Below, piece after piece: positions 1-64,000 of a stretch of DNA of 64,000 nt. This stretch comes from Streptomyces sp. 840.1 (GTDB taxonomy: Bacteria > Actinomycetota > Actinomycetes > Streptomycetales > Streptomycetaceae). The stretch covers positions 124,001-188,000 of the forward strand of contig NZ_RJUU01000004.1 of the NCBI RefSeq assembly GCF_003751445.1, given 5' to 3'. The notes under the pieces are model-generated. The model saw only the letters and a list, made by a program, of their open reading frames with translations, was not told the DNA's origin and ran no database searches. The translations under genes were made by a program, and so were the position numbers. Positions within the stretch are counted from its first letter, which is position 1, and every line of letters starts with the position of its first letter.

Positions 1-607
1 AGTCCTGGCGGTGCAGTATCCGGGCCGCCAGGACCGGCGCGGGGAACCCTTCGTCGAGACCGTCGACGCCCTGGTCGAGGCGGTGCTGCCGGAGCTGCGG
101 GAATGGACCCGCAGCCCGTTCGCCCTGTTCGGGCACAGCCTGGGCGGCACCCTCGCCTACGAGACCGCGCGCCGGCTGACCGGAACGGGCGAGGAGCCCG
201 TGCACCTGTTCGTATCCGGCCGTCGCGCGCCCACCGTGCCGCGCACGGACACCGCGCACCTGCTGGACGACCGGGCCCTGATCTCCCGGATCTCCGCGCT
301 GCAGGGCACCGATCCGGCGCTCCTCCAGGACGAGGAGCTGCTCCGGATGGTGCTGCCGGCGCTCCGCAACGACTACGGGATGGCGGGCGGCTACCGGCAC
401 CGCGCCGGAGCGCCGCTGTCCGTGCCGCTGACGGTGCTCACCGGGGACAGCGACCCCAACGTGTCCGTCGACGACGCGCGGCGCTGGTCGGAGGTGGCCG
501 GGGGTCCGGTGGACCTGCGCGTGCTTCCGGGCGGGCACTTCTTCCTCAACGACCGCTCGGAAACCGTCTGCCACATCATCGAGGAGGCGCTGGACCATGT
601 CCGCTGA
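1..607 (+). CDS. Type II thioesterase, 5' end outside window
   Basis: Alpha/beta-hydrolase thioesterase that clears misprimed or stalled acyl groups from carrier proteins. The reading frame is open to the left edge (in frame from base 2, starting V-L-A-V-Q-Y-P-G-R), so the N-terminal third is missing. Visible signatures are the nucleophile elbow GHSLGG, an acidic residue in TGDSDPN, and the catalytic His in GGHFFL near the C-terminus. It closely resembles the full-length thioesterase at 33896-34660 (shared VQYPGRQDRR, FVSGRRAP and VLPGGHFFL). Its stop overlaps the following dehydratase start by 11 bases, so it is the upstream member of a + strand operon. The GTG at base 11 lies inside the conserved region and is not the true start. 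Confidence 0.93.
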   Translation, partial: VLAVQYPGRQDRRGEPFVETVDALVEAVLPELREWTRSPFALFGHSLGGTLAYETARRLTGTGEEPVHLFVSGRRAPTVPRTDTAHLLDDRALISRISALQGTDPALLQDEELLRMVLPALRNDYGMAGGYRHRAGAPLSVPLTVLTGDSDPNVSVDDARRWSEVAGGPVDLRVLPGGHFFLNDRSETVCHIIEEALDHVR

Positions 608-2030
608 CACCCTGGCCCGGACCGCAGACCGAACGGACACCGCGCACCGCCTGCTGGTGTCGGCCCGTACCCCCGACAGCGCGGCCACGCCCATGGACCA
701 GGTGCTGGGCTGGCTGGCCGAACAGGCCCGCGCGGGAAGCTTCCGGGTCACCCGGGTGCCGTTCGCCGCGCTGCGGGGCTGGCACTTCGACGGCGACGGC
801 AACCTGCGCCACGAGTCGGGCCGCTTCTTCGCCGTGGAGGGCCTGCACGTCACCGCGGACGGGCTGCCGGAGCGGGGCTGGAAGCAGCCGATCATCGTGC
901 AGCCGGAGGTCGGCCTGCTCGGAATCGTCGTCAAGGAGATCGACGGCGTCCTGCACTTCCTGATGCAGGCCAAAATGGAGCCGGGCAACATCAACACGCT
1001 CCAGCTCTCCCCCACCGTGCAGGCCACGCGCAGCAACTTCACGGGGGTCCACCAGGGCCTCGGCATCCCGTTCCTCGACCTGTTCCTGGAACGGGGGCGG
1101 GCGCGGGTCCTCGTGGACGTGCTCCAGTCCGAGCAGGCCGACTGGTTCCTCGCCAAGCGCAACCGCAACATGATCATCGAGATCGACGAGGACACCGAAA
1201 CCGGGGACATCGGCGACGGCTTCCGCTGGCTCACCTTCGGACAGCTGCTGCGCCTGCTGCGGCTGGACAACGTGGTCAACATGGACACCCGCTCCATCCT
1301 GGCCTGCCTGCCCACGGCGGGCGCCGAACCGGACGGCGTGGACGTCGACCCGGTCCTGCGCTCCTTCCACGATCTGTCGGCCCCCTCGGTGCACGACACG
1401 AGCGAGGTGCTCAGCTGGCTCACCGGCATACGGGCGCTGCGCGAGCTGGTCCAGCGCCGGGTGCCGCTCGCCGAGGTCGCCGAGGACGGCTGGACGTTCA
1501 CGGACGAGGAGATCGGGCACACCGGCGGACGCCGGTTCCGGGTGATCGGGGCCGACATCTCGGCGAGCAACCGCGAGGTCGCCTCCTGGACGCAGCCCCT
1601 GATCCAGCCTCAGGTGCCGGGCCTGATGGCCCTGATCGTCAAGCGGATCAACGGCACCCTGCACGCCCTGGTGCAGGCCCGGGTCGACGTCGGGCACCTG
1701 AACGTCGCCGAACTGGCGCCGACCGTGCACTGCCGGCCGGCCGACCACACCGGCCCGGGAACCGACCCGTACCCGCCCTTCCTCGCCGACGTGCTGGCTG
1801 CCCCGACGGCGCGGATCCACTACGACGCGGTGCAGTCCGAGGAGGGCGGCCGCTTCTACCACGCGGAGAACAGGTACACGATCATCGAGGTGCCCGAGGA
1901 GTTCGGCGAGGACGTGCCGCGCGACTACGCCTGGCTGACCTTCTCCCAGCTCACCGAGCTGATGGCGCACGGCAACTACCTCAACGTCGAACTGCGCACA
2001 CTCGTCGTCTGCGCCCACACCATGTACTGA
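597..2030 (+). CDS. NDP-hexose 2,3-dehydratase
   Basis: 477 residues, the usual length of the TDP-4-keto-6-deoxyhexose 2,3-dehydratase family (TylX3/EvaA-like), which removes the C-2 hydroxyl in the first committed step to 2-deoxysugars. The protein is a tandem repeat of two related halves: QPIIVQPEVGLLGIVVKEID with LQLSPTVQ in the first, and QPLIQPQVPGLMALIVKRIN with AELAPTVH in the second. The ATG at 597 lies inside the 3' end of the thioesterase gene, so translation is probably coupled. It acts in the cytosol with the next gene's ketoreductase. No glycosyltransferase or other sugar gene is in the window, so the rest of the pathway should lie to the left. Confidence 0.94.
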   Translation: MSADTLARTADRTDTAHRLLVSARTPDSAATPMDQVLGWLAEQARAGSFRVTRVPFAALRGWHFDGDGNLRHESGRFFAVEGLHVTADGLPERGWKQPIIVQPEVGLLGIVVKEIDGVLHFLMQAKMEPGNINTLQLSPTVQATRSNFTGVHQGLGIPFLDLFLERGRARVLVDVLQSEQADWFLAKRNRNMIIEIDEDTETGDIGDGFRWLTFGQLLRLLRLDNVVNMDTRSILACLPTAGAEPDGVDVDPVLRSFHDLSAPSVHDTSEVLSWLTGIRALRELVQRRVPLAEVAEDGWTFTDEEIGHTGGRRFRVIGADISASNREVASWTQPLIQPQVPGLMALIVKRINGTLHALVQARVDVGHLNVAELAPTVHCRPADHTGPGTDPYPPFLADVLAAPTARIHYDAVQSEEGGRFYHAENRYTIIEVPEEFGEDVPRDYAWLTFSQLTELMAHGNYLNVELRTLVVCAHTMY

Positions 2031-2075
2031 CCGTTCCCGCTGCCGACCGCCCCTGCCCCTCCCACCGAGGACGTC

Positions 2076-3068
2076 ATGCCCGCTCCCCTGCGCCTGGGAC
2101 TCCTCGGCTGCGGCGACATCGCCGCGCGCCGCACCCTGCCCGCGCTGCTGCGCACCCCCGGACTGGAACTGGCCGCCACCGCCGCGCGGGACCCCGCGCG
2201 GGCCGCGGCGTTCGCTGACCGGTTCGGCGGCACCCCCGCGCCCTCGTACGAGGACCTGCTCGGGCGCGCCGACGTGGACGCCGTCTACCTCTGCCTGCCC
2301 ACCATGCACCACGCCGCCTGGGCCGAACGTGCCCTGCGCGCCGGCAAGCACGTCCTGGTGGAGAAGCCGCTCGCGACCTGCGGTGCGCAGGCCGAGGCCC
2401 TGTACGAACTGGCGCGGGAGCGCGGCCTGGTGCTGCTGGAGAACTTCATGTTCCTCCACCACGGCACCCAGCGGCGGGTCGCGGGCCTCCTCACGGACGG
2501 GGCCCTGGGCGAAGTGCGCGCCGTCTCCGCCGCGTTCACGATCCCGCCGCGCCCGCCGGGTGACACCCGCTACGACCCGCGCACCGGCGGCGGGGCCCTG
2601 CTCGACAGCGGGGTCTACCCGCTGCGGGCCGCCCTGCGCTTCCTCGGCTGCGGCCTGACCGTGGCCGGCGCGGTGCTGCGCACCGACGAGGAGCACGGCG
2701 TGGACCTGTCCGGGGCCGTACTGCTGGCCGCCCCGGAGGGCGCGGTGGCGCAGCTCCGGTTCGGCATGGAGCACCACTACCGGTCCTGGTACGAGATCCA
2801 GGGCAGCGCCGGCACCCTGTCCGTGGACCACGTGTACACGACGGCGCCCGATCACGAGCCGGTGATCCGGCTGGCGACCGGCACCGGGCGGACGAAGATC
2901 CGGGTGCCCGCCGAGGACCATTTCGAGGCGGTACTGCGGTTCTTCGCCGCGTCCGTGCGCGCACCGGAAGCGCGGCGGCCCGGCCTGCCGCTCCTCGGCG
3001 AGGAGTCGCGGCGGCAGGCCGGGCTGCTGGACGAGATCCGCGCGGCGGCGGTCCGCGTCAGCCGCTGA
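2076..3068 (+). CDS. NDP-hexose 3-ketoreductase (Gfo/Idh/MocA family)
   Basis: 330-residue NAD(P)H oxidoreductase. An N-terminal Rossmann fold begins GLLGCGDIAARR, and the family motif VEKPLA (Lys-Pro of the active site) is at about residue 95. A GGGALLDSGVYPL segment follows in the C-terminal domain. Family members of this length next to a 2,3-dehydratase reduce the unstable 3-keto product to a TDP-2,6-dideoxy-4-ketohexose. It lies 45 bp after the dehydratase on the same strand. Its last 11 bases overlap the 3' end of the convergent ABC-F gene. The specific role is assigned from family plus neighbour. Confidence 0.9.
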   Translation: MPAPLRLGLLGCGDIAARRTLPALLRTPGLELAATAARDPARAAAFADRFGGTPAPSYEDLLGRADVDAVYLCLPTMHHAAWAERALRAGKHVLVEKPLATCGAQAEALYELARERGLVLLENFMFLHHGTQRRVAGLLTDGALGEVRAVSAAFTIPPRPPGDTRYDPRTGGGALLDSGVYPLRAALRFLGCGLTVAGAVLRTDEEHGVDLSGAVLLAAPEGAVAQLRFGMEHHYRSWYEIQGSAGTLSVDHVYTTAPDHEPVIRLATGTGRTKIRVPAEDHFEAVLRFFAASVRAPEARRPGLPLLGEESRRQAGLLDEIRAAAVRVSR

Positions 3069-4719
3069 CGGCGGCCTTCCCGCTCAGTTCGAGGTGCGAG
3101 CCCCGGAAGGCCCGGCGCATCCGCCGGTCATGCGTGACGACCACCACGGTCCCCGTGTAGTCCACCAGTGCCTGTTCCAGCTCCTCGACGAGCAGCGGGG
3201 ACAAGTGGTTGGTGGGCTCGTCGAGGAGCAGCAGGTCCACGGGCCGGGTGACCAGGCGGGCCAGGTCGATGCGGCGGCGCTGGCCCACGGACAGGGAGCC
3301 GACCGGAAGGCTGAACTCGGACTCCCGGAACAGGCCCAGGGAGAGCAGTTGCTCGGTGTACTCGTCGGCGTGGCCGAGGCGGCCCTCGGCGAACTCCGCG
3401 AGCACCGAGCGCCGGGGGTCCTTGGGCAGTTCGTCCTGGCGCAGCCAGCCGATCCGCCCGGCCCGCCGCACGGTGCCCGCGTCGGGCTCCAGGTCGCCGG
3501 CGAGCACCCGCAGCAGGGTGCTCTTGCCCGCGCCGTTGGGGCCGGTGATCAGCAGCCGCTCACCATGGGCGAGGGACAGCGAGTCGAGGGCGAGCCGGCC
3601 GTCGACGCGCAGCCCGGAGACCTCGGTGATGGGTCCCTGGGGAACCTCGGCGGTCTCGTCGCCCACCGCGATGTCGGCGGTGAAGCGCAGCGGCTCGGGC
3701 GGCTTCGGTACCGGGTCGGTGTGGAGGCGGTTCAGCCGCTCGTTGGCGTTGCGGGCCTTGCTGGAGGTCGAGGACGAGGAGGACCTGGCCCGGTGGTGCT
3801 CGGAACCGCTGAAGGCCCAGGGGCCCTTCTTGGCGATGGAGGCCAGCATCCTTCCCGCGGTGGCCGCGCGGGTCTCCTGCCGTTCGATCTCGGCGAGGTG
3901 CTCCTCGTACTCCCGCTCCCAGCGGGCGCGGGCGGCGGCCTTGGCGGCGAGGTAGCCCTGGTAGCCGTTGCCGTACCGGTTGACGGTCTTCCGGTCGGGG
4001 TCGACCTCCAGGATGGCGGAGGTGACGGCCTCCAGGAAGGCGCGGTCGTGGGTGATGACGACGATGGTGCCGCGGTGGTCCTGGAGCCGCTTCTCCAGCC
4101 AGTCCACGGCCTGGTCGTCGAGGTCGTTGGTGGGCTCGTCGAGAAGCAGCAGCTCGGGGGCGGCGGCCAGGGTGGCGGCCAGCGCGAGCCGGGAGCGCTC
4201 GCCGCCGGAGAGGGTGTCCACCGGGCGGTCGCGGTCGAGTCCGGGCAGGCCGAGGCCGTGCAGGGCCGTGTCCGCCCGTGCGTCGGCCTCGTAACCGCCT
4301 CGGTCCTCGAACTCCGCGAGCAGGTTCCCGTACTCGGCGAGAAGCGCCGGATCGTCGTCCACCAGCGAGTCCTCGACCTCGTGGAGGCGCTTCTCCAGGG
4401 CACGCAGGTCCGCGAAGGCGCGGTCGAGGACATCCCTGACGGTGGCTCCGGCCGGCATGTCGAGTCGCTGCGGCAGGTAGCCGACGCCGCCGGGGGCGGT
4501 GACGGTCACCTCGCCGTTGTCCGCGGCCTCGGCTCCGGCGATCAGCCGGAGCAGGGTGGACTTGCCCGAGCCGTTGTCACCGATGACGCCGGCCTTCTCA
4601 CCCGGCTTGACGGTGAGGGACACCCGGTCGAGCACGACGTGGTCGTCGTACCGCTTGATGACCTCCTCCAGCGTGAGCTGGGAATGCGCCCGTGATGCCG
4701 TGGGCGAGGACATGCGCAT
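3058..4719 (-). CDS. ABC-F subfamily ATPase (antibiotic resistance type)
   Basis: 553 residues, two ABC ATPase domains in tandem and no transmembrane segment, as in ABC-F ribosome-protection proteins. Domain 1 has Walker A GDNGSGKST, signature LSGGERSRLALA and Walker B LLLLDEPTNDLD. Domain 2 has Walker A GPNGAGKST, signature LSVGQRRRIDLA and LLLLDEPTNHLS. A serine-rich stretch (ARSSSSSTSSKAR) lies in the linker. The ATG at 4719 was chosen because GGAG sits 7 nt upstream; the open frame continues to 5073 but that part is aromatase-like debris. In a biosynthetic cluster it most likely gives self-resistance, hinting at a ribosome-directed product, which is inference. A housekeeping role is possible. 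Confidence 0.9.
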   Translation of the reverse strand: MRMSSPTASRAHSQLTLEEVIKRYDDHVVLDRVSLTVKPGEKAGVIGDNGSGKSTLLRLIAGAEAADNGEVTVTAPGGVGYLPQRLDMPAGATVRDVLDRAFADLRALEKRLHEVEDSLVDDDPALLAEYGNLLAEFEDRGGYEADARADTALHGLGLPGLDRDRPVDTLSGGERSRLALAATLAAAPELLLLDEPTNDLDDQAVDWLEKRLQDHRGTIVVITHDRAFLEAVTSAILEVDPDRKTVNRYGNGYQGYLAAKAAARARWEREYEEHLAEIERQETRAATAGRMLASIAKKGPWAFSGSEHHRARSSSSSTSSKARNANERLNRLHTDPVPKPPEPLRFTADIAVGDETAEVPQGPITEVSGLRVDGRLALDSLSLAHGERLLITGPNGAGKSTLLRVLAGDLEPDAGTVRRAGRIGWLRQDELPKDPRRSVLAEFAEGRLGHADEYTEQLLSLGLFRESEFSLPVGSLSVGQRRRIDLARLVTRPVDLLLLDEPTNHLSPLLVEELEQALVDYTGTVVVVTHDRRMRRAFRGSHLELSGKAAVSG

Positions 4720-4738
4720 ATGCGTACTCCTGGTGGTG

Positions 4739-5050
4739 CGGGGTCGGAGAGCGGGGACCGGACTCTCCGCGAACTGCTTGGCGAGGTTGCGCGTCGCGGT
4801 TTCGTTGCGGCCGGGTGCCTCCCTGACGTAGGTACGGGCCGGCGCCGTCCTGGGCGCCCGCACCGAGGATCTTCCGTACGGCCTTCCTCTCCCGCAAGAC
4901 CGCGCTGTGCCGGGGGGGCCTGGACGCGGTGGAGGAACTCGCGGACCGCCTCGACCGGTCCGCCGACGAGGACGGGGGTCCTTGAGGCCGGGGACGAGCC
5001 CGGGGCCGGTGTACGCAGGTTCTCCGGCTCGGTGCGGCCGTTGGCGTCGG
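4739..5050 (-). pseudogene. Decayed aromatase/cyclase fragment
   Basis: Short stretches in different minus-strand frames match successive parts of the intact didomain aromatase at 18357-19316. Near 4980-4921, VLVGGPVEAVREFLHRV matches VRVKGPAELVYDFLYRV. Near 4910-4840, HSAVLRERKAVRKILGAGA matches HSVVLREEAIESVLGAGA. Near 4840-4745, YVREAPGRNETATRNLAKQF matches FVREALGRNSTATLNLAKRH. The part corresponding to roughly 80 residues between the first two blocks is missing and the frame changes at least twice. The last block runs in frame into the ABC-F gene. This is a relic of a second copy or an older rearrangement, lying in the SARP to ABC-F gap. Confidence 0.68.
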
Positions 5051-5115
5051 CCCTTGGCCGGACCTTTGCACACCGCGCTCGAGATCCGCTCGAACCCGTT
5101 GCCCCGGGCGGCATT

Positions 5116-5937
5116 CTATGCGGCGTAGAGGTCGAACGTGGAGCTGCGGCGTGGTCCGGAGGCCATGTCCAGTGCGGGGTCCACCATGAGCATCGCCCGG
5201 TGCAGGCGCTGGAGTTGTGGCGAGGGCTCGACACCGAGGTCGTCGATGAGCCGGGTGCGCAGGCGCCGGTAGACGTCGAGCGCCGTCGCCTGGCGGCCGG
5301 AGCGGTAGAGCGCCACCATGGCCTGCGAGTGCAGGCCCTCGTGCTGCGGGTGACGTGCTATCAGTTCGGCCAGCTCGACGATGAGTTCGGTGTGCCGGCC
5401 CAGGCGGAGGTCCGCGTCGATGCGGCGCTCGACGGTCACCAGCCGGCTCTCCTCCAGCCGCATGACCTCTATCTCCAGGATCGGGCCGACGCGCACGTCG
5501 ACCAGCGCGGGGCCCTGCCACAGGGCGAGCGCCGTGCGCAGCAGCCCGGCGGCCTGCTGGTCCTCGCCGGCCTCGAAGGCCCGCTGCCCCTTGGCGACCA
5601 GTCCTTCGTACTCGTGCACGTCGACCGAGCCGGGTTCGATCTGCATCAGGTAGCCGCCGTGGCGGGTGGCGAGCACGTCCTTGGCCCCGCCGGGGGCGCC
5701 CGGCCCCATGGCCGTGCCCAGCCGCCGGCGCAGTTGGAGGATGTAGGTCTGCAGGGTGGTGAGGGCGCTCGGCGGGAGTCCGGTTCCCCAGATCTCCTCC
5801 ATGAGCGTCGGTACGGGGATCACCCGTCCCGGGTACAACGCGAGAAGAGCCAGGATCTGGCGCGGCTTCCCTGCCGTCGGAACAATCGAGCCCCCGTTGA
5901 CCTCGGCACTCAACGGACCCAGAACCTGAATCTTCAC
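5116..5937 (-). CDS. SARP-family pathway activator (copy 1)
   Basis: 273-residue Streptomyces antibiotic regulatory protein. It has an N-terminal OmpR-like winged helix (VLGPLSAEVNG, TAGKPRQILALLAL, LMEEIWG, TTLQTYILQLRRRLG), then a bacterial transcriptional activation (TPR-like) domain ending LGVEPSPQLQRLHRAML. It binds heptamer direct repeats and activates biosynthetic operons. The GTG at 5937 has GGAGG 7 nt upstream and gives an N-terminus identical in layout to the paralogue at 29487-30308, with which it shares the unusual C-terminus RRSSTFDLYAA. The two are recent duplicates. It lies between ahcY and the ABC-F gene on the same strand. Confidence 0.94.
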   Translation of the reverse strand: MKIQVLGPLSAEVNGGSIVPTAGKPRQILALLALYPGRVIPVPTLMEEIWGTGLPPSALTTLQTYILQLRRRLGTAMGPGAPGGAKDVLATRHGGYLMQIEPGSVDVHEYEGLVAKGQRAFEAGEDQQAAGLLRTALALWQGPALVDVRVGPILEIEVMRLEESRLVTVERRIDADLRLGRHTELIVELAELIARHPQHEGLHSQAMVALYRSGRQATALDVYRRLRTRLIDDLGVEPSPQLQRLHRAMLMVDPALDMASGPRRSSTFDLYAA

Positions 5938-5955
5938 GGTTTCCTCCGCACGTGG

Positions 5956-5973
5956 TCGAGTTCGCATCGATTT
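5956..5973. promoter_or_regulatory. SARP-like heptamer repeat before SARP copy 1
   Basis: TCGAGTT at 5956-5962 and TCGATTT at 5967-5973 are spaced exactly 11 bp, the period of SARP operators. The pair lies about 20-35 bp upstream of the SARP start, so it could be autoregulatory. Two heptamers are a short match and no -10 box is obvious. Confidence 0.4.
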
Positions 5974-6085
5974 TTCGGGCCTCGCCGACGAACGGTAGCG
6001 AAGCAACGGGGACGGGCCCGGAATCCTCCAGCGTCTGTCGAGCCGCTCTCTACTTCCCTCCCCTACGGGTGGACCGGAGTCCGGG

Positions 6086-7522
<1,437 letters not shown>

Positions 7523-7665
7523 GTGCACTCCTTGAGTTCTGAATGTTCCGGTGTATCCGGGGGTGTCGCTGTGGACCGGTCGGGCGTGATGCGGGGCAGG
7601 TCCGGGGGTGCGCGGGCCGGGACAGCGCCTCTACGCGGCGGACCGCCTCGCACAGCGCTGCGTGG

Positions 7666-10600
7666 TCATGGCCGGCGGCCTCCCGCGTTGAAGTAACCGG
7701 CCTCGGGGTGGTGCAGCACGATCGCGTCGGTGGACTGCTCGGGGTGGAGCTGGAATTCCTCCGACAGGACGACTCCGATCCGCTCGGGCCGAAGCAGCGC
7801 GGCGATCTTGGCGCGGTCCTCCAGATCGGGGCAGGCGGGGTAGCCCAGGGAGTAGCGGCAGCCCTGGTACTCGGTGCGGAACATGCCGTCCAGCGCGGCG
7901 GGCTCGGCCCCCGCGATGCCCAGTTCGGCGCGGACCCGGGCGTGCCAGTACTCGGCGAGGGCCTCGGCCAGCTGGACGGAGAGGCCGTGCAGCTCCAGGT
8001 AGTCGCGGTAGGCGTTGGCCTCGAAGAGCTTGGCGGTCTCGCCGCCGATCCGCGATCCGACGGTGACGACCTGGAGGCCGATGACGTCCGTCTCGCCGGA
8101 CTCCTCGGGGCGGAAGAAGTCGGCGAGGCAGAGGCGGCGGCCGCGGCGCTGGCGCGGGAAGGTGAAGCGGGTGCGCTCCGAGCCGTCCTCGTGCAGCAGG
8201 ATCAGGTCGTCGCCCTTGGAGACGCAGGGGAAGTAGCCGTAGACGACGGCCGCTTCCAGCAGGTTCTCGGTGTGCAGCTTGTCGAGCCAGCCCCGCAGGT
8301 GCGGCCGGCCCTCGGTCTCGACCAGCTCCTCGTACGTGGGTCCGTCGCCGGCGCGGGCCTGCTTGAGGCCCCACTGGCCCTTGAAGAGTGCGCCCTCGTC
8401 GAGCCAGGAGGCGTACTCCTTGAGCTGGATGCCCTTGACGACCCGGGTGCCCCAGAACGGGGGCTCGGGGACGGGGTTGGTGACCGAGACGTCGGAACGC
8501 ACGCCCTCCTCCGGCTCCTCGACCTCCAGCACGGCGGTCTCCCGCTTGGGCACCCGACGCTGCTTCAGCTCAGGCAGAGAGGCTCCGGGAACGCCGCGCT
8601 TGACCGCGATCAGCGCGTCCATCAGCCGCAGGCCCTCGAAGGCGTCGCGGGCGTAGCGGACCTCGCCCTCGTAGATCTCGTGGAGGTCCTGTTCGACGTA
8701 GGCGCGGGTCAGGGCGGCGCCGCCCAGGATGACCGGGTACTCGGCGGCCAGCTTGCGCTGGTTGAGCTCCTGGAGGTTCTCCTTCATGATCACGGTGGAC
8801 TTGACCAGGAGGCCGGACATGCCGATGACGTCGGCCTTGTGTTCCTCGGCGGCGTCCAGGATCGCGGAGACGGGCTGCTTGATACCGATGTTCACGACGT
8901 TGAACCCGTTGTTGGACAGGATGATGTCGACGAGGTTCTTGCCGATGTCGTGGACGTCGCCGCGGACGGTGGCCAGCACGATGGTGCCCTTGCCCTCGGC
9001 GTCCGACTTCTCCATGTGCGGCTCCAGGTGGGCCACCGCGGTCTTCATGACCTCGGCGGACTGGAGCACGAAGGGCAACTGCATCTGGCCGGAGCCGAAC
9101 AGCTCGCCGACGACCTTCATGCCCTCCAGCAGGGTGTCGTTGACGATGTCGAGCGCGGGACGCGTCTGCAGGGCCTCGTCGAGGTCGGCCTCCAGCCCCT
9201 TCTTCTCGCCGTCGATGATCCGGCGCTGAAGCCGCTCGTCCAGAGGCAGCGCGAGGAGTTCCTCGGCCTTGCCCTCCTTCATCGACTTCATGTTGACGCC
9301 CTCGAAGAGCTCCATGAGCCGCTGCAGCGGGTCGTAGTCCTCGGCGCGACGGTCGTAGATCAGGTCGTGGGCGACCTTGACCTGCTCCTCGTCCAGCCGC
9401 GCGATCGGCAGGATCTTCGACGCGTGCACGATCGCGGAGTCCAGCCCCGCCTTCACACACTCGTCGAGGAAGACCGAGTTCAGGACGACGCGGGCCGCCG
9501 GGTTGAGACCGAAGGAGATGTTCGAGAGGCCAAGCGTGGTCTGGACGTCGGGGTGGCGCTTCTTCAGCTCACGGATCGCCCCGATGGTGGCGATGCCGTC
9601 CTTGCGCGACTCCTCCTGCCCCGTGCAGATGGTGAAGGTCAGGCAGTCGATGAGGATGTCCGACTCGTGAATGCCCCAGTTGCCGGTGAGGTCCTCGATC
9701 AGGCGCTCCGCGATGGCCACCTTGTGCTCGACCGTGCGGGCCTGGCCCTCCTCGTCGATCGTCAGGGCGATCAGTGCGGCACCGTGCTCGGCGGCCAGCC
9801 TGGTCACCTGCACGAACCGGGACTCGGGCCCGTCACCGTCCTCGTAGTTCACCGAGTTCAGGACCGCGCGCCCGCCGAGCTTCTCCAGGCCGGCCCGCAG
9901 CACGGGCAGCTCGGTGGAGTCCAGCACGATCGGCAGCGTGGAGGCCGTGGCGAACCGTCCGGCCAGCTCCGCCATGTCCGCGACCCCGTCACGGCCCACG
10001 TAGTCGACGCAGAGATCGAGCAGGTGCGCGCCCTCGCGGATCTGGTCACGCGCCATCTCCACACAGTCGTCCCACCGCGCCTCCAGCATCGCCTCACGGA
10101 ACTTCTTCGACCCGTTGGCGTTCGTCCGCTCACCGATGGCGAGGTACGAGGTGTCCTGCCGGAAGGGCACGGTCTGGTAGAGCGACGCCGCACCCGGCTC
10201 CGGGCGCGGGTCCCGGGCGGTGATGGCGGACCCGCGGACCCGGTCGACGACCTGGCGCAGGTGCTCCGGAGTCGTACCGCAGCAACCGCCCACCAGCGAC
10301 AGCCCGTACTCCTGAACGAACGTCTCCTGCGCATCCGCCAGCCCCTCGGGACCGAGCGGGAAGTGCGCCCCGTCCTTCGTCAGCACCGGCAGACCGGCGT
10401 TCGGCATACAGAGCAACGGGATACGGGAGTGACGGGTCAGATAGCGCAGGTGCTCGCTCATCTCCGCCGGACCGGTCGAGCAGTTCAGGCCGATCATGTC
10501 GATGCCCAGCGGCTCCAGGGCGGTCAGCGCGGCGCCGATCTCGGAGCCGAGCAGCATCGTCCCGGTCGTCTCGAAGGCCAACGACACCAGCAACGGCAGA

Positions 10601-11163
10601 TCGCTGCCCAGAGCCTCCAGCGCGCGCCGCGCCCCCAGAATGCCGGCCTTCGTCTGCAGGAGGTCCTGCGTCGTCTCCACGATCAGCGCGTCGGCGCCGC
10701 CCGCGATCAGCCCCTCCGCGTTCCGCTGGAACCCGTCACGCAGCTTCACGTACGGGGCGTGCCCCAGCGTCGGAAGCTTCGTGCCGGGCCCCATCGAGCC
10801 CAGGACCCAGCGCTGCTGCCCCGTCGAGGCCGTGAACTCGTCCGCCACCTCACGGGCGATACGCGCACCCGACTCCGAGAGCTCATACACCCGCTCGGGA
10901 ATGTCGTACTCACCCAGCGCCGCGCTGTTCGCGCCGAAGGTGTTCGTCTCCACACAGTCCACGCCGACCGCGAAGTACTCCTCATGCACGGAACGCACGA
11001 TGTCGGGCCGGGTGAGGTTCAGGATCTCGTTGCAGCCCTCGAGGTTCTCGAAGTCCTCCAGCGTGGGGTCCTGGGCCTGCAGCATGGTGCCCATGGCACC
11101 GTCGGCCACCACCACCCGGGTGGCGAGCGCCTCACGGAGCGCTGCGGATCGGGTGCCCTTCAT
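7666..11163 (-). CDS. metH: Cobalamin-dependent methionine synthase
   Basis: 1165 residues carrying all four MetH modules. The homocysteine-binding barrel (about 1-310) has the zinc cysteines in GLNCSTGP and GGCCGTTP. The pterin-binding domain (about 340-620) has IGERTNANGSKKF. The B12-binding region (about 640-870) has the cap helices and DVHDIGKN, whose His is the lower cobalt ligand. The SAM-binding reactivation domain (about 900-1165) has YSLGYPACPDLEDR. It transfers methyl from 5-methyl-THF to homocysteine. It lies between metK and ahcY. A 25-codon ORF ends inside its start codon (ATGA overlap), so initiation is probably coupled. Full length and motifs indicate function. Confidence 0.97.
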   Translation of the reverse strand: MKGTRSAALREALATRVVVADGAMGTMLQAQDPTLEDFENLEGCNEILNLTRPDIVRSVHEEYFAVGVDCVETNTFGANSAALGEYDIPERVYELSESGARIAREVADEFTASTGQQRWVLGSMGPGTKLPTLGHAPYVKLRDGFQRNAEGLIAGGADALIVETTQDLLQTKAGILGARRALEALGSDLPLLVSLAFETTGTMLLGSEIGAALTALEPLGIDMIGLNCSTGPAEMSEHLRYLTRHSRIPLLCMPNAGLPVLTKDGAHFPLGPEGLADAQETFVQEYGLSLVGGCCGTTPEHLRQVVDRVRGSAITARDPRPEPGAASLYQTVPFRQDTSYLAIGERTNANGSKKFREAMLEARWDDCVEMARDQIREGAHLLDLCVDYVGRDGVADMAELAGRFATASTLPIVLDSTELPVLRAGLEKLGGRAVLNSVNYEDGDGPESRFVQVTRLAAEHGAALIALTIDEEGQARTVEHKVAIAERLIEDLTGNWGIHESDILIDCLTFTICTGQEESRKDGIATIGAIRELKKRHPDVQTTLGLSNISFGLNPAARVVLNSVFLDECVKAGLDSAIVHASKILPIARLDEEQVKVAHDLIYDRRAEDYDPLQRLMELFEGVNMKSMKEGKAEELLALPLDERLQRRIIDGEKKGLEADLDEALQTRPALDIVNDTLLEGMKVVGELFGSGQMQLPFVLQSAEVMKTAVAHLEPHMEKSDAEGKGTIVLATVRGDVHDIGKNLVDIILSNNGFNVVNIGIKQPVSAILDAAEEHKADVIGMSGLLVKSTVIMKENLQELNQRKLAAEYPVILGGAALTRAYVEQDLHEIYEGEVRYARDAFEGLRLMDALIAVKRGVPGASLPELKQRRVPKRETAVLEVEEPEEGVRSDVSVTNPVPEPPFWGTRVVKGIQLKEYASWLDEGALFKGQWGLKQARAGDGPTYEELVETEGRPHLRGWLDKLHTENLLEAAVVYGYFPCVSKGDDLILLHEDGSERTRFTFPRQRRGRRLCLADFFRPEESGETDVIGLQVVTVGSRIGGETAKLFEANAYRDYLELHGLSVQLAEALAEYWHARVRAELGIAGAEPAALDGMFRTEYQGCRYSLGYPACPDLEDRAKIAALLRPERIGVVLSEEFQLHPEQSTDAIVLHHPEAGYFNAGGRRP

Positions 11164-11237
11164 GACCGGTGGTCCGGGGCAGGTGCGAACAGTCCGGCCG
11201 CGTCCGCGGCGATGGAACCGGTGACAACGATGCGCAC
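11160..11237 (-). CDS. 25-residue leader ORF, adenosine-kinase-like start
   Basis: A GTG-started ORF with a strong Shine-Dalgarno (GAGGAGAG) about 7 nt upstream encodes MRIVVTGSIAAD and 13 further residues, then stops in an ATGA overlap with metH. The first dozen residues resemble the start of actinobacterial adenosine kinase (recalled as MRIAVTGSIATDH), the enzyme that usually accompanies SAM-recycling genes. The simplest reading is a remnant of a deleted adoK that now serves as a coupling leader for metH. A similar leader precedes metF at 59082-59141. Coding is supported by the ribosome site and overlap rather than by length. Confidence 0.55.
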   Translation of the reverse strand: MRIVVTGSIAADAAGLFAPAPDHRS

Positions 11238-11288
11238 GTCGGGCTCTCCTCGGGAGTACGGAGCACGAAGGACGAAGGAGCCGGCCGG

Positions 11289-12512
<1,224 letters not shown>

Positions 12513-12586
12513 GGCTCTCCAGAGGTGTGAGGTCCGTTGAACGGTCGAGCGTCCGCGGCCGGCCGGGTGGCCGTCCGACGTGTGCG

Positions 12587-14710
12587 TCATCCGGCGCGTT
12601 CGGAGGCGGATTCGAGCAGCCGGGCGAGATCGCGGGCGGACGTCGCGGCGCCGGTGAGCACGATGAGCGGCGGCCGGCCGCCGTTCGCCGCGATGAGCCG
12701 GGTGATCCGGTACGCGGCGACTCCGCAGCCGGAGAATCCGCCGAGCACGAGGTGCCCGCCCGCGTCGATGAGCGGCCCGAGCGCGTCGTACCCGGCTCTG
12801 TCGTCGAGCGCGGCGCTCAGCAGTACGAGGGCTTCGGGGCCCTGGTACGAGCGCGCGAGCAGTTCGTAGCAGAAGCGGGGGGTGCCGTGCGACGGTACGA
12901 GGCAGACGGTGCCCGCGCCGGGGTTCCGAGCCGGTCGCAGGGTGATGAGCGCGGGCGCGTCGGTGCAGGTGCGGGCCGGACGGTCCGCCGACGTGGCCGG
13001 GGGCGTACCGGCCTCCGTGCCCGTACCGGTGTCCGTGTCCGTGTCCGGCTCCGCGTCCGCATCCGCGTGGGCCAGCCGCGCCAGCACCTCGGCGATGGTG
13101 GTGGACGCGCCCGCCACACGGGGGAGTTCGTCCAGCAGGAATGCGGCGTGCGCCAGGACACCGCCGATTCCTGCGGGCTGGGTGTGGTCGTAGGAGACGG
13201 TCACGATGAGCCCGCCGTCGGCGTCGTGGTGGGCGGCGAGGGTGAGCGGGAAGCCGGTTCGGGCGCCGAGCGTCTCCGGTGGGTCCACACGGACTCCCTG
13301 GGCGGCGAGTTCCCGGATGAGTTCGTCCGGGCCGTCCGGACCGCCCTCGAAGGCGACCAGGCTGCCCAGCGCGTCGGGCGCCTCGGCCCGGTCCTCGGTC
13401 CAGGTACGGATCTGGCCCGCCGAGACCCACTCGTACGCGGCCATGTCCAGGGCCCGGTCACGCAGCAGGCCGAGCAGCTCCGGAACGCTCGCCCGCGGGT
13501 CGACGACGACGGAGATCGGCAGCGGGTTGCGCAGGGCGCCCGGCAGGCGCTCCACCCCGTCGAGCAGGATGCCGCGTCCGGACACCGTCACGCTGAAGCG
13601 GACCGGCTCCGCGTCGGCGCTTCCGGCGGCCCGGTAGAGCAGCAGGGCCCAGACGGCTTGCAGCGCACCGCTCTCGGTGCTGCCCCAGCCGGCCGCCCAG
13701 GCGCCGAGCCGTGCCGTCTGCACGGCGGTCAGCCGCAGCCGGGTGCGCCCGGTCCCGGTCCCGGTCCCCCCGGGCACGGGAGCGCGGACGGCGGCTGCGG
13801 GCAGGGGCGAATGCGTGACGCCGGGCGGTGGTGTGGCATCCGTCCAGAACGTGCGTGCGGGGCCGGTGTCCTGGGCGGCAAGCCACTGCGCGTAGTCGCC
13901 CATGTCGGGGCGGCGTTCACCGCCCGGCAGACGGCCGCCGGCCAGGTAGGCGCGGTAGAACTCGCGCAGCAGCAGGCGCGCGCTCCAGCCGTCGAGCAGC
14001 GCGTGGTGGAAGGTGAGCAGCACCCGGGTGGGCTGGGCCGTGGCCGATACGACGGGATCGCCGCCCAGCACGGTCACGCGCAGCGGTCCGGGACGGCGCG
14101 GGTCGAGGCCTCGGCACCGGTCGTACTCGACCACGCTTGCCCAGTCCCCGGCGCTGTGCGGCAGCCGTAGCACTTCGGCCCTGACCCGGTCGTGCACGAC
14201 GATCTGCGGCTCGGGGCCGTCGGCGAAGGCGGAACGCAGCACGCTCTCCCGGTCGAAGAGCGACTGCCAGGCGGCGGTGAAGCGTTCGGGGTCCAGCGGC
14301 CCGTGCCAGACCCAGCTGAGCTGTTCGACGTGGCGGCCGGGGCCCGGGTGGGCGTCGGCGTCGGCGAGCATCTCGTGCTGGAGCGGGCTCGGCGCGACGG
14401 CGCATACCGAGCGGCCGGCCGGCGGGTCCGTGAGCAGGTCGGCCAGCAGGCCGGCCGGGAACTCCCCGGGGGCGCTCATGGTGAGAGTCAAGGTGTGCAG
14501 GCCGGGCCCGTGGGGCCGGAGCCGGTGCTGCCAGGCCGGGCCGTCCGGACGGCCGGCGGCGATCCGGTCCAGCGCGGATTCGAGGCGCCGGGTGTCCAGG
14601 GGGCCGCGGAGCTCCAGGAACGGCGGAGCGTCGTAGGGCGGTCCTCCGGGATCGACGACGACGGTGATCGGTCCGTCCGGGGACATACGTGAGAGATGAT
14701 CGGCGGTCAT
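12587..14710 (-). CDS. Stand-alone NRPS condensation-domain protein with thioesterase-like tail
   Basis: 707 residues. A short N-terminal segment (1-100) resembles the tail of a condensation or ester-forming fold. A condensation domain (about 105-520) follows, with HHALLDG at residues 235-241 matching the HHxxxDG catalytic motif. The last 100 residues look like half an alpha/beta-hydrolase: [11 protein letters not shown] supplies a nucleophile-elbow-like Ser, but the protein ends before a catalytic His. No adenylation or PCP domain is fused. It may condense an ACP-bound acyl group with an amine or alcohol, giving an amide or ester on the polyketide; the donor carrier could be one of the ACPs here. 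ATG 14710 is used, since upstream codons read as repetitive non-coding sequence; its ribosome site is weak. Confidence 0.75.
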
Positions 14711-14892
14711 GGTGTGTTCGGGGCGCGCACCCCCTCCCTCCCCTCTCTGCGAGCACGGAACGGGTATACGAGGCCCGCCCATACGGGCCTGATACGGCGC
14801 TCGGAGCCGTCTTCCGGCACGTTAGCCGCGCAGCGGAGCAAGGCCGGATTTCTCCACCGGCTCTGGACGGATCCGCGAACGTCGCGGCGGTG

Positions 14893-15744
14893 TCATACGT
14901 GGTCGAGGAGTCCGGCGACGGCTCCCATGAACCCTCCGTCGAGCATGGTGCGGGCCGCCGTGTCGCGTGAGGTGTCCAGTCCGGAGTCGTGGCAGGCCAC
15001 GCTCAGCAGATAGCGGCCCAGCACCCGGCGGGTGGTGAACGCCCATTCGTCGCGGGCGGCCGGTGTCCCGTCGGGGGCGAGCAGGCCGCCCTCGCCGGCG
15101 CCGAAGCCGAATTCGGTGAAGCCGAGGCGCAGGCCTTGGCCGAGCGCCTTGGTGTACGCCTCCTTCAGGGTCCACAGCCGGAGCAGCTGAGCCCTCTGTT
15201 CGTCCTCGGACAGCGTCACGAGATCGGCGCGTTCGGCGGGTGTGCAGACATGGTCCTGGAGGAGTTCGAACGACATGTGCCGGTCGGCCGGTTCGGCGTC
15301 TACCCCGATCCTGCCGCAGCGGCTGATGCCGACGGCGATCAGGTCGTCGGTGTGGGTGAGGCTCACATCGATCTGGTCGAGCCCTCTCAGATAGGGCCGT
15401 CCGCCGATCTTGTACGCGAGGTCGAGTTCGGCGGGCCTGGTGCCCAGCGCGGCCGCGGCCGTGAACTTGGTGGCCAGCCGGGAGGCGACGAAGCGGTAGC
15501 GGATGGTGGGGTCGGCGGTGCGGCGGTAGCGCTGCCAGTCCCGGCCGAGCAGCGGGCGCAGCGAGGGGTCGGCGACGGCTCCGGTGAGCCACTCGCCCCA
15601 GGTGGTGTGCACCACGGCGTTGCCGTACAGGTCCATGCCTTCGCGCACCAGGTCCCATGGCCCGTCGGGGCCGCTGACGTGGATCGGCTCGGTGATACGT
15701 GCTGCGGCGTCCGGCGCCGCGGTCATCAGCTCTGTCTGCGTCAA
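14893..15744 (-). CDS. Sfp-type 4'-phosphopantetheinyl transferase (copy 1)
   Basis: 283 residues. Transfers phosphopantetheine from CoA to the conserved Ser of carrier proteins. The Mg-binding motif GVDAEP and the WTLKEAYTKALGQG motif are both present with normal spacing, preceded by the substrate loop DVSLTHTDDLIAVGI. It is 67 bp upstream of, and cotranscribed in the same direction as, other PKS genes on the minus strand. It probably activates the ACPs at 17849-18109 and 25764-26027. A second PPTase at 40566-41411 is only distantly similar, so each may serve different carriers. Confidence 0.93.
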   Translation of the reverse strand: MTQTELMTAAPDAAARITEPIHVSGPDGPWDLVREGMDLYGNAVVHTTWGEWLTGAVADPSLRPLLGRDWQRYRRTADPTIRYRFVASRLATKFTAAAALGTRPAELDLAYKIGGRPYLRGLDQIDVSLTHTDDLIAVGISRCGRIGVDAEPADRHMSFELLQDHVCTPAERADLVTLSEDEQRAQLLRLWTLKEAYTKALGQGLRLGFTEFGFGAGEGGLLAPDGTPAARDEWAFTTRRVLGRYLLSVACHDSGLDTSRDTAARTMLDGGFMGAVAGLLDHV

Positions 15745-15811
15745 CGGTCTTTCCTTCCCTGTGTCGTTGTCGTCCGCCCCGTCCCCGTCCTCGGGTGCGG
15801 GTGCCGCCGGC

Positions 15812-17569
15812 TCACTGGGCGAGGGTGATGCCGTCCAGGTCGCAGCTGCGGCCCGTCCGGAAGCGGCGGACCAGTTCCTCCATGACCTGTGCCAGACAGC
15901 CCTCGGGCAGTTCGGGCACGGGGATGGCGAGCCGCTCGCCGAGGCGGGACAGCGCCAGCACCGCCCAGGCCGAATTGGCGAGGAACGGGTCCCGGCCGTC
16001 CTGGCCCTCCCACACGCCGAGTACCGCGGCGGCTGCGACGATCAGGCTGTAGCGGTCGCTGAGTACGCAGACGGCGGGGTCGGCGAGCGCCGTGGTGCCG
16101 TAGGCGGGCAGCCGGCGGCACTCCTCGCGCAGGGCGCGCAGTTCGGTGACGAAGCCCTCGGCCAGTTCGGCGAGCGCGGCGATCTGGCCGCCCAGGCCCC
16201 GGTACGAGGAGAGGCGGGCGGCGGAGCCCACAAGGGAGGCGGCCATGAAGTCGCCGCCGCCCGCGAGGCCCAGCAACCGGTAGTCCAGCACCGGGAGTTC
16301 GGCTCCCTGGCGGAACAGCTCGGGCGGTGGTTCCTCCTCCTGGAACCAGGAGTGTTCGGCCAGGCCGCGCAGCTGGGGGACGATCACGGACTGGCAGGAG
16401 GCGGTTCCGGCATGGCCGAGTCCGGCGACCGGCAGGTCCCGTACGAGCTTGCCGAGCGCGCCGTACTGCGGGCTGTCGTGCTCGTAGCCGCGCGCCCCCA
16501 GGACGGTGGCGAGCTCCTCCAGGTTCTCGCGCAGCAGGTCGGGCACCACGTACTTGACGGCGGCGGCGAAGACATGGGCCCGGTCGGGCAGCAGGCTCAG
16601 GGCGCGCAGGACGACGGTGGCCATGCTGTCGCAGGCCAGCAGGTCGGCGAAGACTCCGGCCAGCGGCTTGTGCCAGCGGCGCGCGATCGGGGCCTTGCGG
16701 CCGGTGGTCGCGGCCCGTACCGCGGAGTGCAGGACGGTGTCCGCTGCGGCGGTGACGACACCGCAGATGAGGCTCCGGTTGACCTGGAAGGTGCGCAGGG
16801 CGAGTGCGACGCCCTCGCCCGTGCTGCCGACGCGGGCGTCGCCGGGGACGGTGTGGTCGGTGAACTCCAGCCCGGAGAACAGCGCCCCGCGCATGCCGGG
16901 GGTGGGGACTCGCGACAGGTGCCGCACGGACGGGCTGTCCCGCCAGGCGTCGTCCAGGAGCAGCACCGAGTGGCTGTGCGGTCCGGGGGCCGGGTCGGTG
17001 CGGGCGTAGACGACCTGGGCGTCGGCGCGCGAGGCGTTGATGATCACGTCCTTGCGCCCGTTCAGCCGATAGCCGTCGGGGGTGGTGCCGGCGGTGAACT
17101 CGTGCCGCAGGATCGCGTTGGAGTGGGCCAGTTCGTGGTGGAGGATCGTGGCCCGGCCTCCGCCGAGCAGCAGGTCGGCGGTGCTGCGTCGCTGCGCGGG
17201 GGTGCCGGCCGCCCAGATCGCTCCGGTGGCGAACAGCGAGGTGATGCCGTAGCCGAAGCCGAGGGCGACGTCACGGCGGAAGACCGGCCGCAGGACGCGG
17301 GCGAGCAGGTCGGCCCGGGTGAGCCGGCCGCCGTATTCGACGGGGACGAACTCGGCGCCCAGGTCCGTGCCGGCCAGGAGGTCCTCGGTGGCGGCGGGCG
17401 GGGCGCTCCGGGCGTCGGCGGCGAACAGGGCGCGCAGCCCGTGCGGGTTCGCGGGGTCGTAGGGGTCGCCGAGCTGCGCTTCGAGCCGGGATGCCCGTGC
17501 GCGTGCGTCGGACTCCCACCAGCTGTGACCGGTGGCCGTGGTTCCGGTGAGATCGGCGGTGATGGTCAT
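15812..17569 (-). CDS. Acyl-CoA/acyl-ACP dehydrogenase-like flavoprotein
   Basis: 585 residues, long for the acyl-CoA dehydrogenase family. The N-terminal helical part contains EFVPVEYGGRLTR, the middle beta domain contains HHELAHSNAILRHEFTAG and YRLNGRKDVIINAS, and the flavin-binding helical part contains LRTFQVNRSLICG. The C-terminal 200 residues (EFVTELRALREECRRL) continue the helical fold. The base Glu cannot be placed with certainty. The neighbouring gene is an FkbJ-like ACP, a pairing seen in aminomalonyl/methoxymalonyl-ACP and acyl-ACP desaturation systems. No FkbH or FkbG partner is in the window, so alpha,beta-dehydrogenation of an ACP-bound acyl starter is equally plausible. The ATG at 17569 has only a weak ribosome site. 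Confidence 0.8.
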   Translation of the reverse strand: MTITADLTGTTATGHSWWESDARARASRLEAQLGDPYDPANPHGLRALFAADARSAPPAATEDLLAGTDLGAEFVPVEYGGRLTRADLLARVLRPVFRRDVALGFGYGITSLFATGAIWAAGTPAQRRSTADLLLGGGRATILHHELAHSNAILRHEFTAGTTPDGYRLNGRKDVIINASRADAQVVYARTDPAPGPHSHSVLLLDDAWRDSPSVRHLSRVPTPGMRGALFSGLEFTDHTVPGDARVGSTGEGVALALRTFQVNRSLICGVVTAAADTVLHSAVRAATTGRKAPIARRWHKPLAGVFADLLACDSMATVVLRALSLLPDRAHVFAAAVKYVVPDLLRENLEELATVLGARGYEHDSPQYGALGKLVRDLPVAGLGHAGTASCQSVIVPQLRGLAEHSWFQEEEPPPELFRQGAELPVLDYRLLGLAGGGDFMAASLVGSAARLSSYRGLGGQIAALAELAEGFVTELRALREECRRLPAYGTTALADPAVCVLSDRYSLIVAAAAVLGVWEGQDGRDPFLANSAWAVLALSRLGERLAIPVPELPEGCLAQVMEELVRRFRTGRSCDLDGITLAQ

Positions 17570-17767
17570 GGCAGCGGGAGTCAGCTCCGTCGTCGCAGGG
17601 TGCGCGCCACATATCGCGCCGGTACGCACGACTGTGACGGGCACGCCTCGTGCGGCACCGGAGCCGTACTCGACGCGTCGTCTGCCATTTCTCGATCGTT
17701 CGCCGAGTCACCCGGAGCCGGCTCCCAGCCGTTGCCCGGCTCTCCTCCGAGCGCGGCTCATCTGCGG

Positions 17768-17785
17768 TTCGAGCCGGATTCGAGC
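17768..17785. promoter_or_regulatory. SARP-type direct repeat (TTCGAGC x2)
   Basis: Identical heptamers TTCGAGC at 17768-17774 and 17779-17785, 11 bp apart, lie in the 279-bp gap between the ACP and dehydrogenase genes. This is the cleanest SARP-operator-like repeat in the window and would drive the dehydrogenase-PPTase-condensation protein series. Confidence 0.55.
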
Positions 17786-17848
17786 GGACTGCAGAAGTAT
17801 TCGGGGTGAGACCCGGCGGAGCCGCCGGCCCCTCCCGTGCCGTCCCCG

Positions 17849-18109
17849 CTACCCCGCGACCGGGACCGGGACGGACAGCTTGCGTGCGACGAACGCGTCG
17901 AGGGCGGCGATGGAGCAGAAGTACTCCAGCTCCAGGTCCTCGTTCTCGACGGTGATGCCGAACTCGTGCTCCACGAAGGAGACGAGCCGCATCGCGAACA
18001 CCGAGCTGACGAAGCCGAGCGCGAAGATGTCGTCGTCCGCCTTCAGGTCCTGAACCGGGAAGAAACGGGACAGGTATTCCGCGATCCGGGCTCTGTTGTC
18101 CGTGCTCAT
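17849..18109 (-). CDS. Discrete acyl carrier protein, FkbJ-like
   Basis: 86 residues. The carrier Ser lies in ALGFVSSVFAMRLVSF, where the usual D-S-L is replaced by S-S-V, and the tail reads EDLELEYFCSIAALDAFVARK. This pattern is that of discrete ACPs such as FkbJ/ZmaD that carry modified extender or starter groups, not of aromatic minimal-PKS ACPs. The ATG at 18109 precedes the dehydrogenase gene by 279 bp on the same strand. The 247 bp between it and the aromatase gene contain a 7-bp-stem hairpin (18168-18190) that might end upstream transcripts. Confidence 0.88.
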   Translation of the reverse strand: MSTDNRARIAEYLSRFFPVQDLKADDDIFALGFVSSVFAMRLVSFVEHEFGITVENEDLELEYFCSIAALDAFVARKLSVPVPVAG

Positions 18110-18356
18110 CTCTTCATCCGTCCTGATGTCGTGGAGCGCGGCGCCGGTGGCCGGCCGAAGGGTCAGTGGCCAGTACACGCACCACTGGCCCGCCGGCCGT
18201 CCGAAGAGAGCCCGGCCCGCCACTGCTGCCGCCCCGTTCCCCTCCGGGGAACGTCCGTAGCGGCAAGCCTCACAGCGGCAACTGGAGCGGGGCCGGAGCA
18301 GCGGTGGACATCGGCCGTACCGGGGCGTTCGGCCCCGGCACGGCGGGAGGGTCCGC

Positions 18357-19316
18357 TCACAGCACGCGGATCGCGGACTCCGCATGGCGTTTGGCCAGGT
18401 TGAGGGTGGCCGTCGAGTTCCGGCCGAGCGCCTCGCGTACGAAGCGGCGGGCCTGTGCCAGGTCGGCGCCCGCACCGAGCACGCTCTCGATGGCCTCCTC
18501 GCGCAGCACCACACTGTGCTGGGAGATGACCGTCACGCCGGTCTCGTCGGGCAGCACCGACCACTCACCGGTGTGCGCGTCCATCAGCGCGGGGGTGGTG
18601 GTCTGCTTGTAGACGATACGGCCCGCCTGCGGGAAGCAGACCCGTACCGACTCCGTGGTGTGGGTCGAGCCGTCCGCGGTGCGGGTGTCCATCGCCATGA
18701 CCTGGACGCCGGGGGTGTCCTCCGTCAGTTCGAGGCGGGCCACGTGCGGAACGAGCTCCGGCCAGTCGCTCACCCGGTACAGGAAGTCGTAGACCAGCTC
18801 GGCCGGGCCCTTGACCCGTACGGCGTCCTCGAAGGACAGGACGAGTTCGTCGAGCCGGGACCAGCGCTCGGCCAGCCGCTTCACATGGTCCAGCTCCGCG
18901 CCCGAGTTGGTGTCGATCGCCCGCTCCACCCACGCCGCGTCCTCGGGCCGGTCACCGGTCACCGTGAAGTCGTGCAGCAGAGTCAGCACACTGGTGCCGC
19001 CCGGCCGCTCCTCGACGGTCCAGGTCCCGTTCATCGTCTCGACCGGGGCCTGCGGATGCTGCTGGCGGAAGGTGATCCGCCGCGCCTGCGGGTCCTGCAC
19101 GCGCCGGGAGATCCAGGACCGGACCTGCCCGTTGGCCGTGGCCCACATCCGCAGCCGTTCGTTGCGCCCGTCGAAGTCCAGCCGCTCCACATGGACGTTC
19201 GGCGGGAGGAACAGCGGCCACTGCACCGCGTTCGAGATCAGCCCGTACGCGACCCCCGCCGGTGCGGCCACCTCGACCGAATGCGCCGTGCGGTACACAC
19301 GCTCACTCGACACCAC
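18357..19316 (-). CDS. Didomain aromatase/cyclase
   Basis: 319 residues built from two START/Bet v 1-like (SRPBCC) domains: about 1-155 (HSVEVAAPAGVAYGLISNAV, WISRRVQDPQARRI) and about 160-319 (VKGPAELVYDFLYRVSDWPE, ESVRVCFPQAGRIVYKQ). Didomain enzymes of the ActVII/GrhQ class close and aromatise the first ring (C7-C12 in reducing systems) of KR-treated poly-beta-ketones. It follows the ketoreductase by 22 bp on the same strand, fitting sequential action. The start is GTG at 19316, immediately followed by a second GTG. A decayed piece of a related gene lies at 4739-5050. Confidence 0.94.
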   Translation of the reverse strand: MVSSERVYRTAHSVEVAAPAGVAYGLISNAVQWPLFLPPNVHVERLDFDGRNERLRMWATANGQVRSWISRRVQDPQARRITFRQQHPQAPVETMNGTWTVEERPGGTSVLTLLHDFTVTGDRPEDAAWVERAIDTNSGAELDHVKRLAERWSRLDELVLSFEDAVRVKGPAELVYDFLYRVSDWPELVPHVARLELTEDTPGVQVMAMDTRTADGSTHTTESVRVCFPQAGRIVYKQTTTPALMDAHTGEWSVLPDETGVTVISQHSVVLREEAIESVLGAGADLAQARRFVREALGRNSTATLNLAKRHAESAIRVL

Positions 19317-19338
19317 ACATCACCTCTTCCTCACAGAT

Positions 19339-20121
19339 TCAGAAATTGCCAAGTCCGCCACAGACGTTGAGCGCCTGTGCGGTGATCGATGCGGCGGATG
19401 CGGAGGCCAGATAGCCGACCAGTCCCGCGACCTCTTCCGGGGTGGAGTAGCGGCCGAGCGGAATCTTCGCCTCGAACTGCTCCTGCACGACGTCCTCGGT
19501 GGTGTCCCAGGCCGCCGCGTACCCCTGACGCACCCGCTGCGCCATCGGCGTCTCGACGTAGCCGGGGCAGACCGCGTTGACCGTGACGCCCGAGGGGGCC
19601 AGCTCCCTGCCCAGCGCCTTGGTGAAGCCGACGACCCCGTGCTTGGAGGCGCTGTACGGGGCGCCGAGCAGCACGCCCTGCTTGCCGGCCGTCGAGGCGA
19701 TGTTGATGATCCGCCCGCGTCCGGTGCCCGTGAGGCCGCCGTTTTTCAGCACCTCGCGCGTCACCAGGAACACGCTGTTGAGGTTGGTGTCGATGACGTC
19801 GTGCCAGAGCTCGTCGGTGATGTCGGCGGTCACGCCGCCGCCGCTGCGCCCGGCGTTGTTGACCAGCACGTCGACACGTCCGTACGTCGCGACGGCGGCG
19901 CTCACGAGCGCGGCCACGGACTCCCGGGAGCGGACGTCGGCCGCCAGTCCGTCGGCCTCCAGGCCCTCGTCCCGGAGGTCCTCGACGGTCTGCTTGACGT
20001 CCAGTTCGGTGCGTGCGCACAGGAAGACGCGGTGCCCGGACCGGCCGAGCTGACGGGCCACCGCCAGTCCGATGCCGCTGGTGGCTCCTGTGATCAGGGC
20101 TACGGGGTCGTTGTCGGCCAC
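19339..20121 (-). CDS. Polyketide ketoreductase, ActIII type (C-9)
   Basis: 260-residue short-chain dehydrogenase, the same size as actinorhodin KR. NADPH motif TGATSGIG at residues 11-18, NNAG, catalytic Ser in NIASTAGKQG, YSASKHGV (Tyr and Lys), and VCPGYVETPMA, the substrate loop typical of type II PKS C-9 ketoreductases. The GTG at 20121 has GGAG upstream and lies 2 bp from the monooxygenase stop, so the two are cotranslated. Reduction of the C-9 carbonyl precedes the aromatase next door and places the product in the reduced-octaketide-to-decaketide class. Confidence 0.95.
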   Translation of the reverse strand: MADNDPVALITGATSGIGLAVARQLGRSGHRVFLCARTELDVKQTVEDLRDEGLEADGLAADVRSRESVAALVSAAVATYGRVDVLVNNAGRSGGGVTADITDELWHDVIDTNLNSVFLVTREVLKNGGLTGTGRGRIINIASTAGKQGVLLGAPYSASKHGVVGFTKALGRELAPSGVTVNAVCPGYVETPMAQRVRQGYAAAWDTTEDVVQEQFEAKIPLGRYSTPEEVAGLVGYLASASAASITAQALNVCGGLGNF

Positions 20122-20123
20122 GG

Positions 20124-21833
20124 TCAGTGCTCCTTCAGCCGGTGGGTGGGGGCGGGGAGGGCGAGTCCCGGTTCGGTCCTGGCCTCGTCGGCGAGCGGCC
20201 GGGCCGGCCGCAGCGGGGCGAGCGCCCGGCCCAGGGCAGCCCGGGTCAGGGCGCCGGCGCGCGCGGCGGTGTAGCCGTCGGGGCGCACCAGCAGCCAGTT
20301 GCCCGGCGCCAGGCCGAGTGCCGCGCGCAGCCGTCCGTCCGGGTCGGCGAGCGGGGCGGGCCCGTCGGGGCCGGTGCCGCCGACGGTGCGCACCGACAGC
20401 CACTCGGAGTACTGGGCGGCGGCCGTGACGGCCACGCCCACCGGGACGTCGCCGGGCCCGGTGCCGCCCGCAGCGAGCAGCAGGGACCAGCGGGGGTCGC
20501 GGAGTTCGGCGCGCAGTCCCGCGCAGCCGGAGTCGTCCGGGTCGTGGACCGGGGCCTGCGCGATCCGCTCGCCGGGTCCGGGTACCGGGGCGGGACCGGC
20601 GCCGCGCCTGCGACGGGAGGCGTCTGCGGTGGTCAGGGGCGAGTCGCCGTAGCCGATGCGCAGCCCGGACATGCCGCCGAGCACCTTGCGCTGAACAGCG
20701 CGGCGCAGCGGGGTCACGTTGCGCACGAAGGTGAAGACGACGGGCAGCGCCACGGAGGCGAACATGTTCTTCAGCTGGACGAGGAAGGTGGCGGCCCGGG
20801 TGGAGCCGAGCAGCGCCCGGCCGATGGGCACCCGTTCCTGGCCGTAGGTGTCCAGGAGTTCCGGGCCCGCGTGGCCGTGCTCGACCATGGCCAGCTTCCA
20901 GCCGAGGTTGTACGCCTCCTGGATGCCGGTGTTCATGCCCTGTCCGGAGGCGGGGCTGTGCACGTGCGCGGCGTCCCCGGCGACGAGGACGCGGCCCTCG
21001 CGCATCCGCTCCACCATCCGCTGCTGGAAGGTGAAGACCGAGGTCCACTCGCTCTCCCCGACCCGGACCGGGCGGCCGAGCCCGGCCGTCAGCTTCTCGG
21101 TCAGCCGCTCCTCGACGGGGCGCGGGTCGGTGCCCCGCCCGACGGGTGCGGTGTCCAGCAGCCGCCAGTGCCCCTCCCGGGCGTAGGGCACCATCATCAG
21201 CGCGTGTCCGCCGGTGTGGGCCCAGTAGATGGTGTCGGGCGGCAGGTCGGTGGCGACCGGTGCGTCGGCGAGCATCCAGGTCTCCCCGGCCCCGCCGAGC
21301 AGTTCGAGTCCGAGCAGTTTGCGTACGGTGCTGTGGCCTCCGTCGCAGCCCACGAGCCAGGACGTCTCCACGCTCTCCTCGGTGCCGTCCGGCCCGCTCA
21401 GGGTCACCCGCACCGAATCGGGGTCCTGCTCGAAGCCGGTGAGGCGCACCCCCCACTCGACCTCGACACCGAGACGGGCCACGGCCTCGCGCAGCACCTC
21501 TTCCGTCTCGGTCTGGCCGATGACGAGGGTGTACGGGTACGAAGTCGGCATGGTGGCGTAGTCGGCCTCCAGCCGCACCAGCCGGCGCCCTTCGGCGTAC
21601 ATGGTGAACGCGCGGTTGCGGCGGCCCCGTACGAGCATGTCGTCGACGATGCCCATCTGGTCGTACGTCTCCAGGGTGCGCGGGTGCGTGGCCACGGCCC
21701 TGCTGGTGCGGGCGGGGCCGGCGGCGGCGTCGATGAGCCGTACCCGCAGGCCCCTGCGGGCCAGTTCGTGGGCGGCGGTCAGGCCGACGGGTCCGGCGCC
21801 CGCGACGATCGCGTCGGGCCGGCCGGCGGTCAT
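20124..21833 (-). CDS. FAD-dependent aromatic polyketide hydroxylase
   Basis: 569 residues, PHBH-fold class A flavoprotein monooxygenase. Rossmann GAGPVGLTAAHELARRG at the N-terminus, the DG motif VGCDGGHSTVRKLLG, the FAD ribityl-binding GDAAHVHSPASGQGMNTGIQ, and a C-terminal thioredoxin-like domain (LRPDGYTAARAG), as in PgaE/RdmE/OxyS-type enzymes. It uses NADPH and oxygen to hydroxylate or open a ring of the polycyclic core. Its ATG overlaps the stop of a 33-codon ORF (ATGA), and its stop lies 2 bp before the ketoreductase start, so it is embedded in the tailoring operon. Confidence 0.93.
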   Translation of the reverse strand: MTAGRPDAIVAGAGPVGLTAAHELARRGLRVRLIDAAAGPARTSRAVATHPRTLETYDQMGIVDDMLVRGRRNRAFTMYAEGRRLVRLEADYATMPTSYPYTLVIGQTETEEVLREAVARLGVEVEWGVRLTGFEQDPDSVRVTLSGPDGTEESVETSWLVGCDGGHSTVRKLLGLELLGGAGETWMLADAPVATDLPPDTIYWAHTGGHALMMVPYAREGHWRLLDTAPVGRGTDPRPVEERLTEKLTAGLGRPVRVGESEWTSVFTFQQRMVERMREGRVLVAGDAAHVHSPASGQGMNTGIQEAYNLGWKLAMVEHGHAGPELLDTYGQERVPIGRALLGSTRAATFLVQLKNMFASVALPVVFTFVRNVTPLRRAVQRKVLGGMSGLRIGYGDSPLTTADASRRRRGAGPAPVPGPGERIAQAPVHDPDDSGCAGLRAELRDPRWSLLLAAGGTGPGDVPVGVAVTAAAQYSEWLSVRTVGGTGPDGPAPLADPDGRLRAALGLAPGNWLLVRPDGYTAARAGALTRAALGRALAPLRPARPLADEARTEPGLALPAPTHRLKEH

Positions 21834-21931
21834 GCGCTCTCCTCGGGCATCGCCGGCGGCGCGTGGCCCGTGTCGGTGCGGAAGGGGTCGATGCCGCCGT
21901 GCGCGGTCGGCCTGTTGACGAAGGTCGCCAT
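21830..21931 (-). CDS. 33-residue ORF coupled to the FAD hydroxylase
   Basis: ATG at 21931 with GGAG 6 nt upstream, 33 codons (begins MATFVNRPTAHGG, ends MPEESA), ending in an ATGA overlap with the hydroxylase gene. It fills the 133-bp gap after the AMP-ligase gene that would otherwise lack a ribosome site for the hydroxylase. No similarity is recognised; it may be a small structural peptide or only a translational-coupling leader. Proline-rich, no signal peptide or membrane segment. Confidence 0.5.
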   Translation of the reverse strand: MATFVNRPTAHGGIDPFRTDTGHAPPAMPEESA

Positions 21932-21966
21932 GGTCTGCTCCTGGTGGTGGGGCGGGATGCGGGCGT

Positions 21967-23586
21967 TCATGCGGCGGCGCGTGTCTTCAGCCGCTGCCGC
22001 AGCGCGCGTCGTTCGGGCTTTCCGGTGGGGGTGCGGGGCACCGCCTCCAGCGCCTCGGTCAGGCGGATCCGTTCGAAGTGCGCGAGCCGCTCGTTGGCGC
22101 GTTCGGTGACCGATGCGAGGACGTCGGGCCCCGGGGCGCGCCCGGATCCCGGGTGTCCGGGCGCGGGTCCGGCGTCCGCGCCGACGGGGTCCTCACGCAG
22201 CACGATCCCGGCCCAGACGAGGCCGCCGTGCACGTCGTCGGGCCAGTCGGCGACGATGCAGTCGGCGACCCGCGGGTCCTCGCCGATGACCCGTTCGACC
22301 TGGCTCGGCGAGACGATCTCGTTGTCGTACTTGAAGATGTCGTCGAGCCGGTCCACCAGGCGCAGCTCCCCGTCGTCGTCGAGGTAGCCGACGTCGCCGG
22401 TGGAGAACCAGCCGTCCTCGTCGATCCGGGACGGCTGTGCGTCACCGAGGTAGCCGGCCATCAGCTGCGGGCCTCTGACCTGGACCTCTCCGGTGGACCA
22501 GACCTCGACCGGGGTGCGGGAGTCCACGTCGACGAGACGGCACTCGGTCCCGGGGACGGTCCCGCCGACCTCACCCGTCCGGTAGCGCTCGGGCCGCTGG
22601 CAGTGCGTGAGCGGGGAGAGCTCGGCCATGCCGTAGCCCTGGATGACGGGGACGCCGAGCCGGTCGCGCAGGGCGCGCGCCGCCTGGGGACGCAGCCCGG
22701 AGCCGCCGGAGAGCACGGCCGTCAGCCGGGCGCCGCCGGGCGGGGGCCCGGGGGCGGCGGCCAGGCGTTCGTCGGTGGCGAGGCGGTGCAGCCGGGCGGG
22801 GAGTCCGTAGTAGTGGGTGGCGTCGGCCTCGGCGGCCGCGGCGAGCGAGGCGAACGGATCGGGGTCCTGGCAGAGCACCTGGCACGACCCGGCGTACACC
22901 GCTGAGTTGAGATGCATGACGTGGTACAGCGGCAGATGGTTGAGGGTGACGGAGGCCGGGCCGAGTCCGTGCGCGAGGGCGGTCTGCTTGGCGTTGGCGA
23001 CCAGGTTGCGGTGGGTCAGCAGGACGCCCTTGGGGCGGCCGGTGGTGCCGGTGGTGAACTGGATGCAGGCGATCGAGCCAGGGTCGGACGGGCGGTGTCC
23101 GCAGGCCTGCGGGGCCGACTCCAGTTCCATGTGCAGCGAGACCGTGTCGCCCGGTGTCACCCCGTCCGGTGCGTCGGTCACCACGATCGTGCGGAGCCGG
23201 GGCAGCACGCCGCGCAGCTTGGTGAGCAGTTCGGCGGTGGCGGCGGGGACGAACGCCACCTCCACCCCGGCGGTGGCGAAGACGTGCCGCAGCCCGGTCT
23301 CCCCCATCAGCGGGTTGACCAGCACCGCCGTCGCACCGCTGCGGACCGTGCCGTAGTAGGTGGCGACGAAGACCGGGTCCAGGACATGGGCGACGCCGGT
23401 ACGCACACCGGTCCGGCCCCCGTTCTCCCGCTGCAGCCAGGCGGCGACGCGATCGGTCAGCGTGTCCAGCTCGCCGAAGGCCAGGGCCGTGTCCGTGGTC
23501 CGCACGGCGATGCCGTCGGGGTCGCGCACCGCCGCACTGCGCAGCAGGCCGTCCAGCGGAAGGTCCGGAAAGGCAAAGTTCGGCAT
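21967..23586 (-). CDS. Acyl-CoA synthetase / AMP-dependent ligase
   Basis: 539-residue ANL-superfamily enzyme. P-loop FTTGTTGRPKGVLLTHRN, the adenine-binding GYGMAELSPLTH, the hinge region STGDVGYLDDDGELRLVDR, and the C-terminal Lys in RTPTGKPERR. It activates a carboxylic acid as acyl-AMP and loads it onto CoA or an ACP. Length and motifs fit a stand-alone fatty or aryl-acid ligase rather than an NRPS adenylation domain. It is the first gene of the long minus-strand tailoring operon, with GGAGGAGAAC before ATG 23586, and is divergent from the SnoaL-like pair. Possible roles are starter-acid activation for the FkbJ-like ACP or supply to the condensation protein. Confidence 0.9.
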   Translation of the reverse strand: MPNFAFPDLPLDGLLRSAAVRDPDGIAVRTTDTALAFGELDTLTDRVAAWLQRENGGRTGVRTGVAHVLDPVFVATYYGTVRSGATAVLVNPLMGETGLRHVFATAGVEVAFVPAATAELLTKLRGVLPRLRTIVVTDAPDGVTPGDTVSLHMELESAPQACGHRPSDPGSIACIQFTTGTTGRPKGVLLTHRNLVANAKQTALAHGLGPASVTLNHLPLYHVMHLNSAVYAGSCQVLCQDPDPFASLAAAAEADATHYYGLPARLHRLATDERLAAAPGPPPGGARLTAVLSGGSGLRPQAARALRDRLGVPVIQGYGMAELSPLTHCQRPERYRTGEVGGTVPGTECRLVDVDSRTPVEVWSTGEVQVRGPQLMAGYLGDAQPSRIDEDGWFSTGDVGYLDDDGELRLVDRLDDIFKYDNEIVSPSQVERVIGEDPRVADCIVADWPDDVHGGLVWAGIVLREDPVGADAGPAPGHPGSGRAPGPDVLASVTERANERLAHFERIRLTEALEAVPRTPTGKPERRALRQRLKTRAAA

Positions 23587-23670
23587 GCTCGTTCTCCTCC
23601 GGCTGGTCGGGGCGCGGCCGCCGTCTCACTGGCTGCGGTTCACACGTTCGACCAGGACGCTTGAGGAATC

Positions 23671-23688
23671 TTCGAAGAGCGCTCGATC
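23671..23688. promoter_or_regulatory. SARP-like repeat in the divergent promoter
   Basis: TTCGAAG at 23671-23677 and CTCGATC at 23682-23688, 11 bp apart, lie in the 149-bp divergent gap between the AMP-ligase and SnoaL-like genes; a third partial element TTCGACC is at 23647-23653. The position suits bidirectional SARP control. Confidence 0.45.
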
Positions 23689-23735
23689 TGTGCCGCAGAG
23701 AGTGTCCGTATCCGATGGAACGGAGGGCCGGTCAC

Positions 23736-24242
23736 ATGACCACCGAGATGCTCAGCCGCACCCGAGTCGCCACCACACCCGACACCGCAGCCGTCTTCGA
23801 GGCACCCACAGAGGTGCTCGGCGAGGCGGAGTTCGGCGTCCTGTACGCGCACATCCAGCAGTTCTACGGACGCCAGATGCAGCTCTTCGACCGGCACGAG
23901 GCCGAGCGCTGGGCGGGAACCTTCACCGAGGACGCCGTCTTCGACGTACCCACACTGGACGAGCCGGTGCGCGGACGCCTCGCTCTGGCGTCGAACGTGC
24001 GGCGCAACCAGGCCCAGCAGGCCCGCAGCGGGGAACGGTTCAGGCACTGGATCGGCATGCTCGACCTGCGGCCGCAGGCCGACGGGACGCTGCACACGCG
24101 CTGCTACGCGCTGGTGTACGTGACACCCGGCCAGGGCGGTTCGGCGGTGCACCGGGTGTGTGTCATGGAGGACGTGCTCGTCCGCTCGCGGGGCAAGTGG
24201 CGCACCCGCCACCGCGTCGTGACCCGCGACGACCTCGGCTGA
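23736..24242 (+). CDS. SnoaL/NTF2-like protein (copy 1)
   Basis: 168 residues of the NTF2-like cone-fold superfamily, which includes polyketide cyclases and small ring-hydroxylase subunits. Key segments are YAHIQQFYGRQMQLFDRHE, WAGTFTEDAVFDVP, RHWIGMLDLRPQADG and EDVLVRSRGKWRTRHRVV. ATG 23736 follows GGAGG; the frame is open further upstream without a ribosome site. Together with the next gene (58 bp downstream, similar architecture) it may be a two-protein cyclase or hydroxylase-accessory pair. Function is not determinable from sequence alone. Confidence 0.85.
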   Translation: MTTEMLSRTRVATTPDTAAVFEAPTEVLGEAEFGVLYAHIQQFYGRQMQLFDRHEAERWAGTFTEDAVFDVPTLDEPVRGRLALASNVRRNQAQQARSGERFRHWIGMLDLRPQADGTLHTRCYALVYVTPGQGGSAVHRVCVMEDVLVRSRGKWRTRHRVVTRDDLG

Positions 24243-24300
24243 GCGTGGTCACCTACGACCGGCAGCCGGCCAGGACGGCCTCAAGACCAGGAGACGCAGT

Positions 24301-24759
24301 ATGACGACGTACGCGACCGAGCCGCGGCTCGGCACCGACCGGACCGCGCTCTACGTGGAGGTCCAGCAGTTCTACGCCCGGCAGGTCCGGCTGCTGGACG
24401 ATCTGCGGGCGGAGGAGTTCGCCGCCACGTTCACCGAGGACGGGGTGTTCGCAACGTCACCCGGTATCCCGCCGGTGCACGGCCGCGAGGCCATCGCGGC
24501 GGCGCTGCACACCGCGCACACCCGGCGCTTCGGCACCGAGCCCGTGCGGTGCCGGCACTGGCACAACATGCTGCGCGTGGACCCCGGACCGGACGGCACC
24601 CTGGTCACGCACTACTACACGCTGGTGGTGGTCAGCCGCCCCTGGGACCCGGCGCCGGTCATCGCGCCGAGCGGTGTGGTGGAGGACGTGCTGGTGTACG
24701 AGGACGGGGAGCTGCGCACGCGTGAGCGGCGCGTCACCCCCGACCACCAGTCGTTCTGA
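24301..24759 (+). CDS. SnoaL/NTF2-like protein (copy 2)
   Basis: 152 residues, clearly paralogous to the preceding protein: VEVQQFYARQVRLLDDL, EFAATFTEDGVFATSP, RHWHNMLRVDPGPDGT, VVEDVLVYEDGELRTRER. ATG 24301 follows AGGAGACGCAGT, a good ribosome site. The gene ends 7 bp before the 3' end of the convergent ActIV-type gene. Paired NTF2-like proteins occur in aromatic polyketide clusters as ring cyclases, hydroxylating partners or epimerases; which applies here is open. Confidence 0.85.
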   Translation: MTTYATEPRLGTDRTALYVEVQQFYARQVRLLDDLRAEEFAATFTEDGVFATSPGIPPVHGREAIAAALHTAHTRRFGTEPVRCRHWHNMLRVDPGPDGTLVTHYYTLVVVSRPWDPAPVIAPSGVVEDVLVYEDGELRTRERRVTPDHQSF

Positions 24760-24766
24760 CGCCCTC

Positions 24767-25693
24767 TCAGGCGTGGCAGGCCGGCCGCCCGCCGTGGTGT
24801 TCGGACATCTCGCGGAACAGCGCGGGAATGTCCAGCGGATCGCCGGGCGCCGCGCCGAGCTCCTCCGCGTAGGCGCGGTGCAGGTTGGGCACCAGCCGCT
24901 CGGCGTCCAGCAGATCGGCGTACGCGCCGGGGCCCGCCTCGCGCGCGACCTGGAGCGGGGTGAGCCGGGCGGCCACCCCGTCCCTGGCGAGCTGCTGGAG
25001 GCGCAGCAGGTACCCCTCGTTGTCGTCCAGCAGGCCTGGGCCGCCCACCGGTCCGTGGCCCGGCACGACCGTACGGGCGCCGAGTGTGCGCAGGGTCCGC
25101 AGCGCGGCCAGGGAGCCGGCGACCGAACCCATCGGGCAGAACGGCGTGACGCCCGACATGACCAGGTCGCCGGTGAACACCACCCGCTGCTCGGGCAGCC
25201 ACACGACGGTGTCGCCGGTGGTGTGCGCGGTCCCCGGGTGGATCAGTTCGGCCCGCAGGGCACCCGCGTACAGCGTCATGCGGTCGCTGTAGGTGATGCT
25301 CGGGGGCACCACCTCCAGGTCGCCCCAGCACACGTCGGGCCACAGCCCGGCCATGTGCAGCCCGGCCGCCGCGATGTCGGCGCGCGCCCGTTCGTGGCCG
25401 ATGACGACGGCCTCGGGGAAGACGAAGTTGCCGAAGGTGTGGTCGCCGTGGAAGTGGGTGCTGACCACCAGACGCGGCGGGCCGCCCGCGACCCGCAGCG
25501 CCTCGGCGCGCAGCCGTCTGGCCCGTGCCTCGGTGGCGACGGTGTCGACGAGCAGGCCGGTGCCGCCGTCGACGATCACTCCGGCGTTGTTGAGGCACCA
25601 GCCGCCGTCCGGCTGGACGTAGGCGAAGACGCCGTCGGCGAGCTCCGTGAGCCGGGGCGCCGCCGCCTGCGCGGCGGGGCGGGTGTGTGACAC
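24767..25693 (-). CDS. Metallo-beta-lactamase-fold cyclase/thioesterase, ActIV type
   Basis: 308 residues. Zinc motif THFHGDHTFGN, further ligands in HTTGDTVVWLP, FTGDLVMSGVTPF and VVPGHGPVGGP. Overall arrangement (GGWCLNNAGV near the start, DAERLVPNLHRAY near the end) is that of ActIV, the actinorhodin second-ring cyclase that also releases the bicyclic intermediate from ACP. GTG 25693 has GGAGCTGAAC directly before it. It is 70 bp downstream of the minimal-PKS ACP on the same strand, consistent with a KS-CLF-ACP-cyclase operon. Confidence 0.9.
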   Translation of the reverse strand: MSHTRPAAQAAAPRLTELADGVFAYVQPDGGWCLNNAGVIVDGGTGLLVDTVATEARARRLRAEALRVAGGPPRLVVSTHFHGDHTFGNFVFPEAVVIGHERARADIAAAGLHMAGLWPDVCWGDLEVVPPSITYSDRMTLYAGALRAELIHPGTAHTTGDTVVWLPEQRVVFTGDLVMSGVTPFCPMGSVAGSLAALRTLRTLGARTVVPGHGPVGGPGLLDDNEGYLLRLQQLARDGVAARLTPLQVAREAGPGAYADLLDAERLVPNLHRAYAEELGAAPGDPLDIPALFREMSEHHGGRPACHA

Positions 25694-25763
25694 GTTCAGC
25701 TCCTCGGCGTGGCCGCGACGGCGCACGCGCCCGTGCGCGGCCGCTGCGGACAGTCGCCGCTCA

Positions 25764-26027
25764 TCAGGCGGCGATCCGGGCGGCCAGGGCACGGTTGACC
25801 AGGTCGAGGTACTGGCGCGGGGTCTCGGCGTCGTCCAGAGCCTCCTCGTCCAGCAGCACGTCGTAGTCGCGCTCGATCACGCCGGTGGTCTGCAGGAGGG
25901 CGAGCGAGTCGTAGCCCAGGTCGAGGAAGAGCGTGTCCAGTACGTCGCCGTCCAGGTCGATGCCCTCCCCCTCGCCCGCGCAGGCGCGCAGCAGGGTGGT
26001 CAGTTCGGTGAGCTCCAGCCGGTCCAC
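25764..26027 (-). CDS. Minimal PKS acyl carrier protein
   Basis: 87 residues. Phosphopantetheine Ser in LFLDLGYDSLALLQT, normal for aromatic type II ACPs, with helix III sequence DVLLDEEALDDAETPRQYLDL. It holds the growing poly-beta-ketone for KS-CLF. The start is a GTG at 26027 with AAAGG upstream. It follows the CLF gene by 54 bp, the canonical KS-CLF-ACP order. Confidence 0.94.
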   Translation of the reverse strand: MDRLELTELTTLLRACAGEGEGIDLDGDVLDTLFLDLGYDSLALLQTTGVIERDYDVLLDEEALDDAETPRQYLDLVNRALAARIAA

Positions 26028-26081
26028 AGAAGTGCCTTTCTCCTCGGGGTTGATTCAGAACGTCCGGCAGCGGGGACGTGG

Positions 26082-27338
26082 TCAGCGCGCGGCGCGCACC
26101 ACGGTGGCCGCGTTGAAGCCGCCCCGGCCCCGGGCCAGTACCAGTGCGGTGCGCAGCACGGCCGGGCGCGGACTGCCGGTCACCAGGTCGACGGGGCAGT
26201 CCGCGTCGACCCGGGCGGTGCCGGTCGTCGGGGGGATCACCTGGTCGCGCAGGGCGAGCAGGGCGGCCGCCAGGTCGAGGGCGGAGCCGCCCGCCGAGAG
26301 CCGGCCGGTCATCGACTTGGGTGCGGTGACCGGCACCCCGTTCGGGCCGAACAGCGCGGCCAGCGCCTGTGCTTCGGCCCGGTCGGCGTTTCGTTCGCCC
26401 GCCCCGTCGGCGAAGACGACGTCGATGTCGCCCGGGGTGACACCGGCGTCCGCCAGGGCCAGTTCGGCGGCGGCCCGCAGCCGGGGCTCCCCGGTGCCGG
26501 GCGCCGGGTCGAAGGTGGCGGCGCAGCCCGCGATCGTGCCGTGGACGGTGGCGCCGCGACCGCGCGCGGCGTCCCCGTCCTCAAGGACGAACAGGGCGCC
26601 GCCCTCGCCGACGACATGGCCCGAGGCCTCGGCGTCGAAGGGCAGATAGGCGCGGCCGGGATCGTCGACGGTACTCAGTGCGCCGTCGGCCAGATGGGCC
26701 GTCCAGCCCCAGGGGCAGAGCGCCGAGTCGACTCCGCCGGTGACCACGGCCCGTATCCCCTTGCGCAACTGGCGGCGGGCCTGGGCGACGGCGTCGAGGC
26801 CGCCCGCCTGCTCGGAGACGATGACTCCGCTGGGGCCGCGCAGCCCGTGCCGGATGGAGATCTGGCCGGAGTTGGCGGCGTAGAACCAGGCGAACGACTG
26901 GTAGGCCCCGACGTGCCGGCTGCCCTTGCTCCACAGCGCCTGGAGTTCGTGCTGGCCGAACGCGAAACCGCCGCTGCCGTTGGCGGTGACCACGCCCACC
27001 GCGTAGTCGGGCAGCCGGGCCGGGTCGAGGCCCGCGTCGCCCAGGGCCTCGGCCGCCGCGGCGAGCGAGAACCGGGTCACCCGGTCGGTCTGGGGCAGCA
27101 GCCGGCTCGCGACGTGGTCCGCGTCGACGAACCCGGTCACCTCCCCGGCCAGGCGCGCGGGATAGCCGGAGGCGTCGAAGCGGGTGACGGGCCCGATGGC
27201 GTTCTCGCCCCGCAGCACCGCCGCCCACCACTGTTCGGCGCCGACGCCGCCGGGCGCGACGACACCGATGCCGGTGACGGCCGCCTCCACGCCCCGGACA
27301 CCGATCAGCCCGGCGTCCTCGGGGGCCACGGCGGTCAT
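26082..27338 (-). CDS. Chain length factor (KS-beta)
   Basis: 418 residues of ketosynthase fold in which the catalytic Cys is replaced by Gln ([13 protein letters not shown]), as expected of a [16 protein letters not shown] opens the protein and [19 protein letters not shown] sits in the middle. It dimerises with the KS below and sets chain length. The start codon overlaps the KS stop (ATGA), ensuring equal synthesis. The gate residues that decide length cannot be read safely without alignment. Confidence 0.96.
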
Positions 27339-28600
27339 GCGGCCACCCCCAGCCGGCGGGTGGTCAGCACCATCGCGCTCTGGAAGCCGCCGAATCCGCT
27401 GCCGACGCTGAGCACCGTCTCGGTGCGCTGCTCCCGTGCGACCAGCGGTGTGTAGTCGAGGTCGCAGGCGGGATCCGGATCGTGCAGATTGGCCGTCGGC
27501 GGCACGACTCCGTGCTCGATGGCCAGGGCGCTGGCGGCGATCTCCAGGGAACCGATCGCGCCGAGCGAGTGACCGATCATCGACTTGATCGAGCTGACCG
27601 GCACCCGGTGGGCGTGCTCGCCCAGGCTGCGCTTGAACGCCGCCGTCTCGTGCTTGTCGTTCTGCTTGGTGCCCGATCCGTGGGCGTTGACGTAGTCGAC
27701 GTGCGCGCCGTCGATCCGTGCCTCGTCGAGGGCGGTCCTGATCGCCTCGGCCATCTCGTGCCCGTCCAGGCGCAGTCCCGTCATGTGGTACGCGTTGGAC
27801 CGGCTCGCGAAGCCCGCGATCTCGGCGTACACATGGGCGCCGCGCCGCAGGGCGTGCCCGTACTCCTCCAGGATCAGCACCGCGCTGCCCTCGCCGAGCA
27901 CGAAGCCGTTACGGCTGCGGTCGAAGGGGCGGGAGGCGGTCTCCGGCTCGTCGTTGCGCGGGGAGGTGGCGCGGATCGCGTCGAAGGACGCCAGGGTGAT
28001 CGGGGTGACCGGTGCCTCCGCGGCGCCCGCCACCATCACGTCGGCACTGCCCTCGCGGATGAGCTCGACGGCGTGGCCGAGCGAGTCCAGGCCGGAGGTG
28101 CAGCCCGTGGAGACGACCGCGACGGGCCCCTGTGCGCCGACGTCACGCGCCACCTCGGCGGCGATGGAGCTGGGCACGAGGTAGTCGGTGAGCCTCGGCT
28201 CGGCCCGGGTGTGGTCCAGCAGCCAGTGGCTGCCGTGCTCGCTGACGTGCGCGTAGCTCTCGTCGAGTCCGCTGCTGCAGCCGACGGCGGTGCCCAGGGT
28301 GACCCCGGTACGTTCGGCCCGTAGCCCCGCTGACAGTCCGCTGTCGGCGACGGCCTCACGGGCGGCGACGAGCGCGAACTGGGCCGCACGGTCCAGGCGT
28401 CGTGCCTCCTGCGGGCCGAAGCCGTGGTCGGCCGGGTCGAAGTCGGCCTCGGCCGCGATCTGCGAGCGGAACGAGGAGGCGTCGAAGAGGGTGATGCGGC
28501 GGGTCGCGGTGCGGCCCTCGGTCAGCAGTGACCAGAACGCCTTGGTGCCGACCCCGCCGGGGGCGACCACCCCTATCCCGGTGATGACGGCGCGTCTCAT
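27335..28600 (-). CDS. Ketosynthase alpha of minimal type II PKS
   Basis: 421 residues. Active-site Cys in [18 protein letters not shown], His in [14 protein letters not shown], and [13 protein letters not shown], a complete Cys-His-His set. It decarboxylates malonyl-ACP and elongates the chain together with the CLF. ATG 28600; the gene follows the thioesterase gene by 40 bp, and its stop overlaps the CLF start. Order on the minus strand is SARP 2, thioesterase, KS, CLF, ACP, ActIV-type cyclase. Confidence 0.97.
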
Positions 28601-28640
28601 CGGCTGTCCCTCATGTCTGTCCTCCTGTGATCGGCGGCGG

Positions 28641-29405
28641 TCAGCCGCGGGCCGAGGCCATGGCGCGGGCCGGCCGGGTGCGCCGGACGACCCGGCAGGC
28701 GCGCCCGAGCAGCCGGGGCAGCTCGTGGCCGCGTACGAAGAAGTGGTCCCCGGGCACGGTCCGGGTCACGACCGGCCCCGTGCTCCAGCGCCGCCAGCCC
28801 GCCATCACGTCCGGCCGCGCCAGCGGGTCGTCCGCGCCGGAGACGATCAGCACCGGCACGGACAGCGGCGGGCCCACCACCTGTTCGTGGGCGTTGATCC
28901 GCAGTTCGTGGGCGAGGGCCAGGTCGTCGCGCAGCACCGGCAGCACGGCCCGGTGCCAGAGTCCGCCGGGCTTGGCCCCCTGCGGGAGGGTGCCGGTCTC
29001 GTCGAGCAGTTCCAGCAGCTCGTCCTCGGGCCCCCAGGCGGCGTCCGACAGCAGGGAGGGGGCGTCGGGGGGCGGGCAGGCGCCGAGGGCGAGGAGCGCC
29101 GGACCGGGCAGCCCGGCCTCGTGCAGGGCGCGGGTGACGGTGTAGGCGACCATCGCGCCGAGGCTGTGCCCGTACAGCACGTAGGAGGCGTCCGGTGCCT
29201 GGGCGAAGGTGTCCATCACATCGGCCAGCAGCCCCTCGCGCCCGGTGACACGGGGCTCGCGGCGCCTGGCATCGCGGCCCGGCAGCAGTCCGGGCAGCGT
29301 CTCGACCCCGGGGCCCAGATCACCGGGCCAGTTGTAGAAGGCCGAGACACCGGCTCCGGCATGCGCGAAGCAGTGGAGTTGTACCGGCGGCTGTTCCTCG
29401 TACAT
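28641..29405 (-). CDS. Type II thioesterase (copy 2)
   Basis: 254 residues, alpha/beta-hydrolase. [16 protein letters not shown] (oxyanion region), nucleophile elbow [11 protein letters not shown], acidic residue in [13 protein letters not shown] and catalytic His in [12 protein letters not shown]. The ATG at 29405 has AGGAGG 9 nt before it. It differs considerably from the thioesterases at the left edge and at 33896-34660, so a distinct acyl substrate is likely, for example removing acetyl groups from the ACP in favour of another starter. It sits directly upstream of the KS gene. Confidence 0.93.
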
Positions 29406-29486
29406 CTGTCCTGCCTCCTGGGTGGGTTCGCCGATCGGCCTCAAGGTCGCCGATCCTCCTTGCCGGTGCCTGGACACCTGACCGGA

Positions 29487-30308
29487 TCAGGCCGCGTAGA
29501 GATCGAAGGTGGAGCTGCGGCGCGATCCGCTGAGCGTGTCCAGCGCCGGGTCGACGGTGAGCATCGCCTGGTGCAGCCGCTGCAGCTGCGGCGAGGGCTC
29601 AACGCCCAGGTCCTCGATGAGTCGGGCACGCAGCCTGCGGTAGACGTCCAGCGCGGTGGCCTGGCGGCCGGAGCGGTACAGCGCCACCATCGCCTGCGAG
29701 TGCAGCCCCTCGTGCTGGGGATGACGTGCCATCAGATCGGTGAGCTCGGCGAGGATTTCGGTGTGCCGGCCCGTCCGCAGGTCGGCGTCGATGCGCCGCT
29801 CCACGGTCACCAGGCGGCTCTCCTCCAGGCGCAGGACCTCGATCTCCAGGATCGGCCCGACCCGTACGTCCACGAGCACCGGCCCGTTCCACATCCCCAG
29901 CGCCTCGCGGTACAGGCTCGCGGCCCGCCCGTCCTCGCCCTCGTCGAAGGCGCTCTGCCCCGCCGACACCAGTTGCTCGTAGCGGTGCACGTCGACGGAC
30001 TCCTGCGGGATCTGCAGCAGGTAGCCGCCGTGCCGGGTCGCGAGCACCTCCTTGACGGTGCCGGGCGCGTCCGGTCCCATCGCGGTGCCCAGCCTGCGGC
30101 GCAGCTGGAGGATGTACGTCTGCAGGGTGGTCATCGCGCTCTGGGGCAGGTTGGTGCCCCAGAGCTCCTCCATGAGCGTGGGCACGGGCATGACCCGGCC
30201 CGGGTAGAAGGCGAGCAGCGACAGAATCTGCCGCGGCTTTCCCGCGGTCGGAACGATCGACACCCCGTTGACGTCGGCACTCAGCGGGCCCAGAACCTGA
30301 ATCTCCAC
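29487..30308 (-). CDS. SARP-family pathway activator (copy 2)
   Basis: 273 residues, near-identical layout to the SARP at 5116-5937: VLGPLSADVNGVSIVPTAGK at the N-terminus, LMEELWG, TTLQTYILQLRRRLGTAMGP, and the same terminal RRSSTFDLYAA. Winged helix plus activation domain are complete. GTG 30308 has GGAGGAAAT before it. It lies 81 bp upstream of the thioesterase-KS-CLF-ACP operon and is probably cotranscribed with it. The duplication gives one SARP to each half of the cluster. Confidence 0.94.
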   Translation of the reverse strand: MEIQVLGPLSADVNGVSIVPTAGKPRQILSLLAFYPGRVMPVPTLMEELWGTNLPQSAMTTLQTYILQLRRRLGTAMGPDAPGTVKEVLATRHGGYLLQIPQESVDVHRYEQLVSAGQSAFDEGEDGRAASLYREALGMWNGPVLVDVRVGPILEIEVLRLEESRLVTVERRIDADLRTGRHTEILAELTDLMARHPQHEGLHSQAMVALYRSGRQATALDVYRRLRARLIEDLGVEPSPQLQRLHQAMLTVDPALDTLSGSRRSSTFDLYAA

Positions 30309-30432
30309 GATTTCCTCCCCGTTGCCCGGTCGATTCCCCAGGCCTGTCCGACGGATCGAAGGCGGACGGGGCCCTGGCCAGAAGCTGTTGGCGTTCCGAC
30401 GCTAGCCCCGTTCGCCCCACACGCCCACAGAC

Positions 30433-30450
30433 CTCGACCTGCGTTCGAGC
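30433..30450. promoter_or_regulatory. SARP-like repeat upstream of SARP copy 2
   Basis: CTCGACC at 30433-30439 and TTCGAGC at 30444-30450, spaced 11 bp, lie about 125 bp upstream of the SARP 2 start. Good position for an activator site of the minimal PKS operon. Confidence 0.5.
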
Positions 30451-30500
30451 GGCCCTCCAACGAACAGCCACCGCGGGGGTGCTGATGGACACCGACGTCC

Positions 30501-30600
30501 CTAGTTCTCGTACGCGTGGTAGCCGTACGCCTCACGTATCCCCCACGCGTGCTCGTACGCCGCCGTCTTCCACTCGGTGTACCGCTTGATCTGAGAGGCA
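30501..30600 (-). pseudogene. 3' fragment of an unidentified gene
   Basis: The minus frame ending at the TAG at 30501 reads as plausible protein only for its last 32 residues (contains YTEWKTAAYEHAWGIREAYG); upstream of about 30600 the frame turns into arginine- and proline-rich non-coding sequence. It meets the truncated fragment on the + strand at about 30605, so both genes have lost their 5' parts at one junction. I do not recognise the family. Confidence 0.4.
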
Positions 30601-30610
30601 TCAGGGCGAG

Positions 30611-30910
30611 TCGGTGTGGATCGAGTACGCGTACCCGGTGAGTGATGAGAAGTGGGGCCGGTGGTTCCAGCGCGCGGTCCGCCTGCCCACCGAGCACCTC
30701 GAAGTCCAGCTGGCCTTCCCCGTCGGCCTGGGCCCCGTCGTGTGGGGCACCGAGACGTCCATGACCGCCGAGGCTGCCCCGCTGCGGACCGCGCTGGCAG
30801 GCGTCGAACCGGTCCCCGTCGAGGAGTACCGCCAGACGGGCCGCGTCTGGGCCTACGAGCAGTGGGCGTCAGTGTCCGAATTGATCTCCGGGTGGAGGAC
30901 AAGACCGTGA
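30611..30910 (+). pseudogene. 3' fragment of a regulator-like protein
   Basis: About 99 codons including KWGRWFQRAVRLPTEHLEV and VWGTETSMTAEAAPLRTAL, which resemble the C-terminal sensor half of Streptomyces helix-turn-helix regulators. The N-terminal helix-turn-helix is absent and the frame starts abruptly at the junction with the minus-strand scrap at 30501-30600. Probably non-functional debris at the edge of an inserted plasmid block. Confidence 0.5.
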
Positions 30911-30947
30911 CGGTCCCGCCCCGGCCTGTAGCGCCCCCGGACAGGCC

Positions 30948-31361
30948 CTAGACGGAGCGGATCGAGCGCCGTCGCCGAGCGTCGGTGTTGCCGACCTTCC
31001 GGGGCGCGGCCGCGCGAGCGTCGGGGGTGATCGGCGGGTCAACCAGCGCCGCCGCGACCAAGCGGCGCAGATCGGGGTTGGCAGAGAAGAAGTACCGGGC
31101 GTTGATGCGGTGGCCGCCAGCATCGTCGCGCACCAGCAGGCCGATGGCGGTGAGCCGGGCCAGGGCCTCATAGACGGTGGACTCGGCGAGCTCCATGTCG
31201 TCCGCGGCTTCCTCGACCGGGACGGTGATGTACGCGAAGAGGCCGCCCTGACGCTCTATCCAGTCGAGCACGCAGCGCTGGGCGGCGCTCAGGTTCAGCG
31301 CGTAGAGCGGCGGGGTGACGAATTCCTGCTCGGGGTCGAACGGGGCGGGTGCTGTGGCCAT
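30948..31361 (-). CDS. Winged-helix plasmid protein
   Basis: 137 residues. A winged-helix DNA-binding fold is visible: LSAAQRCVLDWIERQGG, ADDMELAESTVYEALARLTA (recognition helix region), IGLLVRDDAGGHRINARYFF (wing). Basic C-terminus. Its ATG overlaps the stop of the preceding gene (TGATG), so the two are coupled. Small MarR/RepA-like winged-helix pairs of this sort are common on Streptomyces plasmids and take part in replication initiation or its control. A regulator of the inserted block is the alternative. Confidence 0.75.
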   Translation of the reverse strand: MATAPAPFDPEQEFVTPPLYALNLSAAQRCVLDWIERQGGLFAYITVPVEEAADDMELAESTVYEALARLTAIGLLVRDDAGGHRINARYFFSANPDLRRLVAAALVDPPITPDARAAAPRKVGNTDARRRRSIRSV

Positions 31362-31897
31362 CAGCTCGTCTCTCCAGCAGTTCGGCGGATCGGCGTCGCC
31401 GGCTCCGCAGCCTTCCCGGTCCTGAACCGGGCCGCCTTGGCGTCCGCGGTCCTCGCTCGGGCCTTCTCGTCGGGTACCGCCCTGGGCGGGGCCAGCCGCT
31501 TGCAGGCGGTGACGTGGGTGCTCCCGGCGCCCTCCCAGTATCGGAGGGGTGTCAACTGGTAGGCGGCGGCGCGCGGGGACGGCTTCAGCAGCAGCGCCAT
31601 CTTCGTCAGCCGCGCCAGCGCCTTCTTGCACGTCGAGGCGTTCGTGTCGATCTCCTCGGCCAGCGTCTCCGGGGTGACGCGGATCGCCGCGCTCGCGGCA
31701 CCGTGCTCGCGCAGCCAGTCCAGCGTCGCCCACTCCGCGCCGGTGAGGCCCAGCTTGTAGAGCGGGACCTCGCTGCCCGTGGACTGCAGGGTGTAGCCGT
31801 TTCCCTCGAACTGGTGCGGCACTCTGGGCTTCTGTTCGATCACCTCACCCGTGTCCTGGTCGACTAAGGCCAGTCGCCGGCCCCTTCGTGCTGCCAT
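31361..31897 (-). CDS. RepA-like winged-helix replication or control protein
   Basis: 178 residues from ATG 31897. A central winged helix (KLGLTGAEWATLDWLREHGA, TPETLAEEIDTNASTCKKAL, ALARLTKMALLLKPSPRAA) is followed by a basic tail. The opening ALVDQDTGEVIEQ is a phrase seen in actinobacterial plasmid replication proteins, which is from memory of the family. Upstream lies a nested palindrome (31928-31977) that could be its operator or a small origin. An in-frame ATG at 31924 would add nine residues; neither start has a clear ribosome site. Directly coupled to the smaller winged-helix gene downstream. Confidence 0.7.
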   Translation of the reverse strand: MAARRGRRLALVDQDTGEVIEQKPRVPHQFEGNGYTLQSTGSEVPLYKLGLTGAEWATLDWLREHGAASAAIRVTPETLAEEIDTNASTCKKALARLTKMALLLKPSPRAAAYQLTPLRYWEGAGSTHVTACKRLAPPRAVPDEKARARTADAKAARFRTGKAAEPATPIRRTAGETS

Positions 31898-31927
31898 GCC
31901 GCTCGACGGCCGCAGACAGAGCATCAG

Positions 31928-31977
31928 CTAAGGGGCTATTTTTCGCCCCCTACGGGGCGGTTTTTCGCCCCTTAGCC
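31928..31977. repeat. Nested inverted repeat with paired T5CGCCCC elements
   Basis: Outer arms GCTAAGGGGC (31928-31937) and GCCCCTTAGC (31968-31977) enclose a second hairpin, CGCCCC (31945-31950) and GGGGCG (31955-31960). The 11-mer TTTTTCGCCCC occurs twice, 22 bp apart. It lies just upstream of the RepA-like gene and is most simply its binding region. Confidence 0.7.
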
Positions 31978-32567
31978 TCACGTTTTCGCAGGTCAGAGGC
32001 ACTGTGCCCTTCTGTCAGTAAACGCGCGCGCGTTTACCACACCAGCCCCACGTCCTCAACCACCCACGCCTTGGCCCGATGCCGGCGCGCACCTTCGGCC
32101 GCACCAGGCGCGGGCAGACCAGCAGCAACAAGGAACTACGGCCCGTCGGCGACCGCGGGTGGGAGGTGGGAGTCGTCTGGCTGAGCAGGCTCCGCGCGCG
32201 GCAGCGTACTCACCCGCGGACCGTAGGCGGCAGCAGCGTTGCTGCGTCTCGGGTGGCGCAAACCGTGACGTCACAAGCATGGAGGCGTGGCCGGGGCCGG
32301 TGGAGCCGGGCCGAGCCTCCCGCGCGCCGCATACCGCGCGGCGGCTTTCGTCGTGGCGGGCGGCCGGGGGCCGGGGTAGTGAAGGGGGCCGGTGGTCGTT
32401 TGCCGCAGGGGAGTACGCAGGGGCTCAAGCCACCGGTGCGGCGCGGTGAGGGTGGTCGGCGGGCGAAGAGCCGACCGCCATGCGGCTGCGCTGATATTGG
32501 CCCTGGGGAGGTCTTCCGGGTCAGTCGGGGAAACGTGACCCCGAGCTCGCAGCTCAAGCGGCGCGAT
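31978..32567. other. Non-coding stretch with palindrome
   Basis: No convincing gene in either strand: the open frames have no ribosome sites and poor codon use. It contains the 20-bp palindrome described separately. Base composition is slightly more even than in the flanking cluster. Confidence 0.5.
32018..32037. repeat. Perfect 20-bp palindrome
   Basis: GTAAACGCGCGCGCGTTTAC equals its own reverse complement. It lies about 120 bp upstream of the RepA-like start. The AT-flanked alternating CG core looks like a dimeric regulator operator of plasmid type. Confidence 0.75.
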
Positions 32568-32611
32568 GTGTGTGGGAGGTACTGACCAGCTGATCAGTAC
32601 CTCCCACACAC
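32568..32611. repeat. Perfect 18-bp inverted repeat, 8-nt spacer
   Basis: GTGTGTGGGAGGTACTGA (32568-32585) is exactly complementary in reverse to 32594-32611. It lies 270 bp beyond the 3' end of the KSIII gene. No run of T follows, so a terminator is possible but an operator or recombination site is as likely. Confidence 0.7.
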
Positions 32612-32692
32612 CGGGGGAACCTCACAGGCCAGTCCGGCAGTCGGCGTGGGGTGTACGCATTTCATGCGGCAGGGTCGGACGGAAGGGAGCGC

Positions 32693-32836
32693 ATGGCGAT
32701 CGAACCAGTGACCGACATCGGGGAGTGGGGCCGCGTCTACCTTTGCCGCGCGCCCGCGCCGACCGGCCCCGCCCGCCGGGGCGCGAAACCGCCCCTCCTC
32801 CTTGTCGCCGCAATCGAAATCGGCCCTACCCGCTGA
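32693..32836 (+). CDS. Possible 47-residue ORF
   Basis: ATG at 32693 with GGAAGGGAG upstream, encoding MAIEPVTDIGEWGRVYLCR and a proline/arginine-rich remainder. The first 20 residues look like protein, the rest like chance translation of GC-rich DNA, so it may be a truncated gene. No family recognised. Confidence 0.25.
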   Translation: MAIEPVTDIGEWGRVYLCRAPAPTGPARRGAKPPLLLVAAIEIGPTR

Positions 32837-32879
32837 ATGCGCGACACCTCAACATGCGGGCTGACCAGTCCCAAGGCCG

Positions 32880-33899
32880 TCAGCGGCCCCAGCGCAGCAG
32901 AGCGGTGCCCACTGTCATGCCGCCGCCGAACCCCGCCAGCAGCACCAGGTCGCCGTCGGACGGCTCACCCGCGCGCCGGGCCTCGTCCAGGGCCAGCGGT
33001 ATCGAGGCGGCTCCGGTGTTCCCGTGCCGCTCCACCGGGAGGTGCACACGCGCCGAGACCAGCCCGAGCCCGGCGGCCACGCTCCGCAGCATTTCGCCGT
33101 TGGCCTGGTGCGGGACGAAGTGGTCGACCGCGTCGGCCCTCACCCCGAAGGCGTCGAGGGTGCCCGCGACGGCGTCCGGCAGCTCCCGCTCCACGAAGGC
33201 CCGTACGTCCCGGCCCCGCATCCGGAAGAAGTGGTCCCCGCGGGCGACGGTCTTCTCCGACGCGGGCTGCCTGCTGCCGCCCGCGGCGACACCGATCAGC
33301 CCGTGCAGATGGCCGTCGGTGCGCATGCCCGTCCCCAGGAGCCCCCGGCCCCCGGCCACCGGCCCGAGCACCACGGCACCCGCCCCGTCCCCGAACAGTG
33401 GCGCGGTTCTGCGGTCCTCGGGGTCGATGATGCGTGAGTAGACCTCGCTGCCGATGACGAGCGCCAGGCGCCGGCGCCCATCGGCCTCGGGCCCGGCCAG
33501 CAGCCGAGAGCCGGTGTGCAGCGCGGCGATGAACCCGGCACACACCGCGTTCACGTCGAAGGCCGCCGCCCCGGATGCGCCGAGGCGGTGCTGCACGAAC
33601 GCGGCCGTGGCCGGCTGCGGGTGGTCGGGGGTCGAGGTCGCTACGACGATCCAGGCGAGATCCTCGGGCCGCGCCCCGGCGTCGGCCAGGGCCCGTACCG
33701 CGGCCTCGGTCGCGAGATCGGATGCGGCTTCGTGATCCGCGGCGTAGCGCCGCTCCCGGATGCCGGTCTTGCGCTCGACCCATTCGGCGGTGACCCCGGC
33801 ACGGGCGGCGACGGTCTCGTTGGTGACGACCCGTTCGGGCAGGTACGAACCGGTGCCGAGGATCCCGATGCCGCCCGGGGCGGGCGAGTACACGGTCAT
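32880..33899 (-). CDS. Ketosynthase III (FabH-like priming enzyme)
   Basis: 339 residues. Catalytic Cys in NAVCAGFIAALHTG, His in DHFVPHQANGEM and Asn in RHGNTGAASI form the intact Cys-His-Asn triad of FabH. In type II clusters such enzymes (ZhuH, FrnI, BenQ) prime the PKS with a non-acetate acyl-CoA. Its start overlaps the stop of the thioesterase gene (ATGA). Divergently placed CCR and hydroxyacyl-CoA dehydrogenase genes suggest a C4 starter such as butyryl or crotonyl, which is inference. Confidence 0.94.
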   Translation of the reverse strand: MTVYSPAPGGIGILGTGSYLPERVVTNETVAARAGVTAEWVERKTGIRERRYAADHEAASDLATEAAVRALADAGARPEDLAWIVVATSTPDHPQPATAAFVQHRLGASGAAAFDVNAVCAGFIAALHTGSRLLAGPEADGRRRLALVIGSEVYSRIIDPEDRRTAPLFGDGAGAVVLGPVAGGRGLLGTGMRTDGHLHGLIGVAAGGSRQPASEKTVARGDHFFRMRGRDVRAFVERELPDAVAGTLDAFGVRADAVDHFVPHQANGEMLRSVAAGLGLVSARVHLPVERHGNTGAASIPLALDEARRAGEPSDGDLVLLAGFGGGMTVGTALLRWGR

Positions 33900-34660
33900 G
33901 CCGGCGCCGCCACCGGCGTACCGGCCAGCTGCTCCCGGATCGTGCGGAGCACCTCGTCCTGCTGCTCGACGAGGAAGAAGTGCCCGCCGGGCAGGACCCG
34001 CAGGCCGAAGCCGGACCGGGTGTGGTCCATCCATGCCCGGACGTCCTCGACGCGCGCCTTGGGGTCCTGGTCGCCGGTGAACGCGGTGACGGGGCAGTCC
34101 AGGGGCTCCCCCGGCCGGTAGCGGTAGCCGCGCAGCGCCCCGTAGTCGGCGCGCAGCGCGGGCAGGATCATGCGCAGGGTCTCCTCGTCGTCGAGCAGGG
34201 CGCCGCCGGTCCCGTTCAGCTTCCGGATCTCCGCGACGACCTCCTCGTCGGTGCCGGGCTGCCACTCGTCGGCGCGGTCCAGCGAGGGAGCGCGGCGGCC
34301 GGAGACGAACAGAGCGGTGGGGCCGTGGCCCGCCGCTTCCATCCGGCGGGCCACCTCGAAGCCGATGGCGGCGCCCATGCTGTGCCCGAACAGCGCGTAG
34401 GGCCGGTCCGCCCACGGCCCCAGCTCCTCGGCGATCCGGTCGGCCATCGTCTCCAGGCGGGTGACGGCCGGCTCGGCGCGGCGGTCCTGCCGGCCGGGGT
34501 ACTGGACGGCCAGGACCTCCACCTGCGGTGCGAGCTCCCGCGCCACCGGGAAGTAGAAGCTGGCCGAACCACCGGCGTGGGGCAGGCAGACCAGACGTAC
34601 GGGTGCGTCTGGAGAGGGACGGTAGTTCCTGAACCAGGGGCTGTCGGGGATTGCCGTCAT
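33896..34660 (-). CDS. Type II thioesterase (copy 3)
   Basis: 254 residues, full-length relative of the truncated thioesterase at the left edge. LVCLPHAGGSASFYFPVA (oxyanion loop), ALFGHSMGAAIGFEVARR (nucleophile), TGDQDPKARVEDV (acid) and VLPGGHFFLVEQQDE (His) are all present. First gene of a two-gene operon with KSIII, suggesting it edits the starter-loaded ACP, for example by removing acetyl groups that compete with the intended starter. Confidence 0.94.
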   Translation of the reverse strand: MTAIPDSPWFRNYRPSPDAPVRLVCLPHAGGSASFYFPVARELAPQVEVLAVQYPGRQDRRAEPAVTRLETMADRIAEELGPWADRPYALFGHSMGAAIGFEVARRMEAAGHGPTALFVSGRRAPSLDRADEWQPGTDEEVVAEIRKLNGTGGALLDDEETLRMILPALRADYGALRGYRYRPGEPLDCPVTAFTGDQDPKARVEDVRAWMDHTRSGFGLRVLPGGHFFLVEQQDEVLRTIREQLAGTPVAAPA

Positions 34661-34732
34661 GAGATCTCCTAGCCGGTCCGAGCGAAGCCGCGATACAGGC
34701 TCAGGATGGCCGTGTCCACCACCCCAGGGCTT

Positions 34733-34753
34733 CCCCTAACCGGCCCCTAGGGG
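34733..34753. promoter_or_regulatory. CCCCTA repeats and CCCCTAGGGG palindrome
   Basis: CCCCTAA (34733-34739) and CCCCTAG (34744-34750) are 11 bp apart, and CCCCTAGGGG (34744-34753) is a perfect palindrome. They sit midway in the 210-bp divergent promoter between the thioesterase-KSIII and CCR operons. LuxR-type LAL regulators bind CTAGGG-like elements, and one is encoded nearby at 37825-40347. Confidence 0.45.
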
Positions 34754-34870
34754 CTGGGGGTGCGCGTTCAGGGGGCGGACAGGGGTGCTCCGCGGCGGCG
34801 CCGTGTCCCACGCTGATGAACTGCGGCCGGCTTCGCCCTCCTCGGCTCTCAAGAGAATCAGGGAATTCAC

Positions 34871-36223
34871 GTGGACGAGATCATCAACGCCCTTCTCTCC
34901 GAGGACGCGACGCCCCAGGACTTCGCGGGTCTTCGGCTCCCGGAGACCTATCGCGGCACCGTTGTCCGGAAGGAGGACGCCGGCATCTTCGAGGGGATGG
35001 CCTCCGTGGACAAGGATCCGCGCAAGTCACTGCACCTGCAGGATGTGCCGACCCCCGAACCGGGTCCGGGCGAGGCCCTCGTCGCCGTCATGGCCAGCGC
35101 CATCAACTACAACACCGTGTGGTCGTCGATCTTCGAGCCGCTGCCGACCTTCGGGTTCCTGGAGCGGTACGCCAGACGCTTCCCGGGCGCCGCCCGCCAC
35201 GACCAGCCGTACCACGTCCTCGGCTCCGACCTGGCGGGCGTGGTGCTGCGCACCGGTCCCGGCGTCAACGCCTGGCATCCCGGCGACCGGGTCGTCGCGC
35301 ACTGCCTCTCGGTCGAGCTGGAGTCCTCCGACGGCCACAACGACACGATGCTCGACCCCGAGCAGCGCATCTGGGGCTTCGAGACCAACTTCGGCGGCCT
35401 GGCGCAGCTCGCGCTCGTGAAGTCGAACCAGCTGATGCCCAAGCCCGAGCACCTGACCTGGGAGGAGGCCGCGTCCCCGGGGCTGGTCAACTCCACCGCG
35501 TACCGCCAGCTCGTCTCGCGCAACGGCGCCGGGATGAAGCAGGGCGACAACGTGCTGATCTGGGGGGCGAGCGGCGGACTCGGCTCGTACGCGACCCAGC
35601 TGGCCCTGGCCGGTGGCGCCAACCCGGTCTGTGTCGTCTCCAGCGACCAGAAGGCGGAGATCTGCCGGAAGATGGGCGCCGAGGCGATCATCGACCGCAA
35701 CGCCGAGGGCTACAGGTTCTGGAAGGACGAGCACGAGCAGGACCCGCGCGAGTGGAAGCGCTTCGGCAAGCGCATCCGCGAACTGACCGGCGGCGAGGAC
35801 GTCGACATCGTCTTCGAGCACCCGGGCCGCGAGACCTTCGGCGCGAGCGTGTACGTGGCGCGCAAGGGCGGCACGATCGTCACCTGTGCCTCGACCTCGG
35901 GCTTCACCCACGAGTACGACAACCGCTACCTGTGGATGTCGCTGAAGAGAATCGTGGGCTCGCACTTCGCCAACTACCGCGAGGCGTGGGAGGCCAACCG
36001 CCTCGTCGCCAAGGGGAAGATCCACCCGACGCTCTCGAAGACGTACCCGCTGGAGGACACCGGCCAGGCCGCGTACGAGGTCCACCGCAACCTCCACCAG
36101 GGCAAGGTCGGCGTCCTGGCGCTCGCCCCGCGCGAGGGGCTCGGCGTACGGAACGGGGAACTGCGCGAGAAGCACATCGACGCCATCAATCGTTTCCGGC
36201 AAGAGGAGGCGCGGACCTCATGA
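34871..36223 (+). CDS. ccr: Crotonyl-CoA carboxylase/reductase
   Basis: 450 residues, medium-chain dehydrogenase family. Characteristic CCR N-terminus (EIINALLSEDATPQDFAGL), SAINYNTVWSSIFEP, HVLGSDLAGVVLRTG, FGGLAQLALVKSNQLMPKP and NADPH motif WGASGGLGSYATQ. It converts crotonyl-CoA with CO2 and NADPH to ethylmalonyl-CoA, or reduces it to butyryl-CoA. The start is GTG 34871, with GGAATTCAC before it. Its stop overlaps the dehydrogenase start. It supplies a C4 starter through KSIII or an ethylmalonyl extender; the window does not decide between them. Confidence 0.96.
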   Translation: MDEIINALLSEDATPQDFAGLRLPETYRGTVVRKEDAGIFEGMASVDKDPRKSLHLQDVPTPEPGPGEALVAVMASAINYNTVWSSIFEPLPTFGFLERYARRFPGAARHDQPYHVLGSDLAGVVLRTGPGVNAWHPGDRVVAHCLSVELESSDGHNDTMLDPEQRIWGFETNFGGLAQLALVKSNQLMPKPEHLTWEEAASPGLVNSTAYRQLVSRNGAGMKQGDNVLIWGASGGLGSYATQLALAGGANPVCVVSSDQKAEICRKMGAEAIIDRNAEGYRFWKDEHEQDPREWKRFGKRIRELTGGEDVDIVFEHPGRETFGASVYVARKGGTIVTCASTSGFTHEYDNRYLWMSLKRIVGSHFANYREAWEANRLVAKGKIHPTLSKTYPLEDTGQAAYEVHRNLHQGKVGVLALAPREGLGVRNGELREKHIDAINRFRQEEARTS

Positions 36224-37968
36224 CTGCGCAACAGACCACCACACCCGTGACGGGCATCGTCGGCCTGGGCTCGACGGGCGAGGCTCTCCTGCGTCTGCTG
36301 CACCGCGCGGGCCACACCGTCGTCGCCGTGGACACCGACCTCGACGTCCTGGCCCGGACGGCAGGCCGCCTGAAGGCCGCCCTCGCCGCCGAGGACGGCC
36401 CGGAGCGCCCCGGTGTCACCTTCACCGCCGATCACGGGGCGCTGCGCGCGGCCGGCCTGGTCATCGAGGCGGTGCCGGACGACCCGGCCGTCAAGCACGA
36501 CGTGCTCGGCAGGATCGTCGCGGCCTGTCCGCCCGGCACCCCCGTGGTGACCACCACGGCGTCGCTGTCCGTCGCACGGCTGGCCGTCGCCACCGGCCGG
36601 CCGGACGACATCGCGGGGCTGCGGCTGTTCACCCCGCCCGTCGCCGGCAGCCCCGTCGAACCGGTACGGACGGCGCTGACCTCCCCGGACACCGCCGCCG
36701 CCGTGGACGCGCTGGTGGCCTCGGCCGGACTGAGCCCGGTCGCGGTCGGCGCCCGGCCCGCCGCCGACGCCACCGCGCTGATCCTCGGGTTCCTCAACCG
36801 GGCCGTCATCCTCTTCGACGAGGGGTACGCCACCCAGTACGACATCGACACCGCCATGCGGCTCGGCTGCGGACTGCCGGCGGGCCCCCTGGAGACGCTC
36901 GACCACATCGGCCTCAAGACCGCGCACACCGCGCTGACGGAGCTGTGGCGGCGCACCGGCGACTGCGCCTTCGAACCCGCCCCGCTGCTCAGCCGCATGG
37001 TCGCGGCCGGCCGGCTCGGCCGCACGAGCGGCGACGGGTTCTACACCTACGACGAGACCGGCACCGCGACCGGCTGTACGGCCGACGGCCCCGGCGACCC
37101 GGGTGCCGCAGCCGTGCGGCGCGTCGGTGTGCTCGGCTCCGGCGCGATGGCGCGCGGGATCGCCGAGGTCACGGCGGCCGCCGGGTACCCCACGGTCCTG
37201 GTGGCCCGCACCGCGGAGAAGGCCGACCAGGCGCTGCGGGCCGTCGAGGAGTCCCTCACCCGGGGCATCCGGCGCGGCCGGGTCACCGTGCAGACCAGGG
37301 ACTCCGCCCGGGAACTGCTCACCGGCGCCCATGACATGACGGCCCTGGCCGGCTGCGATCTGGTGATCGAGGCGGTGGCCGAGGACATCGACGTCAAGCG
37401 CGCGATGTTCGCAGCGCTCGCAGAGGTCTGCGCACCCGGCACCGTGCTGGCCACCACCACATCGAGCCTCTCCGTCGCCACCTGCGCCGATGCGGCCGGA
37501 CGGCCGGCCGACGTCGTCGGGATCCACTTCTTCAACCCCGCGCCGGTGATGCGACTGGTGGAGCTGGCGCACACCGAGACGGTGGACCAGCAGATCCTCG
37601 CCACGGCCCGTGCCTTCTGCCGCACCCTCGGCAAGACGACGGTGGCGTGCCCGGACCGCACCGGCTTCATCGTCAACAGCCTGCTGTTCCCCTACCTCGG
37701 CGCGGCCCTCGCCCTGCTGGAGCGGCCCGACGTGGACATCGAGGAGACTGACCACGCGATCCGGTCCGGATTCGGCTACCCCATGGGGCCGTTCGCGCTG
37801 CTCGACACCATCGGCCTCGACGTCTCACTCGCCATCCAGAACCGGCTGTACGAGTCCTTCAAGACACCCGAGCACGAACCGGCCGCTGTACTGGAAGAGT
37901 TGGTGGCCGCGGGACTGCTCGGCCGCAAGAACGGACGGGGGCTGCGCACCTCGGTCCCACGTCGCTGA
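36220..37968 (+). CDS. Duplicated 3-hydroxyacyl-CoA dehydrogenase
   Basis: 582 residues made of two 3-hydroxybutyryl-CoA dehydrogenase units. The second (about 300-582) is canonical: GVLGSGAMARGIAEV, LVIEAVAEDIDVKRAM, the catalytic-His motif GIHFFNPAPVMRLVE, and TGFIVNSLLFPYLG. The first (about 12-285) keeps GIVGLGSTGEALLRL and LVIEAVPDDPAVKHD, but its HFFNP region reads LRLFTPPVAGSP, so the catalytic His is missing. One half is probably active and the other structural or substrate-binding. Coupled by ATGA overlap to CCR, making 3-hydroxybutyryl-CoA for dehydration to crotonyl-CoA. Its last 144 bp overlap the LuxR gene on the other strand. Confidence 0.9.
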   Translation: MTAQQTTTPVTGIVGLGSTGEALLRLLHRAGHTVVAVDTDLDVLARTAGRLKAALAAEDGPERPGVTFTADHGALRAAGLVIEAVPDDPAVKHDVLGRIVAACPPGTPVVTTTASLSVARLAVATGRPDDIAGLRLFTPPVAGSPVEPVRTALTSPDTAAAVDALVASAGLSPVAVGARPAADATALILGFLNRAVILFDEGYATQYDIDTAMRLGCGLPAGPLETLDHIGLKTAHTALTELWRRTGDCAFEPAPLLSRMVAAGRLGRTSGDGFYTYDETGTATGCTADGPGDPGAAAVRRVGVLGSGAMARGIAEVTAAAGYPTVLVARTAEKADQALRAVEESLTRGIRRGRVTVQTRDSARELLTGAHDMTALAGCDLVIEAVAEDIDVKRAMFAALAEVCAPGTVLATTTSSLSVATCADAAGRPADVVGIHFFNPAPVMRLVELAHTETVDQQILATARAFCRTLGKTTVACPDRTGFIVNSLLFPYLGAALALLERPDVDIEETDHAIRSGFGYPMGPFALLDTIGLDVSLAIQNRLYESFKTPEHEPAAVLEELVAAGLLGRKNGRGLRTSVPRR

Positions 37969-40347
37969 CCGTTCCCCGGCCCCGGGGCCCGTCCCGCGGG
38001 CCGGGGGCCGCGCCGCCACGAGCTCCGCCAGGTCCCGGCGGGACTTCACGCGCAACTTGCGGTAGATCCGGGTGAGGTGCTGCTCCACCGTGCTGGTGGT
38101 GACGTACAGCCGGGCCGCGATGGCCCGGTTGGTGCAGCCGCCGGCCGCCAGCACCGCGACCCGCCGCTCGGCATCGGTCAGCCCGGCGATCGGATCGCCG
38201 GGCGCGGTGTCATCGCCGCGCAGGGCGCGCAGAGCGACGGCGGCGGGGGTGCTCCAGCCGGCGGCGCCCTGCGGCTCGAGCCGCCAGCCGGCCAGCAGGT
38301 CCCGGCAGGCGTGGAAGTCGCCGAGGGCGGCCTCGGGACGCCCCACGGCCAGCTGGTAGTGGCCCCTGGCCAGCAGATAGTGCAGCCCGGCCCGGGTGCG
38401 GAACATCGCGGCGGGCACCGGGACACGCAGCCGCGCCGCCGCCTCCTCGTACGCACCCCGGCGGGTCGCCGCCAGCACCGCGGCGGACAGCGGCATCCCG
38501 ATGGCCACCCCCCAGGCCCCCGGCGACAGCAGCGACAGCGCCCGGCCCGCGTGCCCGGCCGCGAGGTCGTGCTCGCCGGCGCGCCCGTGCACCACGGCCG
38601 AGGCGGCGGCGGCCACCGCCCGGCGGGCCGGGGTCGCCCGGGTCCGGTCCCCGCCGGCGAGCAGCTCACACCACCGGGCGACCCGTCCGGTCTCCCCCGT
38701 GTGCAGCAGCGCCGACAGGACGGCGGCGACGGGCGCCGGTGGCGCGTGGTCGTAGACGATTGACTCCAGCACCCGCTCGGCTGCTTCGTCCCGCTGCTCG
38801 GCCGCGCCTTCGGCCGGCTCCCGGCCGGTCCCCGGCGCACCGTGCGGGAACGGCCCGGTGCCCGTGCCCGGGTAGACGTACGCCAGCGCCTCGGCCGGCG
38901 CGCCCGGCCATCCGGGGCCGTGCGGTTCCGGCAGGGCCCGCGCCGCGCCGGCCGGACGCCCGTGCCAGAGCAGCAGCCCCACCGCGTCCTCCGTGTCCGT
39001 GGCGGCCCCCGCCCCGGCGCCGAGGCTCCGTTCGAGGTCGGGCAGGTGCCGGATCACGGCTGCCGGATCGCTCTCCCACTCGGCGCGGGCCAGCATCGTC
39101 AGCAGCCCGGCCTCCTCGTGGCCGCCGGCCCGGTGTGCGGCACGCAGGAAGTCCGCGGCCTGCCGCGCCCCGCCGCAGCTCATCGTGTGCCGGGCCGCTT
39201 CGGCGAGCACTTCGGCGGCCCACGCCGGACCGGGCAGGCCGCCGGCCGTATCGGCGGCGACCAGGTGGCGGGCGACCGAGGCCGGTTCTGCGCCGTTCTC
39301 GTACAGCATCCGGCCGGCCGCGGTGTGCAGCCGGTGGGACTCCTCGGCGGACAGCTCCTCCAGCACGGCCGCCCGGACGCCCTCGTGGCGCAGCCGTCCG
39401 CCGTCGAGCAGCCCGATCGCGTCGAGTTCGTCCAGGCAGGGGCCGACAGCGCGTTCGGGGGTCTCCAGCAGCCGGGCGAGCAGGGTGAGCGTCGAGGCCT
39501 CGGCGAGCACGGCCAGCCCGCGCGCGGCCGACACCGCGGGTGCTCCGGCTCCCCGCAGGCAGCCGGTGACGCCGCGCCGGAACGCGGTGCCGGCCACCGG
39601 ACGGGAGGGGCGCACCGGTTCACAGGCCCGGTGGTCGTCGAGCAGCCCGCGCAGCAGCCGCAGGTTCCCGCCGGTGAAGCGGTGCCAGTCGGGGGCGAGG
39701 CGCCGCGCCGTCGGCAGCTCCATCGCGCCGCCCGAGGACGCGGCCAGGAAGTCGGCGACCCCGTCGCTGTCCAACGTCGTGAGCGGTACGGCCTCGCAGC
39801 GGGGATGTCTCAGCAGCTCGGCCAGCGGCAGTGACAGCGGGGGCCGGGAGCAGGGCTGCGGGGCCCCGCTCATCACCAGCAGGATCCGGCTCGTCGCGAG
39901 CCGTCCGCACACATACAGCAGGCACCGCGCGGAGGCCTCGTCCATGTGGTGCACATCGTCGACGAGGATCACCACGGGGATGTCCGAGGCGAGTTCGCGC
40001 AGGGCCTCGTGGAGCACGGCCGGGTCGTCACCGCGCTCCTCGCGCGCCGAGGTGCCTCGCCCCGCTGCGGGGCCCCGTGCCCGCAGGTGGCGTTCGGCCT
40101 CCGGTCCGGCGCCGCTGAGCAGCTGCCCCACGACCCCCGACGGCAGATCGGTCTCGGCCGGGGACGCGGACGCGTTCAGCACCAGCGCGCCCGTGCGCCC
40201 GGCCTCCTGCGCGAAGGCCCGCAGCAGGCCGCTCTTGCCGGTGCCGGGGCTGCCGGTGACGAGCACAGCGCGGCCGTCGCCCCGCCGGGCAGCTTCGAAC
40301 AGCTCCCCGAGCAGGCCGAGTTGTTCGCCCTGCCGCGCCAGCCGCAC
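37825..40347 (-). CDS. LuxR-family large ATP-binding regulator (LAL)
   Basis: 840 residues. N-terminal AAA-like NTPase with Walker A VTGSPGTGKSGLL and Walker B VVILVDDVHHMDEAS, a long helical TPR-like middle, and a C-terminal LuxR helix-turn-helix (LTDAERRVAVLAAGGCTNRA, TSTVEQHLTRIYRKLRVKSR). LAL proteins activate biosynthetic operons. GTG 40347 is chosen by similarity of the N-terminus to LAL proteins and the G-rich leader. After the helix-turn-helix about 55 residues run on as antisense of the dehydrogenase gene, a tail most relatives lack. The nearby CCCCTAGGGG site is a possible target. Confidence 0.9.
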   Translation of the reverse strand: MRLARQGEQLGLLGELFEAARRGDGRAVLVTGSPGTGKSGLLRAFAQEAGRTGALVLNASASPAETDLPSGVVGQLLSGAGPEAERHLRARGPAAGRGTSAREERGDDPAVLHEALRELASDIPVVILVDDVHHMDEASARCLLYVCGRLATSRILLVMSGAPQPCSRPPLSLPLAELLRHPRCEAVPLTTLDSDGVADFLAASSGGAMELPTARRLAPDWHRFTGGNLRLLRGLLDDHRACEPVRPSRPVAGTAFRRGVTGCLRGAGAPAVSAARGLAVLAEASTLTLLARLLETPERAVGPCLDELDAIGLLDGGRLRHEGVRAAVLEELSAEESHRLHTAAGRMLYENGAEPASVARHLVAADTAGGLPGPAWAAEVLAEAARHTMSCGGARQAADFLRAAHRAGGHEEAGLLTMLARAEWESDPAAVIRHLPDLERSLGAGAGAATDTEDAVGLLLWHGRPAGAARALPEPHGPGWPGAPAEALAYVYPGTGTGPFPHGAPGTGREPAEGAAEQRDEAAERVLESIVYDHAPPAPVAAVLSALLHTGETGRVARWCELLAGGDRTRATPARRAVAAAASAVVHGRAGEHDLAAGHAGRALSLLSPGAWGVAIGMPLSAAVLAATRRGAYEEAAARLRVPVPAAMFRTRAGLHYLLARGHYQLAVGRPEAALGDFHACRDLLAGWRLEPQGAAGWSTPAAVALRALRGDDTAPGDPIAGLTDAERRVAVLAAGGCTNRAIAARLYVTTSTVEQHLTRIYRKLRVKSRRDLAELVAARPPARGTGPGAGERSATWDRGAQPPSVLAAEQSRGHQLFQYSGRFVLGCLEGLVQPVLDGE

Positions 40348-40565
40348 CGGCCGCCCCCTCGTCTCCGGGCCACTGTGATGGCCGCCGTCATCTCCTGGAA
40401 AGTCTGCACAGGACCGTGGAAGCCCCGCTGGTACCGGACCGGAGCCCCGGTCGAGCCGCTGGTGAGCGCCCCGGCCGGGCTGCCGGGCAGCGGGTCCTGA
40501 TCGCCCTGGGGACCGAGCCGGCGGTGAATCCCGGCCGGTGCCGGGAGCGGCCTGCCCGCCGTCTC

Positions 40566-41411
40566 CTAGAACGGCACCGCCGGCACGGCCACCGGCTCCG
40601 GCAGTGCCAGCAGCCGGGGGGCGCTCCGGTCCCACGGGAAACCGTGGTGCAGGTGGAAGACGGACGGCACATCGGCATCGGCCGCCACGGCGACGGCCGC
40701 CAGCACATCGGGCACCGGCTCCAGCTCGATGAACCGCCACGGCAGCGCGCCCTCGGTCCCGGGCGGCCGGAATCCCCGCACACCCCGGTCCTCGGCCAGG
40801 GTGAACGCGAAGCTGTCGAAGGGCAGCCCCAGCCCGAGGCCGCGCGCCTTGGAGTACGCCTCCTTCAGCGTCCACAGCCGCAGCACCCGGCGGTTACGGG
40901 GGCGGCCCGGTGCCGCCAGCGCCACCCAGGCCTGTTCCTCGTCCGCGAAGGTCTCCACGATCGCCTCGAATCCCTGGTCGCCTCGGTCGAGGCGCTCCAC
41001 GTCCACCCCGATCCGATGGCGCCGGACCACGCCGAGGAAGTTGTGGCCGGTGGTGTGGGACAGGTTGAAGTCCAGCTCCCGGCCGCCTCGCGGGAGCCCT
41101 TCCACGGGCTTCTGGAGGAACGGCCGCCCCCGCGAGGACCGCCAGATCACGGCCTCCGCCTCGGGCACCCCGCCCTCCAGCGCCAGTACCCGGCGTACGA
41201 GTGTGTGGGCGACGAGGTACTGACGCCGGTCGCGCTCGAACAGGAACTGGCTCGCGATCTCCCGCTCGTGCTCGTCCAGCCAGTGTGCGGCCAGAGTGGT
41301 GGCGATCCCGGGAGCGAGTTCGTCGTTGGGGCAGAACCACAGTTTGACGGGTTCGGGCCGGTCGGGCTCGAACCCGGTGACGGAGTGCCCCGCCACTGCG
41401 AGGCCGGTCAT
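40566..41411 (-). CDS. Sfp-type 4'-phosphopantetheinyl transferase (copy 2)
   Basis: 281 residues. DFNLSHTTGHNFLGVVRRHR, Mg motif GVDVERLDRG and WTLKEAYSKARGLGLGLPF are complete. Only distantly similar to the PPTase at 14893-15744. Its ATG (41411, GGAAGGACGG upstream) overlaps the stop of the degenerate ketosynthase gene, which in turn follows the tandem-ACP gene by 28 bp. It is therefore very likely dedicated to that tandem ACP. Confidence 0.94.
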   Translation of the reverse strand: MTGLAVAGHSVTGFEPDRPEPVKLWFCPNDELAPGIATTLAAHWLDEHEREIASQFLFERDRRQYLVAHTLVRRVLALEGGVPEAEAVIWRSSRGRPFLQKPVEGLPRGGRELDFNLSHTTGHNFLGVVRRHRIGVDVERLDRGDQGFEAIVETFADEEQAWVALAAPGRPRNRRVLRLWTLKEAYSKARGLGLGLPFDSFAFTLAEDRGVRGFRPPGTEGALPWRFIELEPVPDVLAAVAVAADADVPSVFHLHHGFPWDRSAPRLLALPEPVAVPAVPF

Positions 41412-43315
41412 CCGTCCTTCCCCGTCTCCCGCGCGGCCACCTGGAGTCCGATCCACAGGGGGCGGCGCAGGAAGGCCGAAGGGGGCAGCGGCACCAAGGC
41501 GCCGCCGGGGCCCGGCCGGGACTCCAGGGCCGCCCAGTCGACGTCGAGCCCGGACAGCCACAGGCGCGTCAGCTGCTCGATGCGGCCACCGCGCCACAGG
41601 GCGCCGAGGAAGTCGCGGGTCTCCGGCGCCTCGCCCAGGCCCAGCGCATCCGATCCGCCCGTGCGCAGATCCACGTAACGCACACCGCTGTCAGGGACAC
41701 AACCGTGCCGGGCACGGCTGTCGCGCACCTCGCCGCCGGCTTCCCCGGCCTCTGTGCTCCAGCCCACGAACCCCCTCAGCAAGCTCACCAGTTGGGGGAT
41801 GTCGCGGGCCAGGAACGCGATCCGGCAGGGTTGTGCGACGCGGCCGGCCCGCAGGGCGCGGGCCACATCCGGGAGTGCCACCCGTTCGTCACCGGTGGCG
41901 GTGTTCCCGCTCCCGCCGTTGTCCGAGGCGAGCCAGTCGGCGAGCCGGGCGGCGGTGGCGGCGAGATGGCCGGGGGTGGGGGCGGACAGCAGGATCAGCT
42001 CGTCGCGTTCGACGGTGTCGTCCCACGCCTCGTCGCGGCCGGACCGCGGATGCCGGCCCGGGACGAACTCCTCCAGGACGGCACGGGCGTCGAACGGGCC
42101 GCCCGCACCGGCGACCTCGACGACGGCCACCCGGGGAAGCTCCCGGCCCGAAGCGTCGCGGGGCCGGGGCCAGGACGTTGCGGTGTCCCTGCCCCGGGCG
42201 GGCGCGAGCGTGCCGTACCGCAGCTGGAGCACAGCGGCGGTCAGGGCCGCGAGACCGGTGACGGCCCCGGCGTGGCCCACCCGGCAGGCGGTGGTCTCCC
42301 GGGTCTCGCGCACGCCCGGTGTACCGGTCGTCCCGCGCCCGCCCGGTGTGCCGGTCCTGGCGCCGGCGCCCGTCGAGGTGGAACGTACGACGGCATGCAC
42401 ATGGTCACCGTCGGCGAGGGCGCGGGCGAGCGGCTTGAGCACCACCGCGCCCACGCCCTCCCCCGCGCCCTGCCGCCCGCGCGAGGGATGCAGCAGCAAC
42501 TCCACCCCGCCCGCCACGGCCGCCGCGCACTCGCCACGCCGCAGCGCACCGACGGCAAGGTGCACCGCGACGAGCGCGGAGGACTCGGCGGTGTCGACGG
42601 CCTGCGCCGGGCCGCTCAGTCCGAGCAGGCCGGACAGCCTGCCCGCCAGACTCCAGTGACCGCTCTCCGGCATCTCCCGGCCGCCACGCGCCCAGGCCTC
42701 GGCGGCCACCAACGCGTAGTCGGCGGAGCTGACCCCGACGAACACCCCGAGGCCGCGCGGCGCCCCATCGGGGCCGGTCAGGGAGTCGAGCCGGGTGCCG
42801 GTGCAGCCGGCGTCCTCCAGCGCCTCCCAGGCGGTTTCGAGGAAGAGCCGTTCCTGAGGGTCGATCAGGCTCGCCCGCTGCCCGGTCAGCCCCCAGAACT
42901 CCGCGTCGAAGTCGGCGACCCCGTCCAGGAAGTGTCCGCGCTGCCCCGCGCCGAGCGGCGACCCGCCGGGGCGGGTGAGCGGCGCGGCCGACGAGGTGTC
43001 CCGTCCCTCGCGCACGTTCTGCCAGTAGAAACGCAGATCGGGGGCGAGCGGATACCGGCCGGCCATGCCGACGACGGCGAACCGGTCGTCGGTGTCCAAG
43101 GCGTCGGCGCTGTACGGAGGCTGCGCCGGCAGCTGCTGCGGGAGCGCCGACGGTGTCTGCGGCGTCCCCGGACCGGGGCCCCGCGAAGGGGCCGGGTCCG
43201 CAGCCGGCGCCGGGCCGGGTCCGGGCGCGGCCTCCAGTCCGGCCAGCAGCTGTACGGCCTGCCCGCGCTCCAGGGTCCCGGCTTTGAACCGGATGAGTAT
43301 TTCTCGTTCGTCCAT
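41408..43315 (-). CDS. Degenerate trans-AT-like ketosynthase (Cys to Glu, no HGTGT)
   Basis: 635 residues. A short helical linker (MDEREILIRFKAGTLERGQA) and Pro/Ala spacer precede a type I KS fold: DRFAVVGMAGRYPLAPDLRF, IDPQERLFLETAWEALEDAG. Where DTACSS is expected it reads DTAESSALVAVHLAVGALRR, so residue 244 is Glu (GAG at 42584-42586). The HGTGT segment is absent: KPLARALADGDHVHAVV passes through a short Gly/Thr-rich stretch straight to CRVGHAGAVTGLAALTAAV, keeping only the second His (348). After the KS comes the C-terminal linker of trans-AT PKS (ELILLSAPTPGHLAATAARL, LTRLWLSGLDVDWAALESRP, PPSAFLRRPLW). It cannot condense; it may decarboxylate, dock, or pass acyl groups between the tandem ACPs and the type II machinery. 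Confidence 0.88.
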   Translation of the reverse strand: MDEREILIRFKAGTLERGQAVQLLAGLEAAPGPGPAPAADPAPSRGPGPGTPQTPSALPQQLPAQPPYSADALDTDDRFAVVGMAGRYPLAPDLRFYWQNVREGRDTSSAAPLTRPGGSPLGAGQRGHFLDGVADFDAEFWGLTGQRASLIDPQERLFLETAWEALEDAGCTGTRLDSLTGPDGAPRGLGVFVGVSSADYALVAAEAWARGGREMPESGHWSLAGRLSGLLGLSGPAQAVDTAESSALVAVHLAVGALRRGECAAAVAGGVELLLHPSRGRQGAGEGVGAVVLKPLARALADGDHVHAVVRSTSTGAGARTGTPGGRGTTGTPGVRETRETTACRVGHAGAVTGLAALTAAVLQLRYGTLAPARGRDTATSWPRPRDASGRELPRVAVVEVAGAGGPFDARAVLEEFVPGRHPRSGRDEAWDDTVERDELILLSAPTPGHLAATAARLADWLASDNGGSGNTATGDERVALPDVARALRAGRVAQPCRIAFLARDIPQLVSLLRGFVGWSTEAGEAGGEVRDSRARHGCVPDSGVRYVDLRTGGSDALGLGEAPETRDFLGALWRGGRIEQLTRLWLSGLDVDWAALESRPGPGGALVPLPPSAFLRRPLWIGLQVAARETGKDG

Positions 43316-43343
43316 GGTCTTCCGCCTGTTCGAGCCCGCCTGT

Positions 43344-44189
43344 TCAAGCCCGGCCGGGCAGCAGCGTGAGCGCCTCGTCGATGGTGAGCCGGTCGTCGCG
43401 TACCGCGTCGAGCAGCGCCCGTACCCCCAGTGGCTCGGTTTCGGGAGCGGCCGCCCCCGAAACCGCCGTCACCGGCGCCTGCACGGGTGCCGGGGCACCG
43501 TCTGCGGAGGCGATGTGCGAGGCGATGTGGGAGGCGAGGGCGGCAAGGTCGGGGTGGTCGTAGAGCGTGACCGCCCGCTCGCTCATGCCGTACGTACGGT
43601 TGACGACCGCCACGAACTGCGCGCCGATGATGGAGTCCACCCCCAGCAGACCGAAGGCGGCGGTGGGGTCGATGTCCCAGGGGTCGCAGCACAGGAGGCG
43701 GGCGAGTTCCTCACGCAGGAGGTCGAGGATCATCCGCGCCCCCGGGCCGGGGGGTGCGGGCGCCGCAACCGGCCCGCCCGGCAGGGGCGCAGGCCCGGCA
43801 ACGGACGCAGGCGCCGGCACGGGCACCGGGACCGGCCACGGCATGGTCGGGGGCACGGCCCGGGTCCCGGGCCCGGACGACGGGCTCTCCGCAGCCTGCG
43901 AGGCCCGCACCCCCAGCTCACGCGCCATGTGCCGGGCGAAGTCCAGCGGGGTCGGATGGTCGAGCAGCACAGAGGCCTTCACGGCGGTGCCGTACCGGGC
44001 GTTCACCGTGGCGACGAACTCCACGGTCAGCAGCGAGTCGACGCCCAGCGACCGGAAGGTCTGCTCGGGATCGATCTTCTCGGGCTTCAGCCGCAGCGCG
44101 TCGGCGAGCGCCGCGACGAGATCGGTCACCATGTCGCGGGGCGGCACAACGGCACCCGTCCTGAGGGGAGTTCGACGTTCGTGGGGCAT
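43344..44189 (-). CDS. Tandem acyl carrier protein
   Basis: 281 residues with two type I-like ACP domains. ACP1 (about 20-95) carries FRSLGVDSLLTVEFVATVNA, ACP2 (about 150-225) carries FGLLGVDSIIGAQFVAVVNR; both attachment serines are intact. They are joined by a 55-residue Pro/Ala linker. The C-terminal LLDAVRDDRLTIDEALTLL repeats the helical pattern seen at the N-terminus of the next gene's ketosynthase (ILIRFKAGTLERGQAVQLL), suggesting docking. ATG 44189 follows GGAG. GVDS-type ACPs with these flanks belong to modular, often trans-AT, PKS rather than to aromatic PKS. First gene of the ACP-ACP, KS-like, PPTase operon. Confidence 0.92.
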   Translation of the reverse strand: MPHERRTPLRTGAVVPPRDMVTDLVAALADALRLKPEKIDPEQTFRSLGVDSLLTVEFVATVNARYGTAVKASVLLDHPTPLDFARHMARELGVRASQAAESPSSGPGTRAVPPTMPWPVPVPVPAPASVAGPAPLPGGPVAAPAPPGPGARMILDLLREELARLLCCDPWDIDPTAAFGLLGVDSIIGAQFVAVVNRTYGMSERAVTLYDHPDLAALASHIASHIASADGAPAPVQAPVTAVSGAAAPETEPLGVRALLDAVRDDRLTIDEALTLLPGRA

Positions 44190-44326
44190 GGATGGGCTCC
44201 AAAGTGTCTGTCCCGGCCGACCGGCGAGGAAAGTATGCGAAGGTGCGTCCGAACAGGGTGAAGGCGCCGCCCGTGCTGAAACTGTGCGACCGCGGCCTGG
44301 TCCCGGGGAGAGCCGTTCCCTCGCGG

Positions 44327-45046
44327 CTACGTCGTACGAGCGAGCCCTGTCGTCGTACGCGGAGCGCAGGGTGTCTCGGGCCGCGCGTCCGCCGCCTCGG
44401 CTTCCGGCGCCGAGGGGGCGCTCGCGGCAGGGACCGGCGGGCTGGTGCGATAGTTCACGACGTCCTCCGGCGGCACCAGAGCCGACAGCAGCGGCTCCCA
44501 CAGCGCGGCGACCCGGTCACTCAGCAGCGGATACGGCATACCGGTGCCGGCCAGCACCCCGATGCCGCACACCGTCGCGGACAGCAGCGTCGCGGGCCCG
44601 TTGCCCGTCGCACGGGCCCGCAGCGCCCCCGCCTCGCGGGCCTGGTCCAGGAGCCGCAGCACCTCGGTGATCCAGTCCTGGTGGAAGTCGGTGACGGGTG
44701 GCTGCCGCCCGGCGCACTCATTGGTGATCCGGAAGCTGGCCCGGATGACCGGGTCGTCGTGGAGCGTCCTGGCCAGCCAGTGCGTCATGTCGATGAGCAT
44801 CTGCACCGGCGGTACGCCCGCCTCCCAGCGCTCCCTGACGAAGCCTTGCAGCATGGCGCGCCCGCGCTCCTGCACCGCGTCGGCGAGCCCGTCCTTGGAG
44901 GAGAAGTGGAAGTACAGCGCGCCCTTCGTCATCCCTGCGGCCACGGCGATCTGTCCCAGCGTCGCGTTGGCATAGCCGTTCCGGTTGAACATCTCAGCGC
45001 CCGCGTGGACCAGCCTCTGGCGGGTCCGCTGCGATCTGGCCTGCAT
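44327..45046 (-). CDS. TetR-family regulator, gamma-butyrolactone receptor-like (1)
   Basis: 239 residues. N-terminal helix-turn-helix (QIAVAAGMTKGALYFHFSSK) very like ArpA/ScbR proteins, then an all-helical ligand domain and a low-complexity C-terminal tail. ATG 45046 gives the standard start MQARSQRTRQRL; GGAG lies 11 nt upstream. It follows the SARP 3 gene on the same strand with only 16 bp between, so both share a promoter. Probably represses the cluster until a butyrolactone or the product binds. Confidence 0.85.
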   Translation of the reverse strand: MQARSQRTRQRLVHAGAEMFNRNGYANATLGQIAVAAGMTKGALYFHFSSKDGLADAVQERGRAMLQGFVRERWEAGVPPVQMLIDMTHWLARTLHDDPVIRASFRITNECAGRQPPVTDFHQDWITEVLRLLDQAREAGALRARATGNGPATLLSATVCGIGVLAGTGMPYPLLSDRVAALWEPLLSALVPPEDVVNYRTSPPVPAASAPSAPEAEAADARPETPCAPRTTTGLARTT

Positions 45047-45062
45047 CTCGACCGCCTTCTCC

Positions 45063-45893
45063 TCAGCCGACCCGGCTGAGACGCTCGCCACCGGCAGCAA
45101 CCGGATCGAGGGTGGGCTCCGGACCTGACATCAGGATCGAACGCTGCAGCCGCCGCAGTCCGGCGGAGGGCTCGAACCCCAACTCCCGCACCAGAACGGA
45201 GCGCAGTCGCTGATAGGCGTCGAGCGCCTCGCTGCGGCGCCCGGAGCGGTGCAGCGCCAGCATGAACTGGCCGTGCAGGTTCTCGTGGGTGCGGTAGCGG
45301 CTGACCAGCACGCTCAGCTCACCCAGGATCTCGCGGTGCCGGCCCAGCCGAAGATCGGCTTCGATGCGCTGGTCGAGCGCGCAGAGCTGGGTCTCCTCCA
45401 GCCGCCGGATCTCCATCTCCAGCTGCGTCCCGGCCTGGATGTCGGCCAGCGCGGAGCCGGTCCACAGCGAGAGCGCCTCGCCCAACTGCCGGGCCGCGCC
45501 CGGGAAGTCCCCCGCGTCCATCGCCCGGTAACCCAGGCCCGCCAGCCGCTCGAACTCGCGCACATCGCTGGCGCCACCGGCGGTGTTGAGCAGGTAGCCC
45601 CCCGGCGTGGTGACGAGCACGTCCTTGGCGGAGCGCGGCGCGGCCCCTTCCGGGTCCCGCAGAAGTGCGGTCGCGATCAGGTCCCGCAGCTGCAGTACGT
45701 AGGTCTGCAGTGTGGTGCGGGCGCTGCGTGGTGGGCGGTCACTCCACAGTTCCTCGATCAGCGTGGCCACGGGCACGACCTGGTCGGCGTGCAACGCAAG
45801 CAGGGCCAGCACCTGACGTGGCTTCGGCGCCGTCGGCGTCACCGAGAGCCCGTTCTCGCGGACGGCCAACGCGCCCAATACATCGATATCCAC
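45063..45893 (-). CDS. SARP-family pathway activator (3)
   Basis: 276 residues. Winged helix (LGALAVRENGLSVTPTAPKP, LIEELWSDRPP, TTLQTYVLQLRDLI) and activation domain (LRSVLVRELGFEPSAGLRRL). Clearly a SARP but divergent from the duplicated pair at 5 and 29 kb; lacks their RRSSTFDLYAA terminus. GTG 45893 with AGGGGAAA upstream. A near-perfect ARE-like palindrome lies about 70-90 bp before the start, so this is the likely entry point of butyrolactone control into the cluster. Confidence 0.93.
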   Translation of the reverse strand: MDIDVLGALAVRENGLSVTPTAPKPRQVLALLALHADQVVPVATLIEELWSDRPPRSARTTLQTYVLQLRDLIATALLRDPEGAAPRSAKDVLVTTPGGYLLNTAGGASDVREFERLAGLGYRAMDAGDFPGAARQLGEALSLWTGSALADIQAGTQLEMEIRRLEETQLCALDQRIEADLRLGRHREILGELSVLVSRYRTHENLHGQFMLALHRSGRRSEALDAYQRLRSVLVRELGFEPSAGLRRLQRSILMSGPEPTLDPVAAGGERLSRVG

Positions 45894-45960
45894 GCCGTTT
45901 CCCCTATTCGTGCATGAATCGTGAGCCACTCGGAAGTACCTTGAGTAAAAAACAGGACAC

Positions 45961-45983
45961 ACGGTTTGTCAATATCAAACCGT
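45961..45983. promoter_or_regulatory. ARE-like palindrome before SARP 3
   Basis: ACGGTTTG (45961-45968) and CAAACCGT (45976-45983) are perfect inverted halves around a 7-nt spacer, in the AT-rich leader of SARP 3. Shape and GGTTT/AAACC halves match operators of ArpA/ScbR-type receptors. Confidence 0.6.
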
Positions 45984-46063
45984 CCACGCTGTTTTATTTG
46001 GCCGCAGCCGAGCCCATCTCGCGTCGCTGACCAGGACGTTCACAGATCGCACAAAACAGAGAA

Positions 46064-46088
46064 CCCTCCGCACCCAGGGTGCGGAGGG
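46064..46088 (-). terminator. Intrinsic terminator after the second TetR gene
   Basis: CCCTCCGCACC (46064-46074) and GGTGCGGAGGG (46078-46088) form a perfect 11-bp stem with a 3-nt loop. Read on the minus strand it is followed by a T-rich tract (TTCTCTGTTTTG). It lies about 47 bp past the TetR stop at 46135. Confidence 0.85.
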
Positions 46089-46134
46089 GAGGCCCGACGG
46101 GTCTTCGTGCTGCCAGACCCTCAAAACAGCATGA

Positions 46135-46791
46135 TCAGTCCGTTGCTGACGCGGCCGATGTCACGGTGCCCCGGAGGGGGTCTCTCGGGGACGGAACCGA
46201 CCTGCACGGACTCTGCTGACTCGCCAGTCTCGGCAGCATCAGATCCCAGAATCCGGCGATCGTCTCCGTGGACAGCCATTCCTTGTCCTCGCTGCCGAGC
46301 ACCTCGAGGCCCACGGTCACTGCCACGATGGCGGGCGAGGCGTCGGCAGGTGACACCCCTTCGGCGAGTCCGCCTTCCGCGTCGGCACGCCGCAGCATGT
46401 CCTCGATCCAGCGCTGCCACCGCTGCCGGAGCCGGGCCTCCGCCCGCCAGGCCAGGTCCCCGCCCAGCTCGAAGCCGGCCTGGATCACGATGTCGTCGGC
46501 CAGCCTGCTCATCAGCTCGTGCGTGGTGTCCACAAGTACCTGCAGAGCGCAGTCTCCCCCGTTCACCGCCTCTTCGATGATCCGGCGCACGGTCTCCGCC
46601 GCCTCGTCCTCGACGGCCTGGGCGAGCATCTTCTTGTTCTCGAAGTGGAAGTGCAGCGCACCGTTGCTCACTCCGGCCCGGCGGCTGATCGCAGCGAGCG
46701 AGGCGGGGGCGAAGCCCTCCTGCGCGAACACTTCGGCGGCGGCATGGATCAACGACTGACGTGTGCGCGCCGCACGGTCCTGCTTGACCAT
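46135..46791 (-). CDS. TetR-family regulator, gamma-butyrolactone receptor-like (2)
   Basis: 218 residues. Helix-turn-helix AISRRAGVSNGALHFHFENK, with FHF as in receptor homologues, followed by a helical ligand domain. ATG 46791 has AGGAG 8 nt upstream and yields MVKQDRAARTRQSL, the family's usual opening. The divergence from the other two TetR proteins suggests a pseudo-receptor (ScbR2/JadR2 class) that responds to antibiotics rather than to butyrolactones. It is followed by a strong terminator. Confidence 0.85.
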   Translation of the reverse strand: MVKQDRAARTRQSLIHAAAEVFAQEGFAPASLAAISRRAGVSNGALHFHFENKKMLAQAVEDEAAETVRRIIEEAVNGGDCALQVLVDTTHELMSRLADDIVIQAGFELGGDLAWRAEARLRQRWQRWIEDMLRRADAEGGLAEGVSPADASPAIVAVTVGLEVLGSEDKEWLSTETIAGFWDLMLPRLASQQSPCRSVPSPRDPLRGTVTSAASATD

Positions 46792-46867
46792 CAAATGTCT
46801 CCTGATTACAGGGCTCAGCGGCTTGGCCCCCAAGGGAGCGGACCCACCGCGCCCCGCCGTTCTTGAC

Positions 46868-48454
46868 TTACTGCGGAGGGTTGCCGTGTTTGCGGGACGG
46901 CAGGTCTGCGTGCTTGGAGCGGAGCATGGCCAGTGAGGCGATCAGGACTTCGCGGGTCTGGGCGGGGTCGATGACGTCGTCGACCAGGCCGCGCTCGGCG
47001 GCGTAGTAGGGGTGCATCAGTTCGGCCTTGTACTCCTTGACCATGCGGGTCCGCATGGCCTCGGGGTCCTCGGCGTCGGCGATCTGCCGGCGGAAGATGA
47101 CGTTGGCGGCGCCCTCGGCGCCCATCACCGCGATCTCGTTGGTCGGCCAGGCATAGGTGAGGTCGGCGCCGATGGACTGGCTGTCCATGACGATGTACGC
47201 ACCGCCGTAGGCCTTGCGCAGGATCAACGAGATCCTCGGCACCGTGGCGTTGCAGTAGGCGTAGAGCAGCTTCGCCCCGTGCCGGATGATTCCACCGTGC
47301 TCCTGATCCACACCGGGCAGGAAGCCGGGTACGTCCAAAAGGGTGATGATGGGGATGTTGAAGGCGTCGCACATCTGGACGAACCTGGCGGCCTTCTCGG
47401 ACGCCTCGATGTCCAGGACACCGGCCAGGGCCTGCGGCTGGTTGGCGACGATGCCGACGACCTGGCCGTCCAGGCGGGCCAGCGCGCAGATGATGTTGCG
47501 GGCCCAGCGCTCGTGGATCTCCAGGTAGTCGCCCTCGTCGACGAGCTCCTCGATGACCTTGTGCATGTCGTACGGGCGGTTGCCGTCGGCCGGGACCAGG
47601 TCCAGCAGGACGTCACCACGCCGGTCGGCCGGATCATCACTCTCCGCCACCGGCGGGTTCTCACGGTTGTTCGAGGGCAGCATCCCGATCAGGTACCGGA
47701 CCTCCGCGATGCACGTCTCCTCGTCGTCGTACGCGAAGTGCGCGACACCCGAGGTCTCCGCGTGCACATCGGCACCGCCCAGACCGTTCTGGGTGATCTC
47801 CTCACCCGTGACCGCCTTCACGACGTCCGGTCCGGTGATGAACATCTGCGAGGTCTCACGGACCATGAACACAAAATCCGTCAGCGCCGGGCTGTAGGCC
47901 GCACCACCCGCACACGGGCCGAGCATCACGCTGATCTGCGGGATCACACCCGAAGCCCGCGTGTTGCGCTGGAAAATACCGCCGTACCCGGCGAGCGCCG
48001 ACACGCCCTCCTGGATACGGGCGCCGGCACCGTCGTTCAGCGAGACCAGCGGCGCACCCGCCGAGATGGCCATGTCCATGATCTTATGGATCTTCGTCGC
48101 GTGAGCCTCACCCAGCGCCCCACCGAAAATCCGGAAATCGTGCGCGTAGACGAAGACCGTACGGCCCTCCACCGTGCCCCAGCCGGTGATGACACCATCC
48201 GTATACGGCTTCTTCGCCTCCAGACCGAACCCCGTCGCCCGATGCCGACGCAACTGCTCGACCTCCCGGAACGAACCCGGATCCACCAGCAGCTCAATGC
48301 GCTCACGCGCCGTCAGCTTGCCCTTCGCGTGCTGCGCCTCGGTCGCCCGGTCACTCGGCCCACGCCGCGCCTGCTCACGCAGCGCCAGCAGTTCGGCCAC
48401 ACGGCCACGGGTATCGCTCGGTTCACCGGCCCCGGCGGGCCTCCCCACCGACAT
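46868..48454 (-). CDS. Acyl-CoA carboxylase beta subunit (carboxyltransferase)
   Basis: 528 residues, propionyl/acetyl-CoA carboxylase beta type. KLTARERIELLVDPGSFREV, VSLNDGAGARIQEGVSALAG, and the oxyanion-forming GPCAGGAAYSPALTDFVFMV in the N-half; LLDVPGFLPGVDQEHGGIIR and RKAYGGAYIVMDSQSIGADL in the C-half. It makes malonyl- or methylmalonyl-CoA with a biotinylated alpha subunit that must be encoded elsewhere. The epsilon gene lies upstream on the same strand. An extra carboxylase in a type II cluster boosts extender supply. Confidence 0.94.
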   Translation of the reverse strand: MSVGRPAGAGEPSDTRGRVAELLALREQARRGPSDRATEAQHAKGKLTARERIELLVDPGSFREVEQLRRHRATGFGLEAKKPYTDGVITGWGTVEGRTVFVYAHDFRIFGGALGEAHATKIHKIMDMAISAGAPLVSLNDGAGARIQEGVSALAGYGGIFQRNTRASGVIPQISVMLGPCAGGAAYSPALTDFVFMVRETSQMFITGPDVVKAVTGEEITQNGLGGADVHAETSGVAHFAYDDEETCIAEVRYLIGMLPSNNRENPPVAESDDPADRRGDVLLDLVPADGNRPYDMHKVIEELVDEGDYLEIHERWARNIICALARLDGQVVGIVANQPQALAGVLDIEASEKAARFVQMCDAFNIPIITLLDVPGFLPGVDQEHGGIIRHGAKLLYAYCNATVPRISLILRKAYGGAYIVMDSQSIGADLTYAWPTNEIAVMGAEGAANVIFRRQIADAEDPEAMRTRMVKEYKAELMHPYYAAERGLVDDVIDPAQTREVLIASLAMLRSKHADLPSRKHGNPPQ

Positions 48455-48502
48455 GCCACAGCCCCTCTCGATGTTGCCTCTCGGCTTTGAACCAAGCGTA
48501 AC

Positions 48503-48520
48503 AAACCACCTAAGCGGTTT
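48503..48520. promoter_or_regulatory. Possible ARE-like element before the carboxylase
   Basis: AAACC at 48503-48507 and GGTTT at 48516-48520 are inverted halves around an 8-nt centre, 50-66 bp upstream of the carboxylase start. Weaker than the other ARE candidates. Confidence 0.35.
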
Positions 48521-48565
48521 TCTGCCTACGGGCTGCCTGACTGCGGGAACGCGCTTCCGGTGGCG

Positions 48566-48781
48566 CTAACGCCAGCTCTGCGGCGCCCTGTACGGGGCCT
48601 GTTCCCAGCGCCGCCACACGACCGGGCGACCCTCCACACCACTCCTGCGCGCGGGGGCCACGACCCGGTTGCGCGCGAGCACCGAGAGCAAAGCCTCGTT
48701 GAGTGCGCTCAGTTCGTCCTGGTTCGCCCTACCGCGCTCCACTCGCGCCACCCCGGCTGCGTCAAGGCGGAATCCACTCAT
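48566..48781 (-). CDS. Acyl-CoA carboxylase epsilon subunit
   Basis: 71 residues. Small actinobacterial epsilon subunits carry a run like VERGRANQDELSALNEALLS and end in an aromatic/arginine tail; here the tail is APYRAPQSWR, as in PccE/AccE proteins. It binds the carboxyltransferase beta subunit and raises activity. ATG 48781 has AGGAGG 6 nt upstream. The gene precedes the beta subunit by 111 bp, with a possible ARE between them. Confidence 0.8.
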   Translation of the reverse strand: MSGFRLDAAGVARVERGRANQDELSALNEALLSVLARNRVVAPARRSGVEGRPVVWRRWEQAPYRAPQSWR

Positions 48782-48950
48782 GAAGGCCTCCTTCCTCGTC
48801 AGGAAACCCTGGAGCAACAAACTGGAGCGGCGGTCGAGCGGCAATCGCGGGGGACGCTCCCCGGCCGGGGGCGAGTTGTGAAGGCAGCATCACACTCTCA
48901 AGCGGAGCTCGCGGTTTCGCTTCTACGGAGCACCAAAGGGCGCTAGAAAT

Positions 48951-48970
48951 TAAACCGGTTGGTATGTATC
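48951..48970. promoter_or_regulatory. ARE (butyrolactone receptor operator) before the AfsA-type gene
   Basis: TAAACCGGTTGGTATGTATC at this position differs at only three places from the reverse complement of 51045-51064 before the receptor gene. Contains the AACCGGTT core typical of ARE sites, 56-75 bp upstream of the AfsA-type start. Confidence 0.75.
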
Positions 48971-49025
48971 TTTGGTGTCCCGCGAGGGGCTCACCGGTTT
49001 TCGTTACCGTTGTTTTGGGGGAAAA

Positions 49026-50021
49026 ATGACTGCTGCAACGATCCAGCTTGCTCACCCGCTCACGAACGAGGCATCTGCACGGGACCGGTCAGCTTCATCG
49101 ATCGCGCCTCCTCTGTTCCGCTTCCCGTCACTGACGACCACGGTCCCCAAGGAGTTCGTCCACCGGGCCGCCGTCGCCGAAGTCATGCTCACCGACTGGA
49201 AGCGCGAAGATGACGTCCACTTCAAGGTGACGGCCCAGTGGCCCCGCGGGCACAGCTTCTTCAGCCCCATCGGCGCACACCACGACCCGCTGCTGGCGGC
49301 CGAGACGATACGTCAGGTGGGCTCGCTCCTCGCCCACGCGGAGTTCGGCGTTCCGTTCGGCCACCAGTTCCTGATGTGGGACCTCGAGTACGCCGTCGAG
49401 CCCGACCAGATGCTCATCGGCGGCACACCCGCATCACTCGACATCGACGTCACCTGCACCGAGGTCAAGCGGCGCGGCAACGCCCTGACCGGACTGCGCT
49501 ACGAAGCGGTGATCCACCGCGACGGGAAGCCGGCCGTGCGGGGAGGCGGGGCCTTCACCTGCACCACACCGGCCGTGTACCGCAGGCTCCGGGGAGACCG
49601 CTGCACCGCCGAGGACCGGCCCCGGCTCCCCCTCATGGCCCCCGCCTCGCCCCAGAGAGTGGGCCGTATGTCGCCCATCGACGTGGTGCTCTCCCCCGTC
49701 GGGGAGACGAACCGCTGGCAGTTGAGAGCCGACACCCGCCACCACGTCCTCTTCGACCACCCGGTCGACCACGTCCCGGGAATGGTGCTCCTGGAGGCAG
49801 CCCGGCAGGCGGCCGCAGCGGCCCTCGACAACTCCTCGATGCTGCCCGTCGGCATCGTGAGCGAGTTCCACCGGTACGCCGAACTGGACTCGCCCTGCAT
49901 GATCCAGGCGCAGCACCTGCCCGGTACGGCCGGCGTCGAGAAGTCGGTGCTGGTGACCGCCCACCAGGACGGGGACCTCGTGTTCACCTCCACGGTGAAG
50001 ACACTGTCACCCGAGAGCTGA
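49026..50021 (+). CDS. AfsA-type gamma-butyrolactone synthase
   Basis: 331 residues with two hot-dog AfsA repeats: about 30-170 (VPKEFVHRAAVAEVMLTDWK, DPLLAAETIRQVGSLLAHA) and about 195-325 (DHPVDHVPGMVLLEAARQAA). AfsA-type enzymes condense a beta-ketoacyl group with dihydroxyacetone phosphate to start A-factor-like signal synthesis. ATG 49026 follows GGGGGAAAA; an in-frame ATG at 48972 overlaps the operator and is less likely. With the receptor at 51120-51788 it forms a complete signalling pair. Its 3' end overlaps the NmrA-like gene by 15 bp, convergent. Confidence 0.93.
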   Translation: MTAATIQLAHPLTNEASARDRSASSIAPPLFRFPSLTTTVPKEFVHRAAVAEVMLTDWKREDDVHFKVTAQWPRGHSFFSPIGAHHDPLLAAETIRQVGSLLAHAEFGVPFGHQFLMWDLEYAVEPDQMLIGGTPASLDIDVTCTEVKRRGNALTGLRYEAVIHRDGKPAVRGGGAFTCTTPAVYRRLRGDRCTAEDRPRLPLMAPASPQRVGRMSPIDVVLSPVGETNRWQLRADTRHHVLFDHPVDHVPGMVLLEAARQAAAAALDNSSMLPVGIVSEFHRYAELDSPCMIQAQHLPGTAGVEKSVLVTAHQDGDLVFTSTVKTLSPES

Positions 50022-50903
50022 TCCGCCCGTGCCGATGTCTTCGCCCTCATGAGGCCGCCTCGGGGCGAAGGCATCGGCATGGTCCGCGGCCCACTGGGCG
50101 AACGACCGGGCGGGCCGCCCCGTCACCTCGCGGACCCCGCTTCCCACGGCTGCTTTGGCCCCGTCCCGCTGCCGCCGCGCACTGCACAGCAACGCGTCCG
50201 CCAGTTCGGGCGGGTGGCGGCGCAGCAGTGCGGCGCGCGCGTCCTCCGGCGCCAGTTCCTCGAAACGCAGCGACACCCCGAGCACCTGCGCGAGCAACCG
50301 TGTCTGTTCGGCCGCGCTGATCGCCTCCGGCCCGGTCAGCGTGTACGCCGCGCCCTCGTGTCCGTCCTCGGTGAGCGCCCGCACCGCCACCTCGGCGATG
50401 TCGCGCGGGTCGACACACGCGTTCACCGACGTCCCGTACAGAGCCCGCACGACGCGCTCCGAGCGGACCGTCCCTGCCCAGGACAGGCAGTTGGACATGA
50501 ACGAACGAGGCCGCAGCAGGGTCCAGGCCATCCCGGACTGCCGCAGGAGTTCCTCATTGGCACGCTGCCAACGGGTGACCAGGTCGTCCGCCCGCGCATC
50601 GGTGACGGAGGCAGCGGACAACGTCACGACGTGGCGCACACCTGCCGCCCGCGCCGCCCGGAGAAAGACGGCGCCTTCGTCACCGGCGACCCGGCTCGTG
50701 ACGAGGAAGGCCTTACGCACCCCGCGCAGCGCCGGGGTCAGCGAGTCAATGCTGGCGTAGTCCCCGGCCACTGCCTGCGCCCCGGGCCGCGTGACCGTGA
50801 CGCCTGCGGGGTTCCTGGTCATGAGACGCAGCGGCACTCCGGGCGGGAAGGAACGCACCACTTCCCGACCGACCGTCCCTGTCGCACCTGTCACCAGAAT
50901 CAT
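50007..50903 (-). CDS. NmrA-like NAD(P)-binding reductase
   Basis: 298 residues, atypical SDR. GATGTVGREVVRSF at the N-terminus binds NAD(P); VVTLSAASVTD and WTLLRPRSFMSNCLSWAG follow. No YxxxK catalytic pair, as usual for NmrA/HSCARG proteins. Placed between the AfsA-type synthase and the receptor, it may reduce a butenolide or keto group of the signal (as BprA or ScbB-type reductases do), or it may be a polyketide-tailoring or redox-sensing protein. Confidence 0.8.
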   Translation of the reverse strand: MILVTGATGTVGREVVRSFPPGVPLRLMTRNPAGVTVTRPGAQAVAGDYASIDSLTPALRGVRKAFLVTSRVAGDEGAVFLRAARAAGVRHVVTLSAASVTDARADDLVTRWQRANEELLRQSGMAWTLLRPRSFMSNCLSWAGTVRSERVVRALYGTSVNACVDPRDIAEVAVRALTEDGHEGAAYTLTGPEAISAAEQTRLLAQVLGVSLRFEELAPEDARAALLRRHPPELADALLCSARRQRDGAKAAVGSGVREVTGRPARSFAQWAADHADAFAPRRPHEGEDIGTGGSALG

Positions 50904-51044
50904 CGGGCACCCTCCCTCTCCGACCCGGCCTCCCGACAGGGGCGGGGAAGCAGACCGCCGCGCCGGGGTTCGAGGTGGCTTCGGTTCCGCGGTGTGAATC
51001 GATCATGCTCTCCCCCCATTCGCTGTGGGCGCCGACCACTGTAA

Positions 51045-51064
51045 GATACATACTAGCCGGTTTT
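51045..51064. promoter_or_regulatory. ARE before the receptor gene
   Basis: Its reverse complement AAAACCGGCTAGTATGTATC matches the AfsA-gene operator at 17 of 20 positions. It lies 56-75 bp upstream of the receptor start, consistent with autorepression. Confidence 0.72.
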
Positions 51065-51119
51065 TTTCATGCGCTACGGTGTCTTCGATGCAGTAGTCAC
51101 GTAAATGGAGGAGGCGAGA

Positions 51120-51788
51120 GTGGCGAAGCAGGATCGAGCCATCCGTACACGTCAGACGATCCTGTCGGCAGCGGCAAACGTGTTCGAAAAGCACGGTTAC
51201 CAGGCAGCCACGATCGCCGAGATACTGAGCGAGGCGCAAGTCACCAAGGGGGCCCTGTACTTCCACTTCCAGTCCAAGGAAGAGCTGGCCCAGGGTGTGC
51301 TCAGCGAGCAGGAACAGCGCCTGGGCGTCCCCGAACACGCCTGCAAGACCCAGGAGCTCGTGGACGTCATCATGCTGCACGCCTACCGCCTGCAGACGGA
51401 CCCCATGGTCCGCGCCGGCGTGCGGCTGTCCCTGGACCAGCAGGCGCACGATCTCGACCGCAGTGGCCCCTTCCTGAACTGGGGCGAGGTCCTGCGAGGG
51501 CTCCTCGACCAGGCGCAGGCCCAGGGGGAGCTCCTCCCGCACGTAGTGCCCAGGGAGACCTCCGACGTCCTGGTGGGGTGCTTCGCAGGTGTCCAGGCGA
51601 TGTCGCAGGCGCTCAGCAAGTACCAGGACCTCGCCGAGCGGGTCTGCTCCCTGCTGCGCCACCTGCTGCCCAATGTGGTGCTCGCGTCCGTCCTGGCCTC
51701 GGTGGACATCTCACGCACCCGAGGCGTGGCGGTATTCACCGAGCTGACCGGGGTCGTCGACGAGGAGGCCGTCGCCGCGGTGGTCTAG
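51120..51788 (+). CDS. TetR-family gamma-butyrolactone receptor (3)
   Basis: 222 residues. Helix-turn-helix EILSEAQVTKGALYFHFQSK and a ligand domain with AYRLQTDPMVRAGVRLSLDQ and FLNWGEVLRGLLDQAQAQGE, the most canonical ArpA/ScbR pattern of the three TetR proteins. GTG 51120 is preferred (GGAGGAGGCGAGA before it) over the ATG at 51105, which lies on the ribosome site. Probably the true signal receptor paired with the AfsA-type synthase. Ends in a bidirectional terminator. Confidence 0.92.
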   Translation: MAKQDRAIRTRQTILSAAANVFEKHGYQAATIAEILSEAQVTKGALYFHFQSKEELAQGVLSEQEQRLGVPEHACKTQELVDVIMLHAYRLQTDPMVRAGVRLSLDQQAHDLDRSGPFLNWGEVLRGLLDQAQAQGELLPHVVPRETSDVLVGCFAGVQAMSQALSKYQDLAERVCSLLRHLLPNVVLASVLASVDISRTRGVAVFTELTGVVDEEAVAAVV

Positions 51789-51851
51789 GGCCTCTCGTTT
51801 GGATCAGGCCGGACACCGCGAGCCCGGCCTGATCCAAACGAAAGACCCTAG
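51785..51851. terminator. Bidirectional terminator overlapping two stop codons
   Basis: 28-nt arms 51785-51812 and 51824-51851 pair with two mismatches around an 11-nt loop. Each end contains the TAG stop of one of the convergent genes (receptor and FAD monooxygenase), so the hairpin terminates both transcripts. Confidence 0.88.
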
Positions 51852-53380
51852 ACCGGCACGCTCTCCAGGTCCGGGGCCGCCACCGGCCCCGGGTCCGCGT
51901 CCATCCCGAACAACGCCGCCAGTGCGTCGGCCAGTGGTCCGCCACCGTCCGACGCCCAGGCGACATACCCGTCGGGGCGCACGAGTACCGCCGAGAAGGG
52001 CACGGAGCGCGTCGGCAGGCAATGAGCCACACGCAGCGACTGCTCCCAGGCCCGCGCCGTGTCCGCGTAGCGCCTCCCTCCCTCGCCGAAGAGCAGCAGG
52101 AGGGGTTCACCGCCCTCCCCCAGCAGCCCGATCACGTCCGACGGGCCCTTGGCGGTGGTCAGTTCGACGTTGTGCAGAAAGGTTCCTTCCTGCGGAGACC
52201 GAAGGCGCGGGCTCATGGGAAGGACGGTGTCCTGGGCACTGATCATCCCGCTGAGGAAGGCGTTTCCCCTGCCTGACTCCAGGAGCCCGGTGAGCAGCGT
52301 CCGCAGCGAGTCCAGCTCGGTGCCGGGGCCCATCAGGGCGACCTGGGCACGGGTGTTGTCGATGACCTTCTGGGCAGCGGGCCGACGCTCCTGGCCGTAG
52401 GTGTCGAGGAGCCCGTCGGCCGCGGCGCCCCGCACCACGAGACCGAGTTTCCAGCTCAGGTTGAGGGCGTCCAGCACCCCGGTGCTCAGGCCCTGCCCGC
52501 CGATCGGGAAATGCACGTGCGCGGCGTCCCCGGCCAGGAAGAAACGTCCGGCACGGTACGTCCGGGCGAGCCGGGTGAAGTCGCTGAACCGGCTGAGCCA
52601 GCGGGGGGCGGTCATCGTGATCGGGTGTCCGACGATCCACGACACCTGACTGCTCAACTCGTCCAGAGTGAGCGGGACATGCCGGCTGGAAGAACCGTCT
52701 CCGCAGGCGAGCGTGTGGACGAGGGTGTGGCCGTCGGGGCCCTTCTTGGCTATCAGCCAGCCCCTGGGCGTGCGGTGCCAGCCCACGGGGATCGCCTGGT
52801 CGGCCGGGATACGGACCAGGCCCATCATCGCGGACATGGTCGGCGGGCTGACGTCGGAGGCGATTCCCGCCATCTCCCGGACTGTGCTGCGGGCCCCGTC
52901 CGCCCCCACCACGTAAGCGACGGCGAACGTCCTACGCCCCTGCGGGCTCTGCGCGGTGACCCGCACCCCGTCGCGGTCCTGCACCATCTCCGTCACCCGG
53001 TGTTCGCGCAGCACCCGCGCACCGTTGGACAGCGCCCGGCTCTCGAAGACCCGCTCGAGTTCAGCCTGAGGGCACTTCAGGATCGGGTCGGGCTCCGCCT
53101 CCGGGGCCGTGATGGACAGGCCCGGGATGCCGGCGAAGTGGAAGGGCATGGTGGCTGTCCGGCCGGAGGGCAGGGACGCCGGTGCGAAGAAGTAGCCACG
53201 CCGGGCCAGACACTGAACCGCTCTGGCGTGCAGGGTCGTGGCCTTGGGTCTCTCCGAGGTGGCGGCCTCGGATTCGAGGATCACCGTGTCGACACCCTGC
53301 GCGGCCAGCTGCGCCGCGACCAGCATGCCGACCGGGCCTCCCCCGACAACCATCACCTGTGCAGATATCCGGCCAGTCAT
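51848..53380 (-). CDS. FAD-dependent monooxygenase (2)
   Basis: 510 residues, aromatic hydroxylase class. VMVVGGGPVGMLVAAQLAAQ (FAD), VVGADGARSTVREMAG (DG motif), FLAGDAAHVHFPIGGQGLST (GD motif), and a C-terminal thioredoxin-like domain with VLVRPDGYVAWAS. ATG 53380 follows GGGGGAGGCCCAGG. An ARE-like sequence lies about 120-140 bp upstream, placing it directly under receptor control. It could tailor the polyketide, or, as in Baeyer-Villiger-like butenolide enzymes, act in signal synthesis. Confidence 0.9.
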   Translation of the reverse strand: MTGRISAQVMVVGGGPVGMLVAAQLAAQGVDTVILESEAATSERPKATTLHARAVQCLARRGYFFAPASLPSGRTATMPFHFAGIPGLSITAPEAEPDPILKCPQAELERVFESRALSNGARVLREHRVTEMVQDRDGVRVTAQSPQGRRTFAVAYVVGADGARSTVREMAGIASDVSPPTMSAMMGLVRIPADQAIPVGWHRTPRGWLIAKKGPDGHTLVHTLACGDGSSSRHVPLTLDELSSQVSWIVGHPITMTAPRWLSRFSDFTRLARTYRAGRFFLAGDAAHVHFPIGGQGLSTGVLDALNLSWKLGLVVRGAAADGLLDTYGQERRPAAQKVIDNTRAQVALMGPGTELDSLRTLLTGLLESGRGNAFLSGMISAQDTVLPMSPRLRSPQEGTFLHNVELTTAKGPSDVIGLLGEGGEPLLLLFGEGGRRYADTARAWEQSLRVAHCLPTRSVPFSAVLVRPDGYVAWASDGGGPLADALAALFGMDADPGPVAAPDLESVPV

Positions 53381-53503
53381 CCTGGGCCTCCCCCTCTTTG
53401 CGCCCGGAGCGTCCCCACGCCCCTGGTCATCAACGGACCACATACGGAAACGCAGGAGAGGGCTTCGCCCCGTTCTTCTCGCGAACACCTCTCCGCCGAG
53501 AAA

Positions 53504-53522
53504 TATACCGGTTGGACGGTTC
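53504..53522. promoter_or_regulatory. ARE-like element before monooxygenase 2
   Basis: Contains ACCGGTTGG, identical to the centre of the AfsA-gene operator, flanked by TAT on the left and ACGGTT on the right. It lies in the 417-bp gap between monooxygenase 2 and the replication operon, which otherwise shows no gene. Confidence 0.5.
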
Positions 53523-53786
53523 TTTGCAACGGCCTTCCGCCTCAGGCCCGGAGCAGGAATCTCACCGGAGGAGACCGGTTCGGCTCATGAGGCGAGAAGA
53601 AACGGGACATACCCGATGGCGGAGGGGCGTTCGGAGCACCGACGAAGCAGCGTATCGGTCTGTTTCCTCGACGGGTTGGTTACTGAGCTCACCGGCCGGA
53701 ACACCTGGAACACCTCGAACACAATGCCCGGACGCCCGTACCGGCCCGCAGACCTGCCCCGGGCCCGGGGGCCGAGGACGGGCCCA

Positions 53787-53813
53787 GACCCTGCCGGCTA
53801 CAGCGGCAGGGTC
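53787..53813 (-). terminator. Terminator at the end of the replication operon
   Basis: GACCCTGCCG (53787-53796) and CGGCAGGGTC (53804-53813) form a perfect 10-bp stem with a 7-nt loop, overlapping the stop of the DUF6009-like gene. No T-tract, as is common in Streptomyces. Confidence 0.65.
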
Positions 53814-54199
53814 TTGCCTGTTTCCTGCACCGCCAGAGAAGGGGGCCTGCCCTCGGAGCGGGCGGTCTTGCGCCCCTTGTGTCCTGGCATCAGCGTGCGC
53901 GGGTCCACGCCCTCGGCGGGCGCTCCGGTGGCGTACAGACCGTCAGGTGCGCTGTCACGGTCGTGCGGAAGCAGCCAGAAGACCCGGCGCCGGAACGTAC
54001 CGGACGAACGCGACGGCTTGGCCTGCGGCCCCAGCAAGGTGTACCCGACCATGCGGCCGTCCCGGTGATAGGCGGGCTTCCCCCGGCGGGTCGGCAACCG
54101 GTCGAGGCTCTGTCGTACGTAGTCGAGATCACCGATGTCCTCGAGCCAGACGAAGTCGACTTCGTGGCTGATCTCGTCCTCTGCGATGAGGGCGCTCAT
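53798..54199 (-). CDS. DUF6009-like plasmid protein
   Basis: 133 residues: HEVDFVWLEDIGDLDYVRQS, AYHRDGRMVGYTLLGP, RVFWLLPHDRDSAPDGLYAT. I recognise this as the DUF6009 type found on Streptomyces plasmids and integrative elements; the function is unknown. Its ATG overlaps the primase-helicase stop (ATGA), making it the third gene of the replication operon. No membrane segment or signal peptide. The family name is from memory and should be treated as likely. Confidence 0.75.
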   Translation of the reverse strand: MSALIAEDEISHEVDFVWLEDIGDLDYVRQSLDRLPTRRGKPAYHRDGRMVGYTLLGPQAKPSRSSGTFRRRVFWLLPHDRDSAPDGLYATGAPAEGVDPRTLMPGHKGRKTARSEGRPPSLAVQETGKTLPL

Positions 54200-55710
54200 G
54201 CTGTCTCCTGATCAGCGAACAGTCCAATGCCCGGGTAGTACTTCCGCTGGTTGGACAGGATCATCTCCTTGGGGGATGCCAGCCCGACCGCTTCACGAAC
54301 CCTGGCCGCAAAAGCTCGGGACGAAACAGCCGGGGCACCCTCATTGTGACACCAGGACTTATAGGCCGCGTAGAGCGTGGCTTGTTCCACTCTCAGACCC
54401 CCGTCGACCCGACAGGATTCGCTGATGAAGCGCCCTGTGTGGTCCTCGGTCTCGGCGTAGGCGGTCGTGGCGATCCGGACCCGTTCGGGGCCGGTCAGGA
54501 CCTTCTCACCGGTCAGGTACCGACGGGCGCCCTCGATGAGCCAGTTCAGGATGCCCGGCCCCTCCTCCGTGACGAGGATGTCCGCCAGGTTGTCGATCTT
54601 GCGGTCGTCGGAGACGACACGTTCGAACGGGATGAGCCGCATGCGCCGCCAGAACGCGAAGCCGCCGGTGCCGACCTCGGGGCGGTGGTTGCCCAGCAGC
54701 CAGAGCTTGTGCGTCGGCTCGAAACTGAAGAAGTCCTGCCTCATACGGCGCGCCTTGATGCGGTCACCACCGGTCAGCAGCTTGACCCTGGCCTCGTCGA
54801 ACTTGTCCCCGGGCTTGACCTCGCTGCACACGATCACCCGCCGGCCATGCAGTTCGGCCAGGTCGGTGGGGTGCCCCTCGTAGGGGCGGGCCATCAGGAA
54901 GCCGGGCGGGGCAGCGTCGGCGTAGTCGCCGAGCAGCTTCATCAGGACGTCGAGCAGGACCGACTTGCCGTTCTTGCCGGAACCGAAGAGGAAGGGCATG
55001 ACCTGGCCGCCGACATCTCCGGTGATGGAGTAGCCGAGCAGCAGGTGCAGAAAGTCGACCATCTCCGCGCCGTCGGCATCCTCACCGAAGGTGTCGGTGA
55101 GGAACCGGTGCCAGCGCGGCGTCGCCACGGACTGCGGCGCTGCACTGGTGGAACGGGAGTGGAAGTCCTTGTCCGGGTCGGGTTTCCGGATGAGCCCCGT
55201 GCGCAGATCGACGATGCCGGCCGGGGTGCACAGTGCGTACGGATCGGCGTCCAGCCGCGCGGCGTTGAGCACCATGCCGGGGGCGGCCTTGGCCTGCGTG
55301 AGCATCGCGTTCATACCGCTGGTGCTCAGGGCGCGGCTGCGGTGCCGGTGCAGCGCGGCGCCGGTGAACACGCCGCGCGGATCGGTGACGGCGATGCTCT
55401 CGGCCAGGTCTCCCGCGGCCCAGATCACCGTGTCGTCCTCGTCGATCTGCCAGCGGGTGCTGTCCCAGCGGTACCAGCCGAGGCCCGGTACGTGCCGGTA
55501 GTCGTTGGCGTACAGCTTGACGAACAGCTTGGCGTTGCCCCGGTCGGTGAGGGTGTCCGGCAGCAGCCCCGCCGCCGTCGCCTCACCGGCAGGGGCCTGG
55601 CCCGCCGCTGTTTCGCCTCCCTGCGCGGGCAGCGATACGGGGGCCTGCGCGAGGATCTGCGCGGCGACCGCCTGCGCGTCGAAAAGGGCGTTGTCGTCCC
55701 CGGAGATCAC
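54196..55710 (-). CDS. Phage/plasmid primase-helicase (P4 alpha/D5 type)
   Basis: 504 residues. A D5_N-like region (about 60-200) precedes a superfamily III helicase with Walker A FLFGSGKNGKSVLLDVLMKL, Walker B GRRVIVCSEVKPGDKFDE, and motif C HKLWLLGNHRPEV. A winged-helix-like C-terminus follows (ATLYAAYKSWCHNEGAP). GTG 55710 has GGGAGG before it and overlaps the prim-pol stop. Initiates plasmid replication by unwinding the origin, together with the prim-pol gene and the iterons at 56831-57273. Confidence 0.93.
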   Translation of the reverse strand: MISGDDNALFDAQAVAAQILAQAPVSLPAQGGETAAGQAPAGEATAAGLLPDTLTDRGNAKLFVKLYANDYRHVPGLGWYRWDSTRWQIDEDDTVIWAAGDLAESIAVTDPRGVFTGAALHRHRSRALSTSGMNAMLTQAKAAPGMVLNAARLDADPYALCTPAGIVDLRTGLIRKPDPDKDFHSRSTSAAPQSVATPRWHRFLTDTFGEDADGAEMVDFLHLLLGYSITGDVGGQVMPFLFGSGKNGKSVLLDVLMKLLGDYADAAPPGFLMARPYEGHPTDLAELHGRRVIVCSEVKPGDKFDEARVKLLTGGDRIKARRMRQDFFSFEPTHKLWLLGNHRPEVGTGGFAFWRRMRLIPFERVVSDDRKIDNLADILVTEEGPGILNWLIEGARRYLTGEKVLTGPERVRIATTAYAETEDHTGRFISESCRVDGGLRVEQATLYAAYKSWCHNEGAPAVSSRAFAARVREAVGLASPKEMILSNQRKYYPGIGLFADQETA

Positions 55711-56819
55711 GCACGGCCTCCCAGGAACAGCGGGCGCAGCAGACCGGCGTCGAGGCCACTGCGGATGATGGCTCCGTAACGGCGGTCCTGACCGGGGCGG
55801 GCCTGCTCGGCCGCCGCTCTCAACGCCTGCTCTGCGGCGGCCTCCGAGAGGTGACCGCCGGCGACCAGTCCCCCGGCGGTGTACGCGGCCCGGTTGAGCT
55901 TCGCGGAGAAGGCGGCGCCTTCCGGGACAGCCGCACAGGCCGTCACTTCGCTCAGGACCCTGGAAAGGGCCCCTCCGGAGGCGTCGCGGCCTCCGCCCGC
56001 CGCGATGACAGCCTGACGCGCCCGGGGCGGAACAGGCCGCGGAGCGGGCACATGAGCGGGCGGAAGGTGCCCGGTGCGGGCGAGCTCCTGCGCCAGCCAG
56101 CTCGGAAGTGCCGCGGGCTCGCGGGTCGGACCGACCGCCGTGTAGGTCCCGGCGGTTGTGGTGGTACCCGGGACGACGATGTACCCGCCGTGGGCCCGGA
56201 CATCGACCTGCCAGGCAAGGGCCCGGGGGCTGCTGGACCCGGTGGAGCACTGCCAGCGGTGGCTGCCGTGGGCGCGGTACCACACGTGGAGGCCTCCGGA
56301 CGGTGTGCGTACGCGCAGGGTCGTTTCGTCGTCCGCCGGGCTCACCTCGCCCCGCAGAGCGGCCAGTACGCCCAGCGTGTGGAATCCGTTGGCCAGTCCG
56401 CTCAGGTCCACGCTGCGCGGAATCGGGATGCCCGGCAGCAGTCGGTCCCGGTCCGGAGGGGGCTGTCCGTGCGCGTCGATGTCGATGACGACGAGGTTGG
56501 CGGGTCCACAGGCGACCCCGACCCCGAGACCGGGACGGGCGGACCACCATTCCTCGATGCGGGCGAAGTCCAGGGTGGCCGCGTGGAAGCCATGGCACCA
56601 GCGCCCGGCCAGGAGACAGGCACACCCGGTGCGGACGTGGCCGGGCTGCCGGCACGCCTCGCAGTTCGCCGTCGGCGTCTTGCGTCCCGGAGCCAGCGGA
56701 TGAACCGGCCAGCCCCGGCTCGCACACCATCTGGCGAGCGCGATACTCGGCGGCCCCGCTGCGGCCAAGGCCCCGGGCTGCCCTGAGTCGCTGCTTGAAA
56801 CGTCCAGCTCATGAGCCAT
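55707..56819 (-). CDS. Bifunctional DNA primase/polymerase (prim-pol)
   Basis: 370 residues. AEP-type prim-pol domain: WCASRGWPVHPLAPGRKTP at the start, cysteine pairs CEACRQPGHVRTGCAC (possible zinc site), metal-binding LVVIDIDAHG (Asp-x-Asp), and RTPSGGLHVWYRAHG with the catalytic His. ATG 56819 is used; an in-frame ATG at 56861 would add 14 residues. First gene of the replication operon, reading away from the iterons. It synthesises primers and probably short DNA at the origin. Confidence 0.92.
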   Translation of the reverse strand: MAHELDVSSSDSGQPGALAAAGPPSIALARWCASRGWPVHPLAPGRKTPTANCEACRQPGHVRTGCACLLAGRWCHGFHAATLDFARIEEWWSARPGLGVGVACGPANLVVIDIDAHGQPPPDRDRLLPGIPIPRSVDLSGLANGFHTLGVLAALRGEVSPADDETTLRVRTPSGGLHVWYRAHGSHRWQCSTGSSSPRALAWQVDVRAHGGYIVVPGTTTTAGTYTAVGPTREPAALPSWLAQELARTGHLPPAHVPAPRPVPPRARQAVIAAGGGRDASGGALSRVLSEVTACAAVPEGAAFSAKLNRAAYTAGGLVAGGHLSEAAAEQALRAAAEQARPGQDRRYGAIIRSGLDAGLLRPLFLGGRA

Positions 56820-56830
56820 GCGCACCCCCA

Positions 56831-57273
56831 TCAGCGACCAAAGCGACTCAACGACGAACATAGGTTATCGAAGCACCGGCGGCCGGGGGTCTCCGGGCAG
56901 GAAACGGGGTCATCGTGTCGGAGGACAGGGCCATCAGCCCGTCAAAGAAGCCATCAGCGACCGAAGCGTCCGAACACCAGCGACTCGGGGCGTTTCGGTC
57001 GCTGCTCCAGTAGCTCTAAAAATCTGCAGGTCAGAAGTCTGCAAGAACCAGAACAGCGACTGAAGCGACTCAACGCCTCTATATATAACGCACACGCACA
57101 CACGCGAATGTCCTTATATACCCGCACCGTGGGTCGCTTCAGTCGCTTTCCCTCCAGTGAACCTGCCCTGACCTGGTGTTTTCTGAAAACTGAGCGAGCG
57201 ACCAAGAAGTTCTTCGGTCGCTCTGCTTCGGTCGCTGGCGGCCTGGAGCCCAGCGACCGAAGCAGAGCGACCG
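56831..57273. repeat. Iteron cluster, probable replication origin
   Basis: At least seven copies of a motif close to AGCGACYGAAGCGACT occur in both orientations: 56831-56855, 56953-56975, 56977-57004, 57053-57077, 57128-57147, 57193-57238 and 57250-57273. The last two include a perfect 24-bp inverted repeat (57215-57238 and 57250-57273, 11-nt spacer). Local AT-richness between 57080 and 57200 could be the unwinding element. It adjoins the start of the prim-pol gene. A further copy lies at 57888-57905. Confidence 0.85.
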
Positions 57274-57400
57274 GGCCTGACCATGGCCGACTGACACAGG
57301 GGACGCGTCTGCCGCTGGCGTCCAAGGGCGCGCAGCGGCTCGGGCATGGCGGCGCCGTGAAGAGGAGTCGCGTGGGTCAGTCCGGACCGCCGTTGCCGAT

Positions 57401-57700
57401 TCAGGCGATGAGCAGGCGGAGGCCGAGGTCTGCCGTGTCCAGGTGGGCGAGGTCGCTGTTGCGCTCGGCCCACCGGCCGGAGTCGAGGTCGTCGCGGAGG
57501 CTTCGCAGCGCCCGCTGCCCGGTGCCGGGCCCGGCCCTCGTCCACACCGACATCGCGTGGCGGACGTGCTCCTCCAGGTACGCCCCCAGTCTGCGCCAGT
57601 ACGCCTCGAACAGGCCGTCAACGCAGTCCCACGGGATGGGCACGGGTGCAGTGCGGGCGCCGATCGCGTCGGCCATCCCGCAAGTGAGGGAAAGCCGTCG
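57401..57700 (-). pseudogene. 3' fragment of a methyltransferase-like gene
   Basis: The frame ending at 57401 carries LSLTCGMADAIGARTAPVPI, CVDGLFEAYWRRLGAYLEEH and ERNSDLAHLDTADLGLRLLI, which resemble the C-terminal third of Streptomyces class I SAM methyltransferases. The upstream part with the SAM-binding glycine motif is absent: beyond about 57700 the sequence is unrelated. Likely a truncated leftover beside the origin. Confidence 0.5.
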
Positions 57701-58007
57701 AGGACATCTCCCGGTCGATGGCCGCCATCCTGACGTCAGCACGATCACGCCGCTCCAGCAGCAGGCCACGCAGTTTTGACGCAGGTGCGCGACCGCGTCG
57801 CTGGACGAGTCGCCGACCGGTTCCGCTCAGCCGTGGCGCCCCGGGTACGCGGTGCCGGAGACCCAACTCGGAGGCAGAGTCGCTTCGGTCGCTCCGCTTG
57901 TCCGCTTTCGGAACTCTGACGCACGAGCCCCGCCCCTGTCGAACAGGTTCGTCATGACCGTCAGCGGCGTTCCCCGCCCGGCCCGTGGCCCGGGTCCGGT
58001 TCAGGTG
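57701..58007. other. Gap with a stray iteron
   Basis: No gene seen. It contains a lone iteron-like AGTCGCTTCGGTCGCT at 57888-57903, same motif as the origin repeats, separated from them by the methyltransferase scrap. This suggests that material was inserted into a formerly larger iteron array. Confidence 0.5.
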
Positions 58008-58160
58008 TCAGTCGATACCGCGTACGACGTGCGGTTCGGCGATGTCGTCCTCGTCGATGCCCGCGAGCCGCAGCGGTGGGATCGACCCCGGGGTGAAGTC
58101 CGCTGCCTCGTGAACGAATCCAAATCCGAACCCGATGTCCTGTTCCTTGATGTCCTGCAC
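58008..58160 (-). CDS. 50-residue ORF downstream of metF
   Basis: GTG 58160 with GGAGG 5 nt upstream; begins MQDIKEQDIGFGFGFVHEAA and continues FTPGSIPPLRLAGIDEDDIA. It follows metF by 32 bp on the same strand, so cotranscription is expected. About 80 percent of third codon positions are G or C, supporting coding. Acidic, with a Phe-Gly repeat; no signal peptide, no cysteine. No family recognised. It could be a small accessory protein of the methyl cycle or a ribosomal-peptide precursor, but no modifying enzyme is adjacent. Confidence 0.55.
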   Translation of the reverse strand: MQDIKEQDIGFGFGFVHEAADFTPGSIPPLRLAGIDEDDIAEPHVVRGID

Positions 58161-58192
58161 GTGGTCCTCCGTCTCAGCAGGTCGGTGAAGTG

Positions 58193-59098
58193 TCAGCCAT
58201 GGAGCATCTCCACTCGCCGGACACTCCTCGAACCGGTCACGGCACGGTGGATCTCAAGCGCCGCCGTCGATCGGTTGAGCGTGATGTAGTGCAACCCCGG
58301 GGCACCTTCGGCCAGCAGCCGCTCGGCCATGGCAGTGGCGTACTCGACGCCGATGCGGTACCCCAGCGCCGGGTCCTCGCGGGCGGCGTTCAGACGGTGT
58401 GCCAGGTCCTCGGGGAACGCCGCGCCGCTCAGCTCGGCGAAGCGGCTGATCTGGCGGGCGTCGGTGGCCGGCATGATCTCCGGGATGATCGGGATGTCGC
58501 AGCCCGCTGCGGCCACCCGGTCACGCAACCGCAGGTAGTCCTCGACCTGGAAGAACATCTGAGTAAGGGCATAGTCGGCGCCTGCCCGGCACTTGGCGAT
58601 GAAATGCCTGATGTCGCTCTCCCAGTCGGACGAGCGAGGATGCCGTTCGGGAAAGGCCGCCACCCCGATGCTGAAGTCGCCGAGCTCCCGGACGAGCGAG
58701 ACCAGTTCATGGGCGTACCGGAACCCCTCGGGGTGCGGGATCCACGGTGCGTTCGGATCGCCGGGCGGGTCCCCGCGCAGGACGAGGACGTCACGTACGC
58801 CGGCGTCGGCGTACTGGCCGATGATGTGGCGCAACTCTGCCACCGAGTGGCCGACCGCGGTGAGATGGGCGACCGGGCGCATCGTCGTCTCCGCGACGAT
58901 CCGCTTGGTCACCTCGATGGTGCGCTCTCGCGAGGAGCCGCCCGCCCCGTACGTGACGGAGACGAAGTCCGGTGCGAGGCGCTCGACCTGGCGGATCGCC
59001 TGCCACAGGGCGCGCATCCCGGCCGGGGTCCCCGCCGGGAAGAACTCGAAGGAGAACGAGGCGGCGGGCCGGACGAGGATCTCACGCAGCGTCGTCAT
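58193..59098 (-). CDS. metF: Methylenetetrahydrofolate reductase
   Basis: 301 residues, standard bacterial Met[72 protein letters not shown] and [20 protein letters not shown] are the family's folate- and FAD-binding segments. It reduces 5,10-methylene-THF to 5-methyl-THF for MetH. It lies 46 kb from metH/metK/ahcY, next to the replication origin. A GTG leader ORF overlaps its ATG. Confidence 0.96.
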
Positions 59099-59141
59099 GT
59101 CGGCCCCTGACCTCGATGGTTCCGGTCACCGCCATACGCAC
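59082..59141 (-). CDS. 19-residue leader ORF before metF, adenosine-kinase-like start
   Basis: GTG 59141 with AAGGAG 5 nt upstream encodes [19 protein letters not shown] and ends 16 bases inside metF. The opening MRMAVTGTI parallels MRIVVTGSI of the metH leader and the start of adenosine kinase. It probably couples metF translation. Confidence 0.5.
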
Positions 59142-59217
59142 GGGGACTCCTTCGATTGCTCGGATCCTCCACCATGCGGCCCCGCGCACGAGGATCCTTC
59201 GCGCAACGCTGGAATGC

Positions 59218-59245
59218 CCGTGGAGGGGCCACGGCCCCTCCACGG
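59218..59245. repeat. 13-bp inverted repeat upstream of metF
   Basis: CCGTGGAGGGGCC (59218-59230) and its reverse complement (59233-59245) are separated by two bases, 120-150 bp upstream of metF. Candidate operator or hairpin. Confidence 0.65.
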
Positions 59246-60755
59246 CCCCTGCGCCGCCGTTCCTCCTCCGGACCCCGGGCAGCTATCTCGGCGGGACGTG
59301 CCCGCGCACCAGGTGGACACGTGGCTGACCGGCTTCTGTGAGAGCCGTTCTCCCGTAAGCCGCCGTCGCGCGAGAATCGGGTTTTACGGGCTCAGGCGGC
59401 CCCTTACGGCCCCCGGCCCGGCGAACGCCCTCTCCCGCAGGTCCCAGCCCCGGGCCGGAGCTCCCCTCCCCCACCGGTCCATGGCGCTCCTTGCCGAACC
59501 GGCCTTCTCCCCGCGCAGGGGTACACACCCCGCCGCCGGGAGGTGCCTCGGCCGTCACAACCTGCGGCGCCCCGACAGCTCCCCATCGCTGGCGGTCCGA
59601 GGGAGGTGGCCGCTGTTTGAGGATCGGCCCAGGCCCCCTGCCGGGTGGTGCGGCCCCTGGACACGAAGGGCCCCCGCGACTCCGCACAGGTACCGGCCTG
59701 GGCTGGGCCGTGCTGCCCGGGTTCCTGCTGTCGCCCGACTCCCCCGCGCCGGATCAGCCGTTGTGCTCGCAGCGGGATCCGGCCGAAAGCGTCTCGTCGC
59801 CGGCAGTGCGGAGGCGGAGCCCCAGGCCGCGCTCGCGGTTCGCCGGCGGGTGGTCGCGGCGTAGCCAGCAACTACGAGAGGCACGGCGCGCGGGCCGTCT
59901 GTCGGCTGCCGCCCGGTCAGTGGTCGGCAACACCGTTGCACGTCGAATCCAGGTGCGAGATCGACTGGCCTCTCCCCTGGTGTACGGCACGTTCCTCGGT
60001 GAGAAGCCCCGTAGGCCTCTGCCCGACGAGCACCGGGTCGGACCCCAGTAGATGCGCCTAGAGCCCCGGGGTGGATCCGAATCCCACGGGCAGGCGTCCT
60101 TGTCGCGCGGGCTACAGACAACTTCACAGGCAGAGCTCCAGACGAACCGGGGCATCGCCGGAACATATGGGAGCCATTCTCGTGGTTCGTCGTATCGACG
60201 CTCCGGAAGTGCCGATACGGCGAACCGGGTCGCATGCTCGGACTCCAAAGGGAGAGCACCCCCCAGAGGCGGACGGAGGCGTTCCGGTCCCTTGGCGGCG
60301 ACAGGACCAGAGGCTCTGATCCTGTACCAGAAGGACAGGTGATCAGGAATATTCGGCCCGGAACGTGCTGTGAGTGACTCTCAAGAGCTCTCCACGCCGT
60401 GTTACCTCAACAGGCCGAACAGCAGAGAGACGGCACCACACACGTGCCCTGCGCTGGGCTGGCTGCGAGCGATCCGTAACGAACCATCCTCTGCCGGCCT
60501 ACGCTCTCTTCCCACATAGACGCCATCAGCTACCTCGTTCCTGGGCAGGCAAAGTGGCCACTCGCCGACACCACACCCCGCACCAGGCTCACTCCGTTGA
60601 AGCTCAGCCATACGGCTGGGATCCTCCCCCGGCGACGCCCACCCCCTTGAGCTAACAGAAGAAGTTCGCTCGCATCGCAGCCATCTGGCACCCGGGTCAC
60701 AGAGGCCGAGATGGGACGTAGGCGCACACCTCACGCCTCTCATGATCACCAAACG
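59246..60755. other. Long non-coding or decayed region
   Basis: About 1.5 kb without a credible gene on either strand: frames are short, rich in rare Cys/Trp and lack ribosome sites. GC content falls towards the right. It may be eroded plasmid backbone. Confidence 0.5.
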
Positions 60756-60799
60756 GTATTGCTACTTCCAGCACGTCAGCACCCGCTGGAAGTAGCAAT
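60756..60799. repeat. Perfect 16-bp inverted repeat, 12-nt loop
   Basis: TATTGCTACTTCCAGC (60756-60771) is exactly complementary in reverse to 60784-60799. Lower GC than its surroundings. It stands alone in non-coding DNA, so an operator, resolution site or structured transcript are all possible. Confidence 0.75.
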
Positions 60800-61079
60800 A
60801 ATCGGCACAGACCATCTGCTGGCTGCCGCCTTCCGGCCCCTGCAAGAGGTCCCGACAGTTCTCCTTCCGGAAAGATCGAGAGCAGCAGCCACCCACCATC
60901 TGCTTCGCCAAAACGGGATCAGAAGGTTGTAGAGCAAGGAGGAATCATCACGCTAGTATGCAGAGAAGAAACGCTAAAAAAAGCCTCTGACCTGGGCAAA
61001 CAAACAACACTGCAAACATTGATGCAAGCTTGTCGACACATAGGAGTTGAGGCATGAAGAGCGGCCTGAGCTCTAGCTT

Positions 61080-62100
61080 TGACAGGAGCGAGCACCAAGG
61101 GTTTCGTAGTCATGCATCTGTAGGTAGCTCCCCCTACCTGGATCAACGCATTCTGGAGGGCCTTCACTCTCGCGTGCCTGATCACCTGCATCCACGCGGA
61201 CAAAGCAGCCTGTTTGCGAGCTGGTCCACAGGCGGGTGCGCATGCGATGAGGCGGGTCACTCCGCTGGCGCGATGACCAATTTCCCTGCCCGCAGATTCG
61301 TAAGCAGACGTGCAGGCCTGCCCATTCATACACAGAGTGGTCTGCAGAGTTGCAGGTGTGCCTGCCCGTTTCCCTGCAGCTGTGCACATGGAACCGAGGG
61401 TTGGCCCAGTAGCCAGATACGCGGTGCGTGGGAAGGCAGGAGCGCAGGCACAGCCCCAAGCGAGCGCGCCTATCTGCCTGCCCACACGAAGACAGGCAGA
61501 TAGGCGGATGCGTTGGGCAGCGGGTTCTCATGTGGCCCTGGCAAGAGGCATTCATGTCGGTAAGAACGCCTGTTTGTCATCAGGCCTGCCTGATGACTGC
61601 GATGCCCGGTACCAGGTGTGCCCGTCCACTGGCCCGTCAGATCGCCTGCTTGTTTGCTCGGCGGCGGGTGTGTGGGTCCGACCTAAAGCCTGCATGCACA
61701 TACCGTCGCCTGCCTCTTCGCAAGTGCAACAGTAGGCAGGCGTCGCTGTAGACGTGCGTGCGTCTTTGCCTACCGGACGACCGACCTGGTTCTGTGTGCG
61801 CAGCCCCATTGACAGGGGAGTCCGTCACGAAGATTGCTCGCGTGTTGGCAGTGCGGTTACCCGGCATGCGGGAAGACCAGCCAGGGTGCCCACCAGCGTG
61901 TGTCTTTGCCTGTCCGCTCGTAGACAACTGGGCCCATAAGCAGGCCTGGAGACCACTTGGCGTGCAAACGTGCACCCAAGCACGCAACCAGGTGTACAGG
62001 TCGGTGGTGAAGCCGGCCGACCCCTGGCGTGCCAAACGAACCGCCAGGTCTGCCCGTACGTGTGCCGGGATGCTGATTTGTTCGTGTGTCGGGCAGCTAA
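61080..62100. repeat. GCCTG/CAGGC-rich zone upstream of parA
   Basis: Roughly 20 copies of GCCTG or its complement are scattered over about 1 kb (e.g. TGCAGGCCTGCC at 61311-61322 and GTCATCAGGCCTGCCTGATGAC at 61576-61597), with longer variants such as GCCTGTTTG (61208 and 61568) and GTCTTTGCCT (61751 and 61901). No gene is visible; apparent frames encode improbable Cys-rich peptides. Position before parAB suggests a centromere-like site. Confidence 0.5.
61576..61597. repeat. 22-bp palindrome within the GCCTG zone
   Basis: GTCATCAGGC and GCCTGATGAC are perfect inverted arms around CT. Best candidate for a ParB-type binding site in the zone. Confidence 0.6.
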
Positions 62101-62167
62101 GACGTTGATCTTCGTGGTAACTTGTGCTCCTCCCGTTCACACAACTTTTCTGGAGGTAACTGTCCGC

Positions 62168-62224
62168 ATGAAGGCGTCTCTTGGCCTCTTCGCCGGGCAG
62201 TCAACTAGCCAAGCTGCGAAGTGA
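62168..62224 (+). CDS. Possible 18-residue ORF
   Basis: ATG 62168 with CTGGAGGTAACT upstream encodes MKASLGLFAGQSTSQAAK. Strong ribosome site but very short; may be a leader peptide in the parA upstream region. The 267 bp from here to parA hold no other credible gene. Confidence 0.3.
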   Translation: MKASLGLFAGQSTSQAAK

Positions 62225-62491
62225 AACGCGTGAAGACCAGCAGTGGTAGCAACCTTGAAGCACGTAGCTGCACTTATTGCGCTGCCAACCCAAGGTATGC
62301 CGATGAGCTGGGACAACGTGGCCGGATAGCCGATCTGGCGCCCCGATCGGCAGGTTCAGGGCCCTACCTGACACCCTTCAGGGCTGCTCCGGAGCGCAGA
62401 ATCGTTCTGAGCGAAGTCTTGACCATCAGTACCAGAGCAAAAGGGGCGTTTCACACCCCGATTGCGGGCCCTAACAAGAGTGAGAGGATCC

Positions 62492-63418
62492 ATGGCCAGT
62501 CCCTTCGAAGCGCCTGCCACTGACACGCAGCTCGCCGGCATCCCCTGGGAGTCGCTGTCGCACATCTTCATGTTCGGCAACGGCAAGGGAGGCGTGGGTA
62601 AGTCCTCCGTCTCCGCGAATGCTGCGGGCAAGGCCGCTCGCAGCGGACTGCGCACGCTCATCATCGACTGCAACGCTCAGGGCAACATCGCGCGCGAGCT
62701 CGGGTACAAGCGGGCCGATTGGAACGATGGGGGAGCGGGGCTCATCGAGGCGCTGCGTACCGGCGCGCCCCTGACTCCGGTCGAGAACGTGCGGGAGAAC
62801 CTCGACGTCGTCCTGGGCGGCCCAGCGCTCGGCGACGAGTTCGGCATCTTCTTCCACACGCTTCTGGCCAAGGAAGGCCCGCACGCGTATCTGCGGCTTC
62901 TGATGTGTCTGCTGCCGATCGCGCACCGGTACCAGATCATCATTCTCGACACCCCGCCGGAGAACCCTTCGCTCCAGCGCCTCGCCCTCTCCGCCGCCCG
63001 GTGGCTGGTCATCCCGGTCAAGAGCGACGGTGGCGCTGAGGACGGTCTCGCGCAGATCGGCCTGGAGTTCTCCTACGTCAAGTTCGTCAGCCACATCAAT
63101 CCGCACATCGCACTGCTCGGCGTACTGCTGTTCGACACCGGACGGAACTACAGCAGCATCCACGCCGACGTGCGACGCCAGGTGCAGAAGGTGCTGGGCG
63201 AGGAAGCCCACATGTTCAAGCACCTCATCGGCCACACCGAGTCGGTGGCTCGGCTGGTACGGAAACGAGGCCTTCTCGTACACGAGTTGGCGGATCAGCG
63301 TGTGGCAGGCGATCGCTCGGTCCCCGAGACCGTGGTGGGGCTCGACTCGGACTACGAAGGATTCACCGAAGAGATGTTCGCCAGGGCTCTGGAGCTCAGG
63401 AAGGATGCCGCGGCATGA
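62492..63418 (+). CDS. parA: ParA-family partition ATPase
   Basis: 308 residues. Deviant Walker A GNGKGGVGKSS at about residue 40, LIIDCNAQGN (the second Asp of the usual DxDxQGN is Asn here), and IIILDTPPENPS as Walker B. It drives plasmid segregation by ATP-dependent nucleoid binding. ATG 62492 follows GAGAGG; the GTG at 62462 lacks a ribosome site. Its stop overlaps the next gene's start (ATGA), the classic parAB arrangement. Confidence 0.93.
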   Translation: MASPFEAPATDTQLAGIPWESLSHIFMFGNGKGGVGKSSVSANAAGKAARSGLRTLIIDCNAQGNIARELGYKRADWNDGGAGLIEALRTGAPLTPVENVRENLDVVLGGPALGDEFGIFFHTLLAKEGPHAYLRLLMCLLPIAHRYQIIILDTPPENPSLQRLALSAARWLVIPVKSDGGAEDGLAQIGLEFSYVKFVSHINPHIALLGVLLFDTGRNYSSIHADVRRQVQKVLGEEAHMFKHLIGHTESVARLVRKRGLLVHELADQRVAGDRSVPETVVGLDSDYEGFTEEMFARALELRKDAAA

Positions 63419-64000
63419 CACCGCCGAAGAACAAGAAGACCTCCGACCAGGACGATGAGCAGAGCATGTCCGACGAAGGTGTCGGCAACCTGTTCACCGG
63501 TGGGGCAGCCGCTCCGTCCGGCGCGCTCGCCGGCTGGGCGGCAGCCCCGAGCCCCGCGACGCAGGCCGTACCGGCCGCCCAGCCGGGGGTGGCCGTCCCG
63601 CGGCCTCCTGTGGTGCCACGGCCCACCCAGGAGCTCGTCGAGGAGCCCGCATCGCCGGTCTCCGATGCCGACACGGCCAAGCCTGTCGGGTTCTACGTGT
63701 CGACGAACGTGGCCAACCGCTTCCGCAAGCTGCGCAAGCAGAGCGACCTGACCCATACGCAGATCGTGTTCCTCGCTGTGGAGGACGCCGTCGAGAAGGG
63801 GCTGACGCAGGTCGTCGAGGAGGCACGGCGGGCGCCCAAGTTCCAGTCCAAGCTCTTCGCCGTGGCGACGAACAACTCGGACCTGCGGGGCCTCGGTCCG
63901 GTGCAGCTGCAGTACAAGCCGACGAGGGCTCAGCGTGCCGTCATCGACGGTCTGGTGACCGAGGCCGGGCTTCCTGACCACACCAAGTTCCTGGCGGTTG
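63415..64000 (+). CDS. ParB-like partition partner, 3' end outside window
   Basis: 195 codons visible, frame open to the right edge. A Pro/Ala-rich N-terminal half (about 1-90) precedes a basic segment GFYVSTNVANRFRKLRKQSD followed by THTQIVFLAVEDAVEKGL, which looks like a ribbon-helix-helix or similar DNA-binding fold rather than a classical ParB helix-turn-helix. Coupled to parA by ATGA overlap. It probably binds the upstream repeat zone. The C-terminus is not in the window. Confidence 0.8.
   Translation, partial: MTPPKNKKTSDQDDEQSMSDEGVGNLFTGGAAAPSGALAGWAAAPSPATQAVPAAQPGVAVPRPPVVPRPTQELVEEPASPVSDADTAKPVGFYVSTNVANRFRKLRKQSDLTHTQIVFLAVEDAVEKGLTQVVEEARRAPKFQSKLFAVATNNSDLRGLGPVQLQYKPTRAQRAVIDGLVTEAGLPDHTKFLAV

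Follow-up and report, generated by a model that had tools for sequence, protein, structure and literature searches.

The window analysed here is a 64,000-nucleotide stretch of Streptomyces sp. 840.1 (positions 124001-188000 of a 202,935-base contig), and the host replicon looks like a giant Streptomyces plasmid. It encodes a triad of genes on the minus strand (40566-44189): a carrier protein didomain (ACP2), a free-standing ketosynthase-like protein (KSx) and a PPTase. ACP2 (43344..44189, minus strand) is the two-domain carrier protein of the initial annotation: it has two PP-binding stretches (E 3.7e-29), both with the LGVDS serine, followed by C-terminal docking helices in the manner of ACP5a-ACP5b-CDD of VirA. 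KSx (41408..43315, minus strand; 635 aa) combines N-terminal docking helices (residues 1-30; 43226..43315, minus strand), a ketosynthase fold and a KS-AT linker. Its N-terminal half matches the ketoacyl-synt profile (E 6.8e-50), the C-terminal half is barely matched by domain profiles (E 0.15), and the post-KS linker of trans-AT synthases was recovered as RhiE-like (E 2.1e-8). Codon 244 (42584..42586, minus strand), in the DTAESS motif at residue 241, encodes Glu instead of the catalytic Cys, and HGTGT was not found in the window protein. The PPTase (40566..41411, minus strand) has ACPS (E 1.3e-15) and AASDHPPT_N matches, and its ATG (41411-41409) overlaps the KSx TGA (41410-41408) as ATGA. 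By its ACPS-superfamily domain and the ~230-280 aa size class it is assigned to the Sfp type, with predicted activity. Database records often label triad-type genes simply 'polyketide synthase', a label that can mislead cluster prediction.

Upstream of the triad is a regulatory and signalling cassette (44327-53488). It comprises a TetR-family regulator (44327..45100, minus strand), assigned by synteny to the place held by ScbR on related plasmids, a SARP with a BTAD domain (45063..45962, minus strand), a further TetR-family regulator in the ScbR place (46135..46833, minus strand) and an acyl-CoA carboxylase beta subunit (46868..48454, minus strand; Carboxyl_trans E 1.1e-206). A small ORF without a Pfam match (48566..48844, minus strand) occupies, by position, the place of the carboxylase epsilon subunit. 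Also present are genes for an AfsA/ScbA-type signal synthase (48972..50021, plus strand; AfsA E 8.2e-44), an NAD(P)-binding reductase (50007..50903, minus strand), a third TetR-family regulator (51105..51788, plus strand) and an FAD monooxygenase (51848..53488, minus strand). Downstream of the PPTase is a LuxR-family regulator with an AAA ATPase (37825..40458, minus strand, start not fixed; AAA_16, GerE). Alignment of the region upstream of ACP2 shows conserved stretches in close relatives.

Farther away are a type II PKS, consisting of KSalpha (27335-28600), CLF (26082-27338) and ACP (25764-26027), and a free-standing condensation-domain protein, CDOM (12587..14782, minus strand; Condensation E 1e-27), with an intact HHALLDG motif and a TE-like tail. 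A second PPTase (14893..15744, minus strand; ACPS E 1.4e-15) adjoins CDOM. The regulatory cassette is nearer to the triad than is the type II PKS.

Loss of ketosynthase chemistry

We aligned 121 ketosynthase sequences, the window protein and 120 listed of 217 homologues, with partial sequences included. The catalytic Cys is present in none of them (one, P0030, has a gap at the site), and HGTGT is likewise absent from all 121. The residue at the Cys place is Glu in 70, Ala in 16, Trp in 13, Gln in 9, Asp in 6, Gly in 5 and Val in 1, and the NIGH His is mostly Asp or Glu. The alignment thus bears out the initial observation of Glu244 and the missing HGTGT, and the proposal that KSx is probably non-condensing. 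Close relatives that retain Cys and HGTGT, which the initial annotation named as the sign of recent decay, did not occur among the 121 sequences, and recent decay was rejected. Decarboxylation by KSx, also suggested initially, is unlikely given the variable residue at the Cys place and the loss of HGTGT.

Twenty-two loci with dead ketosynthases passed the filter for tree construction and 20 were left after thinning. All 20 form a monophyletic group (support 1.0), nested in a clade (support 0.999) with ten ketosynthases of virginiamycin-type (vir-type) ORFs. The identity of KSx is 38-45% with the second ketosynthase of these ORFs and 29-38% with the first. The best Foldseek match of the KSx model by E-value is 4z37 (prob 1.00, TMq 0.66). 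With its RhiE-like linker, KSx has a trans-AT KS fold followed by a KS-AT linker. dN/dS was below 1 in all ten pairs compared (KSx 0.24-0.73, ACP2 0.28-0.59). Of the triad genes, the PPTase gene is the most strongly constrained. KSx changes faster than both the PPTase and the SARP, as would also be expected of a slow relic.

Relationship to the VirA/VirFG joint

Residues 19-93 of ACP2 match 2mf4 best and residues 139-227 match 4ca3 best; passages of PMC10006238 identify these entries as VirA ACP5a and ACP5b, with which ACP2 is collinear. The C-terminal tail of ACP2 reads ALLDAVRDDRLTIDEALTLL. The first 38 residues of KSx have a sole PDB sequence match, 2n5d (E 3.7e-4), which is the VirA-VirFG docking complex according to a passage of PMC9113145, and the KSx model has helices at residues 3-11 and 17-29. 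The docking tail was recognized by eye in 34 of 35 ACP2 ends (the exception is L002). Docking helices are present at the start of KSx in all 35 cases, and 30 of 35 ACP2 proteins have both carrier serines by pattern. The two-helix motifs at the ACP2 C-terminus and the KSx N-terminus are those of a four-helix-bundle docking pair, which we predict from sequence. KSx places VirFG-type docking helices immediately ahead of a ketosynthase of the VirFG second-KS type. Across the sampled family the KSx frame and docking helices are kept despite loss of Cys and HGTGT. The PPTase shares 58-61% identity over about 270 aa with those of three vir-type loci (L029, L036, L046), and a same-clade PPTase is found in the flank of 4/13 vir-type loci.

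We conclude that the triad is the silenced remains of one VirA/VirFG joint of a streptogramin-type assembly line; origin in a virginiamycin M-type joint together with absence of KS chemistry is very probable. Since relatives that likewise lack the catalytic residues are found repeatedly next to antibiotic regulators, the present job of the joint is probably a non-condensing one. The initial annotation knew of no obvious precedent. A description of the triad was indeed not found in the literature searched, but the source of its parts is traceable to this joint.

Distribution and possible function

Free-standing KSx occurs in 38 loci, after one modular fragment at a contig edge (L080) was dropped from an initial 39. 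These represent 36 genes, because L038 and L063 are parts of one gene on separate contigs, as are L050 and L082, judging by assembly name and the residues matched. The synteny search proposed initially recovered the gene order: ACP2 precedes KSx in 34/38 loci, the remaining four starting at a contig edge. In 35/38 KSx is followed by the PPTase; of the other three, two end at a contig edge and L034 lacks it. KSalpha is within the flank (at most 10-12 kb) in 13/38 loci and ~10-11 kb off in L021 and L060, placing a type II PKS near at least 15/38, and no KSalpha was found at E 1e-80 on the complete triad plasmids L001, L002 and L004. The type II PKS of the window is real, as first described, but the triad is not tied to aromatic PKSs as such. 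It goes instead with SARP/butyrolactone regulators.

The reading we prefer, with a probability of roughly 0.5, is that KSx is a pseudo-ketosynthase docking a PPTase-activated acyl carrier, and that another enzyme uses the acyl group which this carrier bears. The PPTase would convert ACP2 to the holo form, an acyl group from elsewhere (acyl-CoA, or the product of an adenylating ligase or carboxylase) would sit on ACP2, and the ACP2 tail would dock on KSx through the four-helix bundle. Since it can neither accept nor elongate the chain, KSx would only hold and present holo-ACP2. Such a docked carrier platform, considered without the handover, is probable. The thioester would then be used, under butyrolactone/SARP control, by a partner, most likely CDOM, in which HHxxxDG is kept and which is coded 26 kb away. 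CDOM was found in 15/17 genomes with free-standing KSx versus 32/278 others (Fisher p 1.4e-11), and in 12 of the 15 it is on the triad contig within 90 kb. The window CDOM is 57% identical to that of L018. Neither the complete plasmid of L001 nor the genome of L054 has CDOM, and vir-type loci gave weak matches and no close homologue. The association may reflect co-inheritance on one island, and 32 sampled genomes carry CDOM without free-standing KSx. We assign CDOM the acceptor role tentatively. An acyl group could still be transferred to form an ester, as suggested early on for KSx, or an amide, but then by CDOM rather than by the ketosynthase.

The association with SARPs also suggests that a piece of an assembly line was turned into a regulatory device, in which the activated ACP pair docked on KSx is a co-factor or sensor reporting acyl/CoA state or a pathway intermediate to the adjacent SARP. 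A SARP accompanies the triad in 37/38 loci: at most 4 kb upstream in 29/31 testable loci, downstream in 18/36 and on both sides in 14/29. KSx distances correlate better with those of the upstream SARP (Mantel r 0.82, n=29) than with those of ScbA (0.25, n=15), and TylU is a precedent for an accessory protein assisting a SARP (in a passage of PMC8910723). However, SARPs are dense in such islands and linkage also accounts for the correlation, the intact ACP serines and PPTase look biosynthetic, and domain profiles matched a DNA-binding domain in neither KSx nor ACP2. We consider this reading unlikely; if it holds, the expression of clusters on giant Streptomyces plasmids would be gated by the loading of carrier proteins. 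Rather improbable is a role for ACP2 as the dedicated carrier of an acyl chain in a ScbA/avenolide-type autoregulator route. ScbA is in the flank of 16/38 loci and ~13-23 kb away in five more (L026, L043, L049, L067, L079), a carboxylase beta gene is in the flank of 14/38, and L001 has an acyl-CoA dehydrogenase and a P450 by ScbR. Yet ScbA distances barely track KSx, a related S. griseofuscus island has ScbA and lacks KSx, and no AfsA match was found in the genome of L037 or on the triad contigs of four drafts (L019, L028, L045, L051). An obligate partnership with ScbA was rejected.

A slowly dying relic, in which only the PPTase is useful and KSx and ACP2 are carried along, would account for the greater constraint on the PPTase and for four KS-less loci (L116, L119, L120, L121), each with a PPTase. 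L116 and L120 have Thr in place of the second carrier Ser, and ACP2 is degenerate in L119. The KS-less plasmid loci L116, L120 and L121 retain the docking tail, which could mean that it has another partner or that KS loss is recent. We consider the relic improbable, given frames open over large divergence, dN/dS below 1 and retention of docking helices and serines. Very unlikely is a catalytic loading function, as a KSQ-like decarboxylase or acyl transferase: Gln and Glu at the Cys place could favor it, but Ala, Trp, Gly and Asp also occur there, and HGTGT and mostly the NIGH His are gone. The triad makes two questions testable, the role of a pseudo-ketosynthase and that of carrier proteins in SARP/butyrolactone control.

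Comparison with known systems

An active ketosynthase has a Cys-His-His triad (CSS, HGTGT, NIGH), and KSx was rejected as such for lack of Cys and HGTGT. In a KSQ loading ketosynthase Gln is at the Cys position and HGTGT is kept. As in KSQ and chain-length factors, the Cys of KSx is replaced, and by Gln in nine of its relatives; unlike them, Gln is not conserved, HGTGT is gone and the nearest relatives are trans-AT ketosynthases. The window protein, with Glu244, was rejected as a KSQ, and as a chain-length factor, a type II family whose members pair with KSalpha, given its trans-AT matches and the three complete triad plasmids without a KSalpha match at E 1e-80. KS0 domains of trans-AT PKSs, in which the HGTGT His is lost and chain passing is possible, share with KSx the trans-AT KS fold and a non-condensing character, but they retain the Cys, which led us to reject this class also.

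The srr island of S. rochei pSLA2-L, judged via S. griseofuscus pSGRIFU1, has a similar order of signal synthase, regulators, ACP2, PPTase, SARPs and type II PKS, but lacks KSx and has Thr for the second ACP serine. The triad does not qualify as a streptogramin A synthase, which is a complete multimodular PKS-NRPS with an HMGS/ECH cassette: it consists only of the ACP didomain, dead ketosynthase and PPTase, and neither HMGS nor ECH was found among the subset of window ORFs that was profiled. The genome also carries other modular PKSs. Unlike in the virginiamycin M (streptogramin A) trans-AT PKS, the triad genes are free-standing, the first ketosynthase and following domains are absent, and the remaining ketosynthase lacks Cys and HGTGT. 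Nevertheless, the VirA C-terminus (ACP5a-ACP5b-CDD) is collinear with ACP2 and its tail, and the VirFG N-terminus shares docking helices, KS fold and linker with KSx. One inter-protein joint of a synthase has moved as a unit into unrelated clusters, its chemistry lost and its carriers, docking helices and activating enzyme kept.

Three adjoining genes around a dead ketosynthase

Profile matches confirm the three reverse-strand genes of the initial annotation at its positions: ACP2 (43344-44189), an acyl carrier protein didomain with two PP-binding domains; KSx (41408-43315), which matches as an N-terminal ketosynthase (KS) half with a RhiE-like linker; and a PPTase with an ACPS domain (40566-41411). 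KSx and the PPTase overlap as described, an ATGA being common to the stop of one and the start of the other. Also borne out are the replacement of the catalytic Cys (Glu244 within DTAESS) and the absence of HGTGT from KSx. The trans-AT character claimed for KSx agrees with its structure model (mean pLDDT 79.6, pTM 0.80), which predicts a trans-AT KS fold closest to 4z37.

The homologue set at E 1e-60 or better comprises 217 sequences, 120 of which were aligned with the window sequence. Neither Cys at the catalytic place (one gap) nor HGTGT occurs in any of these 121 sequences. The Cys place holds Glu (70), Ala (16), Trp (13), Gln (9), Asp (6), Gly (5), Val (1) or a gap (1), and the His place of NIGH holds Asp in 70, Glu in 17 and His in 14. 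Applied to modular KSs in the compared loci, this motif search does recover Cys and HGTGT and is therefore able to detect them. Recent decay, which close homologues with both motifs intact would have indicated, is thus rejected on these 121 sequences. In a single FastTree run on 468 columns, with 107 intact KSs included, the 20 dead KSs form one clade with support of 1.0. One relative (L122:1167-2765) has a very long Pro/Ala/Gly spacer between docking helices and KS body.

Origin in a virginiamycin M-type locus

The two ACPs of ACP2 match 2mf4 (80 bits) and then 4ca3 (88 bits), collinear with ACP5a and ACP5b of the VirA module of virginiamycin M, as these are identified in PMC10006238. Residues 1-38 of KSx have a single PDB sequence match, 2n5d (E 3.7e-4), described in PMC9113145 as the four-helix docking complex of VirA-VirFG. 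Thirteen loci were labeled vir-type, for virginiamycin M-type (L029, L031-L033, L035, L036, L040-L042, L044, L046, L048 and L052); L046, when profiled, encodes an ACP pair, HMGS, ECH, KS-KR-ACP-KS and C-A-PCP-nitroreductase-KS. From the match to virginiamycin M proteins, rather than from a product, vir-type loci are probably streptogramin A clusters.

KSx shares 38-45% identity with the second KS of vir-type ORFs vs 29-38% with the first (the L031 ORF is cut and its KS order not readable), and its docking helices match those preceding the first KS. An internal deletion within such an ORF is the simplest path to KSx. Dead KSs and ten vir-type KSs form a clade of 30 tips with support of 0.999; because branching within it is weak (0.26), we say only that the dead clade may nest among vir-type KSs. 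In seven vir-type loci the upstream ORF ends in a region of 30-48% identity to ACP2 (251-271 aa, tail included). The triad PPTase shares 58-61% identity with its counterparts in L029, L036 and L046 and 56% with the cut L042 sequence, vs 32-39% with other PPTases in the compared loci; a PPTase of this kind lies in the flanks of 4/13 vir-type loci. The matches of ACP2, KSx and PPTase thus agree in indicating a single kind of source locus.

Genomic setting and neighbors

The window covers 124001-188000 of a 202,935-base contig in a genome of 8.84 Mb (four contigs). We infer that this contig is a plasmid: a Prim-Pol primase and a DUF6009 protein lie near the cassette, as on several compared plasmids, and fit this assignment. 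Cassette order (40566-53488) is also that of compared plasmids.

Scanning 84,980 genomes yielded 114 relatives; 80 were retained, representing 79 loci, and six plasmid loci picked from the 20 best rows of a homologue list were added. Removal of one modular fragment from 39 short dead-KS candidates left 38 loci, or 36 genes, since two genes are each split between a pair of loci (L038/L063, L050/L082). Within flanks, several of them cut by contig ends, these 38 loci include ACP2 in 34, PPTase in 35, SARP in 37, ScbR in 27, ScbA in 16, carboxylase beta in 14, KSalpha in 13, CLF in 11 and LuxR in 9. Annotated neighbors vary among plasmids (NRPS, type I PKS, type II PKS).

Because the window KSalpha sits 12 kb from the triad, KSalpha was sought throughout 20 genomes or records (E 1e-80). 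Besides the 13 loci with a flanking KSalpha, L021 and L060 have one ~10-11 kb from KSx; at this threshold none was found on the L001, L002 and L004 plasmids, all complete, or in the L047 genome. L026, L028, L037, L043, L049, L054, L067 and L079 have matches on other contigs only, at 60-63% identity. L016-L019 and L045, which may or may not have a KSalpha near the triad, have matches of 71-90% on a contig other than that of KSx; the L015 match (96%) is on a contig that may or may not be that of KSx.

Elsewhere in the window, an ABC-F protein (3058-5073, reverse strand) resembles the producer self-resistance proteins TlrC/CarA/OleB; it scores 753 bits, below the cut-off of 800 for their model, and 416 bits, above the general ABC-F cut-off of 380, and suggests a ribosome-targeting product nearby. 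A zinc-type dehydrogenase family gene (34871-36223, forward strand) clusters with an L003 gene annotated as crotonyl-CoA carboxylase/reductase.

Possible function and a candidate partner

Alongside the origin, the catalytic-residue loss and the conserved neighbors, sequence comparison establishes that docking motifs and carrier serines were kept: the ACP2 docking tail is present in 34/35 inspected ends, the KSx docking helices in 35/35 and both carrier serines in 30/35. The PPTase would activate ACP2, which would dock onto KSx; KSx itself would perform no chemistry, and the acyl group would pass to a partner enzyme.

The best candidate partner is CDOM, a free-standing condensation-domain protein (12587-14782, reverse strand) with an intact HHALLDG and 57% identity to a triad-locus CDOM. 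Its tail is TE-like (GGFSGCG), its relatives occur in 104 plasmid records (1e-40), and a second PPTase adjoins it (14893-15744, reverse strand). A condensation-domain protein lies within the flank in 13/38 triad loci. Among 295 evenly drawn Streptomyces genomes, including that of the window, 22 have KSx-type linker matches (1e-10), free-standing (frame <960 aa) in 17 and in modular KSs in 5; the site, checked at 20 loci (two genomes gave none), is dead in 11, not visible in 4 and intact in the remaining 5, all modular. CDOM matches (1e-50) occur in 47 of the 295, namely 15/17 genomes with free-standing KSx vs 32/278 others (Fisher p 1.4e-11), the latter including all five modular-KS genomes; since few first-look candidates were scored per genome (18 for KSx, 3 for CDOM), either may have been missed in some. 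In 12/15 genomes KSx and CDOM share a contig, <90 kb apart, and the association could arise from physical linkage alone, with no functional tie. A partly overlapping sample of 20 triad genomes or records searched whole has CDOM in 18, the exceptions being the L001 plasmid and the L054 genome.

Methyl-cycle genes (6086-7528, 7666-11163 and 58193-59098, all reverse strand), comprise ahcY, MTHFR and a putative metH, judged from its sequence; an S. canus plasmid has a set of this kind annotated next to its CDOM. In G142 a frame of only 68 aa (C67:100024-100161) matches the KSx linker and is perhaps a decayed copy; this genome has no CDOM match. Two equal-scoring KSx matches near both ends of a 9.1-Mb contig in G208 (C1:103386-103628 and 8973905-8974147) are probably terminal inverted repeats.

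Other roles may be considered beside acyl transfer to CDOM. The triad may have a SARP-linked regulatory role: counted by gene, a SARP accompanies 36/36 KSx genes, lying ≤4 kb upstream of the triad in 29/31 testable loci, downstream in 18/36 and on both sides in 14/29. KSx distances correlate with those of the upstream SARP (Mantel r 0.82, n=29), ACP2 (0.77, n=32) and PPTase (0.78, n=31), and less with those of the best KSalpha-like hit (0.60, n=17) and ScbA (0.25, n=15), all values including shared descent. The triad may also serve signal synthesis, or may be undergoing slow loss. By Nei-Gojobori dN/dS in 10 pairs, KSx (0.24-0.73) and ACP2 (0.28-0.59) are under constraint, yet weaker than on neighboring genes (PPTase 0-0.28, best SARP hit 0.07-0.16).

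This PPTase matches 61 plasmid records at 1e-50, and ten further neighborhoods were examined. KSx adjoins it in six, with an annotated length of 490-592 aa and no HGTG, and is absent beside it in four, L116 and L119-L121. Some islands can therefore do without the KS, whose loss the PPTase survives. The second ACP Ser is Thr in L116 and L120, L121 keeps both Ser, and L119 ACP2 is degenerate. Searched whole, the four records gave, among the frames examined, other KSs only, the best at 45% identity (frame length 1865 aa); they also have short KS frames of 863-943 aa away from the PPTase. In L116, S. griseofuscus pSGRIFU1, gene order fits the srr numbering of S. rochei pSLA2-L in PMC7564063: srrB orf79, srrG orf81, srrA orf82, srrP orf83, srrO orf84 and srrX orf85.

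Our searches of an open-access library, which excludes most subscription papers, listed no description of this free-standing triad. Its elements are already known separately, as silent KSs, tandem ACPs and in-cluster PPTases.
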